From Cherax quadricarinatus (taxonomy: Eukaryota; Arthropoda; Malacostraca; Decapoda; Parastacidae), in the NCBI RefSeq assembly GCF_038502225.1, contig NC_091323.1, positions 26,948,737 to 27,012,736 of the forward strand: DNA of 64,000 bases. The letters run 5' to 3'. Of this stretch, positions 1 through 64,000 are shown in pieces; the first letter of the stretch is position 1; each line of letters opens with the position of its first letter. A model generated the notes under the pieces. It saw only the letters and a list, made by a program, of their open reading frames with translations. It did not search any database and had not been told where the DNA came from. Position numbers and translations under genes: made by a program.

Positions 1-345
1 AATGTACTCTCTGCAGGGAAGGCGAGAGAGGTATGTGATAATATACACAATGAAGATACTGGAGGAGCCTAGTCCCAAATTTGCACACTACCATAACGTA
101 CTGGAGTGAGAGATATGGAAAGGCAGTGTAAGAGAGAATCAGTGAGAAGCAGGGCAACCACGGGCACAAGACAATACTGCCAACGTACGGGGGCGTCGAT
201 TGATATCAACGCGTAGACTGATATCGACAGCAGATATCAGAAATATTGCAGGCACAAGTGTAGAAATATTAAAGATGAAACTGGATCACTGCTGCGAGCC
301 GTCAGCAGCAACAACCCAGCTGACCAGGCATTTAAAAGGTAAGCC
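1..345 (+). pseudogene. 3' remnant of a non-LTR retrotransposon (LINE-B)
   Basis: The stretch aligns by eye with the 3' half of the better preserved copy at 39795-40985 and with copies at 37305 and 47296. Shared blocks include the region coding for residues like TYWSERYG, the segment around ILPEDIRNTAG, and the downstream part that precedes the family's CAGGCTGTGATGG-type tail. The reading frame is broken by substitutions and indels, so it is a dead 5'-truncated copy. The family is CR1/L2-like from its C-terminal residues; the exact clade is uncertain. Confidence 0.7.
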
Positions 346-1076
346 TGGTCCCAGTCCGGGTCACGAGAGTAGGCGGTTTAGTTTCCATTTGGGGAAAAAA
401 AAATCTTGTGTATCGACAAAAAATTCTATCTGCTGATGGAAGGTTGAAGAGTCCCTGATTACGTATGTTGAGTGTTCTTCAATTGTTCTTATAACATCCC
501 TGCATTCCACTGTGCTTATTCTACCCTTAGACCAAAGTAAGTTACGGTACTGCGCAAACTGGTGACCTGATCCTCCAGCATCTTCCATATATATGTTTCA
601 GAGTTTCTAGCTTCTCTGTTCCAGAGAATATAATTCAAGTGCTTTCAGTTATTCCCAGTAATTTATACGTTTCATCGACTGGATGCGGACAGTAAACGAT
701 CTCTCTACATTTTCCAGCTCCGGTTTCTCGTGTCTTGAAAAGACCTGTGAGCACAGATGTTTGACCGAATTTATACGGACATTGAAAATGGGAGGTCGTG
801 GTGGTTGGGGAAGGGTGGGTGAATGGGTAGTAAATGTAACTTGTCTTTTACATCAGGTGTATGGGTTTGAGGTGGTGTCATACAGGTATGTAGCGGCGTT
901 TACCTGATGCACTGTGTGGGGAGGTGTAGCGGGCAGGTGGGTTGGGGTAGTGGAGGAAGTCAAGGTTACGCCTCGCCCTAGGCTCCACCATCACATCCAG
1001 GCGCATTCTACTTCTGCTACTTGCAGGTGGTGGTGGTTGTTGTTGATGGCAGTCGTTGTGGTGGTTTTGGGTAGAA
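346..1076. other. No recognised feature
   Basis: Short ORFs occur but none has recognisable motifs or conservation within the window. The end (about 780-1075) is G/T-rich and leads into the minisatellite. Confidence 0.5.
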
Positions 1077-1414
1077 GTGGCCCTTGTTATTGTGGTGATA
1101 TTGGGTTGCGGTGGCCCTTGTTATTGTGATTTTTGGGTAGAGGTGGTCCTTGTTATTAGTGATTTTGGGTAGAGGTGGCCCTTGTTATTAGTGATTTTGG
1201 GTAGAGGTGGCCCTTGTTATTAGTGATTTTGGGTAGAGGTGGCCCTTGTTATTAGTGATTTTGGGTAGAGGTGGCCCTTGTTATTAGTGATTTTGGGTAG
1301 AGGTGGCCCTTGTTATTAGTGATTTTGGGTAGCGGTGGCCCTTGTTATAAGTGATTTTGGGTAGAGGTGGCCCTTGTTCTTAGTGATTTTGGGTAGAGGT
1401 GGCCCTTGTTATAG
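1077..1414 (+). repeat. 32-bp minisatellite, about 10.5 copies
   Basis: The unit begins GTGGCCCTTGTTATTAGTG and continues with a GATTTTGGGTAGAG half. Central copies are identical or differ by one base; the first two copies differ in length. No coding sense. Confidence 0.9.
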
Positions 1415-1456
1415 GGGTGGTCTTGGTGGAGATTAGTAGGGGCGGTGATGTTATTT

Positions 1457-1914
1457 CTCTTTGATGTGCTGCTACTCCTTTGATGTGCTGTTACTTCCTT
1501 TGATGTGCTGTTACTTCCTTTGATGTGCTGTTACTTCCTTTGATGTACTGTTACTTTGATGTGCTGTTACTTTGATGTGCTGTTACTTCCTTTGATGTAC
1601 TGTTACTTCCTTTGATGTACTGTTACTTCCTTTGATGTGCTGTTACTTTGATGTGCTGTTATTTCCTTTGATGTGCTGTTACTTCCTTTGATGTGCTGTT
1701 ACTTCCTTTGATGTGCTGTTACTTCCTTTGATGTGCTGTTACTTCCTTTGATGTGCTGTTACTTCCTTTGGTGTGCTGTTACTCCTTTGATGTACCGTTA
1801 CTTCCTTTGATATACTGTTACTTCCTTTGATGTGCTGTTACTTTGATGTGCTGTTACTTCCTTTGATGTGCTGTTACTTCCTTTGATATGCTGTTACTCA
1901 TTTGACTTACTGTT
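1457..1914 (+). repeat. 20-bp minisatellite with 16-bp variants
   Basis: The unit is TTTGATGTGCTGTTACTTCC. Several units lack the terminal four bases (TTCC), giving 16-bp variants interleaved with 20-bp ones. Edge units are diverged. Confidence 0.9.
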
Positions 1915-2177
1915 AAATCCCCATAATTATTCACTATGAAAGTCTTCCATTGATGCGGTGTTAACGTTGAGGTGGTGCGGCTTCCCTGTCCGTCTACTAA
2001 TGTTTGACAGTTGTGGCTGGAGATACACTGACACTTGAAATACTCTCGTTTCTTGTTTGATGGACATTCTCAGCAATTTTTTTTATTCATTTTACTTTAT
2101 TTTTTTTTTTATCAGAGGTTAGATGCGACACATAACTTGAAAATTACGATAATGAGCATTATCATGTTATTAATAAT
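1915..2177. other. Unique AT-rich spacer
   Basis: T-rich sequence with a T-run near 2076-2110 and TAA/TAT repeats at 2169-2190, which form the insertion target of the following element. No gene seen. Confidence 0.5.
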
Positions 2178-2228
2178 AATATAATAATATGAAAGTTAAG
2201 ACACATGTGCAACATCTGGATATCTTTA

Positions 2229-2271
2229 TTGTAGTAGACGTTTCGCCATCCAGTGGCTTTATCAATACAGA
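2229..2271 (-). ncRNA. Antisense copies of the E1 hammerhead-like motif
   Basis: Same motif as in the sense array, read on the minus strand. A second copy lies at 2649-2690 and is cut by the flip point, so that copy keeps the core and stem II but its outer stem I ends at the junction. Confidence 0.55.
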
Positions 2272-2778
2272 TTCTAGGACATAATAGGAAGACAGTAGAA
2301 CTATATACAAAAGATGAGGTAATCAGTCCCTCGGCCTTGGAGTTAGTGTTCACAGCATCGTGGTGGAGGAGAGTCTGGAGCAAAGGCAAGAAGACTGGCG
2401 CTTTTTATAGGCGTCAGTGAATGGGACGGGCAGCAGACGAGGGCAGTCACTGGTAGGCGGGATTCCCCAGTGGAAGTAGGTCCTTCCCAAAGAGATGGGT
2501 TAGTTGCAGCAGCCGTGAAGAAGGTCTTGTAGATGTCCTCTGAACCAAGATTCCATGATGTTGCAGTGTCTGACAAGTTGTGCAAGAAAGGTATAAAATA
2601 CCGACAATATGAAAGTTAAGACACATGTGCAACATCTGGATATCTTTATTGTAGTAGACGTTTCGCCATCCAGTGGCTTTATCAATACAGATGCTGTGAA
2701 CACTAACTCCAAGGCCGAGGGACTGATTACCTCATCTTTTGTATATAGTTCTACTGTCTTCCTATTATGTCCTAGAAT

Positions 2779-2821
2779 CTGTATTGATAAAGCCACTGGA
2801 TGGCGAAACGTCTACTACAAT
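2779..2821 (+). ncRNA. Hammerhead-like motif, U3-A8 class (7 sense copies)
   Basis: The same motif recurs at 3199, 3619, 4039, 4459, 4879 and 5299. Order: stem I strand GTA, core TTGATAA (in place of CTGANGA), one extra A, stem II GCCA-CTGGA-TGGC, then GAAACGT (stem III reduced to AC/GT), C at position 17, and stem I return TAC. AATAAAG follows within a few bases. C3 and G8 are replaced by U and A, which preserves that core pair but may weaken cleavage. Function is inferred from the fold only. Confidence 0.6.
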
Positions 2822-3059
2822 AAAGATATCCAGATGTTGCACATGTGTCTTAACTTTCATATTGTCGGTATTTTATACCTTTCTTGCACAACTTGTCAGA
2901 CACTGCAACATCATGGAATCTTGGTTCAGAGGACATCTACAAGACCTTCTTCACGGCTGCTGCAACTAACCCATCTCTTTGGGAAGGACCTACTTCCACT
3001 GGGGAATCCCGCCTACCAGTGACTGCCCTCGTCTGCTGCCCGTCCCATTCACTGACGCC

Positions 3060-3068
3060 TATAAAAAG
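3060..3068 (+). promoter_or_regulatory. TATA-like box in each 420-bp unit
   Basis: TATAAAAAG recurs at 3480, 3900, 4320, 4740 and 5160, and once antisense at about 2401-2409. It sits about 140 bp upstream of the hammerhead motif. The related elements have TATATAAG at the equivalent place (7195, 23810, 26746). An internal RNA polymerase II promoter is inferred. Confidence 0.45.
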
Positions 3069-5421
3069 CGCCAGTCTTCTTGCCTTTGCTCCAGACTCTC
3101 CTCCACCACGATGCTGTGAACACTAACTCCAAGGCCGAGGGACTGATTACCTCATCTTTTGTATATAGTTCTACTGTCTTCCTATTATGTCCTAGAATCT
3201 GTATTGATAAAGCCACTGGATGGCGAAACGTCTACTACAATAAAGATATCCAGATGTTGCACATGTGTCTTAACTTTCATATTGTCGGTATTTTATACCT
3301 TTCTTGCACAACTTGTCAGACACTGCAACATCATGGAATCTTGGTTCAGAGGACATCTACAAGACCTTCTTCACGGCTGCTGCAACTAACCCATCTCTTT
3401 GGGAAGGACCTACTTCCACTGGGGAATCCCGCCTACCAGTGACTGCCCTCGTCTGCTGCCCGTCCCATTCACTGACGCCTATAAAAAGCGCCAGTCTTCT
3501 TGCCTTTGCTCCAGACTCTCCTCCACCACGATGCTGTGAACACTAACTCCAAGGCCGAGGGACTGATTACCTCATCTTTTGTATATAGTTCTACTGTCTT
3601 CCTATTATGTCCTAGAATCTGTATTGATAAAGCCACTGGATGGCGAAACGTCTACTACAATAAAGATATCCAGATGTTGCACATGTGTCTTAACTTTCAT
3701 ATTGTCGGTATTTTATACCTTTCTTGCACAACTTGTCAGACACTGCAACATCATGGAATCTTGGTTCAGAGGACATCTACAAGACCTTCTTCACGGCTGC
3801 TGCAACTAACCCATCTCTTTGGGAAGGACCTACTTCCACTGGGGAATCCCGCCTACCAGTGACTGCCCTCGTCTGCTGCCCGTCCCATTCACTGACGCCT
3901 ATAAAAAGCGCCAGTCTTCTTGCCTTTGCTCCAGACTCTCCTCCACCACGATGCTGTGAACACTAACTCCAAGGCCGAGGGACTGATTACCTCATCTTTT
4001 GTATATAGTTCTACTGTCTTCCTATTATGTCCTAGAATCTGTATTGATAAAGCCACTGGATGGCGAAACGTCTACTACAATAAAGATATCCAGATGTTGC
4101 ACATGTGTCTTAACTTTCATATTGTCGGTATTTTATACCTTTCTTGCACAACTTGTCAGACACTGCAACATCATGGAATCTTGGTTCAGAGGACATCTAC
4201 AAGACCTTCTTCACGGCTGCTGCAACTAACCCATCTCTTTGGGAAGGACCTACTTCCACTGGGGAATCCCGCCTACCAGTGACTGCCCTCGTCTGCTGCC
4301 CGTCCCATTCACTGACGCCTATAAAAAGCGCCAGTCTTCTTGCCTTTGCTCCAGACTCTCCTCCACCACGATGCTGTGAACACTAACTCCAAGGCCGAGG
4401 GACTGATTACCTCATCTTTTGTATATAGTTCTACTGTCTTCCTATTATGTCCTAGAATCTGTATTGATAAAGCCACTGGATGGCGAAACGTCTACTACAA
4501 TAAAGATATCCAGATGTTGCACATGTGTCTTAACTTTCATATTGTCGGTATTTTATACCTTTCTTGCACAACTTGTCAGACACTGCAACATCATGGAATC
4601 TTGGTTCAGAGGACATCTACAAGACCTTCTTCACGGCTGCTGCAACTAACCCATCTCTTTGGGAAGGACCTACTTCCACTGGGGAATCCCGCCTACCAGT
4701 GACTGCCCTCGTCTGCTGCCCGTCCCATTCACTGACGCCTATAAAAAGCGCCAGTCTTCTTGCCTTTGCTCCAGACTCTCCTCCACCACGATGCTGTGAA
4801 CACTAACTCCAAGGCCGAGGGACTGATTACCTCATCTTTTGTATATAGTTCTACTGTCTTCCTATTATGTCCTAGAATCTGTATTGATAAAGCCACTGGA
4901 TGGCGAAACGTCTACTACAATAAAGATATCCAGATGTTGCACATGTGTCTTAACTTTCATATTGTCGGTATTTTATACCTTTCTTGCACAACTTGTCAGA
5001 CACTGCAACATCATGGAATCTTGGTTCAGAGGACATCTACAAGACCTTCTTCACGGCTGCTGCAACTAACCCATCTCTTTGGGAAGGACCTACTTCCACT
5101 GGGGAATCCCGCCTACCAGTGACTGCCCTCGTCTGCTGCCCGTCCCATTCACTGACGCCTATAAAAAGCGCCAGTCTTCTTGCCTTTGCTCCAGACTCTC
5201 CTCCACCACGATGCTGTGAACACTAACTCCAAGGCCGAGGGACTGATTACCTCATCTTTTGTATATAGTTCTACTGTCTTCCTATTATGTCCTAGAATCT
5301 GTATTGATAAAGCCACTGGATGGCGAAACGTCTACTACAATAAAGATATCCAGATGTTGCACATGTGTCTTAACTTTCATATTGTCGGTATTTTATACCT
5401 TTCTTGCACAATATAATAATA

Positions 5422-5684
5422 ATAATAATGTAATTAGAATAAAATAAAAATTCACCCACATATCATGACTAAATAATATCAGTGTTGTATTGGTCTCTCT
5501 TCCTGTTGCATTTTTTATAGAGTGAGCAACAATACAGCAGCCTGAACAGGATCGTTCGAAATGCATTTTAGAATTAATAATGCAAGGAAAATGTGTAGTG
5601 TTTTTCTGGCGCTCTGCCAGTGAAATGCAGGTATGAGAATTAGTCTTCACCCACCTGGTTGTGTGTACACTTCTCATTACAGTA
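5422..5684. other. No recognised feature
   Basis: Begins with AAT repeats carried over from the target site. The rest is unique sequence without gene signals. Confidence 0.5.
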
Positions 5685-5830
5685 ATTTTATACAGTACCG
5701 ACAGGTAGGTAGGACACGTGCAACAACTAGATATTTTTATTAGCGAGACTTTTCCCCCGTCTCCATTAAGTTAATTCTTAAAGGCTGAGGGACTGATCAC
5801 TCTTCATTCTGTCTCCGGTGTTTGTCACCT
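5685..5830 (-). mobile_element. Degenerate HHR element fragment
   Basis: On the minus strand one sees the remains of the 3' hairpin (rc of ACCGACAGG), the GACACGTGCAAC block and a decayed ribozyme region. The ribozyme core is no longer intact. Confidence 0.5.
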
Positions 5831-6660
5831 TTGTATATCGACGAAAGCTTGTTGAACAGAGGAAGCGTCTCAGCAGTCAAGATACTAAGCCATAGTACAT
5901 GTCTTGCTCATCTGTATTTACAAGGGTAGAGTCATAGCTTCTGCCCTCCCTCTCCCGCTCTTTTAGTTATTATCAGTCATTTTTAATGATACTGAATTCC
6001 TGGGATATACCTTCAACTTGTCAAACTCAAAGATCAGCTGTGCTGTGATGCCTACTTCATTGGACAGCGTGGACAGACAGCACCAACAGCCTAATTAATT
6101 AGGCCATCAATAAGGAAGTCAAGTCTGGGACTGATCCTCGGGGTATTTTGTGTCACGATTATGTTTTCTCCCCAGTTCTGAGGTTGGGAATTAAAGGTTG
6201 TAAAATTGACAAGCTGATAAAATGAAACCAGGGCAGAATGAAGTCCAAGAGGTAGGTCAGAGGTTAACAACAGAGTTGTATGAAATTTAGTCTAATTGCA
6301 GAAGATATGTTCTACAAACAAGTCTTGCTAACCCGTGGCTTAACTCTTGGTCATTCCTCTAGTGGGTCCCGGGCCACTTGTGATAATGTCTTCAGTTGCT
6401 GCATCTCTTCTGGCTCCAGTATATAAGCCTCCTTCCTTATGCATCAATTTTATAAATATCACGATGAAGGGACCGAACATCTTCAGTCAAGGCTGAGGGA
6501 CTGACCACCTCAAAATTACCTCTTCACTTCTCCCACTGTCATCAGTATATATTATCTATCTGTATTAAATTTGAAAAAAATGATAGGGGCAACGTCACCA
6601 CACTGAGGATACCTATGTGTTGTACATTTGTAATAGTCATCACCTAGTCGTGTAATTATA
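5831..6660. other. Mostly unique; decayed HHR promoter piece at 6410-6520
   Basis: Around 6417 an AGTATATAAGCC block followed by GAGGGACTGACCACC recalls the TATA and leader of HHR elements, without a ribozyme. The remainder shows nothing recognisable. Confidence 0.4.
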
Positions 6661-7194
6661 TATGAAGAAATTGAGACACATGTGCAACATCTGGGAATCT
6701 TTATTGTAGACGTTTCGCCATCCAGTGGCTTTTTCAATACAAATTCCAGGACATAACTTGAAGACAGGAGAACTATGTACAGAAGATGAGGTAATCAGTC
6801 CCTCAACCTAGTAGTAGGTGCAAAGAGCACCATAGTCGTGGAGATTCTGAAGCAGAAGCATAATTCTCCTGTCTTCAAGTAATGTCCAGGAATTTGTATT
6901 AAAAAAGCCACTGGATGGCGAAACGTCTACAATAAAGATACCCAGATGTTGCACATGCGTCTCAATTTCATCTTGTCGGTATTGTATACCATTCTTGTAC
7001 AACCTGTCACACTGCAACATCATGGAATCTTGATTCTGAGGACATGCACATAATCTTCACGACTACGACAACTACTTCTACAACTAACCCATCTCTTTGG
7101 GTAGGACCTACTTCCACTGGGGAATCCCGCCTACCAGTGACTATGCCCTCGTCTGCTACCCGTCCCATTTCCACCTGACGTTACTATATAAGCG

Positions 7195-7202
7195 TCAGGC
7201 GC
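7195..7202 (+). promoter_or_regulatory. TATA-like box of E2
   Basis: TATATAAG lies 128 bp upstream of the ribozyme motif at 7323, close to the spacing in elements at 23441 and 26294. Confidence 0.4.
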
Positions 7203-7322
7203 CTTGCTTCTGCTTCAGAATCTCCACGACTATGGTGCTCTTTGCACCTACTGCTAGGTTGAGGGACTGATTACCTCATCTTCTGTACATAGTTCTCCTG
7301 TCTTCAAGTTATGTCCTGGAAT

Positions 7323-7361
7323 TTGTATTGAAAAAGCCACTGGATGGCGAAACGTCTACAA
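7323..7361 (+). ncRNA. Hammerhead-like motif with five-pair stem I
   Basis: Stem I TTGTA pairs perfectly with TACAA downstream. Between them: TTGAAAA, an extra A, GCCA-CTGGA-TGGC, GAAACGT and C, giving the classic GUC cleavage triplet. C3 is U and G8 is A. A sister sense copy at 6894-6932 has a further core mutation (TTAAAAA), and an antisense copy lies at 6702-6743 on the minus strand. Confidence 0.6.
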
Positions 7362-7424
7362 TAAAGATACCCAGATGTTGCACATGTGTCTCAATTTCAT
7401 CTTGTCGGTATTGTATACCATTCT

Positions 7425-7429
<5 letters not shown>

Positions 7430-7513
<84 letters not shown>
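7430..7513. repeat. (TA)n microsatellite
   Basis: Uninterrupted TA repeat of about 84 bp. It forms the left part of the target of the adjoining MITE. Confidence 0.97.
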
Positions 7514-7516
<3 letters not shown>

Positions 7517-7825
7517 GTGCCGAATAGGCAGAACTTGCGATCTTGGCTTAAATAGCAACGTTCATCTTGCCATATAGGACAAGTGAAAATTTGTGTATGC
7601 AATAATTTCGCCAAAATCATTCTGAACCTAACGAAAAAAATATATTTCACTGTGTTTGTTTAGTATTAAATTATTGTAAACAAATCTAAAATATATTTAG
7701 TTGGGTTAGGCTAAAATAAAACATTAATGAAAAAAATATATCTTTAAACGTATAAGAGTAAATTTTCGAAAGGACTTAATTTTAAATGAGTTCTTGCTAA
7801 TTGACCAGTTTTACATATTCGGCAC

Positions 7826-7828
<3 letters not shown>
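7514..7828. mobile_element. MITE-like DNA transposon remnant, 315 bp
   Basis: Terminal inverted repeats of 13 bp are perfect: GTCGTGCCGAATA at 7514-7526 and its reverse complement at 7816-7828. The interior is AT-rich and non-coding. It sits inside a TA repeat, so a TA duplication is likely but cannot be delimited. Small size and TIRs indicate a non-autonomous DNA transposon; the superfamily is not determined. Confidence 0.8.

Positions 7829-7882
<54 letters not shown>
7829..7882. repeat. (TA)n microsatellite, right of the MITE
   Basis: About 54 bp of TA repeat, the other half of the array interrupted by the MITE. Confidence 0.97.
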
Positions 7883-7888
<6 letters not shown>

Positions 7889-7931
7889 TTAATGTAGTAA
7901 GTTGGTAGGCAGCAACCACTCAGGAAGGTAT

Positions 7932-8192
7932 TACCGTCCTAGATTACCTGGAGTTTACCTGGAGAGAGTTCCGGGGGTCAACGCCCCCGCGGCCCGGTCT
8001 GTGACCAGGCCTCCTTAGGTCAGTGTCCCAGGATGCGACCCACACCAGTCGACTAACACCCAGGTACCCATTTTACTGATGGGGAACATAGACAACAGGT
8101 GGAAAGAAACACGTCCAATGTTTCTACTCTGGCTGGGAATCGAACCCAGGCCCTCGCCGTGTGAAGCGAGAGCGTTAACCACACCAAATGTG
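7932..8192 (-). mobile_element. tRNA-derived SINE
   Basis: On the minus strand the 5' part looks like a tRNA: GTGGTTAACGCTCTCG, then a B box GGTTCGATTCCC (plus-strand 8135-8147). A unique body follows, then a G/C-rich tail with GACCGGGCCGCGGGGGCG and CTGGAGAGAG-type sequence. The same tail occurs at 36823, 20630, 37945, 52050 and 57030 without the tRNA head. The A box is partly lost at the 5' end. Confidence 0.75.
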
Positions 8193-9076
8193 TGAAACAG
8201 AAACCTGTAATTGTATTACACAATGATAAGCTTGCTGGTATCTTCTTTCCTTCTCATAAACACGCAAGATAACAGGTACGTCTTGTTACTTCTACGTACA
8301 CTTAATTCTCTCACTACCAGTCTTTTGGTCTTTTCATTTTCTCTCGCTCAGTTGTAACGTCGTCTATAGCCATGGTTCCTAGATCTGTTGCGGGAATTGA
8401 GCTGCGTCTTATCTACCATTTGAGGGTTGTGATGTACATCAACTCTGCGTCTTGTCTGTATTGTGGTACAGGAGCTAGTCTTGGGGGATACGGGGGGGGG
8501 ATACCTGTCTAGGACAAAAACACATCTAGTTTATACCTTTCAAGAGACTGCAGGTTCTGTACTCTTAAGTCTTACCTAGTACGAAGGATTCTTCATACGG
8601 TGAATTACGTTGATCCTTTATCTATATGTTCTCCAGTGCATTTATATACTTCCAAATGGATAAAAGTGCTTTTATGGCGGTTTATAAACTTGAGGACTCG
8701 GCTGACTCCATGCTTGGCTCTTCTACGTCTTATTTATGAACCTAACATAAACATGTCACTATTGTTTTTCTTTATAATGTTTAATTTAACATGATCATGG
8801 GAGATAGTCATTTTTATTATATTCAGTTGGCGTGATAGTGACCCTGCACATAACTGATGGTTAGGTTAGGTATTTTCACAGGCAACATGTGGTTTCTCTT
8901 CTCCTATATACCCATGATCCGTCCATCTTTTATCTGGTGAGGACCTCAGTTGTTGGTCGAGATGCACAGACCACTTTTGTTCTAGTTTTTGTCTACGTGT
9001 GGATTCCTACGGCTGTAACTTAAAACTTTAGATTTTACATTAAGATGCTCAACGCGCCATGTTTAAATACCCAGCA
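8193..9076. other. No recognised feature
   Basis: Unique sequence with a short G-run at about 8493. ORFs up to 64 codons have no recognisable content. Confidence 0.5.
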
Positions 9077-9160
9077 TATGCCGCAGGTAATGCCACAGGT
9101 AGTGCCATAGGTAGTGCCATAGGTAGTGCCACAGGTAGTGCCACAGGTAGTGCCACAAGT
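9077..9160 (+). repeat. 12-bp minisatellite, 7 copies
   Basis: The unit is TGCCACAGGTAG with single-base variants (TGCCATAGGTAG, TGCCGCAGGTAA). Confidence 0.9.
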
Positions 9161-9210
9161 CGTCACCACTGGTGATGACTCTTTTAATCCGTCGAGAGAC
9201 AGGAAAGTAT

Positions 9211-9392
9211 ATACAAATAACCCGCACATAGAGGAGCTTACGACGACGGTTCAGTCCGACTTTGACCATTTACAAAGTGATTTTGTAAATAGTCCAAGTT
9301 GGACCGAAACGTCGTGGTAAGCTCCTCTCTCTCCTGTGTGCGGGTTATTTGTGTATTGTTCCAGTCACGGTATTGTGCCTTTTTGTTCTCTA
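9211..9392 (+). mobile_element. HHR-related palindromic element, GGTCC subfamily
   Basis: Arms starting CAAATAACCCGCAC and ending GTGCGGGTTATTTG are inverted around a centre near 9283. Both flanks carry ACAGGAAAGTAT (9199-9210 and 9393-9404), a 12-bp target-site duplication. The sense arm has stem GTCC-AAGTT-GGAC followed by GAAACGTCG and a 3' hairpin CGGTATTGTGCC. The CUGANGA box is not preserved. Confidence 0.75.
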
Positions 9393-9650
9393 ACAGGAAA
9401 GTATCTCCTCACATGGCTTACCGAGGCTGTATGTAATCCCATGACCAATCCTCCGCTAGCATAATGAACTTCTCTATCACACTTCAACAAATGAAGGATC
9501 ATCGCATAGAGCTCTAGGATACATACTCGACTGACTCTCCAGCAGTCCATATATGAAGTGTACTTCATACATGGAGGACTGGTACTCTTGCTCAGTGAGT
9601 GGGTTTGCTGGTATGTGCTGGCTACTGGACTATATGCAGTGATACACGTT

Positions 9651-9856
9651 GAAGACACATGTGCAACAGTTGCGTACGTTTATTGATAAAACTTTTCCAT
9701 CGGCTGAGGAACTGACCAGCTCAAATATTTTTTCTCTGAGGTTGAGGGACTGATTACATTATTATTACTTCATTACTACTGCTCCCTTTATATTTGACTG
9801 AAGAAGCCTACTTTAGAGGTGAAATGTTTCATCAATAAAGATACCCAACTGGTGCA
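9651..9856 (+). mobile_element. Degenerate HHR element
   Basis: Antisense GACACATGTGCAACAG at 9654-9669 and a sense ribozyme relic near 9797-9840 (CTGAAGAAGCCTAC, then a decayed stem and GAAATGTTTC) followed by AATAAAG. It runs directly into the 31-bp minisatellite. Confidence 0.6.
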
Positions 9857-12712
9857 GCAGTGGTAGATGTGCCAACTGCTAGGTGCAGCAGTGGTAGACG
9901 TGCCCACTGCAAGGTGCAGCAGTGGTAGACGTGCCCACTGCAAGGTGCAGCAGTGGCAGACGTGCCCATCACTAGGTGCAGCAGTGGTAGACGTGCCCAT
10001 CACTAGGTGCAGCAGTGGTAGACGTGCCCATCACTAGGTGCAGCAGTGGTAGACGTGCCCATCACTAGGTGCAGCAGTGGTAGACGTGCCCATCACTAGG
10101 TGCACCAGTGGTAGACGTGCCCATCACTAGGTGCAGCAGTGGTAGACGTGCCCATCACTAGGTGCAGCAGTGGTAGACGTGCCCATCACTAGGTGCAGCA
10201 GTGGTAGACGTGCCCATCACTAGGTGCAGCAGTGGTAGACGTGCCCATCACTAGGTGCAGCAGTGGTAGACGTGCCCATCACTAGGTGCAGCAGTGGTAG
10301 ACGTGCCCATCACTAGGTGCAGCAGTGGTAGACGTGCCCATCACTAGGTGCAGCAGTGGTAGACGTGCCCATCACTAGGTGCAGCAGTGGTAGACGTGCC
10401 CATCACTAGGTGCAGCAGTGGTAGACGTGCCCATCACTAGGTGCAGCAGTGGTAGACGTGCCCATCACTAGGTGCAGCAGTGGTAGACGTGCCCATCACT
10501 AGATGCAGCAGTGGTAGACGTGCCCACCACTAGATGCAGCAGTGGTAGACGTGCCCACCACTAGATGCAGCAGTGGTAGACGTGCCCACTGCAAGGTGCA
10601 GCAATGGTAGACGTGCCCATCACTAGGTGCAGCAGTGGTAGACGTGCCCATCACTAGGTGCAGCAGTGGTAGACGTGCCCATCACTAGGTGCAGCAGTGG
10701 TAGACGTGCCCACCACTAGATGCAGCAGTGGTAGACGTGCCCATCACTAGGTGCAGCAGTGGTAGACGTGCCCATCACTAGGTGCAGCAGTGGTAGACGT
10801 GCCCATCACTAGGTGCAGCAGTGGTAGACGTGCCCACCACTAGATGCAGCAGTGGTAGACGTGCCCACCACTAGATGCAGCAGTGGTAGACGTGCCCACC
10901 ACTAGATGCAGCAGTGGTAGACGTGCCCACCACTAGATGCAGCAGTGGTAGACGTGCCCACCACTAGATGCAGCAGTGGTAGACGTGCCCACTGCAAGGT
11001 GCAGCAATGGTAGACGTGCCCATCACTAGGTGCAGCAGTGGTAGACGTGCCCATCACTAGGTGCAGCAGTGGTAGACGTGCCCACCACTAGATGCAGCAG
11101 TGGTAGACGTGCCCACCACTAGATGCAGCAGTGGTAGACGTGCCCATCACTAGGTGCAGCAGTGGTAGACGTGCCCATCACTAGGTGCAGCAGTGGTAGA
11201 CGTGCCCATCACTAGGTGCAGCAGTGGTAGACGTGCCCATCACTAGGTGCAGCAGTGGTAGACGTGCCCATCACTAGGTGCAGCAGTGGTAGACGTGCCC
11301 ATCACTAGGTGCAGCAGTGGTAGACGTGCCCATCACTAGGTGCAGCAGTGGTAGACGTGCCCATCACTAGGTGCAGCAGTGGTAGACGTGCCCATCACTA
11401 GGTGCAGCAGTGGTAGACGTGCCCATCACTAGGTGCAGCAGTGGTAGACGTGCCCATCACTAGGTGCAGCAGTGGTAGACGTGCCCATCACTAGATGCAG
11501 CAGTGGTAGACGTGCCCACCACTAGATGCAGCAGTGGTAGACGTGCCCACCACTAGATGCAGCAGTGGTAGACGTGCCCACTGCAAGGTGCAGCAATGGT
11601 AGACGTGCCCATCACTAGGTGCAGCAGTGGTAGACGTGCCCATCACTAGGTGCAGCAGTGGTAGACGTGCCCATCACTAGGTGCAGCAGTGGTAGACGTG
11701 CCCACCACTAGATGCAGCAGTGGTAGACGTGCCCATCACTAGGTGCAGCAGTGGTAGACGTGCCCATCACTAGGTGCAGCAGTGGTAGACGTGCCCACCA
11801 CTAGATGCAGCAGTGGTAGACGTGCCCATCACTAGGTGCAGCAGTGGTAGACGTGCCCATCACTAGGTGCAGCAGTGGTAGACGTGCCCATCACTAGGTG
11901 CAGCAGTGGTAGACGTGCCCACCACTAGATGCAGCAGTGGTAGACGTGCCCACCACTAGATGCAGCAGTGGTAGACGTGCCCACCACTAGATGCAGCAGT
12001 GGTAGACGTGCCCACCACTAGATGCAGCAGTGGTAGACGTGCCCACCACTAGATGCAGCAGTGGTAGACGTGCCCACTGCAAGGTGCAGCAATGGTAGAC
12101 GTGCCCATCACTAGGTGCAGCAGTGGTAGACGTGCCCATCACTAGGTGCAGCAGTGGTAGACGTGCCCACCACTAGATGCAGCAGTGGTAGACGTGCCCA
12201 CCACTAGATGCAGCAGTGGTAGACGTGCCCATCACTAGGTGCAGCAGTGGTAGACGTGCCCATCACTAGGTGCAGCAGTGGTAGACGTGCCCACCACTAG
12301 ATGCAGCAGTGGTAGACGTGCCCACCACTAGATGCAGCAGTGGTAGACGTGCCCACCACTAGATGCAGCAGTGGTAGACGTGCCCACTGCAAGGTGCAGC
12401 AATGGTAGATGTGCCCATCACTAGGTGCAGCAGTGGTAGACGTGCCCATCACTAGGTGCAGCAGTGGTAGACGTGCCCACCACTAGATGCAGCAGTGGTA
12501 GACGTGCCCATCACTAGGTGCAGCAATGGTAGACGTGCCCATCACTAGGTGCAGCAGTGGTAGACGTGCCCATCACTAGGTGCAGCAGTGGTAGACGTGC
12601 TCATCACTAGGTGCAGCAGTGGTAGACGTGCCCATCACTAGGTGCAGCAGTGGTAGACGTGCCCATCACTAGGTGCAGCAGTGGTAGACGTGCCCACCAC
12701 TAGATGCAGCAG
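9857..12712 (+). repeat. 31-bp minisatellite, about 92 copies
   Basis: The unit begins GGTGCAGCAGTGGTAGACG and ends in one of three variants: CCCATCACTA, CCCACCACTA or CCCACTGCAA. The rare CACTGCAAGG/GCAATGG unit recurs at about 10587, 10990, 11579, 12075 and 12385; the intervals are 13, 19, 16 and 10 units. Neighbouring variant orders also recur, indicating block duplications inside the array. 31 is not a multiple of three, so no repeated protein is encoded. Confidence 0.95.
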
Positions 12713-13194
12713 CGCTTGCTACTCAAGGGTTGGCCAAGACATTATGTTAATACACTGTATTTACTGTCTGAGAAGTAGTTCGTCCTGCTTGCATATCCTG
12801 ACGGTGTTGTGTGGAAACATCAGTGTCTTCACCGCTAAGGTTCACGACTTTGTGACATAACTGGAACCGTTTTCGAGGGCGGGTCTATCCTCACAACCTG
12901 GCCAAGCTTCCCTCTTAACTGCTTGATCAAGCAGGCTGTTACTGCTATCGACCCACAGGCATACATAACCATCTTATTCCCGAGCACTTCAAATTGTCAA
13001 CAGTTGTTCTCTAAAGTCCCTAAGATATGACTTTTTTTTGTGTGATCACAACTAAACCATTAACTGTGAATTGTTCCAGCTACATAAGAACATAAAGGGT
13101 TACGTTGTATGCATGTATATACGTATGTATGCAAAATAGCTAGCGAGAAAACGGTGAAATTCCAAGCGTTTTCGTCATTTCTCACATTACCAAG
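12713..13194. other. Mostly unique; LINE-tail fragment near 12890-12975
   Basis: CTGCTTGATCAAGCAGGCTGTTACTGCT near 12922 resembles, on the minus strand, the shared 3' tail of LINE-B and SINE copies. Nothing else recognised. Confidence 0.4.
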
Positions 13195-13209
13195 GAATAG
13201 TAAAAATAA

Positions 13210-13364
13210 CAAAAAGGCACAATACCGTGACTGGAACGATACACAAATAACCCGCACATAAAAGAGAGAAGCTTACGACGACGTTTCGGTCCGACTTTGT
13301 CAATGGTCCAAGTCGGACCGAAACGTCGTCGTAAGCTTCTCTCTTTTATGTGCGGGTTATTTGT
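13210..13364 (-). mobile_element. HHR-related palindromic element, GGTCC subfamily
   Basis: Two near-perfect arms (starting about 13246 and ending 13364) carry the stem GGTCC-AAGTC-GGACC followed by GAAACGTCGTCG. The flanks share GAATAGTAAAAATAA (13195-13209 and 13365-13379), 15 bp. The 3' tail on the left, read on the minus strand, ends CACGGTATTGTGCC, the same hairpin as in the element at 9211. The CUGANGA box is replaced by TTGTCAA. Confidence 0.8.
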
Positions 13365-13396
13365 GAATAGTAAAAATAATGGGACAACAGAAGACT

Positions 13397-13733
13397 TGAA
13401 AGTTAAGACACATGTGCAACATCTGGATATCTTTATTGTAGACGTTTCGCCATCCAGTGGCTTCATCAGTACAGATTCTAGGACATAATTACAAGACAGT
13501 AGAACTATATACAAAAGATGAGGTAATCAGTCCCTCAGCCTTTGAGTTAGGGTTCACAGCATCGTGGTGGTGGAGAATCTGGTGCAAAGGCAAGAAGACT
13601 GGCGATTATATAGGCGTCAGTGGATAAGGACGTGTAGAAGACGAGGGCATAGTCACTGGTAGGCGGGATTCCACAGTGGAAGTAGGTCCTTCCCAAAGGG
13701 ATGGGTTAGTTGTAGCAGCCGTGCAGTTTAAAA
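13397..13733 (-). mobile_element. HHR element E3, single minus-strand unit
   Basis: Minus-strand copy of the E1-type unit, lacking an inverted partner. It runs from the GTCTTAACTTTC block through the ribozyme and TATA region and stops inside the body at 13733. It carries the most canonical ribozyme core in the window. Confidence 0.75.
13437..13473 (-). ncRNA. Hammerhead ribozyme motif with canonical core
   Basis: On the minus strand: stem I TGTA, core CTGATGA, one extra A, stem II GCCA-CTGGA-TGGC, GAA, stem III AC/GT without loop, C at the cleavage position, then TACA closing stem I. C3, U4, G5, A6, G8, A9, G12, A13 and A14 are all as required for a hammerhead, and the cleavage triplet is GUC. 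The insertion of A after A9 and the minimal stem III are the unusual points; dimer formation through the ACGT palindrome is possible. Confidence 0.7.
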
Positions 13734-13736
13734 ACT

Positions 13737-13849
13737 GTAGTGTAAAGCACCCTTCTGGCAAGACAGTGATGGAGTGAATGATGGTGAAAGTTTTCCTTTT
13801 TCGGGCCACCCTGCCTTGGTGGGAATCGGCCAGTGTGTTAATAAATAAT

Positions 13850-13856
<7 letters not shown>
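13737..13856 (+). repeat. Interspersed repeat R2 (GGGCCACCCTGCC family)
   Basis: The block around GGGCCACCCTGCCTTGGTGG and GAATCGGCCAGTGTG also occurs inverted at 62670-62780. It ends in an AATAAATA/TA tail. Non-coding dispersed repeat of unknown class. Confidence 0.75.

Positions 13857-13927
<71 letters not shown>
13854..13927. repeat. (TA)n microsatellite
   Basis: Uninterrupted TA repeat following R2. Confidence 0.97.
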
Positions 13928-13929
<2 letters not shown>

Positions 13930-13930
<1 letters not shown>

Positions 13931-14412
13931 AGAACGAGCACTGCAGCAGGCATACTGGCCCATCCTAGCCATACTCATTCATGAGTGATCCTACTCTGGA
14001 TTTTGTTCCACTCTTTCACAAGTCTAACTTTGAACCCATTGCTGCGAGTCCTGTCAAGGTTAGATATTTTTAGCAAGATATTTATACCCTCTTTATTCCT
14101 GTTTTCGATTTATACACCTCCATCATATCCCCCAAATCCTGTGCCTTTCTGCCGAGGGCAGACTGTGTCCTCAAGCTTTCCTCGTTGGGAAGGTTTTTTC
14201 ATATATGGGATCAATTTTGTCATCCTTCTCTGTACGTTTTCCAACGCATTTATGTCCCTTCTGTAATACAGTGACCAGAACTGAGCAGCATAATCTAAAT
14301 GAGGCCTAACCAACGTTATATAGAGTTCAAAAATAACCTGGTGACTCCTGTTATTTATACTTCTTGATATGGAGCCAAGAATTCTATTCGCTATATTGTG
14401 AACACTTAACAC
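13930..14412 (-). pseudogene. CR1-like ORF2 C-terminal fragment
   Basis: The minus strand encodes residues like ANRILGSISRSINNRS and VRPHLDYAAQFWSLYY, matching the C-terminal thumb and tail region of the intact CR1 ORF2 at 48686-51631, but diverged. The frame breaks after about 100 codons, while CR1 sequence continues to about 13930, including the GGGCCAGTATGCC-type 3' end. This is an older, truncated copy. Confidence 0.8.
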
Positions 14413-14652
14413 AGTTGTGACCGGCCGTCTACCACCGAGTCAGGATCACCTGAAAAAGAGGGAACAGAAGTTTTTATTTTTACATTTAATAATTTACAAA
14501 GAAGGGGTTGCTAGCCTCTTGCTATTATTTATAGATAACGTACAAAGAGTACTGGTAAAAGTCTAAACTATTATACGATTGTTATACTCCTCGCAGTATC
14601 TGAGAACTTTACATATTACCAATTTTAACACTAAATGAAAGTGGACCTTAAG

Positions 14653-14932
14653 GACACGTAAGTTCTCCCGTCTTCTAATAACAAGTTCATTTTTCACTGT
14701 AATCTACCTTGTCCATAATTACTATCGCATTTGCTTTGTTTCGTAAAGTGAAACTTTGCTCAGACCTCTGTAACACAATTGTCCTCAAAGATTTGTTAAG
14801 TTATACCATGAATTAAGGAAAGATCCTGGACTCACCTTACGAAACAAAGCAAATGGGATAGTAATTATGGACAATGTAGATTGTAGTGTAAAAATGAACA
14901 TGTTATTAGAAGACGGGGAACTTACGTGCCTC
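14653..14932. mobile_element. Foldback element FB1
   Basis: Two arms of about 100 bp (14653-14750 and 14831-14932) are inverted copies; both contain the TCCATAATTACTATC block and TTTCGTAA or its complement. The loop is about 80 bp. A second copy, FB2, lies at 61460-61855. No coding capacity or HHR motif. Confidence 0.75.
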
Positions 14933-15879
14933 TTGGTGTTTCGGTCCTGGACCTTGATTATTTCAAATACATTTGTAGTGATCATTGTCCCAGGAACGCA
15001 ATGTCTACAGTAAAGGTGTCCTAAGTTGTCGGCATTTACTACCTCTGGAGAAGTTATTGATATCTCGATCATGGGGTGGTAGCTCTCAGCAGGGGAACAT
15101 ATGTTTGGTCAGAGCAAGTTTGGAACAGACAGGGGTATCAGCTGTCTCGTATTCGGAACTTGGCTGTGGCTTCGGTTCCATGTGGTGCACAGTGTTCTGG
15201 CTGGTATCTGCAGATTGTAAGAAAAGTAGGGCTGAGGAGAAGGAAGAGCGTGGAGGCTGTAAAATTGACCTGGATAGATCGAAACTGAAAACTTGGGCAG
15301 GATAACGGCTCTTAGACTGTAAAACTGTGTAAAAAAAATAAATCCACGATGGCTGCTGGCAGTGGACATGGCACCACTGTCAGATATATGCACCATGGCT
15401 GGTCATCACACAGTTATGTAGCTTCATTACCGATGTAACAGTAAGACACCCGGTAGGAACACGTGGATGACTGGCTGATGATACAAGGATATACATGGCT
15501 GCTGGCTGACACGTCTTGTGCAGCTCGACACACCGGGACACTGGAGTAGATGCAACTAACCACATTTTTAAACAGTGTTGACTGGATGACTGGCCGTTGA
15601 GGGTTTACAGGTGGCACTAGCTGGTGGCATATACCAGCTGTCACTGTTCGTGGCTGCTTTGATTACACTTCACTTCTGCTGCTACGTTTTTTCCCACCAC
15701 TGTCAACTTTCAGGTTCTGTCATCCACCTGGTACCGCATTTTATCCCCCTCAGCCACCTTTTCTGTTGCCACCATTTAACTCCTTTCTGGCACTTACCTC
15801 ACCTCTGGCACCTTTCATACCATAGTAAATCTTCAAGCTGATGTCAACCAGGTCTTCCACTGGGGTACAGAAAGTATTA
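14933..15879. other. No recognised feature
   Basis: Overlapping ORFs of up to 106 codons on both strands show no motif and no repeat relationship in the window. Confidence 0.5.
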
Positions 15880-16345
15880 TTTTCAACAAGGATAAATTCT
15901 AGTTACTCCACGAGTGGAATTAAGTATAAGCACAAAGCATTCAGTAGCGTGGAATAGCAACGTAAGAGACTCGGAATAACGGTCAGACGTTTTTACAATA
16001 ATAAAAAAGTGCAACATTTTTATTAACATACTTGCTAGGAAAATGAGAGGCTGGAAAATAAAAACCTTCAAAACAAAGCAGTGCCAAGCTAGTGATGCTC
16101 TTTACGGCAACTGTATTCTCTAGACTGGAATAATACTGTACATTAATGGCTCCTTTTAAAGCAGGTGAAATTGTAGATCTGGAGACGGTGCAGATAACTC
16201 GCCGCCCACAACAGCTGAGTACCTAAATTATTGGTAACGCCTGAAATTCCTTGATCTGCACTCCCTGGAATAGGCGAAAATAATGTATCATAATTTATAC
16301 GTAGAAGATATTAGGACTGGTGCCTGGCACTCTGAGTATACTAGT
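15880..16345 (+). pseudogene. LINE fragment related to LINE-B
   Basis: Decayed coding sequence resembling the LINE C-terminal region: KTFKTKQC-like residues near 16060, then a block parallel to APFRAGEISELE of the 39795 copy, and a TLQERLNYWERL-like block. Many frameshifts. The assignment is by pattern and is less certain than for the other LINE-B copies. Confidence 0.5.
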
Positions 16346-16792
16346 GACAAAATACAAGTATATATGGGGTGGTAAGAGAAGACTGGTCTAGTGCTCACAT
16401 GGATTCTCGAAAGAATCTCTAGAAATTGTCTCTAGAAGACGATTCACAGTAGATATATAGATATATGCACTTGGTGCCGTGCTATATGTGATAGTTGCAT
16501 GGTGAAGCGGGATCAGGGAAGGGAGGGAAGCTGAAGCCTTACAGGTGTGGACGAATGGGGGAGGTAGGGGGGGGGTTGGATGTGAGGATGGGGGGAGAGA
16601 GTAGGGAACAGGTAGGCAGGTGGTTGGTGTGCTGCGCCAGTCCTGGTGGTGTTGTCCCACAGCAGTGGTGTGTTTCTCTCTCAACCTTTCCCACTTACTA
16701 TTCCTGTCTTCTCCCCTGCTTTCAACCATGTTTTCCTTCCCTCTCTCCCTTTTTTACTCCATATTCACCCCTTCCCAGGAGTCTTATTCGTT
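16346..16792. other. No gene recognised; G-rich patch
   Basis: 16500-16620 is strongly G-rich. No coding signal beyond low-complexity ORFs. Confidence 0.45.
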
Positions 16793-16882
16793 CCCAGGAG
16801 CCTCGCCCCCTTTCCAGGAGCCTCGCCCCCTTTCCAGGAGCCTCGCCCCCTTTCCAGGAGCCTCGCCCCTTCCCAGGAGCCT
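16793..16882 (+). repeat. 20-bp minisatellite, about 4.5 copies
   Basis: The unit is CCAGGAGCCTCGCCCCCTTT. Edge copies carry CCCAGGAGTC or CCTTCCCAGG variants. Confidence 0.9.
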
Positions 16883-17457
16883 CCCAGTAAACATTGCTCG
16901 CTCATCAGCCCAATACTCGTGGATGAAGCGTGGGCAGTTTAAGTGTAGTGATCATATAACGCCTGAAGAATGGGAGGCATTCGGCTTCAGTCCAAGAACT
17001 GAGAAGATAAGCCCACTTCCTTGGATCAAGAACCTCCCACCAGCATCAAGAACCTAGAGGAATGTTCAGCAAGCCGAAGAAAAACCAAACTTAACATCAC
17101 TGGTCAGAGTACAGGCTGCTGCTGGTACTGCCCCCAGTAGCGTGGTTCAGCTCACTTGTTAAACTCTAAGCAGTGCAAGTGTCATTATACTGATGGTATA
17201 CAATACAATGTTGATAAGATAACCTCGTTGTCCACTCTGTAATGAATTGAAAAAGCCACTGATTGGCTTAACGTCTTCGTAACGAAGATATCCTGGATAC
17301 CTGTGTTATTCATCAGTGCGTGTGTTGAAAACAGCCTGGAGTAGGGTACTGGGCGTGAAGAGTGGCGCTAACGAGGTACCTTCTACTTGACTATGATTTA
17401 CACTTGGTAATTAGTGCTGGCTGGACAGGTAGGTAATGGGGAGGGGGAGAGAGAGAG

Positions 17458-17460
<3 letters not shown>
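16883..17460. other. Unique sequence with a decayed HHR relic at 17240-17310
   Basis: At 17247-17276 GAATTGAAAAAGCCACTGATTGG then TTAACGTC retains the ribozyme layout, but GAAAC is lost. No gene identified. Confidence 0.4.
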
Positions 17461-17517
<57 letters not shown>

Positions 17518-17565
17518 ACGCACACGCACACGCACACGCACACGCACACGCACACGCGCGCGCCC
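17461..17565. repeat. (CA)n to (CACG)n microsatellite
   Basis: CA repeat passing into CACACG repeats and a CGCGCG patch. Confidence 0.97.
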
Positions 17566-18502
17566 ACAGGTAGGAGGCAAAATAGGGTGTTAGTCGAGTC
17601 TCTGATCATAGTAAACATACATTGGGGAAGTTAGTGTGTGTATATACAGAGAGAAGTATATCTACAAATTCTTGATTGGTGGTTCTCACGTGAAAGCTAA
17701 ATGACCCTCGTGTATCCGATAATATTTAAACCTAGCTTGTCAGTATTTGGAAAGGGTGGTTGTGGGTGGACATGAGGTAGCCTTCAGGAGTGCATCACCC
17801 ACGATAATGCAGTATAGTTAGTTACACTGACCACACAACAGAACCACCGGATTCCATCCCGCAGCACCCACTTCCTTGCTCAGTTCACCAAACTCATGTT
17901 AGCATCACATTTGCGCCTCTGTTCTCAGAATACTGAATACAAGCTTTAGTTTTCAGCAGAATGTAACCTTTGAGTTAAAAGAATGTAAGTCTCAAACTGT
18001 AAGTTTCATGTTCATGGGAAAGAAGACTTGTCTGAAAGACATCCTCCGCCACTGGTTGGCGAAAGGTCTATGGTATAAAGATGCACAGATGTTGCACTTG
18101 TCTAATGTACGATCCTTCTGGGTTCTTAAGGGCCCCGTGTGCGTCACTGTATTCACATGTAAGTACTGTATTCCATTTTTCCAGGCTAGTTCGTACTTTG
18201 GTCTACGTACAGACTGGTCAGGTTAGTGAGTTTATTAAGGTACCGGTACATATAAATACAGTTGCACAAATTATCATACATAGTTATATGTGTGTAGATT
18301 ACTTAGGATAACCCTAAGAAAAGTCAGACATTTTCATTGGGCTCCATGGTTCTCAACAGGAAGGTCTGGCCCTCAGACGGTAATCTCCCAAACTATTTAT
18401 AGGTAATTTTCAGGCATTACTAAGCTGGAGAGATTTTGGTCAATGTGTGCAGGAAAATCTCGGTCTGTTGTTGTATGCAATATTTGAGATGATGTTCTGA
18501 GT
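17566..18502. other. Unique sequence with an HHR relic at 18028-18112
   Basis: GCCACTGGTTGGC followed by GAAAGGTC, AAAGATGCACAGATGTTGC and GTCTAATG is a decayed sense HHR unit. No gene identified. Confidence 0.4.
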
Positions 18503-18600
18503 GAGCCATGGTGGGCGTGTTGTAAGCCATGGTTGGCGTGTTGTAAGCCATGGTTGGCGTGTTGTAAGCCAGGGTGGGCGTGTTGTAAGCCAGGGTGGGG
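18503..18600 (+). repeat. 21-bp minisatellite, about 4.5 copies
   Basis: Unit GTGTTGTAAGCCATGGTTGGC with T/G variants. Confidence 0.9.
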
Positions 18601-18663
18601 CTTATATTTGTGGTCAGTGTATCATGGTCATGGTGTATAAATATACCTAGTTGGACGAATCTT

Positions 18664-18755
18664 GTAGCCAGCTGGCCCAATGGCTAGCTCATCGGTCTGG
18701 AGTTCCATGACTCTGTGGGCGTGCTGTAAGAGTGGGCGGCGGGCTCCTAGACATC
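18664..18755 (+). repeat. Possible decayed SINE head (tRNA-like A box)
   Basis: TGGCCCAATGGCTAGCTCATCGG resembles a tRNA D-arm/A-box region of a SINE. No intact B box follows, so it is a relic at best. Confidence 0.35.
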
Positions 18756-19436
18756 ATGTTTGAATATACACCGGAAATAAACCTGTAATAACCATTTAAT
18801 AGCCATATTGTTCACAAGACTTTAAACAATTTAAAGGGGGAAATGCAGCAGTAAGTTTATTAGAGGAAGGTAAGAGGGAGAGCAGCGGTGGGTGGGTGAG
18901 CTAGAGAGGGATGGAAGGGGGTGGAGGATGAATCAGCTGGAGAGAGTGAGGATGAAAATATTTCTCATAATTCTAAGATTTTGTAAACAGTGCTCAGTTG
19001 TTGTGGATCAAGACTTTCAAGTTAAAGACATGTATTACAGGGAACGTTTCTCGACTCGTGGTTTCTTTGTCTTAATTAGGACTGAAGAAACCAATCATGG
19101 CTAAATGCTTCGTTGAATAAATGTCCTGAACTGTTCATAAGAAACTATTCACATCTTGTGGGTATCTCAGTACCATTTTCTGTGATGTATGAGACGCTTG
19201 TGCAACATTTGGGTATCCTCTCATCTTCCACCTTTCTTCTCCGTATCGGACTTAGGTTTTCTAAACCATTTATACCATTTGCTATTGTTACCCATCTTTA
19301 TATCATCTATATAATGTGTGATGAATATGATGTATGCATCAGCAGTGTGTTGCTACCCTATTTTATATGACAGTTATGCAGTAGGGGGGGGGGGAAAGCT
19401 GTCGTATTCCATCACACAGGATAGGGCTCATAAAAG
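18756..19436. other. No gene; decayed HHR relic near 19020-19150
   Basis: At 19036-19145 a decayed palindrome (AACGTTTCTCGACTCGTGG ... GACTGAAGAAACC ... AATAAATGTCCTGAAC) matches the subfamily at 36116. A run of G at 19384-19394 follows. Confidence 0.4.
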
Positions 19437-19745
19437 GTGGAAAAAATAAACACGTAAATGAGATACTTTATTGACTACGTTTCGCCCACACAGTTGGCTT
19501 TATCAAGTCACAAACAGATCTGACTTGATAAATGTATCTTTACCTTTTATATACCTTTAATGAGTTGCGAGTCTTACTACTATCGGAGCCCGGCCATGGG
19601 CCACTCTTGTCTGGTGCTAGCCTGGTCATCCAGGCTGTTACTGCTGGAGACCAGCTGCCCCACATATCCACGACATCCTGTAAAGAATCGCATTATATTG
19701 CATTTGTTTATTTTTTCCATCGTGTCGGTATTTTATGCCTCATCT
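19437..19745 (-). mobile_element. HHR element fragments split by a LINE tail
   Basis: A minus-strand ribozyme motif at 19468-19510 (core TTGATAA, stem GCC-AAC..GTGGGC imperfect, GAAACGTAGTCAA) belongs to the GTCAA subfamily. A matching tail with GTCGGTATTTTATGCC lies at 19684-19745. Between them 19560-19680 holds a minus-strand LINE-B 3' tail. Confidence 0.6.
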
Positions 19746-19845
19746 CCATCGCTCATAAAAGGTTAAAATCTGTCATCCTGAGTTAGGTATGTTGGGGGGG
19801 GGGGAGAAACGAGGGTCAGACACGGGTAAACCATAACAAATTGTA

Positions 19846-20013
19846 TTAATGTTGGTAGAATTACCGACAATATGTTAGGTAAAAGGACAACTAATGTGAT
19901 ATTGTATTGTGGGAACGTTTCACTCTCTAGGAGCTTTATCAAGCTTGATAAAGCTCCTGGAAAGTGAAACGTTGCCACAAAATGTCACAGTAGTTGCACT
20001 TGTGTCCTTTTAC
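19846..20013 (-). mobile_element. Palindromic HHR element, GCTCC subfamily
   Basis: Arms meet at TATCAAGCTTGATA (about 19937-19950), a perfect palindrome. Both arms carry the TTGATAA-AGCTCC motif and GAAACGTT or GGGAACGTT. The left end holds the 3' hairpin (rc of GTCGGTAATTCTACC). Stem II is imperfect in this copy. Confidence 0.7.
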
Positions 20014-20098
20014 CTAACAAAGCACAACAAAGAGAGAAAGTAAGATGAGGTGGACCAACAACCTGGGGTGAGTGTTACTCTAGACCATGTCCATAAAG

Positions 20099-20476
20099 GT
20101 AAGACACATATGCAACAGTTAGGTATCTTTATTATGAAACGTTTCGCCTACACAGTAGGCTTCTTCAGTCAAGTACAGAAAAGTTGATAGAAGCAGAAGA
20201 TACTTGAAGACGATGTAATCAGTCCATCACCCTTAAAGTTTTGAGGTGGTCAGTCCCTCAGTCTGGAGAAGAGCATTGTTCCATAGTATGAAACAATATG
20301 GAGAAGAAGTGACTGATTACATCGTCTTCAAGTATCTTCTGCTTCTATCAACTTTTCTGTACTTGACTGAAGAAGCCTACTGTGTAGGCGAAACGTTTCA
20401 TAATAAAGATACCTAACTGTTGCATATGTGTCTTACCTAACAACCTGTCGGTATTTTATACCATTTTAATGTTCAA
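20099..20476 (+). mobile_element. HHR element E6 with 13-bp TSD
   Basis: Target-site duplication CATGTCCATAAAG is perfect (20086-20098 and 20477-20489). The antisense arm starts GTAAGACACATATGC; the sense arm ends with CAACCTGTCGGTATTTTATACC and TTTTAATGTTCA. Ribozyme motifs lie at 20131-20175 (minus) and 20360-20405 (plus): CTGAAGA, A, GCCTAC-TGT-GTAGGC, GAAACGT, T. Stem I is short here (TGA/TCA). The central part is deleted and carries no TATA box. Confidence 0.9.
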
Positions 20477-20489
20477 CATGTCCATAAAG

Positions 20490-20827
20490 CTTGTATCATA
20501 GCTCCGCCTTCAACACGGTGCCTTGATTCTGGTGACGGGTTCTTGATTCAAGGAATGAGAGCTACGTTTCCCTTTCTTGGATCACGCTTGATTGCCGATT
20601 TTCCAAGAGTTGTTTGAGACTAGGCCATGGACCGGACCGCGGGGGCGTTAGCCCCCCGGAACACCCTATCTATACTTCTACCCACTATGTGGGCGAAACG
20701 GTGTCGATAAAGGATCGCAGTATACTGCATTTGTCTTTTTTTTCACTCATTCTGTTTACATTTCAAGTTGCTTCATAAACGTACTTATGTATGTTAATGT
20801 TATTATAGAGACTTATTAATTTACTCA
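20490..20827. other. SINE-tail piece and HHR relic
   Basis: 20625-20665 matches the SINE/LINE tail (GACCGCGGGGGCGTTAGCCC). 20680-20745 holds CCCACTATGTGGGCGAAACG and GATAAAGGATCGCAG, a relic of the GTCAA subfamily with a deleted core. Confidence 0.55.
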
Positions 20828-20966
20828 GGCTCCTAGCTGCATTCCTCTCCTAGGTGCATTCCTCTCCTAGCTGCATTCCTCTCCTAGCTGCATTCCTCTC
20901 CTAAGTGCATTCCTCTCCTAGCTGCATTCCTCTCCTAGCTGCATTCCTCTCCTAGCTGCATTCCTA
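20828..20966 (+). repeat. 17-bp minisatellite, about 8 copies
   Basis: Unit CTGCATTCCTCTCCTAG with GGTGC and AAGTGC variants. Confidence 0.9.
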
Positions 20967-21013
20967 TAACATTGTTTCATTATTTCCCCCTCTCCTAATA
21001 TTATTTCTAATGC

Positions 21014-21015
21014 TA

Positions 21016-21103
<88 letters not shown>
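21014..21103. repeat. (CA)n microsatellite
   Basis: About 90 bp of CA repeat. Confidence 0.97.
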
Positions 21104-21109
<6 letters not shown>

Positions 21110-22008
21110 CTAGTTCTACATTTTTCTTCAGGGTATTTTTGGGGGGGGGCTAACGTATGAACTTTATCATGAAGGAGTAATCCAATTTGTGATGGAATCC
21201 ATAAGGATTGTAAATCAGTCCTTTTTCCCAGATTTTTGAGTATCTGTTGTCTGCAGTGAGTATGTTCATCATTGTGTGTCAGGAGTCTTCACTGATGACA
21301 CAGAATCAGTAATAATCATAGTCAAGCTCAGTATCACTTATAAGTTAACTTTAGCCCCATTAGGATGGCAAATAATTCATTTTGCAATGTAGACTCCCAC
21401 TTAACTCAACATCGCTCCCATCCTCTCAACTAGGAAGAACTGGCTGTGGTAGGAGAGAAGGGTGAGTGGGCGGATGGTATTGGGTGGCCAGGCAGGTAGT
21501 GGGTGGATGGGTGGACTGACAGAGGCCACCTCCAGCACACAGTTCGTCAGTCATCACACACCTCCACCTGGTTTAGTCTAGGATGAAAGCTTCCTGTCAG
21601 CCAGTATGCAAACTGAACTTTAAAAATAATCAAGAAAATATAAAACAAAACTAAACATAAATGTAATTTGTCCACGAATGGATGAATTGACGTTTGAGAG
21701 TGAATTATAGACCGAAAGTGAGCGAAGGTATTCGGTTGAGCGTTACATAGCGGGAAACGATGAATATTAAACGAACTAAAAACGCTGTTGAATATACTCA
21801 CATTCCATGTGTGAGGATGTAAGAGTTAATATTTATAACATGCGTGATGAGAATGAGGTGACGATAGTGGTGGTGACGGTGGTGGTGGTGGTTGTGATGA
21901 CAGGGTTGGTGGTGATGTAGATAAATTGTTCAGAGAACCGACAATAAAGATACCCAAATGTTGCACATGTCTAATGATGGTAATGGCTGTGGTGACTGAT
22001 AAAGGGGG
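21104..22008. other. No gene recognised; solo HHR tail at 21935-21985
   Basis: ACAATAAAGATACCCAAATG then TTGCACATGTCTAATG at 21938 is an HHR tail without a ribozyme. The rest includes G/T-rich GGTGGT tracts near 21870. Confidence 0.45.
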
Positions 22009-22172
22009 TTAGGTAAAAGGACACAAGTGAAACTAATGTGACATTTTATTCTGGCAGTGTTTCGCTCTCAAGGAGAGCGAAACGTTGCCACAATAAAATG
22101 TCAATTAGTTGCACTTGTGTCCTTTTACTTAACATATTGTCGGTAATTCTACCAACATTAATACATTCTTAA
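22009..22172 (+). mobile_element. Palindromic HHR element, GCTCC subfamily, centre deleted
   Basis: Arms TAAAAGGACACAAGTG and CACTTGTGTCCTTTTA meet at CTCTCAAGGAGAG. GAAACGTTGCCACAATAAAATG remains but the CUGANGA-equivalent box is deleted at the centre. The tail ends GTCGGTAATTCTACC. Confidence 0.7.
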
Positions 22173-22382
22173 TAGCTAGACAACTTCCGGAATTTTGATG
22201 GATAGTGTTACTGACAGCACTTAGGGCGGCCTATAAACACTTTCGCCTAATCTAGCCTCACTACCTTCATGAGGTGTCCACCATCGTTCCTGTGGTGAAC
22301 ACTCGCGTTTCTACGGTCATCACGGTTGCAAGCGTTTTTGTGCTCCCTGAGATCTTGCTGTTTCCCCCACATATACTTTGTC

Positions 22383-22541
22383 GCACACCCCGCATGGTAT
22401 AGTGTATACTCCTGTGCTTGTAGCAGTCATTCTTGTTTTTTTGCACTGTATGTTTCTAGTTTTTGCACTAGTTTTCTAGCGCAAAACCCTAAGGATGACT
22501 GGCACGAGCGCTGGAGTATACACTATACCATATGGGGTGTG
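22383..22541. repeat. Inverted repeat with ATAGTGTATACTCC arms
   Basis: Arms of about 45-50 bp (22383-22433 and 22491-22541) are inverted copies containing GGTATAGTGTATACTCC and its complement, separated by about 57 bp. No ribozyme motif; origin unknown. Confidence 0.65.
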
Positions 22542-22599
22542 TTCCAAAGTATATGTGAGGGAAATAAGTGCCTTAAATGCTATTTCTCCCAGGTTGGTG

Positions 22600-22712
22600 G
22601 ACTGATTACATCTCGTTTTGCAGCTACACCTGCTTTCCCTGTATTTGACTAAAGAAGCCCACTGTGTAGGCAAAACGTTTCAACAATAGATACTCAAATG
22701 TTGCATATGTCT
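22600..22712 (+). mobile_element. Degenerate HHR sense fragment
   Basis: GACTAAAGAAGCCCACTGTG then TAGGCAAAACGTTTC, AATAGATACTCAAATGTTGC and GTCTAATTC. Core and GAAAC box are both mutated. Confidence 0.6.
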
Positions 22713-22766
22713 AATTCACCAACTAGCGGTGGTGGAGGCGGTGACAGTAGCAGCAACAGACGGGTG

Positions 22767-23051
22767 AATATTAAAATGGTATACAATACCGACAGGTTGG
22801 TAAGTAAGACACGTGTGCAACAGTTAGATATCTTTATTTCAAAACGTTTCGCCTAAAACAGTGATTATGGAACAAAATTTCTTCTCCAGGCTGAGGGACT
22901 GACCACCTCAGATCTGTCTTCAAGGGTGATGGACTGATTACATCGTCTTCACATCTCTACTGCTTCTACGAATTTTTCTTTACTGAAGAAGCATAATGTG
23001 TAGGCGAAGCGTTAGGAACAAAGATACCTAACTGTTGCACGTCTTACTTAC
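22767..23051 (-). mobile_element. HHR element E8 with 13-bp TSD
   Basis: Flanks CAACAGACGGGTG (22754-22766) and CAACAGGCGGGTG (23052-23064) differ at one base. The tail hairpin (GGTATACAATACC) is on the left, so sense is minus. Both ribozyme halves are damaged (for example GCATAATGTGTAGGCGAAGC). Confidence 0.8.
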
Positions 23052-23064
23052 CAACAGGCGGGTG

Positions 23065-23370
23065 GTTATGAGGGGACTGGTGTAGATAGTGAGGGCTATG
23101 TGGCTTTGTTATTGACTGCTCGTGTGACAGGATCACCTCGAGCTACCTCCAGTTCTTTCCTCCTTGCTTAGCACCCCTTCTAGGATTTATGATGTGTGAG
23201 ACTGGTGTTTAGATTCTGATCATCACACTATTACTTACTTAACCAAGTGTGGCTATGCTTAGGAACCTTTTAACCCTTGATGAATATCGTTTGTTTGTTA
23301 ATTGTGAAGTAAAATGGCTTGTATGGCCTGTAAACAAAGGCAGTCACTAAGTGGAGTGACTTTTGTATAA
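23065..23370. other. Unique spacer
   Basis: No gene or repeat recognised. Preserves the pre-insertion target of the next element. Confidence 0.5.
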
Positions 23371-23510
23371 CTGTTCGAAACATGAACATCAAAATGGTAT
23401 ACAATACCGACAGGTTGTTAGGTAAGACACATATGCAACATGTGTGATGAATGGTTTTGAAAACCGACAAGTTGAAGAATTGAGACACTTATGCAACACA
23501 TGGGAATCTT

Positions 23511-23555
23511 TATTGAAGAAACGTTTCGCCACACAGTGGCTTCATCAGTCCAATA
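23511..23555 (-). ncRNA. Hammerhead ribozyme motif, antisense arm
   Basis: Reverse-complement partner of the motif at 23934; same core and stems. Confidence 0.65.
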
Positions 23556-23809
23556 CAAAGTAGAAATGGGTAAGGAGAGTAGAAGTATGAGGTAATCAGT
23601 CCCTCAACCTGGATTCGATGTGTTCAGTCCATCACTCTTGTAGTAAGTGCAGCATAGGGCCAGAGAGGTGGCTTATATACTGCGGTGAGATGAGTTGAAG
23701 CAGGTACAAAGACTTCAACGCTTGCCCAAACCTTTGGACGATGACCTACTTGCATTAGTGGCAGGTCCCACTAAGATCCCGCCTCCTGCTTCAACTCATC
23801 TCACCGCAG

Positions 23810-23817
23810 TATATAAG
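23810..23817 (+). promoter_or_regulatory. TATA-like box of the nested HHR element
   Basis: TATATAAG, 124 bp upstream of the ribozyme motif. A mirrored copy occurs in the antisense arm near 23670. Confidence 0.4.
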
Positions 23818-23933
23818 CCACCTCTCTGGCCCTATGCTGCACTTACTACAAGAGTGATGGACTGAACACATCGAATCCAGGTTGAGGGACTGATTACCTC
23901 ATACTTCTACTCTCCTTACCCATTTCTACTTTG

Positions 23934-23978
23934 TATTGGACTGATGAAGCCACTGTGTGGCGAAACGTTTCTTCAATA
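23934..23978 (+). ncRNA. Hammerhead ribozyme motif, intact core
   Basis: Stem I TATTGGA pairs with TC-(TT)-CAATA (seven pairs, two-base bulge). Core CTGATGA, extra A, stem II GCCAC-TGT-GTGGC, GAA, AC/GT, U at 17. All catalytic positions are canonical. The mirror copy is at 23511-23555 on the minus strand. Confidence 0.7.
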
Positions 23979-24039
23979 AAGATTCCCATGTGTTGCATAA
24001 GTGTCTCAATTCTTCACATATGCAACAGTTAGACAACTT

Positions 24040-24085
24040 TATTCCGAAACGTTTCGCCTACACAGTAGGCTTCTTCAGTCGAATA
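24040..24085 (-). ncRNA. Hammerhead ribozyme motif of E9 (minus copy)
   Basis: Core CTGAAGA (N7 = A), extra A, stem II GCCTAC-TGT-GTAGGC, GAAACGT, T. Stem I TATTCGA pairs with TCG-(G)-AATA, seven pairs with a one-base bulge. Confidence 0.65.
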
Positions 24086-24543
24086 CAGAAAATAGGCAGG
24101 AACAGTAGAGATGTGAAGACGATGTAATCAGTCCATCACCCTTGTAGTCGTAGAATTTGAGGGTGTCAGTCCCTCGGCCTGGAGAAGTTCAGTTCCATAG
24201 TCAGGAACTATCTGAAGATCAAGCGACAGTGCGGAGACTTAAATACTGTCGGAAGGAGAGGTGCAGAGTAGTAGTAGTAGTAGAAGTAGTAGTAGTAGTA
24301 GTGAGAATGTAACCACCGAGAGGTCATGTCCCTCTCAGATCCAACACTTCTCACTTGAAAAGCTTGTCCTAGGTGTTTTCTGTACCAAGATGCCATGTGT
24401 TGCAGTGTCTGACAAGATGAACATCAAAATGGTATACAATACCGACAGGTTGTTAGGTAAGACACATATGCAACAGTTAGACAACTTTATTCCGAAACGT
24501 TTCGCCTATACAGAAGAAGAAGCCTACTGTGTAGGCGAAACGT

Positions 24544-25434
24544 AAACTCCTCTGCAACTTCCTAGACGGCCGTACCATGAGAATCAAATTCCAAGGCTGT
24601 TACTCTGACTACTTCACACTAAATGCTGGAGTACCCCAGGGATCTGTCCTCTCCCCTACCCTCTACATTTTATACACTAACGACATTCCAACACCTGTGT
24701 ACCAAAACTCCATCACACTAGCCTATGCAGACGACATTACACAACTCATCACCCATGCCAATGTAGATACACTCACACACAAAACACAAAATGAGGTCGA
24801 CAGGATAGCCATCTGGGAACAAAAATGGAGGATCAAAACCAATGCAGCTAAATCCAGCATTACATATTTTAACTACAGAAAACGTGATCCTCCATTACCT
24901 GTCGAGCTCAGAACAGCTGACACCCGCACTTACATCCCCATGACACAATCTGTCACTGTCCTTGGCGTTAATCTTGACTACCTTCTACGCTTACACGGAC
25001 ACATTCACTCAAGGCATGCAATAGCTAGTAAGGCCCTTGCGGGCCTCTACAAGCTGAAACATGCCTCTCAACGCACCAAACTACACCTCTACAAATCCCT
25101 TATACGTCCTCTGATAACTTACTCTCCTCTAGCCCTCTCTCTTGCAGCAAAAACAAACTTACTTAAACTGCAGCGTGTCCAGAACAAGGCGCTGCGCTGG
25201 GTGCTTGATGTCAGATGGGAGGACTTCGCCACATGCGAGTCTCTACATGCCCAGTTAGACATCCCTGCGCTGAATCTATACTGGAAGACGCTCAGTGACA
25301 GACAGATTGACAAACTCGTGACACGACATGACTACTGGACCTCTCTCCTTGACGAAGACATTCGCAGACCCATAAACCAACACAACCTTTTCTATTCCTT
25401 GCATGATCCGGCTCCTAACCCTATTTACAAATAA
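24544..25434 (+). pseudogene. Jockey-like reverse transcriptase, 5'-truncated
   Basis: An open frame of 285 codons from the first ATG (24577), extending open back to 24544. It contains the RT B motif GVPQGSVLSP (residues 18-27) and the catalytic YADD (50-53), followed by a thumb and C-terminal region with LIRPLITYSPLA and QRVQNKALRWV. The endonuclease and RT fingers are missing, so it cannot act alone. About 330 bp of probable 3' UTR follow, containing a loose internal duplication, and end in a GTTC repeat. Its left edge abuts an HHR motif cut immediately after GAAACGT. The type is from the motif pattern (Jockey clade); the fragment is intact enough to be recent. Confidence 0.75.
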
Positions 25435-25911
25435 CCTTGGATTCTCCGAGAGGTACCTTCTATGACAGGTACCATTCTCTGATCCACGTTCGCCTTACCC
25501 TTTGGGTTAAGACATGGCTCAGTTCTACACTCCTCTCTAGCTCTAAACGTCGCATGTCCCTTCCTTCCCGCTCACCCCACCGGAGTCCCAACAGAAGAGT
25601 CTGAATTTCTCTTCTCAAATATCTGTCCCACGATCACCTCGCTGCTGGGTTAAGCCCTGGCTCTATTTCTACGACTAAGAACACTCCTCTCCAGCACTGT
25701 TCTTCGTCTGTCCCGTCTTCCCCGCTCATCCCAGTTGGGATCTTACCTGAACTTTGGTTCGTTCGTTCGTTCGCTTGATCTTCAGATAGTTCCTGACTAT
25801 GGAACTGAACTTCTCCAGGCCGAGGGACTGACACCCTCAAATTCTACGACTACAAGGGTGATGGACTGATTACATCGTCTTCACATCTCTACTGTTCCTG
25901 CCTATTTTCTG

Positions 25912-25957
25912 TATTCGACTGAAGAAGCCTACTGTGTAGGCGAAACGTTTCGGAATA
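25912..25957 (+). ncRNA. Hammerhead ribozyme motif of E9 (plus copy)
   Basis: Same sequence as the 24040 copy, in the opposite orientation. Stem I differs from the 23934 motif by a compensatory C-G for G-C change at its third pair. Confidence 0.65.
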
Positions 25958-26331
25958 AAGTTGTCTAACTGTTGCATATGTGTCTTACCTGTTCGAAACA
26001 TTTTGTACGTAAGGGATCTGTTCATACCAGGTACGATAATTCTCTCTAACAAGAATAGACATTTTCTTCCCATTTGGTGAGGCAGAGGGTGGTGAGGTAG
26101 CGAAAGTGTGTTAAAATTTGCATAAACTTTAAATTCCTGTCCTGTGTCACATTAAATTCTTTGGTTGCCCAAACACTGCTACAGCCCCTAAACTTGTACA
26201 TTAACCCTTTAGCCAACTTCTGAGCGCTGGCTGCCACTCATGGTATTTGTGTATCATTCTTGGTAATGACTGCCTGTACGAGAATTTATCATGATGAAGA
26301 TTGAGACACTTATGCAGCATATGGGAATCTT

Positions 26332-26376
26332 TATTCAGGAAACGTTTCGCCACACAGTGGCTTCATCAGTCCAATA
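26332..26376 (-). ncRNA. Hammerhead ribozyme motif, antisense arm
   Basis: Reverse-complement partner of the motif at 26869. Confidence 0.65.
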
Positions 26377-26745
26377 CAAAGAGGAAGGCATAAGGAGAGG
26401 AGGAGTATGAGGTAATCAGTCCCTCAGCCTGGAGTCGATGTGTTCAGTCCATCAATCTTGTAGAATGTACAGCATAGGGCCGTAGACGTGGCTTATATAC
26501 TGTAGTGAGGTGAGGTGAAGCAGGCGGAGGCGGGGTCATAGTAGTACCATCCACTAGTCGAAGTAGGTCTTCGTCCAAAGGTTTTTCAAACCATTCATCA
26601 CAACTGTCAGACACTGCAGCATCATGGGATCTTGTTACAAAGAATTCTTCAACACTTGTTCAACCTTTGGACGAAGACCTACTTCGACTAGTGGATGGTA
26701 CCACTATGACCCCGCCTCCGCCTGCTTCACCTCACCTCACTACAG

Positions 26746-26753
26746 TATATAAG
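26746..26753 (+). promoter_or_regulatory. TATA-like box
   Basis: TATATAAG, 123 bp upstream of the ribozyme motif at 26869. The surrounding leader resembles that at 23810. Confidence 0.4.
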
Positions 26754-26868
26754 CCACGTCTACGGCCCTATGCTGTACATTCTACAAGATTGATGGACTG
26801 AACACATTGACTCCAGGCTGAGGGACTGATTACCTCATACTCCTCCTCTCCTTACGCCTTCCTCTTTG

Positions 26869-26913
26869 TATTGGACTGATGAAGCCACTGTGTGGCGAAA
26901 CGTTTCCTGAATA
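26869..26913 (+). ncRNA. Hammerhead ribozyme motif, intact core
   Basis: Stem I TATTGGA with TCC-(TG)-AATA, core CTGATGA, extra A, GCCAC-TGT-GTGGC, GAAACGT, T. The mirror copy is at 26332-26376 on the minus strand. Confidence 0.7.
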
Positions 26914-27003
26914 AAGATTCCCATATGCTGCATAAGTGTCTCAATCTTCAACTTGTCGGTTTTTCAAACCATTCATCACAAGAATTTATCATGTTGAAAA
27001 TAG

Positions 27004-27225
27004 TAGAATATACTGACAAGTTGTAGAGTAAGGCGCATGTAGAACGTCAAAGAAAGGACTGCAGCAGGCTACTGGCCCATGCTAGGTAGGTCCAAGTCAC
27101 AGCCATTTAAGAAGGAAGGAGCACTGGTGTAGGCCTACTGGATGGTTGAGTATCTTTATTCTTGACACGTTTCGCATATGAAGTAGGCTTCTTCAGTCAT
27201 ATACAGAGAATGGATTGTAGACAGC
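27004..27225 (-). mobile_element. HHR arm interrupted by a CR1 3' fragment
   Basis: The arm (ACTGACAAGTTGTAGAGTAAG ... GAGTATCTTTATTCTTG) is split at 27051-27145 by CR1 3'-end sequence with CTACTGGCCCATGC. The minus-strand ribozyme relic near 27160-27205 keeps CTGAAGA and GAAACGT but its stem II is broken. Confidence 0.6.
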
Positions 27226-27768
27226 AAGAGCAGTGGTGAGGTAAAGATGAATTTATCAGTTGGCTACTTCCAAGGCAGTCAAAACTATGGGTGAGCAATA
27301 ACATCCACCTACGAACGGTTGCAGCACATCGTTAGTGTACCCAATTTTGCTTATTAAGATAAAACATTAATGCCTTTACCAATCAATGGATTCACTATCC
27401 CTCCCTGCCTTCTCTAGTTTCCGCCCCCTCAATAGAGATGATGTGTAGCACGGGTGTGCTGGGTGTCATGACTCAGAGCACCTCGTCATCTCCCACACCT
27501 TCACTCTTCACTCTGATTCACAAAAATACTACGCTAGTGACTTACGATATTCCTGGTAGTCTCCCCGACTCCGCCTGTGACGTTCACCTCAGTCATACTA
27601 AGCAGGGGGATGGAAGGGTCAAGAGAGGGACAGAGGAAGGAAAGTGACTCTGGAACCAAATATGCCATCCTGTGTTCCTAACAATCATCACAGGCACTGC
27701 CATCTTGACTCTCACCTGAGACATGCTTTAATTAGAAAATATACAAACGTCTCAAAAGGGTCGTATAA
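27226..27768. other. No recognised feature
   Basis: Unique sequence. A 69-codon ORF at 27438-27647 shows nothing recognisable. Confidence 0.5.
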
Positions 27769-27781
27769 ACAAAGTGTTGGT

Positions 27782-28126
27782 TGAAAGTTAAGACACTTGT
27801 GCAACATCTGGTTATCTTTATTGTAAACGTTTCGCCATCCAGTGGCTTTATCAATACAAATTCTTGGACATAATTAGAAAACAGAAGAACTATATACAAA
27901 AGATGAGGTAATCAGTCCCTCAGCCTTGGAGGTGGTGTTTACAACACCGTCCAAGGCTGAGGGACTGATTACCTCATCTTTTGTATATAGTTCTTCTGTT
28001 TTCTAATTATGTCCAAGAATTTGTATTGATAAAGCCACTGGATGGCGAAACGTTTACAATAAAGATAACCAGATGTTGCACAAGTGTCTTAACTTTCATC
28101 TTGTCGGTATTGTATACCTGTCCTGT
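27782..28126 (+). mobile_element. Palindromic HHR element with TSD, 345 bp
   Basis: ACAAAGTGTTGGT is duplicated exactly (27769-27781 and 28127-28139; the match extends two bases by chance). Arms of about 150 bp are nearly perfect inverted copies around 27940. Belongs to the E1 subfamily with the body deleted. The tail is CTTGTCGGTATTGTATACC. Confidence 0.9.
28021..28059 (+). ncRNA. Hammerhead-like motif, U3-A8 class
   Basis: TTGTA / TACAA form a perfect five-pair stem I. Core TTGATAA, extra A, GCCA-CTGGA-TGGC, GAAACGT, T. The mirror copy is at 27821-27859 (minus). Confidence 0.6.
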
Positions 28127-28333
28127 ACAAAGTGTTGGTTGTAAATGGTATGATGATACCAACAAACTGTGGAAAAGAGCTCTTGTGTACAGTTCAGGAC
28201 ATTTATCAAAGGAAACGCATATCCCACATATTTTCTGCAAGTTGACGTTCCTCCTGACTCTCCACTTTTGCTTCAGCTCACCTGCACTCTCTATTATATA
28301 TTAATTATTTAAGCTTACCTTGTATTAGTGATG

Positions 28334-28800
28334 TAAATGGTTTAGAAAAACCGACAAGTTGAAGAATGAGACACTTGTGAGAATCTTTATTACGGATCGT
28401 TTATTACGGAAACGTTTCGCCAGCCAGTGACTACTTCAGTCCATTACAAAGAACGGTGGAAAATGATAGGAGTTTGAGGTAATCAGTCTCTCAGCCTGGA
28501 GTCTGTGTTCAGTCCATCAATCCTTACTGTACCTTTATCAGGATTGATGGATTGAAGAGAGACTTCGGGCTGAGGTACTGATTGCCTCACACTCATCTAA
28601 CACCGTTGTTCTCTGTATTGGACTGATGAAACCACTGGCTGGCGAAACGTTTCCACGATAAAGATACCCCAGTGTTGATAAGTAAGACACATGTACAACA
28701 GTTAGGTATCTTTATTCCTAAATGTTTCACCTACACATTAGGCTTCTTCAGTCGAGTACAGAAGAGTGTCTTATCAACCTGTCGGTATTGTATACCATCA
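28334..28800. mobile_element. Two joined HHR elements
   Basis: 28334-28680 is a GAGACAC-subfamily palindrome with ribozyme at 28616-28660 (plus): TATTGGA, CTGATGA, imperfect stem II, GAAACGT, T, then TCCA-(CG)-ATA closing seven pairs. 28681-28800 is a GTAAGACAC-subfamily piece with decayed ribozyme and the tail CCTGTCGGTATTGTATACC. Exact borders between the two are unclear. Confidence 0.65.
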
Positions 28801-28920
28801 TTCATCAAATGCAATGTTGCTTCTTAGCTAATCACAACTATGATCAGCGCGAAGGCGAGAGAAGGCGAGGTGACCTTCACTAATACGAGGACGTAAAAAC
28901 TCATCAAGACTCCCAGGTCA

Positions 28921-29352
28921 CTGGAAATAAATGGTATAAAATACCGACACAATGGAAAAATGGAAATAAATGGTATAAAATACCGACACAATGGAAATAT
29001 AAACACATATGCAGTATAATGTGATCCTTTATTGACTACGTTTCGACCACACAGTGGGCTTTATCAAGTCACAAACAAATCTGATGTGTTTGACTTGATA
29101 AAGTAAAAGGACACAAGTGCAACTAATGTAACATTTTATTGTGGCAACGTTTCGCTCTCCAGGAGCTTTATCAAGCTCCTGGAGAGCGAAACGTTGCCAC
29201 AATAAAATGTCACAGTAGTTGCACTTGTGTCCTTTTACTTTACATATTGTCGGTAATTCTACCAACTTTATTACAATGACTTTATCAAGTCCACTGTGTG
29301 GGCGAAACGTCAATAAAGGATCACATTATACTGCTTCTGTGTTTATTTTTCC
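28921..29352 (-). mobile_element. HHR element, GTCAA subfamily, carrying a nested GCTCC element
   Basis: Flanks ACTCCCAGGTCA (28909-28920) and ACTCCCAGCTCA (29353-29364) match at 11 of 12. The 3' tail at left is duplicated as a 39-bp tandem (from 28922 and 28961), including its GGTATAAAATACC hairpin. The minus-strand ribozyme is at 29032-29072. A GCTCC-subfamily palindrome (about 29108-29275) lies inside. At 29280-29293 the box CTTGATAAAG appears inverted as CTTTATCAAG. Confidence 0.75.
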
Positions 29353-29658
29353 ACTCCCAGCTCAGGCTGAGAGACTTCTTTATTTCATTTACGCAACCAG
29401 TCCTGTGACGGAATGAGACAATAAAGCATTACTAGTTAGTCTTCCTACAAACTTGCTCAATAAAAAAAATCAAACCCTTTTACAACGTTAAGGTAACCGA
29501 GCGTCTTCGAGGAAAAGCGGTTGCTTAACTGAGAGAGTGAGGTTGGAGTAAGATAAGTCTATAAAGCAGGTTATAGATCTGGAATGAATGGGAGGTGAAA
29601 GGAGCTGTACTTGTTTTATTTACAAAGAACAATAACAGTTTGGTTATTCATTGCCTTA
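29353..29658. other. Unique spacer
   Basis: No gene recognised between the HHR element and the CR1 3' end. Confidence 0.5.
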
Positions 29659-32541
29659 AACATAAGAACATAAGAACATAAGAACGAAGGAACACTGCAG
29701 AAGGCCTACTGGCCCATGCGAGGCAGGTCCAAGTCTCCTACCGGCTTAAGCCAATGCACCCAACCTAGTCAGGTCAGGTCACATTGACTTAAGGGAGGAA
29801 CACGGCAACCGACCTGTTAGCACAAGCTATCAGGTCTAACTCACACCCACCCACATCTACTCATGTATTTATCCAACCTATTTTTAAAGCTACACAACGT
29901 TCTGGCCTCTATAACGGTACTTGGGAGTTTGTTCCACTCATCCACAACTCTATTACCAAACCAGTACTTTCCTGTATCCTTCCTGAATCTGAATTTTTCC
30001 AACTTAAAACCATTGCTGCGAGTCCTGTCTAGGCTAGATATTTTCAGCACACTATTTACATCCCCTTTATTTATTCCTGTCTTCCACTTATACACCTCAA
30101 TCATATCCCCCCTAATTCTACGTCTTTCTAGAGAGTGCAGTTTCAGGGCCCTTAGTCTATCCTCATAGGGAAGGTTTCTGATACATGGGATCATCTTTGT
30201 CATCCTCCTTTGTACATTTTCCAGAGAATTTATATCCATTCTGTAATACGGTGACCAAAACTGTGCAGCATAATCTAAATGAGGCCTAACCAAGGATGTA
30301 TAGAGTTGAAGAACAACCTGAGGACTCCTATTATTTATGCTTCTTGATATGAAGCCAAGGATTCTATTAGCTTTATTGCGAACACTTATGCACTGTTGTC
30401 TTGGTTTCAGATTACTGCTAACCAGAACTCCTAAATCTTTTTCGCAATCCGTAATATTAAGATCTACATTATTTAGTTTATATGTGGCATGGTTATTGTC
30501 CTGTCCAACATTTAGAACTTTGCATTTGTCTATATTAAACTGCATCTGCCACTTCTCCGACCACTGCATCAGTCTATTCAAATCTTCCTGGAGTGCTCGA
30601 ATGTCCTCGTCAGAATGAATTCGACGGCCTATTTTGGTGTCATCGGCAAACTTGCCGATGTCGCTCTTTATGCCCTCATCAATGTCGTTTATGTAGATTG
30701 TGAACAGCAGGAGGCCCAACACTGACCCCTGTGGAACACCGCTCGTGACGCTTCCCCACTCTGATTTCTCCCCATTTATGCAAACTCTCTGCTGCCTATT
30801 TGTCAACCATGCCTCTATCCAGGAAAAAATTTCTCCTCCTATTCCATGTGCTTTAATTTTCCTCAATAGTCTCTGATGTGGGACCCTGTCAAAAGCCTTA
30901 CTGAAGTCCATATACACAATATCATATTGATTACCATGATCTACCTCCTCAAATACCTTAGTGAAAAAAGTTAATAAATTCGTAAGGCAGGAACGCCCCT
31001 TTGTAAAACCATGCTGAGATTCGTTGATTAATTTATGCTTTTCAAGGTGGCTACGAACTGCCTCGGCAATTATTGATTCCATAAATTTTCCCACTATGGA
31101 GGTTAGGCTTATTGGTCTATAGTTCGAAGCTAAGGACCTGTCACCTGTTTTGAAAATAGGTATCACATTTGCCATTTTCCACTTATCTGGCACCATGCCA
31201 GTTTGTAGTGATATGTTGAAAAGATTAGCCAAAGGTGTGCTAAGCTCCTCTTTACATTCCTTTAGAACCCTTGCATACAGTTCATCAGGGCCTGGGGATT
31301 TGTTAGGTTTTAATTTATCTATTTGCCTAAGGACCATGTCACTTGTGACCCTAATAGTGCACAGTTTATTATCGTCCTGTTCTTCATAATTTATCATTAC
31401 TGGAATATCGCTGGTATCCTCCTGTGTAAAAACTGAGAGGAAGTATGTGTTAAAAATTCTACACATTTCCTTATCACTGTCAGTGAGCTGACCCGAGGAA
31501 CTTTTGAGTGGGCCTATCTTGTCCCTGATCTTACTTCTGTATACCTGAAAGAATCCTTTTGGGTTAGTCTTCGATTCTCTTGCAACTTTAACCTCATAAT
31601 CTCTTTTTGCTTTTCTGATTCCCTTTTTTATTTCTCTCTTTAACTGAATATATCGATTTCTTAATTGCCCCTCTCCTCTTTTGATTTGCCTATATAAGCC
31701 TCTCTTTTGACCAATCAGATATTTTAATCTATTGTTCATCCATTTAGGATCATTTTTGTTTGATCTGATTTCCCTATTTGGAACATAATTTGACTGAGCA
31801 GCTAGAACTATGCCATGGAAAGCATCATATCGGCAACCATCACCACCTACCTGACCCTTAGTCAGGTCATTCCAGTTCAGCCCACCTAAGTAATTTTTCA
31901 GTCCTATGAAATCAGCCAAGCGAAAGTCAGGGACGGAGACTTGATTGCCATTATTAGGGGAATTCCATGATATGTTAAAACTGAGTGATTTGTGATCACT
32001 CTCCCCAAGCTCATCATTAACCTCAAGATTATTAATTAGTGTTTCCCTACTGGCAAGAACCAAGTCAAGGAGGTTATTTCCCCTAGTTGGCTCTGTCACA
32101 AACTGTTTTAAAAAACAATCCTGGATCGTATCAAGAAAGTCACCCGACTCTAAATTTCCTGTCAAATTGCTCCAGTCAATCTGTCTATAGTTGAAATCTC
32201 CCATTAGCACAACATTTTCGTATGTAGATGCCTTACGAATTTCGTCCCATAGAAGTTTACTGCACTCCCTATCAAGATTTGGGGCCCTGTAAATCACACC
32301 CAAAATTAGTTTTTCTCGACCCTCGAGAAGCTGTAACCGAACAGATTCAGTGGCTGACGCTTCTAATTTAATATCTTGTCTAACACAACAATTTAAATTG
32401 TCTCTGACATACATCGCTACTCCACCACCTTTCCTGTTGACCCTGTCAGTGTGGAATAATTTATAGCCTTGTATGTGACATTCAGAGGGCATCTCTCTAT
32501 CTTTCAGATTGAGCCAGGTCTCTGTTATAGCAATAATATTC
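29659..32541 (-). mobile_element. CR1 retrotransposon, 5'-truncated copy
   Basis: On the minus strand this is collinear with the full-length element at 47661-51808 from within the endonuclease domain to the 3' end. The 3' terminus is an octamer repeat (GTTCTTAT, here read as ATAAGAAC), as is characteristic of CR1 elements. Homology stops at about 32541. Confidence 0.93.
29841..32492 (-). CDS. CR1 ORF2 (endonuclease-RT), N-terminally truncated
   Basis: 883 codons from an internal Met to the natural stop, uninterrupted. It keeps the AP-endonuclease motifs GDFN and SDH, and the RT motifs YMDFSKAFD, SGVPQGSVLG and FADD. Missing is the endonuclease start (N and ETW motifs); the frame stays open upstream to the truncation near 32541. 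It differs from the full copy at few residues, notably L for P in the B motif (VLGLLLF) and H for Q (AFHGIV). The role in the intact element would be target nicking and target-primed reverse transcription in the nucleus. This copy lacks a promoter and ORF1 and is presumably inactive. Confidence 0.92.
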   Translation of the reverse strand: MPSECHIQGYKLFHTDRVNRKGGGVAMYVRDNLNCCVRQDIKLEASATESVRLQLLEGREKLILGVIYRAPNLDRECSKLLWDEIRKASTYENVVLMGDFNYRQIDWSNLTGNLESGDFLDTIQDCFLKQFVTEPTRGNNLLDLVLASRETLINNLEVNDELGESDHKSLSFNISWNSPNNGNQVSVPDFRLADFIGLKNYLGGLNWNDLTKGQVGGDGCRYDAFHGIVLAAQSNYVPNREIRSNKNDPKWMNNRLKYLIGQKRGLYRQIKRGEGQLRNRYIQLKREIKKGIRKAKRDYEVKVARESKTNPKGFFQVYRSKIRDKIGPLKSSSGQLTDSDKEMCRIFNTYFLSVFTQEDTSDIPVMINYEEQDDNKLCTIRVTSDMVLRQIDKLKPNKSPGPDELYARVLKECKEELSTPLANLFNISLQTGMVPDKWKMANVIPIFKTGDRSLASNYRPISLTSIVGKFMESIIAEAVRSHLEKHKLINESQHGFTKGRSCLTNLLTFFTKVFEEVDHGNQYDIVYMDFSKAFDRVPHQRLLRKIKAHGIGGEIFSWIEAWLTNRQQRVCINGEKSEWGSVTSGVPQGSVLGLLLFTIYINDIDEGIKSDIGKFADDTKIGRRIHSDEDIRALQEDLNRLMQWSEKWQMQFNIDKCKVLNVGQDNNHATYKLNNVDLNITDCEKDLGVLVSSNLKPRQQCISVRNKANRILGFISRSINNRSPQVVLQLYTSLVRPHLDYAAQFWSPYYRMDINSLENVQRRMTKMIPCIRNLPYEDRLRALKLHSLERRRIRGDMIEVYKWKTGINKGDVNSVLKISSLDRTRSNGFKLEKFRFRKDTGKYWFGNRVVDEWNKLPSTVIEARTLCSFKNRLDKYMSRCGWV

Positions 32542-32562
32542 TGTTTATATCAAATTTTCACG

Positions 32563-32611
32563 TAAGAAAGGGGGAGCACTGCAGCAGGTCTACTGGCCCG
32601 TGCTAGGCAGG
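32563..32611 (-). mobile_element. CR1 3'-end fragment
   Basis: GAGCACTGCAGCAGG then CTACTGGCCCGTGCTAGGC matches the inverted CR1 3' UTR. Confidence 0.7.
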
Positions 32612-32645
32612 TTATAATAATTTTGGTACAATTACTGACATGTTG

Positions 32646-33139
32646 TTAGGTAAGACACATATGCAACAGTTAGGTATCTTTATTTTGAAACGTTTCGCCT
32701 ACACAGTAGGCTTCTTCAGTCGAGTACAGAAAAGTTGATAGAAGCAGAAGATACTTGAAGACGATGTAATCAGTCCATCACCCTGAATAAAGATTCCCAT
32801 ATGCTGCATAAGTGTCTCAATCTTCAACTTGTCGGTTTTTCAAACCATTCATCATCACCCTTAAAGTTTTGAGGTGGTCAGTCCCTCAGTCTGGAGAAGA
32901 GCATTGTTTCATACTATGGAACAATGCTCTTCTCCAGACTGAGGGACTGACCACCTCAAAACTTTAAGGGTGGACTAATTACATCGTCTTCAAGTATCTT
33001 CTGCTTCTATCAACTTTTCTGTACTCGACTGAAGAAGCCTACTGTGTAGGCGAAACGTTTCGAAATAAAGATACCTAACTGTTGCATGTGTGTCTTACCT
33101 AACAACCTGTCGGTATTTTATACCATTTTAATGTTCAAG
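32646..33139 (+). mobile_element. HHR element with 11-bp TSD
   Basis: CTGACATGTTG flanks both sides (32635-32645 and 33140-33150). The antisense arm starts GTAAGACACATATGC; the tail is CCTGTCGGTATTTTATACC. Ribozyme motifs at 32681-32727 (minus) and 33022-33067 (plus): CTGAAGA, GCCTAC-TGT-GTAGGC, GAAACGT, T, with stem I TCGA/TCGA. The left arm is interrupted by the insertion at 32782. Confidence 0.85.
32782..32851 (+). mobile_element. Solo HHR 3' tail inserted in another HHR element
   Basis: About 70 bp identical to the end of the element at 26294: from TGAATAAAGATTCCC through CTTGTCGG and TTTTTCAAACC to CATTCATC. CATCACCC occurs on both sides of it (8-9 bp). The piece starts right where the ribozyme would cleave (see finding). 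Confidence 0.75.
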
Positions 33140-33411
33140 CTGACATGTTGGTTTAAAGGACATCTGCGCAGCTAATGTTACATTCTATTACTAAATCTAA
33201 TTTTTTCAAACTTGAACCCATTGATGACAGTCATGATACAAGTAAAACTATTCAGAGTATTACTTTACATTCCGTAGTCTACATCCATAATTCGTTCAGT
33301 GCTGTGGGTCGTAAGTATTATCAAATGATTATGCATGTGAAGTACTAAACCCGTGTCGGTCATTCAGGTAACGAGGTAGAGGTTCGAACCTATATTAATT
33401 TTTTTGTAATA

Positions 33412-33537
33412 GTGTTGGTAGAATTATCGACAATGTTAGGTAAAGGGACACTAAGTTCAACTAATACATTTTATTGTAGCAACGTTTCGCTCTCGTTACG
33501 GGTAACGGCTTGAACTTATGCCCTTTTACCCAACATT
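33412..33537 (-). mobile_element. Degenerate GCTCC-subfamily HHR fragment
   Basis: Tail hairpin and AAGGGACACTAAGTTCAAC at left, GCAACGTTTCGCTCTCG in the middle, CCCTTTTACCCAACATT at right. The core is deleted. Confidence 0.65.
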
Positions 33538-33546
33538 GAAGTTTTT

Positions 33547-33647
33547 GAACATTAAAATGGTATGGACATTAAAATGGTATAAAATACCGACAGATTGTTA
33601 GGTAAGACACATATGCAACAGTTAGGTATCTTGTGTCTTACCTAACA
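33547..33647 (-). mobile_element. Minimal HHR-family element without ribozyme, with TSD
   Basis: ATTGAAGTTTTT flanks the 101-bp element (33535-33546 and 33648-33659). It holds only the tail (with GGTATAAAATACC and a partial duplication) and short arms GGTAAGACAC / GTGTCTTACC. Confidence 0.8.
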
Positions 33648-33723
33648 ATTGAAGTTTTTATTCTACTCCTTTGCGCAGATAGCGCTGGCTATCCTTATTG
33701 CTTATGGCAGGTAACTGATGTTT

Positions 33724-33965
33724 ATCAAAATGGTATACAATACCGACAGGTTGTTAGGTAAGACACATATGCAACAGTTAGACAACTTTATTCCGAAACG
33801 TTTCGCCTACACAGTAGGCTTCTTCAGTCGAATACAGAAAGTAGGCAGGAACACACATCTCTACTGTTCCTGCCTACTTTCTGTATTCGACTGAAGAAGC
33901 CTACTGTGTAGGCGAAACGTTTCGGAATAAAGTTGTCTAACTGTTGCATATGTGTCTTACCTAAC
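33724..33965 (-). mobile_element. Palindromic HHR element with 12-bp TSD
   Basis: TAACTGATGTTT is duplicated (33712-33723 and 33966-33977). Arms are near-perfect. Ribozymes at 33789-33834 (minus) and 33884-33929 (plus), identical in sequence to those of E9: TATTCGA/TCG-(G)-AATA, CTGAAGA, GCCTAC-TGT-GTAGGC. Confidence 0.88.
33884..33929 (+). ncRNA. Hammerhead ribozyme motif, intact core
   Basis: All catalytic bases present (N7 = A), extra A after A9, stem III AC/GT. The mirror copy is at 33789-33834 (minus). Confidence 0.65.
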
Positions 33966-34084
33966 TAACTGATGTTTGTTGGCGACACTCAAAGGAATTC
34001 AACTCTGAAATCTCTGGATTTGATATCGTCAAGCATTCCACTGTGATGAATGGTTCCACGACGGGTTCAGTAGCTGCGGGAGCT

Positions 34085-34289
34085 GGAAATAAATGGTATA
34101 AAATACCGACACAGTGGAAATATAAACACATATGCAGTATAATGTGATCCTTTATTGACTACGTTTCGCCCACATAGTGGGCTTTTTCAAGTCACAAACA
34201 GATCTGTTTGTGACTTGAAAAAGCCCACTGTGTGGGCGAAACGTAGTCAATAAAGGATCACATTATACTGCATGTGCGTTTATATTTCC
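34085..34289 (-). mobile_element. Palindromic HHR element with perfect 13-bp TSD, 205 bp
   Basis: AGCTGCGGGAGCT is duplicated exactly (34072-34084 and 34290-34302). GTCAA subfamily: motifs at 34155-34195 (minus) and 34210-34250 (plus) with GCCCAC-TGT-GTGGGC, GAAACGT, A. The core is TTGAAAA. The tail hairpin GGTATAAAATACC is at left only. Confidence 0.92.
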
Positions 34290-34391
34290 AGCTGCGGGAG
34301 CTCCTAAGGTTTCGTTTGGCCACAACTACGGTTACCATTACTTAAGAATAACTATGTGTAAACAAGGCTTATCAAGATAAATGGCTCAGAA

Positions 34392-34600
34392 AACCGACAA
34401 GTTGATAAATTAGAGATTTGCAACACTTCGGTATCTTTATTGATGAAACGTTTCGCGCCACAGTGGCTTCATCAGTCCTGATATTCACCATTCTTCTTTG
34501 TATAAGACTGAACCATTTATCTACAGGATTGATGAAGCCACTGTGTGGCGAAACGTTTCATCAGTAAAGATACACAGGTGATGCACAATTGTCTAATTTA
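34392..34600 (-). mobile_element. HHR element, partly decayed
   Basis: Arms carry CTGATGA or TTGATGA with GCCACTGTGTGGC and GAAACGTTTC. The left end has rc of CAACTTGTCGGTTTTC. A target-site duplication is not clear (TATCAAG only). Confidence 0.65.
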
Positions 34601-36115
34601 AGAAGGTCTATCAAGTAGGTAAGAAGTAGCTTCTGCTGGTGGGTCAGGCTGGGGTAAATGTGAAACATAACTGTATTTTTACATAGTCCGGTGGTGGGAC
34701 GAGGGAGGGGGGTCGATGTGGCTTTTAGGGGAGGCGGTTGTGGGGACTTGTGTGTGGGGGGAGGGGGTGCTGATAGGGGCGAGTGATTTTTAAAGTTCCC
34801 GGTTCTCGCCAGACCCGCACTGGCTCCCATACCTCCTTCCGTTTTTGCAAGATGAACAGAACCAATCATAACCACCACCTCCTAGTAGTGACTACAGGAT
34901 GCTAGAGAATGACGTGATCGATATTTGCAGGCTGTTAGACGATGAAGTACTCTGATATTTTTTTTTCATTTCTGATATTTAACATGCAAATTAGGCAAGA
35001 ATTCCCGTTTTATTCATTGGTATGTGTAATATAAAACTTATAACACGTACATGTGAACAAACTGCATTAAATCAGAAATATAGCATTGCAATGTTAGTGT
35101 ACAAAGATATGGTAGTTTATACTGGGAAAAGTCTAATGTATCCCCTTGAGGTATGCTGCTTAGTGATGTCGATGCGGGAAGTGATCCGTCATTATCATTA
35201 CTTTTATTTATCTAATTATTTTTATTTCTGCTCAGGTTTTTCGTTTAGTTTTAGCTATTACATTTGTATATGTATTGCAACAATTTATGGTAGTGTGGTA
35301 GTAAAGTGAAGTAAGGTGAGGTGTGTTGGTGTTATCGTACATGAGGCGGCAGGCAGAGAGCACAATGGTTGTGTGGGTCAGCCAGCCAGTTGTGTAGTGG
35401 ACGGTGTTGTTAACTCATCACTCCTCATCTATCTAGCTCGTGTACGCTAAAGTGATCCCTTCACCAGCATCAAGTTGTTTATACTTGACTGAGTGTAGTG
35501 TGTAGTACGTTTAGTAAGCAACTAGTGGCAGGTGAAGCTGGCGGGTTCCACTGCCCGCCCAGTATACTTTGCTGCCCCACACTCCGTACAACATGCGTGT
35601 TCTAACTCGGCTCATTACCTCCATCTATCGCATAGATTACGTGCCTCTTATTAAATATGAAACGAAAGTGTGCTTTGCTTCAGGTACTGTGGAGGTTTGT
35701 TAAGCAGACGACGCATATTGGGCAGCAGTGGTTCCTACAGGGTAAAGTTTTGTGTTGTGAGGGAGTGTAGTGGCTGGCTGGCTGGTGGTGGTGCCATGTC
35801 TCTTAGGTGTATATTCCTGTGAAGTGACGATGGCCGGGGGTGTACACCTAGCTGCTCGGGTACTCTGACAAGTTTTAATTCTTCAACGTGTGAGAGTATT
35901 GTGATGAAACACGATACGGTGGGCGTGTAAAATTACTGATGGAACATGGTTGTCTGTGTGGATACTTGGGGCACTTAAAAAGACAGGTTCACCCATACCT
36001 GCCTGACGCCACGGCTGCTCCTCCACCTGGGTAATTACCAGATTCCAGTATTATAGTAATGCTTCTCTCCTGGGTGAGTGCGCGTGACGTGCGTGTACAG
36101 TGAAAGGAACTGGCT
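34601..36115. other. No recognised gene
   Basis: 34680-34760 is G-rich. 35320-35880 is less AT-rich, with several GTAAG/GTGAG strings, and could hold a host 5' exon or UTR, but nothing supports a call. ORFs to 105 codons are low-complexity or unrecognised. Confidence 0.4.
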
Positions 36116-36295
36116 GTAAATGGTATAGTAATACCGATAGATTGGTAAAGGACACTTGTGTACATTTCAGGATATTTATTGAAGGAAACTTTTCGCCACG
36201 AGTGACTTCACCTATGGAACGATTAAGCCACTCGTGGCGAAACGTTTCTTTTAATAAATATCCTGAACTGTACACAAGTTCATTTTCCACAGTGG
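36116..36295 (-). mobile_element. Palindromic HHR-related element, GCCACTCGTGGC subfamily
   Basis: Arms contain CTTTTCGCCACGAGTG and CACTCGTGGCGAAACG; AATAAATATCCTGAAC follows the sense motif. Stem II is GCCA-CTCG-TGGC. The CUGANGA-equivalent reads CGATTAA and is not canonical. The tail at left has GGTATAGTAATACC. Confidence 0.65.
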
Positions 36296-36569
36296 AAAAT
36301 GATTGAACATAAGAACATAAGATTGAAGGCAAGATGGGAGGGTGTGAGAGGAAAACCTGGGTGTGGTGACTGCTGACTCAAGTGGCAGAGGCCGATGGCA
36401 GTTTCCACACTTCCCCACCCCCCATCCCCCACCTCCACTGTCCACCACCTCCACTCTAACCCCCCCCCCCTTTCCACAAGCTTTCTACACACACTGCAGT
36501 TGAAAGCTGCACACTTTTGTAAACAAAAATAACCTAACGTAACCTTTATCATAGTTTGATAGGTATGTG

Positions 36570-36646
36570 AATACATATAAACAAAGTGGGTGTGACCTGC
36601 AGCAGGCCTGCTGCAGTGCTGTTTTCTTTGTGTTCTTATGTTCTTA
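36570..36646 (+). mobile_element. CR1 3'-end fragment
   Basis: GACCTGCAGCAGGCC then GTGTTCTTATGTTCTTA, the CR1 3' UTR and octamer tail. Confidence 0.65.
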
Positions 36647-36822
36647 AAACAGGAGGAGCACTCTAGCAGGCTTACTTGCCCATGTACTTTTCCACCCTAT
36701 TTTTAGAACTGCCAAAGGTTCTCGCTTCAGTGACGATACTCGGGAGTTGTTCCACACATCCACAGCTCTATTACTAAACAATTGCTTTTTTCCAACATGA
36801 ACCCATTGCAGCGAGTCCTGTC
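36647..36822 (-). pseudogene. CR1 3' region fragment
   Basis: Minus strand matches the end of CR1 ORF2 (region of VVDEWNKLPSTV) with decay. Confidence 0.75.
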
Positions 36823-37145
36823 TTTACCTGGAGTTTACCTGGAGAGAGTTTCGGGGGTCAACGCCCCCGCGGCCCGGTCTGTGACCAGGCCTCCTGGTGG
36901 ATCAGCGCCTGATCAACCAGGCTGTTGCTGCTGGCTGCACGCAAACCAACGTACGAGCCACAGCCCGGCTGTTGCTGCTGGCTGCACGCAAACCAACGTA
37001 CGAGCCACAGCCCGGCTGATCAGGAACTGACTTTAGGTGCTTGTCCAGTGCCAGCTTGAAGACTGCCAGGGGTCTGTCTTGGTTAGCTATTTTCAACAAT
37101 TTATTTATATCCCCTTTATTCCTGTTTTCCATATGTATACTTTTA
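36823..37145 (-). mobile_element. LINE/SINE 3' tail fragment
   Basis: Contains GGTCTGTGACCAGGCC and the G/C tail shared with the SINE at 7932, then a body ending near TTCCATATGTATAC. A 47-bp segment inside is duplicated. Confidence 0.65.
36921..37014. repeat. 47-bp tandem duplication
   Basis: Two identical copies (36921-36967, 36968-37014) beginning GCTGTTGCTGCTGGCTGC. Confidence 0.9.
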
Positions 37146-37185
37146 ACCACAAGAACACACAAGTTTTAATTAAATGAGACAATTT

Positions 37186-37300
37186 AAAGCAGTGTGGATA
37201 AAGTACTGTGTACTCTGATGCCGAGTTTGCATGTTCGAATCCTGCCGTGCACTGAGAGATAATGTTTGTAAATCATTTCGCCTGTTTGTGAATTAAGCAT
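37186..37300 (+). mobile_element. Possible tRNA-derived SINE head
   Basis: TGTTCGAATCC at about 37232 fits an RNA polymerase III B box, preceded at tRNA-like distance by GATAAAGTACTGTG. No A box of full quality; not a functional tRNA gene. Confidence 0.4.
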
Positions 37301-37304
37301 GTAT

Positions 37305-37705
37305 ACACACCTGGAAAGTAGTCGATGGCCTGGTCCCAAAGTTGTGCACTGCCATAACATACTGGAGCATGAGATATGGGAGGAAGTGCAAAATAAGCAG
37401 TGAAAAGCAAGGGTGGGGTGGGCACAATAAGGGGACAATGTATCAACATTCGTGGCCCCCAGATTATTCAGCATTTTACCAGAAGATATCAGAAACCCTG
37501 CTGGAACAAGTGTAGGCGTCTTTAAGAAAAAACTGAAAGTATCTTCACCAGGTGCTGGATCAACCAGGTTGTGATGGATATGTGGGGCAGCGGGCCTCCA
37601 GCAGCAACTTCCTGGTTGACCAGACTAGCACCAGACGAGTCTGGCCCATAGCCAGGCTCCGGGAATAGAAACTCTCTCGAAGCTCATCAGATGTATCAAA
37701 GGTAA
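37305..37705 (+). pseudogene. LINE-B 3' fragment
   Basis: Parallel to 40620-40990: TGGTCCCAAAGTTGTGCAC, GAGATATGGGAGGAAGTG, the ILPEDIRN-coding block, and the AGCGGGCCTCCAGCAGC tail. Frameshifted. Confidence 0.75.
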
Positions 37706-37709
37706 AGGT

Positions 37710-37890
37710 AACACTGAGTTGCCAGAAAGTGGAACAATCTGGAGAATGATGTAGTGGAGGCAGGATCCATACATAGCTTTAAGAATAGACACGATAAAGC
37801 TCATGGAGCAGGGAGAGTGGACCTAGTAGCGACCAGAAGTTGTGAATCGACGTCTGCAATCACAAATAGGCGAGTACACACTAATAAAAA
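37710..37890 (+). pseudogene. Fragment of another LINE 3' end
   Basis: Encodes in one frame residues like EAGSIHSFK then a GAGRVDLVATRS-like run, and ends ACAAATAGGCGAGTACACAC. Similar tails occur at about 38150-38230, 51810 and 63030. Confidence 0.5.
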
Positions 37891-39607
37891 ACATGCACTA
37901 CTGATTTAAAGAAAGACCAGAGGTTTGTAACGAGATTTAAAAGATCTGGTCTGGGACCGGGCCGGGGGTCGTTGACGCTCCGAAAGCATCCCTAAAGTAT
38001 CTTCAAGTATCAAGATCTGCTAAGTACTAAGGGTGGGCAGACTGTTAGTGACGAGTAACGGGCACACGAGGCCTCCATTGGAAGTTCAAGACAAAACAGA
38101 GCCTCAGGGGGAGCCATGAAGTGGAATAGGTATGATAGAGCCCAAGAAGCCTGGTTACGGACTGCAAGGAGGCTGGGCCAGGAGCTAAGGTTCTAACCTC
38201 TGCAACTACCAATAGATAAATGCAAATATAAAAATACAGTTGTTGGTACTTGTGTTGTGGTAACTAGTTAAAATGTTCGTAAACGGGAAAACAAGGACTT
38301 CAAACTTATAAGAGGAGAGGAGCACTGTACAGTGTGCGAGTTATTGTATTTTATTAAGACATTCCTTCCTCCAGGGACTTAAATGATTAAGGGCCTGGCG
38401 GATGAAATTTAACTGTCTCTCACATTGCCATTGTCGTCATACTTTCAGTATGTATAACTGTTTTATAAAGGAACACTGCAGTATATCTAGCCCATGCTAG
38501 TCAGGTCAGTAAATTAGACAGCTCAAAAATCTTTCTAGTGTGAGATGGCTCAATGTAGGTGTTGTTTATTTTAAGGTTCTCGAAACATTCTTTGGTATGA
38601 CCTATGATAGTTTTACTTGATATTTTATAGGTATAGAATCTTAAGCTTGTTTTAGTAATACAGAACTTGAATGATAAATATATACGGTATGGCAGAGGTC
38701 AGAGGTCATATTAGGAATGTTTTTCTGTTGGTTTAAACGTTACATAATGTTTTCAGTAAAATACAAGTGAGAGGTAATATTGAGGTGGTGGGGTGGGCAG
38801 TGTTGCGACACTGACGGAGTGAAAATTAGAGCAGTAGTGTGAGTGTTGTTGAACTTTTAGAAGTACAAAATACCACTAGCATGATCACTCAGATTCAGGT
38901 GAGAAGAAAACTTGACTGCTGCAGTATTTCGTCAAGGTCTGGCCTTTAAGTATATAGAAATATAGCCTTTAAGGCAAACGAGCACTCTAAAGTCAAGCTC
39001 GAGAGGTTAAAGATAAACGTTTGCCTTTGATGTAATTCAAAAGTTTCCTACTCCTTCAGCCCTGCGAGGTGCTCGCCTCTCAACACTTCTTGAACACCAA
39101 TTTTTGTTTTTATCATTAATTAATTTATAAGCTATCACGTTTCCTAGATACCTTGGTAATTTTTGTTTCTGCCTGTCTGAAGTGCTGCCACCTTAATTTT
39201 TTTTCTTCACACACCTATGCTTCTATCAGTTTACACTTGTACAACACCGTAACGGCCAACTCTACTGAACTGATCAAGGCTATCACTCCTACACCAGATT
39301 AATGTGTCCCATTCTTCGCATACTTACCATATTTGCCATAGAATTGATCCCAGTTGTCAATGTATGGGATTGCAAGATCCTTGCAGTACCTGTCTAATCG
39401 GCAATTTACACTAATTGTTTTAGACATCCATTCATTGTCCACTCCCCTTCTAGGTTGGAATCCCGCCCTTTTAAGTCTATAGCTGTTCTATACTTGGTTA
39501 ATAATTCCTGTCTCCCTCGTTTCCACTAGTACTGAGACAATGGGTTTTTCCATTACCTGACATATCAAACCTGCTGTGTCACCGACACCAGTTTCAACAT
39601 CATATCT
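37891..39607. other. Mostly unrecognised
   Basis: 37940-38010 holds a SINE/LINE tail piece (GGGACCGGGCCGGGGG). 38095-38235 holds a decayed LINE tail. 38240-39600 shows no gene or repeat I can name. Confidence 0.45.
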
Positions 39608-39695
39608 TTACTGAATTAGTAAATCCACTGGTCAGCGAAACTTTTGATAAATAAATGTCTTATTTATCTACTTGTCGGTACCGTATACAGTTCTG
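39608..39695 (+). mobile_element. Degenerate HHR sense fragment
   Basis: TCCACTGGTCAGCGAAAC then TAAATAAATGTC and CTTGTCGGTACCGTATAC. The core is mutated. Confidence 0.5.
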
Positions 39696-39794
39696 CTTTC
39701 AGTTGCCGAGCTGCTGTCCAGTTCATGACGTGGGAGTGTAGCCTGAGGTAGATTACGCACCTAACATGCACACGCATGTCTTTTTTCTTTTTAG

Positions 39795-40985
39795 GGAGAC
39801 TTTCGAAGATCATGCCCTGTCTCTCCAACCTTGCTGCATCCCTCGCACAGATTACTGCAGACGCCCTCAGTAGAGGTGTTTGGAGTGCTGTGAGGTCTAG
39901 TGATTTCTCTTAGTTCTAGTAGTAACATCCACGTCAAAAGCTCAGTGCCCCAAGGCACTGTCCTGGCATCTCTGCTGTTCCTCATCCTCATAGCAGACAT
40001 AGACAAAAACACCCGGCACACTTTTGTATCATTTGCAGATGACACTAAAATAAGCATGAAAGTCAGTACGGTAGAGGACACTGAAAAAGTACAGGAAGAC
40101 ATAAACAGGGTTTTCCAGTGGGCAGTGGAGAACAACGTGATGTTCAATGGTGATAAGTTCCAGCTGCTTAGGTATGGAAAGAATGAAGAACTCAAAAGGA
40201 GCACTATATACAAAACTCAAGGGGTCACCAAATAGAACATAAGGAACACGTGAAAAACCTAGGAATAATTATGTCAGCGGACCTTTCTTTTAAAGACCAT
40301 AACAAGGCAAAGATCACGACAGCCAGGAAGATGACTGGGTGAGTATTGAAAACTTTCAAAACAAGGGAAACAATGCCGATGGTGACACACTTCAAATCGC
40401 TAGTGCTCCCTCACTTAGAATATTGCTCAGTGCTGATGGCCCCGTTCAGGGCAGGAGAAATATCGGAGCTGGAACAAATAGAGATCGTTTACGGCTCACA
40501 TTGAGCCAGTAAAGCACATGAACTACTGGGAACGCCTGCAAGTCTTGAACATGTACTCATTGGAGCGGAGGAGAGAGAGGTACATGATAATATATACCTG
40601 GAAGGTACTAGAGGGATTGGTCCCAAATCTGCACACTGCCATAACATACTGGAGTGAGAGATATGGGAGGAAGTGTAAAATAAACCCAGTGAGGAGCAGG
40701 GATGTGGTGGGGACAATAAGGGAACACTGTATCAACATCTGGGGTCCCAGACTTTTCAACATCTTACCAGAAGATATCAGAAACACTGCTGGAACGAGTG
40801 TTGAAACCTTCGAGGAAACTAGACAAGTATCTTCACCAGGTGCCAGATCAACCAGGCTGTGATGGATGTGGGGCAGCGGGCCTCCAGCAGCAACAGCCTG
40901 GTTGACCAGGCGAGCACCAGACTAGCCTGGCCCATGGCCGGGCTCAGAAAGTATATATACTCTCGAAATTCTTCAAAGGTATAAG
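39795..40985 (+). pseudogene. LINE-B retrotransposon, best copy, frameshifted
   Basis: Contains RT palm motifs in 39900-40235: SSVPQGTVLASLLF and FADDTKISM. After a frame change comes the C-terminal region: LNMYSLERRRERYMII, TYWSERYGRKCKIN and ILPEDIRNTAGTS up to about 40850. It ends with the AGCGGGCCTCCAGCAGC tail and TACTCTCGAAATTC. The 5' RT and endonuclease are missing. Several frameshifts make it non-functional. It is similar to but distinct from CR1 at 47661; clade likely CR1/L2. Confidence 0.8.
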
Positions 40986-42066
40986 TCAAAGGTAAGGTCC
41001 ATTCTGGTCTTAGGAATGATAGATGCGGCTACCTGTTCTATGGGAGAGAACGAGACAAGTGTGAATGCTGGGGCACTCCTAGGAGTGGGGTGAATAAGTA
41101 GGGCTTTCCTGGTGCAGGCATGAATGATGTATAGAAAAACCTCAAGCGAAGCGACAACGTTGTCGTTATACTTACGCTCTCCTCCCAAGAATTGTCTTCA
41201 CAGATTTTGAGGTTACAACGGAAGAAACCTATGACGACGCCACGCTTAGTCATGAGGTAGTGGGAAAAGAAAAACGTTAGATCATTATTCCTGGTGAACT
41301 TATGATAAACCCTATTTGTGTTTACCGTTGACGAGTGTTACTAAGAAAGGCTGTTTGCGGTTCTGGGGATTACCTTCCCAACGGCCCAGTCTCAGATCTG
41401 GCCTCCTAGGCTGTACAGGGGATAAAAACTAAGAAGCGCACATGAAAGTAAAGGTACTGTATATTAATACTGAATGTAGGTAGACGTTTTTAAGATTTAC
41501 CCGTCATCTTACGTGTCCACGAGACTGATCAGCGATGCGTCCCGAGTACAAAAAAAATAACAGGTTTTCCTTTCACACTTAGCGGGCATAAACCGGGTTA
41601 TTACCCTAATGAGTTGATAATTCCAATAAAGACGTGTATGTGCCAGTTTTATTGTTAAAATGGTACTTCATGTGAAAGACTTGTTAAAGTTGAGTATATG
41701 ATTATATCTACAAATTTCGCGAGTTTTAATGCTACCTTTTAAAAGCCGACCTACTGTGAGTAGAGATAGATGAAGAATGTCACAATACCAGTTACTAAAA
41801 TTCATAGCCCTTACCTAGAGGAAACTTTTAACGGCGTTTCAGTCCGTCGAGGAATTATAAAGCCGCCACAATTTTGATGTGTTGACACTAGGTGTAGTCA
41901 CCTTTTGACCACCTGTGTAATTGACCTTACTCTTTACCCCACCCATACATCTCGGAAACTCCCTGTATACGTAGTAGTTTGGTGCATAGCAACTATTCAG
42001 GGAGGTGCTACCATCATGTCATGCCACTATGAAAAGCTACGTTTTACACTATCTGGATTAATTCTT
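40986..42066. other. No recognised gene; HHR-like relic near 41820
   Basis: GAAACTTTTAACGGCGTTTCAG at 41820 faintly recalls an HHR arm. Otherwise unique. Confidence 0.4.
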
Positions 42067-44508
42067 CCAAATCTTGATAGGGAGTGCAGTAAACTTCTAT
42101 GGGACGAAATTCGTAAGGCATCTACATACGAAAATGTTGTGCTAATGGGAGATTTCAACTATAGACAGATTGACTGGAGCAATTTGACAGGAAATTTAGA
42201 GTCGGGTGACTTTCTTGATACGATCCAGGATTGTTTTTTAAAACAGTTTGTGACAGAGCCAACTAGGGGAAATAACCTCCTTGACTTGGTTCTTGCCAGT
42301 AGGGAAACACTAATTAATAATCTTGAGGTTAATGATGAGCTTGGGGAGAGTGATCACAAATCACTCAGTTTTAACATATCATGGAATTCCCCTAATAATG
42401 GCAATCAAGTCTCCGTCCCTGACTTTCGCTTGGCTGATTTCATAGGACTGAAAAATTACTTAGGTGGGCTGAACTGGAATGACCTGACTAAGGGTCAGGT
42501 AGGTGGTGATGGTTGCCGATATGATGCTTTCCAGGGCATAGTTCTAGCTGCTCAGTCAAATTATGTTCCAAATAGGGAAATCAGATCAAACAAAAATGAT
42601 CCTAAATGGATGAACAATAGATTAAAATATCTGATTGGTCAAAAGAGAGGCTTATATAGGCAAATCAAAAGAGGAGAGGGGCAATTAAGAAATCGATGTA
42701 TTCAGTTAAAGAGAGAAATAAAAAAGGGAATTAGAAAAGCAAAAAGAGACTATGAGGTTAAAGTTGCAAGAGAATCGAAGACTAACCCAAAAGGATTCTT
42801 TCAAGTATACAGAAGTAAGATCAGGGACAAGATAGGCCCACTCAAAAGTTCCTCGGGTCAGCTCACTGACAGTGATAAGGAAATGTGTAGAATTTTTAAC
42901 ACATACTTCCTCTCAGTTTTTACACAGGAGGATACCAGCGATATTCCAGTAATGATAAATTATGTAGAACAGGACGATAATAAACTGTGCACTATTAGGG
43001 TCACAAGTGACATGGTCCTTAGGCAAATAGATAAATTAAAACCTAACAAATCCCCAGGCCCTGATGAACTGTATGCAAGGGTTCTAAAGGAATGTAAAGA
43101 GGAGCTTAGCACACCTTTGGCTAATCTTTTCAACATATCACTACAAACTGGCATGGTGCCAGATAAGTGGAAAATGGCAAATGTGATACCTATTTTCAAA
43201 ACAGGTGACAGGTCCTTAGCTTCGAACTATAGACCAATAAGCCTAACCTCCATAGTGGGAAAATTTATGGAATCAATAATTGCCGAGGCAGTTCGTAGCC
43301 ACCTTGAAAAGCATAAATTAATCAACGAATCTCAGCATGGTTTTACAAAGGGGCGTTCCTGCCTTACGAATTTATTAACTTTTTTCACTAATGTATTTGA
43401 GGAGGTAGATCATGGTAATGAATATGATATTGTGTATATGGACTTCAGTAAGGCTTTTGACAGGGTCCCACATCAGAGACTATTGAGGAAAATTAAAGCA
43501 CATGGAATAGGAGGAGAAATTTTTTCCTGGATAGAGGCATGGTTGACAAATAGGCAGCAGAGAGTTTGCATAAATGGGGAGAAATCAGAGTGGGGAAGCG
43601 TCACGAGCGGTGTTCCACAGGGGTCAGTGTTGGGCCCCCTGCTGTTCACAATCTACATAAACGACATAGATGAGGGCATAAAGAGCGACATCGGCAAGTT
43701 TGCCGATGACACCAAAATAGGCCGTCGAATTCATTCTGACGAGGACATTCGAGCACTCCAGGAAGATTTGAATAGACTGATGCAGTGGTCGGAGAAGTGG
43801 CAGATGCAGTTTAATATAGACGAATGCAAAGTTCTAAATGTTGGACAGGACAATAACCATGCCACATATAAACTAAATAATGTAGATCTTAATATTACGG
43901 ATTGCGAAAAAGATTTAGGAGTTCTGGTTAGCAGTAATCTGAAACCAAGACAACAGTGCATAAGTGTTCGCAATAAAGCTAATAGAATCCTTGGCTTCAT
44001 ATCAAGAAGCATAAATAATAGGAGTCCTCAGGTTGTTCTTCAACTCTATACATCCTTGGTTAGGCCTCATTTAGATTATGCTGCACAGTTTTGGTCACCG
44101 TATTACAGAATGGATATAAATTCTCTGGAAAATGTACAAAGGAGGATGACAAAGATGATCCCATGTATCAGAAACCTTCCCTATGAGGATAGACTAAGGG
44201 CCCTGAAACTGCACTCTCTAGAAAGACGTAGAATTAGGGGGGATATGATTGAGGTGTATAAGTGGAAGACAGGAATAAATAAAGGGGATGTAAATAGTGT
44301 GCTGAAAATATCTAGCCTAGACAGGACTCGCAGCAATGGTTTTAAGTTGGAAAAATTCAGATTCAGGAAGGATACAGGAAAGTACTGGTTTGGTAATAGA
44401 GTTGTGGATGAGTGGAACAAACTCCCAAGTACCGTTATAGAGGCCAGAACGTTGTGTAGCTTTAAAAATAGGTTGGATAAATACATGAGTAGATGTGGGT
44501 GGGTGTGA
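41905..44508 (+). CDS. CR1 ORF2, truncated, fused by chance to upstream frame
   Basis: 867 codons, of which the first 54 come from flanking non-element DNA and the remainder is CR1 ORF2 from PNLDREC on. Endonuclease is partial (GDFN and SDH kept, N and ETW lost). RT is complete with YMDFSKAFD, SGVPQGSVLGP and FADD. Differences from the full copy include N for K (FFTNVF) and E for K (NIDECK). The Met at 41905 is simply the first in the open frame; no evidence that it is used. Confidence 0.85.
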   Translation: MTTCVIDLTLYPTHTSRKLPVYVVVWCIATIQGGATIMSCHYEKLRFTLSGLILPNLDRECSKLLWDEIRKASTYENVVLMGDFNYRQIDWSNLTGNLESGDFLDTIQDCFLKQFVTEPTRGNNLLDLVLASRETLINNLEVNDELGESDHKSLSFNISWNSPNNGNQVSVPDFRLADFIGLKNYLGGLNWNDLTKGQVGGDGCRYDAFQGIVLAAQSNYVPNREIRSNKNDPKWMNNRLKYLIGQKRGLYRQIKRGEGQLRNRCIQLKREIKKGIRKAKRDYEVKVARESKTNPKGFFQVYRSKIRDKIGPLKSSSGQLTDSDKEMCRIFNTYFLSVFTQEDTSDIPVMINYVEQDDNKLCTIRVTSDMVLRQIDKLKPNKSPGPDELYARVLKECKEELSTPLANLFNISLQTGMVPDKWKMANVIPIFKTGDRSLASNYRPISLTSIVGKFMESIIAEAVRSHLEKHKLINESQHGFTKGRSCLTNLLTFFTNVFEEVDHGNEYDIVYMDFSKAFDRVPHQRLLRKIKAHGIGGEIFSWIEAWLTNRQQRVCINGEKSEWGSVTSGVPQGSVLGPLLFTIYINDIDEGIKSDIGKFADDTKIGRRIHSDEDIRALQEDLNRLMQWSEKWQMQFNIDECKVLNVGQDNNHATYKLNNVDLNITDCEKDLGVLVSSNLKPRQQCISVRNKANRILGFISRSINNRSPQVVLQLYTSLVRPHLDYAAQFWSPYYRMDINSLENVQRRMTKMIPCIRNLPYEDRLRALKLHSLERRRIRGDMIEVYKWKTGINKGDVNSVLKISSLDRTRSNGFKLEKFRFRKDTGKYWFGNRVVDEWNKLPSTVIEARTLCSFKNRLDKYMSRCGWV

Positions 44509-44697
44509 GTTAGACCTGATAGCTTGTGCTAACAGGTCGGTTGCCGTGTTCCTCCCTTAAGTCAATGTGACCTGACCTGACTAGGTTGGGTGCATTGGCT
44601 TAAGCCGGTAGGAGACTTGGACCTGCCTCGCATGGGCCAGTAGGCCTTCTGCAGTGTTCCTTCGTTCTTATGTTCTTATGTTCTTATGTTCTTATGA
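42067..44697 (+). mobile_element. CR1 retrotransposon, 5'-truncated copy
   Basis: Collinear with the full-length copy from ORF2 codon 169 to the octamer tail (GTTCTTAT repeated). Homology begins sharply at 42067. Nearly identical to the other two copies, hence recent. Confidence 0.93.
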
Positions 44698-47295
44698 ACA
44701 GGCAAAGATGGTAGATCTTAGAAGCTCTTTATATTCGCTGTATTTTATTTATGCGTGTTTCTTAATAGTTGTTATTCCTGTAATAAACTTTTATAATTTA
44801 GGAAGCTTAATCTGAGAGCTGCCCGCGGAGGCAATGATATCCTGACCATTAAAACGCGATAATTTATTTTGATCAGATACAGTAGCGTTGCAGTATAAAG
44901 AAAGTGGTGTAGCCGAGTGTAAGTCACCCCTGAAACAAGAACCATTATTTCTCTTCTCAGTGAGACTGGGCTAACCTTTCCTAGTCTTTCGCAACTAACA
45001 AATGAAGATTTTTACTGACTCGCAATATCAAGGGCACCATTTTTCACTCTCCATTGAAATTCTGCTGGCCTTTCAACTGAACAACACTGTTGTGATTTTA
45101 AAATCCTGTAGGTGAAAAAAAAACTAGGTGTTGCCAGACACACTACACGGATGCCATAACAGCTGCACATTTTGATACAGGTGTCATACACTAGTAATCA
45201 CATGGATGAGAATTGAAATATTGAATGGCAAGAATTTGTATATTCCGTCCTCGGAGACCTTTCCAAGGATGAAGCTCAAATGTTGAACTACCAAACCTTT
45301 TCCCATGTGCGTTTAAATTTTATTTGTGACGAGTAACTTCCAGTATGACGTATGCAAAATAGGACTTTTTTGTACAATTGAGGATTTGAATTCTAATATC
45401 GTACCGCTTACAGTACTAAAGGAAAATGCACTACAGAACAAGCTTTTAATGAGAGAGCATTTCGCTATGACCTGTTAAAGGTTTACACAACTAAACTTTC
45501 TCCCAATAAAAGTGTGTTCTGCAACTCATCAGAGGTGACGATTAAGTGGGTGAAAAACGGGTATACATATGCATCCAGAGACTCATCACCAGTATGTATA
45601 TAGCTTGTGCGGATACCTTTTGCTTTACATGTATCCTCTCCATGTTTATCTTGGAATACTAAAAAGTGATCCTTTATTTTTTCAGTGGCGTGGAAAAACT
45701 TTGGTATCACGGATCATGGTTGGAAATTATAAAAAAAAAAATCCCCAGGTTAGCCTGGTAGGCCAGCAGAATGCCTCGGTCAGATACCTAGAAGCTTCTC
45801 GGAATGGGTCATCATAACACCCGTGTTAAGCGAAATTTTCCCATTTCTCTGCGAACAAAATACTACCAACCACCGTGTCACCATAGCCGTGTCACATATT
45901 CAGTCGGTTCTAATCCTTCGTAAATATAGAGCGAAACGTTGTTAAAGCTACCTCACTGCCAGTCTTTTCTTCATCACTCTCGGCAGCACGCCTTTGTATA
46001 CAACTATTTTTACTACTAGGTGAAGAGTGTAGGTTGAAGCCACGAGGGTGAGGGTGCAAAAGCGGTGTCCAGGGAAGAGGAAATGCTTGTAAGTTGAGTG
46101 TTGGAGACTGGGCGTGCAGGGGCGTGCGGCTACTGAACAGGGAAGCATAGGGGAAATGAATAATGGTATAAAAAAGTCGTAGAATAATAGGTGGTGGACT
46201 AGGGTAGGTATTGATGTAGGGCGAAGGGAAAAGTGAGGGGTGAACAAATGGTAGGGTAGCAGAAAGGTACAAGAAAAGAAATAGGGGCATGTTGGTAGGG
46301 GTGAGTTAGGGTTTGTTAATGAGACAAGTGAGGTATTGTTTTACAGTGCAGAGGTGAGAGTGGGATAATAAATGCTGTTAGGCTTGTTGTTTTTTGTTGG
46401 TGTTAATATTCCTACTCGGTCTCTTCTAACTCTCAAAACTTGAAACAAAAATTTCATTCTTCTGAGTGTTAAGCCTTCATACGTGGTAAGCGTCAGTCAC
46501 TGGTTTAGATATTAATACAGGCTACGTCACTATTGTTCCCAGGTAGAGCCAGTGTGTGGTGTCGAGGCCACCGAGGAATGTTTCACTTGAATGGACCATT
46601 GTTCTGCCTAGACAGCTGGTATTGGTGCACTTGGTATTCATATAGTGGGACGTTTTTAGGTCTCGAATGAAAATAAAGGTAGACTGAAGGATGTAGCACA
46701 GTTATTTACCTGCTTCCCCCACTCTTCCTCTACCCCCCCACCCAGTGTTGCTACTGCAACACAGTGGTAGGTGGGACTTCCCAGTTGGCGATTATTCCAT
46801 GCTTTACAGGGAAATAAGAACCCCTTTGTGATCATCTTGAGTGAGCTTGAGAGGATGGTTCTAGGAGGGTGGAGGGGAGAATGTAGGTGGAATGAAGTGT
46901 GGTGGTTGGAAGAGAACAAAAGAAAGTACGTGCTGTGTCCTTCATCTTTTTCTCTCCTTGGTGATCAGTCTCTCGTCTTCTCTGTATTACCACCACTCCT
47001 CACACGTCCCTCTTTCCCGTAAGGAGGAAGACGTATGAAACAGCAGAGAAAACATAGGAAGAGGGGAATCAGGATATGACTAACGGTGTGAGGAATTAAG
47101 TAATGGTAGCACTCACTGCTGAGACATCTGCTACCATTACGGTAGCACTCCTGAGACGTACACTTCCTACCATTATGGTAGCACTCCTAAGACACCTACC
47201 GCAACCACCATATATATAGATAGCGTTTGCAGAGTGTGTAAGCGTTCGTAATGAGTGTATATGCCTCACACCCATACCGGGAGCTGTGAATCAAC
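44698..47295. other. No recognised gene
   Basis: Unique sequence. 47110-47200 has a loose tandem of TACCATTAYGGTAGCACTCC. ORFs at 45910-46290 (minus) are proline/serine-rich and look non-genic. Confidence 0.45.
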
Positions 47296-47660
47296 CCCTG
47301 TAACCTACCTGGAAAGCACTCGAGGGCATTGTCCCAAATCTGCACACTGCCATAACATACTAGAGTGAGAGATATGGGAGGAACTGTAAAATAAACCCAG
47401 TGAGGAGCAAGGGTGCGGTGGGGACAATAAGGGAACAGTGTATCAACATCCGGGGTCCCAGACTATTCAGCATCTTACCAGAAGATATCAGAAACACGGC
47501 TGGAACAAGCGTAGAAGCCTTCAAGAGGAAACTGGACAAGTATCTTAACCAGGTCCCAGATCAACCAGGCTGTGATGGATATGTGGGGTAGCGGGCCTCC
47601 AGCAGCAACAACTTAGTTGATCAGGCAAGCACCGAGAGTAGTTAAACTCTCGAAACTCTT
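47296..47660 (+). pseudogene. LINE-B 3' fragment
   Basis: Encodes residues like ILPEDIRNTAGTSVEAF in frame near 47470-47520, then DKYLNQVPDQPGCDGYVG and the AGCGGGCCTCCAGCAGC tail. It directly precedes the full-length CR1. Confidence 0.8.
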
Positions 47661-47702
47661 CAGTGTTCAGTGGTCAGTCGTCAGTGTTCAGTGGTCAGTC
47701 GT
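47661..47702 (+). repeat. 21-bp duplication in the CR1 5' UTR
   Basis: CAGTGTTCAGTGGTCAGTCG plus T occurs twice in tandem. Possibly part of an internal promoter; the element's 5' border is set here because LINE-B homology ends at about 47660. Confidence 0.7.
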
Positions 47703-47759
47703 CACGTGAGGTCACAGACCCTGAGCTGCTTTGGGGATTAGCGTGGACGGTTACAAAGC

Positions 47760-48686
47760 ATGGCTTGCTTCTGCAGTGTTTTAAAATCTGAGGTTGGAGA
47801 GTTGAAGGAGGAGGTCTTGCTTCTCCAGGAGGAGATTAGGAGGCTGAAGGTCCACCTCAATGGGCCTGGGAGAGAGTGTGAGGTGGTTGGAGATGTGGGG
47901 AATGAGGCTTCTAGCAGTGGGGTGCAGTCTGTCTCTCACTGTGAGGAGGCTGTAGGTGGGGAGGTAGCAACGGCTACCAGCAGTGAGGTGCAGTCCAGCA
48001 CCTGCTACAAGTGGCGAGTTGTTCACAGTAATGGGAGGCGCATCAGAGTAAGGAAAGTTAAGAGTGAAGATCTGAAGGTAGGAAATCGCTTCTCTGTTCT
48101 CCAGGATGAATGTACTTCAGTGGCCAGTGAAGGTAAGGGTACTACTGCCCCTGCTAATGAAGGTAAGCGCATTCTCGTGGTTGGTGACTCTCAGGTAAGA
48201 TATGTTGACCGTGCTTTTTGTAATAGGAATAAGAAGATGAGAGATAGAGTGTGCTTCCCTGGAGCTGGTGTTGGGGACATTGTCAACAGGCTGGATAATA
48301 TCATGTCAGGTAATGGGAACAAGCCCATTATCTGTCTCAGTGCTGGTGGAAATGATATTGGGAAGGGTAGGAGAGAAGAGCTGCTAGATAAGTACAGGTC
48401 AGCTATAGATTTCATTAAGTCTAAGGGAGGGATCCCAATCATATGTAGCATTTTGCCTAGAAGGGGAGTAGGAAATGAATGGTTGTCTAGGGCAATTGGT
48501 GTAAATTGCTGGCTAGACAGATACTGCAAGGAACTTGCAATCCCATTCATTGACAACTGGAACAACTTTTATGGCAAACATGATATGTATGCAAGGGATG
48601 GGGTACATCTCTCTGGGGCAGGGGTGGTAGCACTTGCAGACTCGATTGAGAAGGCCATTGGTGAAATGCCTATGATTTTAAACTGA
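47760..48686 (+). CDS. CR1 ORF1 protein: coiled coil plus SGNH esterase domain
   Basis: 308 residues. Residues 5-33 form a heptad-rich coiled coil (VLKSEVGELKEEVLLLQEEI). After a low-complexity linker and a basic patch (WRVVHSNGRRIRVRKVK, 85-101) comes an SGNH hydrolase fold: block I GDSQ (142-145, nucleophile Ser144), block II Gly170 region, block III GGND (196-199), and block V DGVH (280-283, catalytic Asp and His). In CR1-type elements such ORF1 proteins bind element RNA; the esterase substrate is not established. The start is the first ATG after the 5' UTR. The stop TGA overlaps the ORF2 ATG by one base. Confidence 0.92.
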   Translation: MACFCSVLKSEVGELKEEVLLLQEEIRRLKVHLNGPGRECEVVGDVGNEASSSGVQSVSHCEEAVGGEVATATSSEVQSSTCYKWRVVHSNGRRIRVRKVKSEDLKVGNRFSVLQDECTSVASEGKGTTAPANEGKRILVVGDSQVRYVDRAFCNRNKKMRDRVCFPGAGVGDIVNRLDNIMSGNGNKPIICLSAGGNDIGKGRREELLDKYRSAIDFIKSKGGIPIICSILPRRGVGNEWLSRAIGVNCWLDRYCKELAIPFIDNWNNFYGKHDMYARDGVHLSGAGVVALADSIEKAIGEMPMILN

Positions 48687-51631
48687 TGGAAGATAGAGGT
48701 ATGGGTGTGTGTGGGAAACAAGCAGGTTGCAACACTAGGGTTGGAAACAGTAAATGTATAAAAGGCATTCAGCATGAAGTTATAAATAAAGACAATAGAA
48801 CAGGTCAGCAAACAAAGGGGGACAGCAGAGGGCAGCAAGGGACTAGCTCCCTTAAGGTTTACTATACTAATAGCAGGAGTGTTAGAAATAAGATAGATGA
48901 GCTAAGATTAATTGCAAGTGCAGGAAACATAGATATTATTGCTATAACAGAGACCTGGCTCAATCTGAAAGATAGAGAGATGCCCTCTGAATGTCACATA
49001 CAAGGCTATAAATTATTCCACACTGACAGGGTCAACAGGAAAGGTGGTGGAGTAGCGATGTATGTCAGAGACAATTTAAATTGTTGTGTTAGACAAGATA
49101 TTAAATTAGAAGCGTCAGCCACTGAATCTGTTTGGTTACAGCTTCTCGAGGGCCGAGAAAAACTAATTTTGGGTGTGATTTACAGGGCCCCAAATCTTGA
49201 TAGGGAGTGCAGTAAACTTCTATGGGACGAAATTCGTAAGGCATCTACATACGAAAATGTTGTGCTAATGGGAGATTTCAACTATAGACAGATTGACTGG
49301 AGCAATTTGACAGGAAATTTAGAGTCGGGTGACTTTCTTGATACGATCCAGGATTGCTTTTTAAAACAGTTTGTGACAGAGCCAACTAGGGGAAATAACC
49401 TCCTTGACTTGGTTCTTGCCAGTAGGGAAACACTAATTAATAATCTTGAGGTTAATGATGAGCTTGGGGAGAGTGATCACAAATCACTCAGTTTTAACAT
49501 ATCATGGAATTCCCCTAATAATGGCAATCCAGTCTCCGTCCCTGACTTTCGCTTGGCTGATTTCATAGGACTGAAAAATTACTTAGGTGGGCTGAACTGG
49601 AATGACCTGACTAAGGGTCAGGTAGGTGGTGATGGTTGCCGATATGATGCTTTCCAGGGCATAGTTCTAGCTGCTCAGTCAAATTATGTTCCAAATAGGG
49701 AAATCAGATCAAACAAAATTGATCCTAAATGGATGAACAATAGATTAAAATATCTGATTGGTCAAAAGAGAGGCATATATAGGCAAATCAAAAGAGGAGA
49801 GGGGCAATTAAGAAATCGATATATTCAGTTAAAGAGAGAAATAAAAAAGGGAATTAGAAAAGCAAAAAGAGATTATGAGGTTAAAGTTGCAAGAGAATCG
49901 AAGACTAACCCAAAAGGATTCTTTCAGGTATACAGAAGTAAGATCAGGGACAAGATAGGCCCACTCAAAAGTTCCTCGGGTCAGCTCACTGACAGTGATA
50001 AGGAAATGTGTAGAATTTTTAACACATACTTCCTCTCAGTTTTTACACAGGAGGATACCAGCGATATTCCAGTAATGATAAATTATGTAGAACAGGACGA
50101 TAATAAACTGTGCACCATTAGGGTCACAAGTGACATGGTCCTTAGGCAAATAGATAAATTAAAACCTAACAAATCCCCAGGCCCTGATGAACTGTATGCA
50201 AGGGTTCTAAAGGAATGTAAAGAGGAGCTTAGCACACCTTTGGCTAATCTTTTCAACATATCACTACAAACTGGCATGGTGCCAGATAAGTGGAAAATGG
50301 CAAATGTGATACCTATTTTCAAAACAGGTGACAGGTCCTTAGCTTCGAACTATAGACCAATAAGCCTAACCTCCATAGTGGGAAAATTTATGGAATCAAT
50401 AATTGCCGAGGCAGTTCGTAGCCACCTTGAAAAGCATAAATTAATCAACGAATCTCAACATGGTTTTACAAAGGGGCGTTCCTGCCTTACGAATTTATTA
50501 ACTTTTTTCACTAAGGTATTTGAGGAGGTAGATCATGGTAATGAATATGATATTGTGTATATGGACTTCAGTAAGGCTTTTGACAGGGTCCCACATCAGA
50601 GACTATTGAGGAAAATTAAAGCACATGGAATAGGAGGAGAAATTTTTTCCTGGATAGAGGCATGGTTGACAAATAGGCAGCAGAGAGTTTGCATAAATGG
50701 GGAGAAATCAGAGTGGGGAAGCGTTACGAGCGGTGTTCCACAGGGGTCAGTGTTGGGCCCCCTGCTGTTCACAATCTACATAAACGACATAGATGAGGGC
50801 ATAAAGAGCGACATCGGCAAGTTTGCCGATGACACCAAAATAGGCCGTCGAATTCATTCTGACGAGGACATTCGAGCACTCCAGGAAGATTTGAATAGAC
50901 TGATGCAGTGGTCGGAGAAGTGGCAGATGCAGTTTAATATAGACAAATGCAAAGTTCTAAATGTTGGACAGGACAATAACCATGCCACATATAAACTAAA
51001 TAATGTAGATCTTAATATTACGGATTGCGAAAAAGATTTAGGAGTTCTGGTTAGCAGTAATCTGAAACCAAGACAACAGTGCATAAGTGTTCGCAATAAA
51101 GCTAATAGAATCCTTGGCTTCATATCAAGAAGCATAAATAATAGGAGTCCTCAGGTTGTTCTTCAACTCTATACATCCTTGGTTAGGCCTCATTTAGATT
51201 ATGCTGCACAGTTTTGGTCACCGTATTACAGAATGGATATAAATTCTCTGGAAAATGTACAAAGGAGGATGACAAAGATGATCCCATGTATCAGAAACCT
51301 TCCCTATGAGGATAGACTAAGGGCCCTGAAACTGCACTCTCTGGAAAGACGTAGAATTAGGGGGGATATGATTGAGGTGTATAAGTGGAAGACAGGAATA
51401 AATAAAGGGGATGTAAATAGTGTGCTGAAAATATCTAGCCTAGACAGGACTCGCAGCAATGGTTTTAAGTTGGAAAAATTCAGATTCAGGAAGGATATAG
51501 GAAAGTACTGGTTTGGTAATAGAGTTGTGGATGAGTGGAACAAACTCCCAAGTACCGTTATAGAGGCCAGAACGTTGTGTAGCTTTAAAAATAGGTTGGA
51601 TAAATACATGAGTAGATGTGGGTGGGTGTGA
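48686..51631 (+). CDS. CR1 ORF2 protein: AP-like endonuclease and reverse transcriptase
   Basis: 981 residues, intact. The N-terminal endonuclease shows YTNSRSVRNK (N62), ITETWL (E89), GDFN (196-199) and SDH (263-265). The reverse transcriptase shows NYRPISLTS, YMDFSKAFD (625-633), SGVPQGSVLGP (682-692) and the catalytic FADD (713-716). A C-terminal thumb/tail with VRPHLDYAAQFW and VVDEWNKLPSTV follows. It would nick genomic DNA and prime reverse transcription there. The start ATG lies in TGATG, overlapping the ORF1 stop, so translation by termination-reinitiation is likely. No inactivating change is visible. Confidence 0.95.
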   Translation: MEDRGMGVCGKQAGCNTRVGNSKCIKGIQHEVINKDNRTGQQTKGDSRGQQGTSSLKVYYTNSRSVRNKIDELRLIASAGNIDIIAITETWLNLKDREMPSECHIQGYKLFHTDRVNRKGGGVAMYVRDNLNCCVRQDIKLEASATESVWLQLLEGREKLILGVIYRAPNLDRECSKLLWDEIRKASTYENVVLMGDFNYRQIDWSNLTGNLESGDFLDTIQDCFLKQFVTEPTRGNNLLDLVLASRETLINNLEVNDELGESDHKSLSFNISWNSPNNGNPVSVPDFRLADFIGLKNYLGGLNWNDLTKGQVGGDGCRYDAFQGIVLAAQSNYVPNREIRSNKIDPKWMNNRLKYLIGQKRGIYRQIKRGEGQLRNRYIQLKREIKKGIRKAKRDYEVKVARESKTNPKGFFQVYRSKIRDKIGPLKSSSGQLTDSDKEMCRIFNTYFLSVFTQEDTSDIPVMINYVEQDDNKLCTIRVTSDMVLRQIDKLKPNKSPGPDELYARVLKECKEELSTPLANLFNISLQTGMVPDKWKMANVIPIFKTGDRSLASNYRPISLTSIVGKFMESIIAEAVRSHLEKHKLINESQHGFTKGRSCLTNLLTFFTKVFEEVDHGNEYDIVYMDFSKAFDRVPHQRLLRKIKAHGIGGEIFSWIEAWLTNRQQRVCINGEKSEWGSVTSGVPQGSVLGPLLFTIYINDIDEGIKSDIGKFADDTKIGRRIHSDEDIRALQEDLNRLMQWSEKWQMQFNIDKCKVLNVGQDNNHATYKLNNVDLNITDCEKDLGVLVSSNLKPRQQCISVRNKANRILGFISRSINNRSPQVVLQLYTSLVRPHLDYAAQFWSPYYRMDINSLENVQRRMTKMIPCIRNLPYEDRLRALKLHSLERRRIRGDMIEVYKWKTGINKGDVNSVLKISSLDRTRSNGFKLEKFRFRKDIGKYWFGNRVVDEWNKLPSTVIEARTLCSFKNRLDKYMSRCGWV

Positions 51632-51808
51632 GTTAGACCTGATAGCTTGTGCTAACAGGTCGGTTGCCGTGTTCCTCCCTTAAGTCAATGTGACCTGACC
51701 TGTTAGGTTGGGTGCTTTGGCTTAAGCCGGTAGGAGACTTGGACCTGCCTCGCATGGGCCAGTAGGCCTTCTGCAGTGTTCCTTCGTTCTTATGTTCTTA
51801 TGTTCTTA

Positions 51809-52275
51809 TATAGGTGAGTACACACTCCCTCCACTTTAGTAGGTAGGCTGCCTCGCCTCTCGACTGATGAGAGGGAAGTGTTGTGAAGGTAAGGAGGGAA
51901 AGGTAAGGGTGTGGAGAAAGTGATGCTGGGGTAGAGGTGAAAGGGAAAAGAGGCAGTGGGGGGGGGGAATCATCATCTCACATCGAGGAAACGTTTGTCA
52001 GGCTGTGGTAGCTACGTTGAACGGCAGGCATCTGGCACCAACAGTTTGATTGATCAACGGGGTCGTCTGGGACCGGGCCGCGGGGACGGTGACGTCCCCC
52101 GAATGGACCCCAGATAATCATCTCCCATCTTTCACCCACACTTACAAAACAGGTGTTTCGAAAAGGTGATTTGAAGCTCGTGAAAGACTCTAGAATCAAG
52201 AAATTGGAGTTATCCTTTCCTTAATCAAATCAAATCAAATCTGATACCCCTCATCCCTCGCGTTCCTCATGAATA

Positions 52276-52318
<43 letters not shown>

Positions 52319-53019
52319 GAAAAAGGGTGTTTCCGGTAACCCGAACCTAACTGCCCCAGTCAGGTCAAGCCTAAAGTTTTTGTTATATACACAATTTTCT
52401 GTGTATATACGAAATTATATGCAGGACGGTTAGTAGCAATATGCAGTACACACTACCACCGTTGACATCGAGAGATGATGCGCTGTTGGATAGCTGTCTG
52501 AAAAAACTCGCAGGTTAGCCAGATACACTGGTGGGGAGAGGGTTGATGTTTGTGTTTAGGTTTCACCTCTCTAAATTTAGATCTGCTCGATGAAACGATT
52601 CGTCGTCGGCATCGCTCGTTAAACTTATTTCAATAGGAGTCCACATTCTTCTGTAAATATGTGAACTATTTTTCATAATAGTGTGTGCCTGTGTGTTTAT
52701 GTATAAAAGCTGTTGAGTCCACTGTTACTGGTGGTGGGATTTACATTGCAGCGAAGAGCAAAGTGTGCATGTTATTGTATTCCTAAATATTGTAGTAATT
52801 GTGCTTTGAAAGGGTAAAAAGAAGTCTTCCCTTGTGGACACTACCATATTGTTACTACATTCACGAGGAAGCCCTAAATCCGTAAGGGCTTAGCGCTCTG
52901 GAAAAGGGAGGTAATCAGGTTCGAGGAAGATGAGGGTAGCTCCCAGTTCTTTGGAAGAGTCATTTCGCAGATTCGCAGCATTAGCACATTACATTAGCAC
53001 AGGTTAGTAGTGGCGTTAA
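51809..53019. other. Mostly unique; small repeat pieces
   Basis: 52045-52110 is a SINE/LINE tail piece (GGGACCGGGCCGCGGGGACG). 52276-52318 is an ATT repeat. 52860-52930 matches repeat R3 inverted (GTAAGGGCTTAGCGCTC). No gene. Confidence 0.5.
52276..52318. repeat. (ATT)n microsatellite
   Basis: About 14 units of ATT. Confidence 0.95.
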
Positions 53020-53105
53020 TGTTAGGTAAGAGGACACGTGTGTAACTAACGTGAAATTTTAATGGGCAACATTTCGTTCTCCAGGTGCTTTGTCAAGCCG
53101 TTACG
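53020..53105 (-). mobile_element. Solo HHR fragment, GCTCC subfamily
   Basis: On the minus strand CGGC, TTGACAA, A, GCACCTGGAGAAC, GAAATGTTGCCC: N7 is C and stem II is imperfect. No inverted partner. Confidence 0.6.
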
Positions 53106-53509
53106 ACTTGGCAAAGTAATATGCTCCTTATGATAGTCTCAAACGCTGGACAAGACGTACCAACACGCTCCGTTGTTTATATTCTCTTGCTTTACGTAGC
53201 CTATCCTCACACGGCACATAACCAAAGCATTGTTTCCAGCGAATTAAGTGAATTAAGTATCCCCGCTACTAAATCTTACCTTCCATTTGTGAAATTTAAT
53301 TATTGGCGGCTAATATTAAAGAAGTTTGACATTATTAAATTAAAGAAGCCTGACCTACATTAACCTAACATACCTGATGCCTGATGATTCGCCGTTTTTT
53401 CCACTAACCCAAGGAAAGCCAAAATATAAGTGGTCTGGCCGTTCAAGCCACGAGAGATGACTGAATTGGAATAGGTTCAGAGATCGTTTACTAACCATAT
53501 AGATCCAAT
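53106..53509. other. No recognised feature
   Basis: A 92-codon ORF at 53085-53363 overlaps the HHR fragment and has no recognised motif. Confidence 0.45.
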
Positions 53510-53880
53510 AATGCAATTAAACTACCAGGAACGCACTAAGTACTTAGAATGCAGTGCAAAGAAGCGAAGAAGAAAGAAGCCTGGTGATGTATACATGGAA
53601 AATACATAAATGATAGGCATTGCAGCAGGCCTACTGACCCATGCTAGGCAAGTTCAATCGCACCCACCCTCATACACACACACACACACACACACACACC
53701 CCGTCATGTAATTATCTAACCTGTTTTTAAAGCTAAGAGTTCTTGCTTCACTGTCGCTACTCGACAGTTTGCTCCACTCATCCTCAACTGTTTCCAGACC
53801 AGGGCTTAAGGGCTTCGTCCCAAATTTACAGTACACCGCCTTCACATCGTACTGGAGAGAAATGTGGAAGTGGAAAATTG
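53510..53880 (+). pseudogene. LINE-B fragment split by an inverted CR1 fragment
   Basis: Plus-strand LINE-B pieces (53510-53612, around GGAACGCACTAAGTAC; and 53813-53880, around TTCGTCCCAAATTTACAG) are collinear with 40530-40670. Between them lies minus-strand CR1 3' sequence (53615-53812) carrying a CA repeat at 53681-53699. Confidence 0.7.
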
Positions 53881-53934
53881 AAAGGGGAGTGCCATACCTT
53901 AACTAATCTTTGACGGGTTTCGGAAATTTTCCCA

Positions 53935-54050
53935 CTCCCGTAGCCCGCCCAGACTTGTCTGGTTAATCAAGCTGTTGCTGTTGGCGGCCCGCTGGCCTCC
54001 ACATCCCATCACAGCCTGGTTGGTTAGGTACTTGTTCCGGCAATGTTTAA
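53935..54050 (-). mobile_element. LINE-B 3' tail fragment
   Basis: Minus-strand match to the CAGGCTGTGATGGATGTG and AGCGGGCCTCCAGCAGC tail. Confidence 0.7.
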
Positions 54051-54124
54051 TATCGCACAATCGCTTATAAAAGGGGGAGGGGACCGAACACGTTAGTGTG
54101 TGACTGGTATGAATATAGGAAGTC

Positions 54125-54240
54125 AATTTAGGTGACTGGGTACAACGTTTGAATATTTATTTAGGCTACATTTCGCTCGCTTGACGAAGCTTCGGGTGAA
54201 CAGAACAACCTAAATAAATATTCCAAACTTGCAGATTCGG
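54125..54240. mobile_element. Degenerate HHR-like palindrome
   Basis: Arms GAATATTTATTTAGGCTAC and CTAAATAAATATTCCAAAC flank TTTCGCTCGCTTGACGAAGC. No intact core. Confidence 0.45.
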
Positions 54241-55681
54241 TTATTTATCTAAAACGGGAGTTTGTGGAAGTTGGTTACGACAGGGGCTATGACAAGAGTG
54301 TACAGTGAAGAGCTAGAATTAATAAGTGTACAGAGGAAAGCCAGGGCGGAGGAATAATGTACATGAGAGCAAAGGAAATACAAAAAACCTTTTTTTTTTT
54401 TTAATTACTTCGTATCCATCCGTGTCACTTCGGACACTAGTTTACGCCTGTTTGCATTTTGTGAGCAGCGACTTCACATAAAGATGGAAAGAATGTAACT
54501 TAGTTTTTTTGGAAACGAAGTCATTCAGGAATAGCCCCCCCCCCTCTCTGCCAGCCAGGATACCAAAACAGCTTCCATTACTCTGTCTAACCTCGGACAG
54601 TAGTGATATTTTAATATTAAAAGCAAAAACGTGTACTGTACATCTCGTCCTCGAAAAATATTTGATTCGAAACAGTTTATCCAGAATAACTTACACCCCT
54701 TCCCCCTCCCTACTACTATCTTCGACACCTTATAGAAAAAAAATCTTATGGCCGGCCGATTCGCTTTATAAATCAGCTTGAGAGAGAAAAAAAGCTTACC
54801 ACTTGCAATAACAGACGACACTTCAAACCTAAAACAATCAACCTTTAAAAAACAGCGATAAAGTCTCAGATGGACATCAAAAGTTTGTCACTTTACTGCA
54901 CAAAGCACTTTTCTGTAACATTTAAATGTCTGGTGTTAGAAGTTACTGTATTCCACACATCTCTCTGACTCTCCTTGTCACAACCCTTTTATATTACTCG
55001 ACCACTGTCTTGGTCACTGCTTTACTTCCTCCCGTAGTAACATGGCCCCACAGCCCCGCACATCCTAGCAGGTATAACTTGTTGAGGCTCGAGGTCCGAA
55101 ACAGAAGTTAACAAATCTCTATTGGGTACCAAGAGCTTGGTTGATCAGGTTCGTGGGACGGTACCCCTCCCCCCCTCCCCGGAAGTAAATAACAACAGCA
55201 ATACAATGAGGTGAGTTGGGAGTGAGCATATCTCGACTCGAGTGTTGGGTAACTGTGTGTGGTGGTATAATGTGTATGTTGAAGTGTCCATTACCAGTTA
55301 TTGTTTTTATTATAGTTATCTTGATTTACAACAGGCAGCAACAAAAAGATCACGCTATATGGATTCCTTGGTGCAATGTGCTATTAAAGTGAACTGTTAT
55401 TAGGAGCGTAGCACATCCACAGATGGAGTACTCTTGATAGTGTGTGGGAGTTAGCGTCGTAGGAGAGGAGCTGTGCAATAAGTTAACTGTAGTAGCAGGC
55501 GCTCTAATAACCCACGTGGGTTTAAGAGCTCTCCTTGAGCATATAAGCACCCACATAGAGGAGTGGTGGATACCACCAGTGTTAGGAGTGATAACCTGGA
55601 AACTAATAGTGACAGCCATTGAAATACTACGAAAAAGGCAAACAAAAGACAGATATATATATATAACTTGTAGAAGGAAGC
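54241..55681. other. No gene recognised; probable 5' UTR at the end
   Basis: C-run at 54535-54545 and AT-rich tracts. 55440-55681, just upstream of the exon call, might be 5' UTR; this rests only on position. Confidence 0.4.
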
Positions 55682-55900
55682 ATGGGAGCTACTTCCTCTC
55701 ACCATGAACCCCTGGGGGAGTACCAGCTCTCTAGCGCCTACGGGCGCAGTGCTCCCCAGGGCCCCGCCCACGCCCGCACCTCCCTCAGGAAGTCACTGAG
55801 GAAGAAGAAGCGGGAGAAGCTGGAGCATAAGAACGAGAACAAGGAGAACCAGGGAAATGAGACTACCAGTGACGCTCGTGATCAGCCGCCTCAACCCAAG
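55682..55900 (+). CDS. Putative host first coding exon, possibly N-myristoylated protein
   Basis: 73 codons from ATG to a splice donor (AAG/GTTAGT, 55898-55906), phase 0. The N-terminus MGATSS fits an N-myristoylation signal (G2, S6). Residues 35-50 are strongly basic (SLRKSLRKKKREKLEH), and an acidic/polar tail with KENQGNETTS follows. The exon is GC-richer than its surroundings and is unlike any repeat in the window. Myristate plus a basic cluster suggests a membrane-associated protein. I do not recognise the gene, and no downstream exon is identified within the window. It could still be a chance ORF. Confidence 0.45.
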
Positions 55901-58019
55901 GTTAGTGCTACCTCCATCCCTTCTGTATATATAATTACTTGTTTGCCTTCTATACTACCTTTTAAGCACAATGACGTGAATGTTGTGTTGTATATTTTGT
56001 ACATATTATGTGGCTCCTTGCCAGCATATAAACCACAAGTTAAAGATAAATCACGGGTAAACCAAAGGTAACCCGCAAGTAAAGCATGGTATATATGTGA
56101 ATAATGAGCGCATGATGTCTGTAACGACAGAAAGTGATATGCTAATCACTGTGTAAGTCACTTTCATACGAAACTTTATTTATTTTTTTTAGTGTGAGTG
56201 AGTTAGCTGTATAAGCCGACTTCCGGCGAAATGGCTTAGAAAGTCTTGTACAGGACTCGCTGAGCGTGGGAGACTGGAGGCTAGTCTTTCACTTCAAGGA
56301 CTCTCATCCTAATTGCATCCTGGAGACAACCTTCTCACAGATCACACTTAATTCTTCATAAATATTTTTTTCGCCCTCTAAGATAGTGGTGTTGAAGGGC
56401 TGCTGGTCTAATGAATTGGAGTTACTCTTCATTTTCTTGGATCAGCCTTGTTTACTTCCCAATTCCCTTACGGTTTTAGAGCTTCCATAACTTATAATAA
56501 ATGTTATTGAAGCACGTTTTGATTTATTTAGCATGAAGACTAGTGACCAGGAAGTAGTTCATGTTTATAGATATCTGAAAGTCAAGTTTGTGAGGGTAAG
56601 TTACTCAGCCATTTGATATGAGGATCAAGTGTAAGAGTTGTGGTACGGAATTGTAATACATGTGATGACTTTGTTGGGTATCTCAGATTATGGTTTTACC
56701 CTGGATTTTATTTTTTCAACGTTCTCTGGTGTCTTGATCCAGGAACTAAATTACGCGCTTGACTAAATTCGTACGAGCAGAGGAATTTCTTTTGATTCTT
56801 CGGATTCACAATTTCGCCTGCCTTAAAAGGGACTTTAGCTGTTCAAGAATTTTCTAATCTGTTACTTCTAGCAGTTCGCAGGGCCTACTAAGCCATCACA
56901 GTTTGACTGATCAGTTACTTTGAGCAGGTAGTAATCTAGTTTCCTCTTTAACATTTCCACAATTACTCAGGTTTTTTTTTTTTTAACAGTAACAGGCTGG
57001 TTGGTCAGGTCCTGATCCACCGCAAAGCCTGGTTGTGGACCGGGCCGCTGCCACCCCGGAACACCCAGGTGTTATCTCGACTCCTTTTCTGCTACGTGAA
57101 TTATGCTTTCCATACAACCACACAGTCTTCTAACTTCAAAAATTATTACGGTGTGCATAACTATGATAGGAAGCATTGATCTCAAGTACTTTATTTCCAC
57201 TGCAATCACCCTGATCTCTGCAGCGTTCAAACACGTGTTTTACGCTCATACTCTGATGCAGTCACCGTTTTACATCCATTGACATTTTATTTATTTCTAG
57301 ACTCCTTAGTACTCTTGGTTTTTCCTTCATCTGTTTTGATTCACATAGCCTTTCATACAACCTTCTGCCTACACATTCACTCCCGAATATCTAAGTACAG
57401 TCGTTTCCTTAATAACACCCTTTTCTCCTTCCCCTCCCGAATCAATCTCTTGTTCATTTTTTTTCAATTCTCTGGACTTTTATTAGATTGCTTGTGTTTT
57501 TCTTTTCATAATCTAACTTGCAAACTCCTTCACCAACCTTTGCAATTTCTCTTCGTCTTCCGAAACAGTCGTGTCATCAGCAAAGAGAATCTGTGGCACC
57601 TACTTTATTAAGTTAAGCTTTTAAACCCACGCCTAACCTGCCATTATTCTAGTAATTAACATCTAGATGTAGGTAGATCTTACATCTAGGTAGATGTATT
57701 GCCAACACATTTTTACCAGTGTACTTATCTGACCTATTTTTTACAGTTATCCAAACTGCTCGCTGAGTCATTTAATTTTCTAATAATTTCAGACGAGCAA
57801 CACCATAATAGTAAATAATAGCAATACTATTAATAGTAATAAAGTAGTGGCAATCAGCAGACTATAATCATAATTATATGATTAATAGTAATATCAAAAG
57901 TATTCTGTAATTAATAAAGGTCAAGTGGTATATGGCAGGTGTGAGGAATGTGTTTATAAAGCAAGTAGGTCATGGAGTGTTGCAAGGTGTGGTCGGTTGC
58001 CATGGCAACTGTTGTCACA
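55901..58019. other. No recognised gene (possible intron)
   Basis: Would be intron if the exon call is right. 57030-57075 holds a SINE/LINE tail piece (GGACCGGGCCGC). T-rich ORF at 57279-57611 has no recognised motif. Confidence 0.45.
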
Positions 58020-58215
58020 ACATGATTCAGTTGGGGGTTCGGTCCCCTCAGGGAAGGTTCCTTGATGTTGGTGAGGGGCTCTTGATTTAGGGAATTGGAT
58101 CTGTGCTCCAGTTCCCCAAATTAAGCCTGAATGCCTTCCACATTCCCCCCCCCCAGGCGCTGTATAATCCTACGGGTTTAGCGCTTCCCCTTGATTATAA
58201 TAATAATGGGGGTTC
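58020..58215 (+). repeat. Interspersed repeat R3
   Basis: Shares with 59140-59262 the blocks AAGGTTCCTTGA, GAGGGGCTC, AAGCCTGAA, CAGGCGCTGTATAATCC, GGGTTTAGCGCTTCC and an ATTATAATAAT tail. SINE-like in size; no tRNA head seen. Confidence 0.75.
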
Positions 58216-58317
58216 GGTATCCCCCTCCCCTCCCTAGGTTCCTTAACCTCAAATTCAAGGTCTTGGTCCCCGCTTAACTATAAGGTTGGACAGGTGCATA
58301 ATTGGGTAAGAGTTCGA

Positions 58318-58372
58318 TCTGCTAGAATGGGCCAGTAGGACTCCTGAAGTGATCCTTCATTCTTATGTTCTC
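58318..58372 (+). mobile_element. CR1 3'-end fragment
   Basis: ATGGGCCAGTAGGACTCC then TTCATTCTTATGTTCT, a 5'-truncated CR1 tail. Confidence 0.7.
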
Positions 58373-59139
58373 AACAAATGTGTGTATTACGACAGTTTGT
58401 GTATACACAAATTTCAAGTGTAGAAAACTTTATACAGACATAGTTTCACCTGTTTAACAGGAGCGAGACGAGGTAAGAGTTCAGATGCAGTGGTAGTAGG
58501 TCAACTTGACGGTTAGACTTGTTTGCAGACTTCGCTTATTATCTGTATTGCAAAAGGTGGGTCAGCAGGCAGCTTCCCTGGTTTTCTACGAAGCTGTTGG
58601 AAGTTATAATTAGAGCCATTTCTAAATATTTTCTCTAAATTTGTTTTTTTTCTCTACTAACTAGCTTGGGTTTGACAGTTTCATTAAATGGTTTCAAGAG
58701 TGTTGAATGCAAGTAATGTTCAAATTATCAGTCCTGGAGCTTTACTTTGTTCATTCAAATGTGTTAGGTTTCTCCCAAGTATATTTTATCACATCCTCCA
58801 CATGGAATTTCATACTCGCCATCACACACTTGTTTGCTACTCTTGGCCTTATGTTTTGAGAGTTCTCGTATGGTGAATGACGTGATGACCGGAACAGTTG
58901 TTGACCTCGTTTAGTATATTTTAGATATTTCTGCACCATTACTGGTAGGGGAAAAACTAAAATGCCTCTCGATGTTTACCTGCAGTTAACCTAAAGTTTA
59001 TGCGGTATTCTGTATTTAATTGATAAAACTTACCTCATGTCATTCATACATACACGTCGGTGTTAATCACCATTTGTAACTTCAAGGGTCTTGTTTGCCA
59101 GAATAAAATATATCGGGTTATTTTCTCTCGTTAGCCCTC
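58373..59139. other. No recognised feature
   Basis: Unique sequence. Confidence 0.5.
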
Positions 59140-59262
59140 AAGGAAGGTTCCTTGACGCTGGCGAGGGGCTCAGAATTAAGCCTGAATACCTTCCACAAAA
59201 CCACCCCCACAGGCGCTGTATAATCCTACGGGTTTAGCGCTTCCTCTTGATTATAATAATTC
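59140..59262 (+). repeat. Interspersed repeat R3, second copy
   Basis: See 58020; shorter by an internal deletion between GAGGGGCTC and AAGCCTGAA. Confidence 0.75.
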
Positions 59263-59484
59263 CTCTCGTTAGTTTACCTACCTACCTGCTGTTTTATAAA
59301 ACAGTCCTGATCTACTTCAAGGAAGTGACAATCCACAACAGCTGTGTATCGTCATTACACCCAGTCTCTGCTACACAACCTTCCAAGATTAATTGATATG
59401 CTGAAAATTTATCCGGTTTCTACGTGCAGTGAACACCAACAACCTGACTGGCCAAACAGTCAGTGTCGCGATCATTAACATTTT

Positions 59485-59570
59485 GATGAATAAGACACTT
59501 TTTGCAACACTTGGGTAATTTTTCAACACTAAAGATGCCCAAGTGTTACAAGCGTCTTACTCATCATAAA
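59485..59570. mobile_element. Mini HHR-family palindrome without ribozyme
   Basis: Arms GATGAATAAGACAC / GTCTTACTCATC with TTGCAACACTTGGGTA / GCCCAAGTGTTACAAG. No ribozyme or tail hairpin remains. Confidence 0.5.
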
Positions 59571-60084
59571 CAGCTTGACTGATCAATCATCGCAGGAGGC
59601 CTGTCTGACCCCGGGCAGAGGTGGGCGATATCATCATACCCATATTAAAATTGAGTGTTAAATCAGTAGGAGGTTATCCAACGCCTGAGGAGCGGCAGGT
59701 AATAAAGCTTGATTCAAGGAAGGGGGTTCGAGATCAATTCACCATTCTTCCAACCCCCTTTCTCTCTTCTTTGAAGCGGAAGATGGCAAGAAGCATCGAC
59801 AGGTATTGTAATTTGGTCACCTTGACATAGGACCTTGAAGGAGCGCCTCAGGGAAGACACCCTCTAGACTCGCCACCGCCTCCTCAGCACACTACAACTA
59901 CTTAACAGAAAATAAGACACAAAAGCGGTTATTGGAAACTTTATTTAGACAGTTTCGTCTACACAGGTTTTACTGACTTCTGACCTCCAGGACGTGCTCA
60001 TATCTGCTCTTATATTGGTAAGATGACACGTGCAGTTATACGAAACAGTTTTTAACATTTCCGCCATGCGGTGTTCACTCTCCG
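59571..60084. other. No gene; HHR relic near 59905-59985
   Basis: AAATAAGACAC and AGACAGTTTCGTCTACAC at 59910-59958 suggest a decayed arm. Confidence 0.4.
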
Positions 60085-60325
60085 TACTTAAGAAAGTAGT
60101 ACTGCAGTAGGCCCACTGGCCCATGCTTAGCACGTCCAACTCATACCCACTCATGTACCTGTCCAGCCTAATTTTAAAGCCATCCAAGGTTCTCGCCTAA
60201 GTGACGCTACTCGGGAGTTTGTTCCACTCGTCCACAACTCTGTTACTAAACCAATGCTTCTTATATTTCTTAACCTAAATGTTTACAACTTGAACCCGTT
60301 GCTGCGAGTTGAGTCCTGTCTCTGC
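60085..60325 (-). pseudogene. CR1 3' region fragment
   Basis: Minus strand matches the C-terminal end of CR1 ORF2 and the 3' UTR (CAGTAGGCCCACTGGCCC). Diverged and truncated. Confidence 0.8.
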
Positions 60326-60399
60326 TCATATTGTATATTATTTTCTTATTCCGTGATGGATACTGCTCTCCTAGATTGTTAGCTCTTCCATTACAGGGG

Positions 60400-60535
60400 G
60401 TAAGTGTGTGTGTACTTTGTGTGTGTGTGTACTTTGTGCGTGTGTACTTTGTGTTTGTACTTTGTGTGTGTGTGTACTTTGTGCGTGTGTACTTTGTGTT
60501 TGTACTTTGTGTGTTTGTACTTTGTGTAGTGGTTT
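60400..60535 (+). repeat. GT-rich tandem repeat
   Basis: Repeats of GTGTGTGTACTTTGTG and GTTTGTACTTTGTG. Confidence 0.9.
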
Positions 60536-61459
60536 GTAGTTAAGATTCTGCTGTTAAGTTTTTAGCGACTGGGACCACATTGACTTTCAACAATCTGGTA
60601 TTTGAGTGGTCTTCAGAGTTGTACTCTAGAAGCCTGGTGTCAGGCCAGATTTCATATTTCATTTTAAATGACCTTGCGAGTTGTTCACTGGGGACGTTGA
60701 CGCCGCCACCAATCACCAGGTCACCACCACCCCTTTCATAACTTAGCATCGTAAACCCCTGCCACCTTTAATACACATCTCCACTTCCCCCACCTCTGGA
60801 CCTTACCCCCACCCCATCATCATCATCCCACCTAACTCTCAGGTTACAAACTGTGTTAATTTAAGCTGGAGACACAACATTGGCTGGGGCTGGCATGCCT
60901 CCACACAGTGGTGTGTTGTGGACTTGTGTATCTTCAACACCTGTGACATACCCTTGACAGGTTTCAAGAGTTAGTTACCCCCTCCCATCCTCCGCAGCCC
61001 GGCCTGAGGCAACATTTCCTTGTTGACTACCTGGTCAACTAGACTGTTATTACTAGTGGCTTTTAGGTTTACATAGCCATTACAGCCTGGTTGATCTGTC
61101 AGTTGCAAGGTGACGGACGCTTTTTTTTATGTATTAAGTAATATTAAGCATATCTGTAGTATGGTGCTGATTTGTTTTGCGATTGAAAGAGTGGGGCTGT
61201 TTTACTTGTCAGAAGAAATGGGAAAATTTCTCTTGATGGTTCGTATGATCCACTCAGTGGTCAGTCAGCCACTAATGAATTAAATTATTGACGACTTGAT
61301 TAATTCTTCAAGAGAGAGAGAGAGAGTGTGTTGCAAACATCTCTCTAATCGCTGATAAAACTGTAACCCCACTTCTAAGAAGGCAGTGGTTGCATGGCCG
61401 TGTACTCTGCCCAAGGCCTAGAGCGTGGAATTCTACATTCATCAAGAATTTCAAGGAAC
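60536..61459. other. No recognised feature
   Basis: 60995-61115 faintly resembles a decayed LINE tail (CCTGGTCAACTAGACTG). Short GA repeat at 61310. Confidence 0.4.
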
Positions 61460-61855
61460 CCTTAAGAGGTACGTAAGTACCCCTGTCTTATAATAAGATG
61501 CTCATTTTTCCACTATAATTTACCTTGTCCATAATTACCATCGCATTTGCTGTTTCGTAAGGCGAGGCTTTGCTCAGACTTCTACAACACAGTTGTCCTC
61601 AAAGACTTGCTAAGTTATACCATGAAGTAAAGACAGATCCTAGACTTCACCTTACGAAACACACAAAGCAAATACGATAGTAATTATGGACAAGGTAGAT
61701 TATAGGGGGAAATAACATGTAAAGTAAAAGGACACAAGTGCAACTAATGTGACATTTTATTGTGGCAACGTTTCGCTCTCCAGGAACTTTATCAAGCCGT
61801 TACAAACAGTACATGGACACACGTTAGAAGACAGGGAAACTGACGTGCCCCTTAA
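61460..61855. mobile_element. Foldback element FB2 with nested HHR fragment
   Basis: Homologous to FB1 at 14653: arms with TTGTCCATAATTACCATC and GATAGTAATTATGGACAAGG. The right arm is interrupted at 61723-61808 by a GCTCC-subfamily HHR fragment (minus: GGC, TTGATAA, A, GTTCCTGGAGAGC, GAAACGT, T, GCC), which is therefore younger. Confidence 0.75.
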
Positions 61856-62417
61856 AACATGCCTTAAATATTGTATGGAAAAGATGCCTAGACACTTGAT
61901 TTATCAGCGATTAAATAATGCAGTGGGGCTTATATTTGAAACAAGTATAATAATTCTATGGGATTAGTACTAATCCCATAGAATTTAAATTTTATGGGAT
62001 TTGTACCAATGTTAGCTGGTCTGCGGGGCCTTTAGATGGAATGGAAAAAATGCATTCTCCACCCTTCTTTTATTTAGCGGTGTTATTATTGGTAGTTATT
62101 GGGTTTGATTTTGCATATGTATAGAAATTGAAATATTTGGGGGGTTTATGCAATATTCTGGAGGTCTTTTTGTTCCCTTTGTGCTTTGTTTGTTACGACA
62201 GCTTAAAGTTTTTGCTCTGTCTTGATGATCTCTTGTCTGTTAAAATGCGTGTCATGTATAGCCGTAACAGTCTGACGGCTTAGGAATATTAGGTTGACTG
62301 ACACTGACCTCCAGTTCAAGCCCCTCGCTTTCCCGTAGTGATGGTTACGATGTAGGTATAGCTGAAAGGATACGACCGCAGACGACAGACAGTATCTTTA
62401 TTGATACGTAAGGCACA
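61856..62417. other. No recognised feature
   Basis: Small palindrome TAATTCTATGGGATTAGTA / TACTAATCCCATAGAATT at about 61950-61985. Otherwise unique. Confidence 0.45.
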
Positions 62418-62665
62418 TGTGGAACAGTTAGGTATCTTTATTACGAAACGTTTCGCCTACACAGTAGTCTTCATCAGTCGAATATAGAAGAGTTAGCAGA
62501 AGCGGTAGAGATGTGAAGACGATGCAGTTTACTGCTTCTACTAACTCTTCTGTATTCGACTGAAGAAGCCTACTGTGTAGGCGACACGTTTCGGAATAAA
62601 GATACCTAACTGTTGCACATGTGTCTTGTATATCAACCTGTCGGTATTGTATACCATATTTATAT
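62418..62665 (+). mobile_element. HHR element, one ribozyme mutated
   Basis: Minus motif at 62439-62484: TATTCGA, CTGATGA, one stem II mismatch, GAAACGT, T, TCG-(T)-AATA. The plus motif at 62553-62598 has GACA for GAAA and should be dead. The tail CCTGTCGGTATTGTATACC is at right. Confidence 0.8.
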
Positions 62666-62669
62666 TCAC

Positions 62670-62780
62670 AATTTTCTATTTTTTTTTATTAGCACACTGG
62701 CCGATTCCCACCAAGGCAGGGTGGCCCGAAAAAGAAAAACTTTCACCATCACTCACAATATCCTTATTAAACCCAAAGCA
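62670..62780 (-). repeat. Interspersed repeat R2, inverted copy
   Basis: Contains CACACTGGCCGATTCCCACC and AAGGCAGGGTGGCCCG; matches 13737-13856 on the other strand. Confidence 0.75.
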
Positions 62781-63499
62781 GAGAAGTTATGTACATCTTC
62801 ATTGCACCACTCAATCCGAACCCCAAACCGTGATCACAACAAATGGTAGCAGCGGTGGGATGTAGCTCACATTGTGTTTCCGTACAGCTTCCGCACCTCG
62901 CATATAATTAGCAGCTATAGAAAATGAGCCAATCCATGAAGTTTGCAATAAAATACTGCTGACAACATCAGAGTACATATGATCGGGGCCTGGAGGCTAA
63001 AATTCATTGAACTCGGTCGGTAGAGCTTAAGAGCCGGCCAAGTAATCATGAATCAACCCCCTGGAAACACAACTAGGCGAGTACAATTGGTAAAGTTACT
63101 TGACAGTATCCAAGTTCAATCCTGTTTCATACTGAAATTCTGCAATATTTGCCATAAGAACTTGGAGTAATGAGAGTGAAAACCAGCGAGCTACAGTGTC
63201 AGGTGCTCACGTTACCACTTTTTCTCAGCTGTTAAGAAAGAGCAAATTGGACCAGTTCTGCAAATTGTGACATCATTCAAGCTGTGGCGACTAATTGAAC
63301 CTGCGGATCAAGCACAGCCTCGTTGATCGAGGAAGTCTAGTTCTCAGGCTGGATTGCGAGTACAGAACACTCGAAATCAGTCGCAAGTAAGTTGCTAGTT
63401 ATACTTCTTGTTCTGTAGGATAACTTATTATAACATGTCCACTGATATTTGATCACCGCTCACAGTCCCAGATCATCCAGCTTGTGATAACTGTGTGTG
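62781..63499. other. Mostly unique; LINE tail piece near 63045-63085
   Basis: GAATCAACCCCCTGG then ACAACTAGGCGAGTAC resembles the third LINE tail at 37870. No gene. Confidence 0.4.
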
Positions 63500-63790
63500 G
63501 GCCTTCAGGCTGCAGAGTTAGAAAAGATATAGGAAATCACTGGTTTGGTAATAGAGCTGTGGATGAGTGGAACAAACTCCCGATTAGCGTCATTGAAGCT
63601 AAAACGTCATGTAATTTTAAAAATAGACAAGACAGATTCACAATATCCTTACTTGGGTGTGAGATGCACCTGACTAGCTTGGGCCAGTAGGTCTGATGCA
63701 CTGCTCCTTCTTTGTTCAGTGGATGTAACTTGGACATAACTAGCTTAGGCCAGCAGGTGACTTGGACCTGCTGCAGTGCTGCTTATGTTT
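63500..63790 (+). pseudogene. CR1 ORF2 C-terminal fragment
   Basis: Encodes KDIGNHWFGNRAVDEWNKLP and SVIEAKTSCNFKNRQD, homologous to the end of CR1 ORF2, then a partly duplicated 3' UTR (GGGCCAGTAGGTC; TAGGCCAGCAGGTGAC). Truncated 5'. Confidence 0.8.
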
Positions 63791-64000
63791 TAGTAGCAAC
63801 AGCCTGGGTGACTAGATACCGCAGACAAGAAGGAAGTCTGGCCTCACGCGAGTGGTAGAAGAGCCCACGAAACCGGTCACAGGCATGTTAGTGACACTGG
63901 TAACCGCAGAAGACGCCAGTCGACTGAACAGTTGATCACTCATCTATGCCAACTTTAATTGTCAGTTATTTTAAACGTATTGACGGGTGAAATGAGTTGT

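Follow-up and report, generated by a model that had tools for sequence, protein, structure and literature searches.

The hammerhead-like blocks dispersed through the window (the whole 64,000-nucleotide stretch of Cherax quadricarinatus DNA analysed here) are very probably minimal type I hammerhead ribozymes of Penelope-like terminal repeats (pLTRs), and their carriers non-coding copies derived from such repeats. This kind of ribozyme is already described and is not new; minimal hammerheads of Penelope-like elements (PLEs) were reportedly treated by Cervera and de la Pena in 2014 and by Lunse, Weinberg and Breaker in 2017. What the window offers is many diverged copies together, among them core variants compensated by nature, and one possible cut-site insertion. 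The class had been proposed in an earlier note made from the letters alone, and it is supported by covariation of both stems and of pair 3-8, together with eight carriers that have the terminal-repeat anatomy of PLEs.

The copy singled out in that note, at 13437-13473, is a single arm of family A on the minus strand (13441..13473). Read directly, it runs CTGTA, then CTGATGA A GCCACTGGATGGC GAAACGTC, then TACAATAAAG, with C3 at 13469, stem II formed by GCCA/TGGC, and GAAACGTC stopping at 13441. Its predicted cleavage site is GUC, and its description as a hammerhead with such a site is borne out.

GAAACGT occurs 79 times in the whole window (39 on the plus strand, 40 on the minus) against 4.7 expected from a first-order Markov model. 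A descriptor consisting of NTGANNA, a stem II of at least 3 pairs and GAAAC, which fixes only UGA, A9, GAAAC and stem II, matches 36 sites; in 100 Markov windows it found 1.08 on average and never more than 4. The match at 40346 has none of the flanks and is probably due to chance. Nine of the 35 remaining sites sit in one tandem and inverted array of 420-bp units; thus the independent elements are fewer than the sites. Outside the crayfish, contigs of prokaryotes gave 73 stretches where about 60 are expected by my own arithmetic, which is chance level. For viral contigs, a first pattern was too loose (at least 120 stretches) and two tighter patterns gave no match.

A search with covariance models, which had been suggested as a check, did not recover the hammerheads. 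At the gathering threshold Rfam gave no match in the whole window; at E 10 it gave 32, none above its own family threshold and none a hammerhead, and on a short stretch RF00008 scored 15.3 bits against a threshold of 48.5. Most of the E 10 matches are to microRNA models, in my view an effect of the long palindromes, and the rest are to snoRNA and other models. In my reading, the Rfam models were not made for hammerheads that lack helix III.

Such hammerheads are widespread. According to portions of PMC7761336 and PMC6155905, thousands of minimal type I hammerheads, usually without helix III, are scattered over non-coding regions in many animal genomes, are sometimes found in the pLTRs of PLEs, and may cut as dimers. 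The copies in the window resemble the published PLE hammerheads, as far as these excerpts describe them, in their type I core, their missing or tiny helix III and their dispersal in non-coding repeats, and no difference is demonstrable. Among the best matches of a limited literature search there was no report from a crayfish, which decides nothing.

The largest carrier is the family A array at 2186..5411, which holds minus-strand motifs at 2265 and 2685 and seven plus-strand motifs between 2784 and 5304 in 420-bp units. Its tandem part covers 2690-5411, its cores read TTGATAA and a tail lies at its right end. This array raises an unlikely but conceivable alternative, that the ribozymes are real but those of animal retrozymes (non-LTR elements with small circular RNAs), the 420-bp tandem unit being the retrozyme. 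Excerpts of PMC7229834 describe, from many animals, crustaceans included, retrozyme-like repeats that measure about 150-450 bp and contain type I hammerheads, and the likeness extends to the tandem arrangement of units several hundred bases long, each holding a single type I hammerhead. Unlike those repeats as described there, copies in the window are mirror-image and lack a stem III hairpin: many carriers are mirror-image pairs, eight of them with a one-sided tail, which is the pattern of PLEs. Loop-loop contacts between helices I and II are a mark of canonical retrozyme motifs. The two origins also overlap, because retrozymes may themselves derive from PLEs (PMC11722881, in part).

The evidence that the blocks are ribozymes at all, of Penelope-like or other origin, comes from an alignment of 28 distinct copies representing families A to G, in which pair 3-8 and four pairs in each of stems I and II were scored. 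Identical copies were excluded, as were the distinct but overlapping D copy 19945 and the F family; others, such as 19070, 22056, 22871, 24525, 29167, 29281, 33507 and 36219, were too decayed, and two decayed copies met later (18069 and 23013) also stand outside the alignment. Copies were chosen by their GAAACGT-like end, and mostly by UGA and A9 too, which inflates the apparent conservation of these letters; neither stem I nor positions 3 and 8 played any part in the choice.

Standard pairs fill 89.0% of the cells, against 70.5 (SD 1.9) when copies are shuffled and 35-52 when the partners are slid. Double changes are found in 44 cells, against 14.3 in the shuffles and 3-8 in the slid controls, and the covariation score is 0.506, against 0.207 shuffled and at most 0.155 slid. 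For three of the five measures none of 500 shuffles did as well. The other two do not rise above the shuffles: 7 pairs show a double change, a figure reached by 124 of 500, and 14 pair types occur, a figure reached by 428 of 500. The slid control weighs more here, because shuffles preserve the make-up of the columns but not the kinship of the copies.

In stem I, pair 2.1-1.1 is A-U in 20 copies and C-G in 7 (1 unpaired), pair 2.2-1.2 is G-C in 18, U-A in 5 and A-U in 4 (1 unpaired), and pair 2.3-1.3 is G-C in 14, C-G in 5, U-A in 3 and G-U in 1 (5 unpaired). The fourth pair is broken in 11 of the 28 copies, where bulges set in; the one- or two-base bulges noted previously in some stem I pairings are indeed needed in several. 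Pair 3 of stem II is C-G in 22 copies, U-A in 3 and unpaired in 3. RNAalifold recovers both stems from the alignment unprompted. Together with the pairing and double-change figures, this agrees with the covariation that the earlier note had picked out by eye in stems I and II.

Pair 3-8 is C-G in 15 copies, U-A in 12 and U-G in 1, with none broken. Family A holds both states (C-G at 13469; U-A at 2784, 7328 and 28026), and the two arms of family G differ, one having C-G and the other U-G. Since 3-8 keeps pairing and both states occur inside family A, the form TTGANAA is a swapped pair and not decay. The same swap is published: in the part of Perreault and others (2011) that I could consult (PMC3088659, section 8), C3-G8 covaries to U3-A8 in several hammerheads, proven active in vitro. 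There the swap is known from several examples, whereas here 12 of 28 distinct copies show it in one window. By comparison, among 27 chance look-alikes (two of them identical), taken from 193 fetched loci of prokaryotes, phages and viruses, I read 3-8 as Watson-Crick in only 5 and as wobble in 3.

With U3-A8 counted as intact, every catalytic letter is kept in 23 of the 28 copies, and H17 is U in 19, C in 4, A in 4 and G in 1. In every one of the 28, a single additional A separates A9 from stem II. Compared with RF00008 it is an insertion, which the earlier note does not mention, and it speaks against the hammerhead reading. Stem III is a loopless palindrome, A15.1 C15.2 G16.2 U16.1, able to pair with its counterpart in a second motif but not within one, and this ACGU is intact in 25 of 28. 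Similar extra A's occur in PLE hammerheads, where they and an ACGU stem III may be usual. A pairing of loop II with a downstream UCCAG, seen by eye in family A, failed in other families.

These observations bear on a second alternative, that the block is a long imperfect hairpin of the repeat kept for some other reason (protein binding or a DNA end), its likeness to a hammerhead being incidental. In its favour, the minimum-energy folds of some copies with C3-G8 and U7 (13469, 23941 and 26876) pair G5-G8 with C15.2-H17. Across the alignment, however, 73% of the cells at 5-8/15.2-17 pair and one of them shows a double change, against 100% and 12 double changes for 3-8, and the conserved ACGU would have no evident use in a lone hairpin. 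I regard this alternative as very unlikely; the covariation of stems I and II and of 3-8, as read from the sequences, supports a hammerhead over a plain hairpin.

The anatomy of the carriers is what ties these putative ribozymes to Penelope-like terminal repeats. Many motifs form outward-facing pairs on opposite strands, and within-window alignment revealed palindromic stretches of 317 bp (98%), 220 bp (95%) and 183 bp (96%), along with weaker mirror-image stretches at 76-95%, several of which are only 76-87% self-complementary. The stretches examined number 21, two of which (22361 and 22639) do not qualify as clear mirror-image carriers. Exact target duplications of 12-15 bp flank eight of the 21, all confirmed by script after two had first been completed by eye. 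The other 13 have no convincing target duplication. For comparison, random pairs shared an exact word of at least 11 bp in 2 of 300 cases.

In family A, the element at 27784..28126 (motifs at 27854 on the minus and 28026 on the plus strand) has a 15-bp target duplication and a tail at the right, and that at 6667..7398 (6737 minus, 7328 plus) has TTGAAAA cores and arms of 194 bp at 99%. Family B supplies 26294..26980 (26369 minus, 26876 plus; arms 289 bp, 99%), with a 13-bp duplication and a tail at the right, and 23441..24014 (23548 minus, 23941 plus; arms 232 bp, 100%), with a 13-bp duplication and a tail at the left. The latter duplication falls in a sequence that recurs in the window (7 copies), which makes it the weakest taken alone, but the target is the one expected in the interrupted element. 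That element, 23384..25989 of family C (24078 minus, 25919 plus; arms 212 bp, 100%), has a 12-bp target duplication and carries both the nested 23441-24014 element and a reverse-transcriptase fragment. Also in family C are 20099..20476 (20168 minus, 20367 plus; 13-bp duplication, tail right), 33724..33965 (33827 minus, 33891 plus; 12-bp duplication, tail left), 32624..33125 (32719 minus, 33029 plus; arms 155 bp, 95%) and a pair at 62439..62598 (62477 minus, 62560 plus), of which 62560 reads GACACGT and is broken. Family E is represented by 34085..34289 (34190 minus, 34215 plus), with TTGAAAA cores, a 13-bp duplication and a tail at the left, and by a mirror-image stretch at 28992..29353, which is 83% self-complementary and has a family D pair inside. 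A family F mirror-image element at 13210..13364 has a broken core, a 15-bp target duplication and a one-sided tail. The family G mirror-image stretch at 34406..34600 (78%) has C3-G8 at 34475 on the minus strand and U3-G8 at 34529 on the plus strand, and a single family D motif with a TTGATAA core lies on the minus strand at 61759..61803.

In all eight delimited elements I read one end as having some 29-40 extra bases that include a small hairpin, and the other as lacking them. Thus, it is highly improbable that the mirror-image units are fold-back DNA transposons bearing the motif at their ends by accident: inverted arms 98-100% identical in five elements (within-window alignment) would suit such transposons, but the eight delimited elements have unequal ends, with a tail at one end only, they range in total length from 155 to 2606 bp with duplications of 12-15 bp, and AATAAA lies 3' of most motifs.

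Inverted terminal repeats with a tail at one end, as in these eight carriers, are the terminal-repeat anatomy of PLEs, and a close parallel is the Penelope of Adineta vaga. The portion of PMC3846280 available describes inverted pLTRs there, one of which has a 31-bp tail at its 3' end, target duplications of 8-10 bp, palindromic junctions ascribed to self-priming, and capture of unrelated DNA. The window elements share the inverted terminal repeats, the palindromic junctions, the tail at one end, the duplication and the captured DNA. They differ from the elements described in that portion in their duplications (12-15 bp) and in that A. vaga PLEs carry an ORF or captured genes, whereas no PLE ORF was seen in the window among ORFs read by eye. 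Nor was a Penelope protein, which would join a reverse transcriptase to a GIY-YIG endonuclease, seen among the ORFs, but as their lists were only read by eye and one ORF was run against Pfam, this is no real absence; that ORF, a reverse transcriptase, resembles a captured LINE.

The tail has a recurrent hairpin, GTCGGTA..TACC (GGTTT..AAACC in family B), for example at 20439-20476, 26951-26980 and 28099-28126, which is perhaps the start of reverse transcription. Upstream of the motif, a TATAWA box stands at -143/-144 from C3 in three of the six family A rows and, in all four rows of family B (two elements), at -130/-131, the background being 0.21 per 160 nt; in family C it has no fixed position. 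The word GGACTGATTAC, or a near variant, occurs 51-64 nt before C3 in the same orientation in all six A rows, all four B rows and 5 of 10 C rows, and is possibly part of a promoter.

Copies that begin at the predicted cut site were sought from the 3' flanks. An earlier flank pattern, with 185 anchors, was not strict enough, and the 62 nt that follow H17 were run through BLAST instead. Of its 57 flanks, 42 are continuous with a GAAACGT-like end and eight more were added by reading. The remaining seven comprise four that are weak or situated in the tail, a collapsed arm pair (33640), and two that begin just after H17. One solo insertion, at 32782..32854, is a plus-strand 3' fragment of family B inside the left arm of the 32624..33125 element, its 73 nt identical to the 26876 copy. 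It begins at the second base after H17 and ends in the B tail, followed by TCACCCTTAAAG, and the uninterrupted target is found at 20219. Because three bases (CCT) are common to insert and target, the true start lies 1-4 nt after the predicted cut. By my reading the target duplication is 4-9 bp, depending on how the shared bases are assigned, and is shorter than in the mirror-image elements. I estimate that such a start would arise by chance in a few per cent of cases. Its nearness to the cut fits a 3' cleavage product used as template, a lead from a single case. The family A fragment at 21940, in which homology begins one base after the predicted cut, is not counted as a second case, as it may be a decayed continuous copy.

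If the reading as Penelope-like hammerheads is correct, transcripts of families A and B would start slightly downstream of the TATA box, about 100-115 nt upstream of the motif. Because stem III is only a loopless ACGU, a single motif would not suffice for cleavage. Two of them, on tandem units or on separate RNAs, would pair via ACGU/ACGU as stem III, and the dimer would then cut after H17. Mobilisation would fall to a PLE enzyme, and each of the mirror-image arm pairs that carriers often form probably stems from one RNA in one insertion event. A bolder possibility, which I consider quite unlikely, is that cut RNA yields short solo insertions from the cleavage site and uncut RNA yields mirror-image ones, perhaps via RNAs joined by ACGU. 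If true, the insertions would record, in fossil form, that the ribozyme had been active in the animal.

In favour of cutting are the compensated core and the conserved ACGU; equilibrium folding speaks against it in several contexts. For each of the six complete mirror-image transcripts folded, the prediction is that G12 pairs outside the motif (P 1.00), the ribozyme pairing with its own antisense arm. Since that arm is predicted to capture the ribozyme in all six, no cleavage is expected of complete mirror-image copies as single transcripts, in which the ribozyme is predicted to be locked. Three right arms were also folded alone, and those of the 33724 and 26294 elements are predicted to form the motif, while that of 27784 is not. 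In the reported 13469 arm the predicted probability that G12 pairs outside the motif is 0.98, and the 420-nt units have predicted probabilities of 0.64-0.84 for stem II and about 0.05 for stem I. All these folds treat a single strand without dimers, and therefore may be unfair to a ribozyme that acts as one. The available part of PMC11167929 is relevant here: the hammerhead of an Anolis PLE cut only with protein present and was dispensable for insertion in vitro, and the authors saw no RNA-seq ends at its cut site.

Other retroelements also lie in the window. Between the arms of the 23384..25989 element is a reverse-transcriptase fragment at 24541-25775 (RVT_1, E 5e-14) that has a (GTTC)n end. 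The reverse transcriptase at 24535-25434 was considered as a mobilising enzyme whose 3' end would contain the hammerhead, and rejected: its (GTTC)n end precedes the right arm, which suggests a LINE that the element captured or that inserted into it. Three very similar long reverse-transcriptase ORFs, which I read as CR1/L2-like, lie at 29841-32549, 41878-44508 and 48665-51631; the last, the only one of the three searched, has a best protein match 61% identical. Finally, a satellite of 92 copies of 31-bp units occupies 9851-12712, its 10001-12000 part having 58% G+C.
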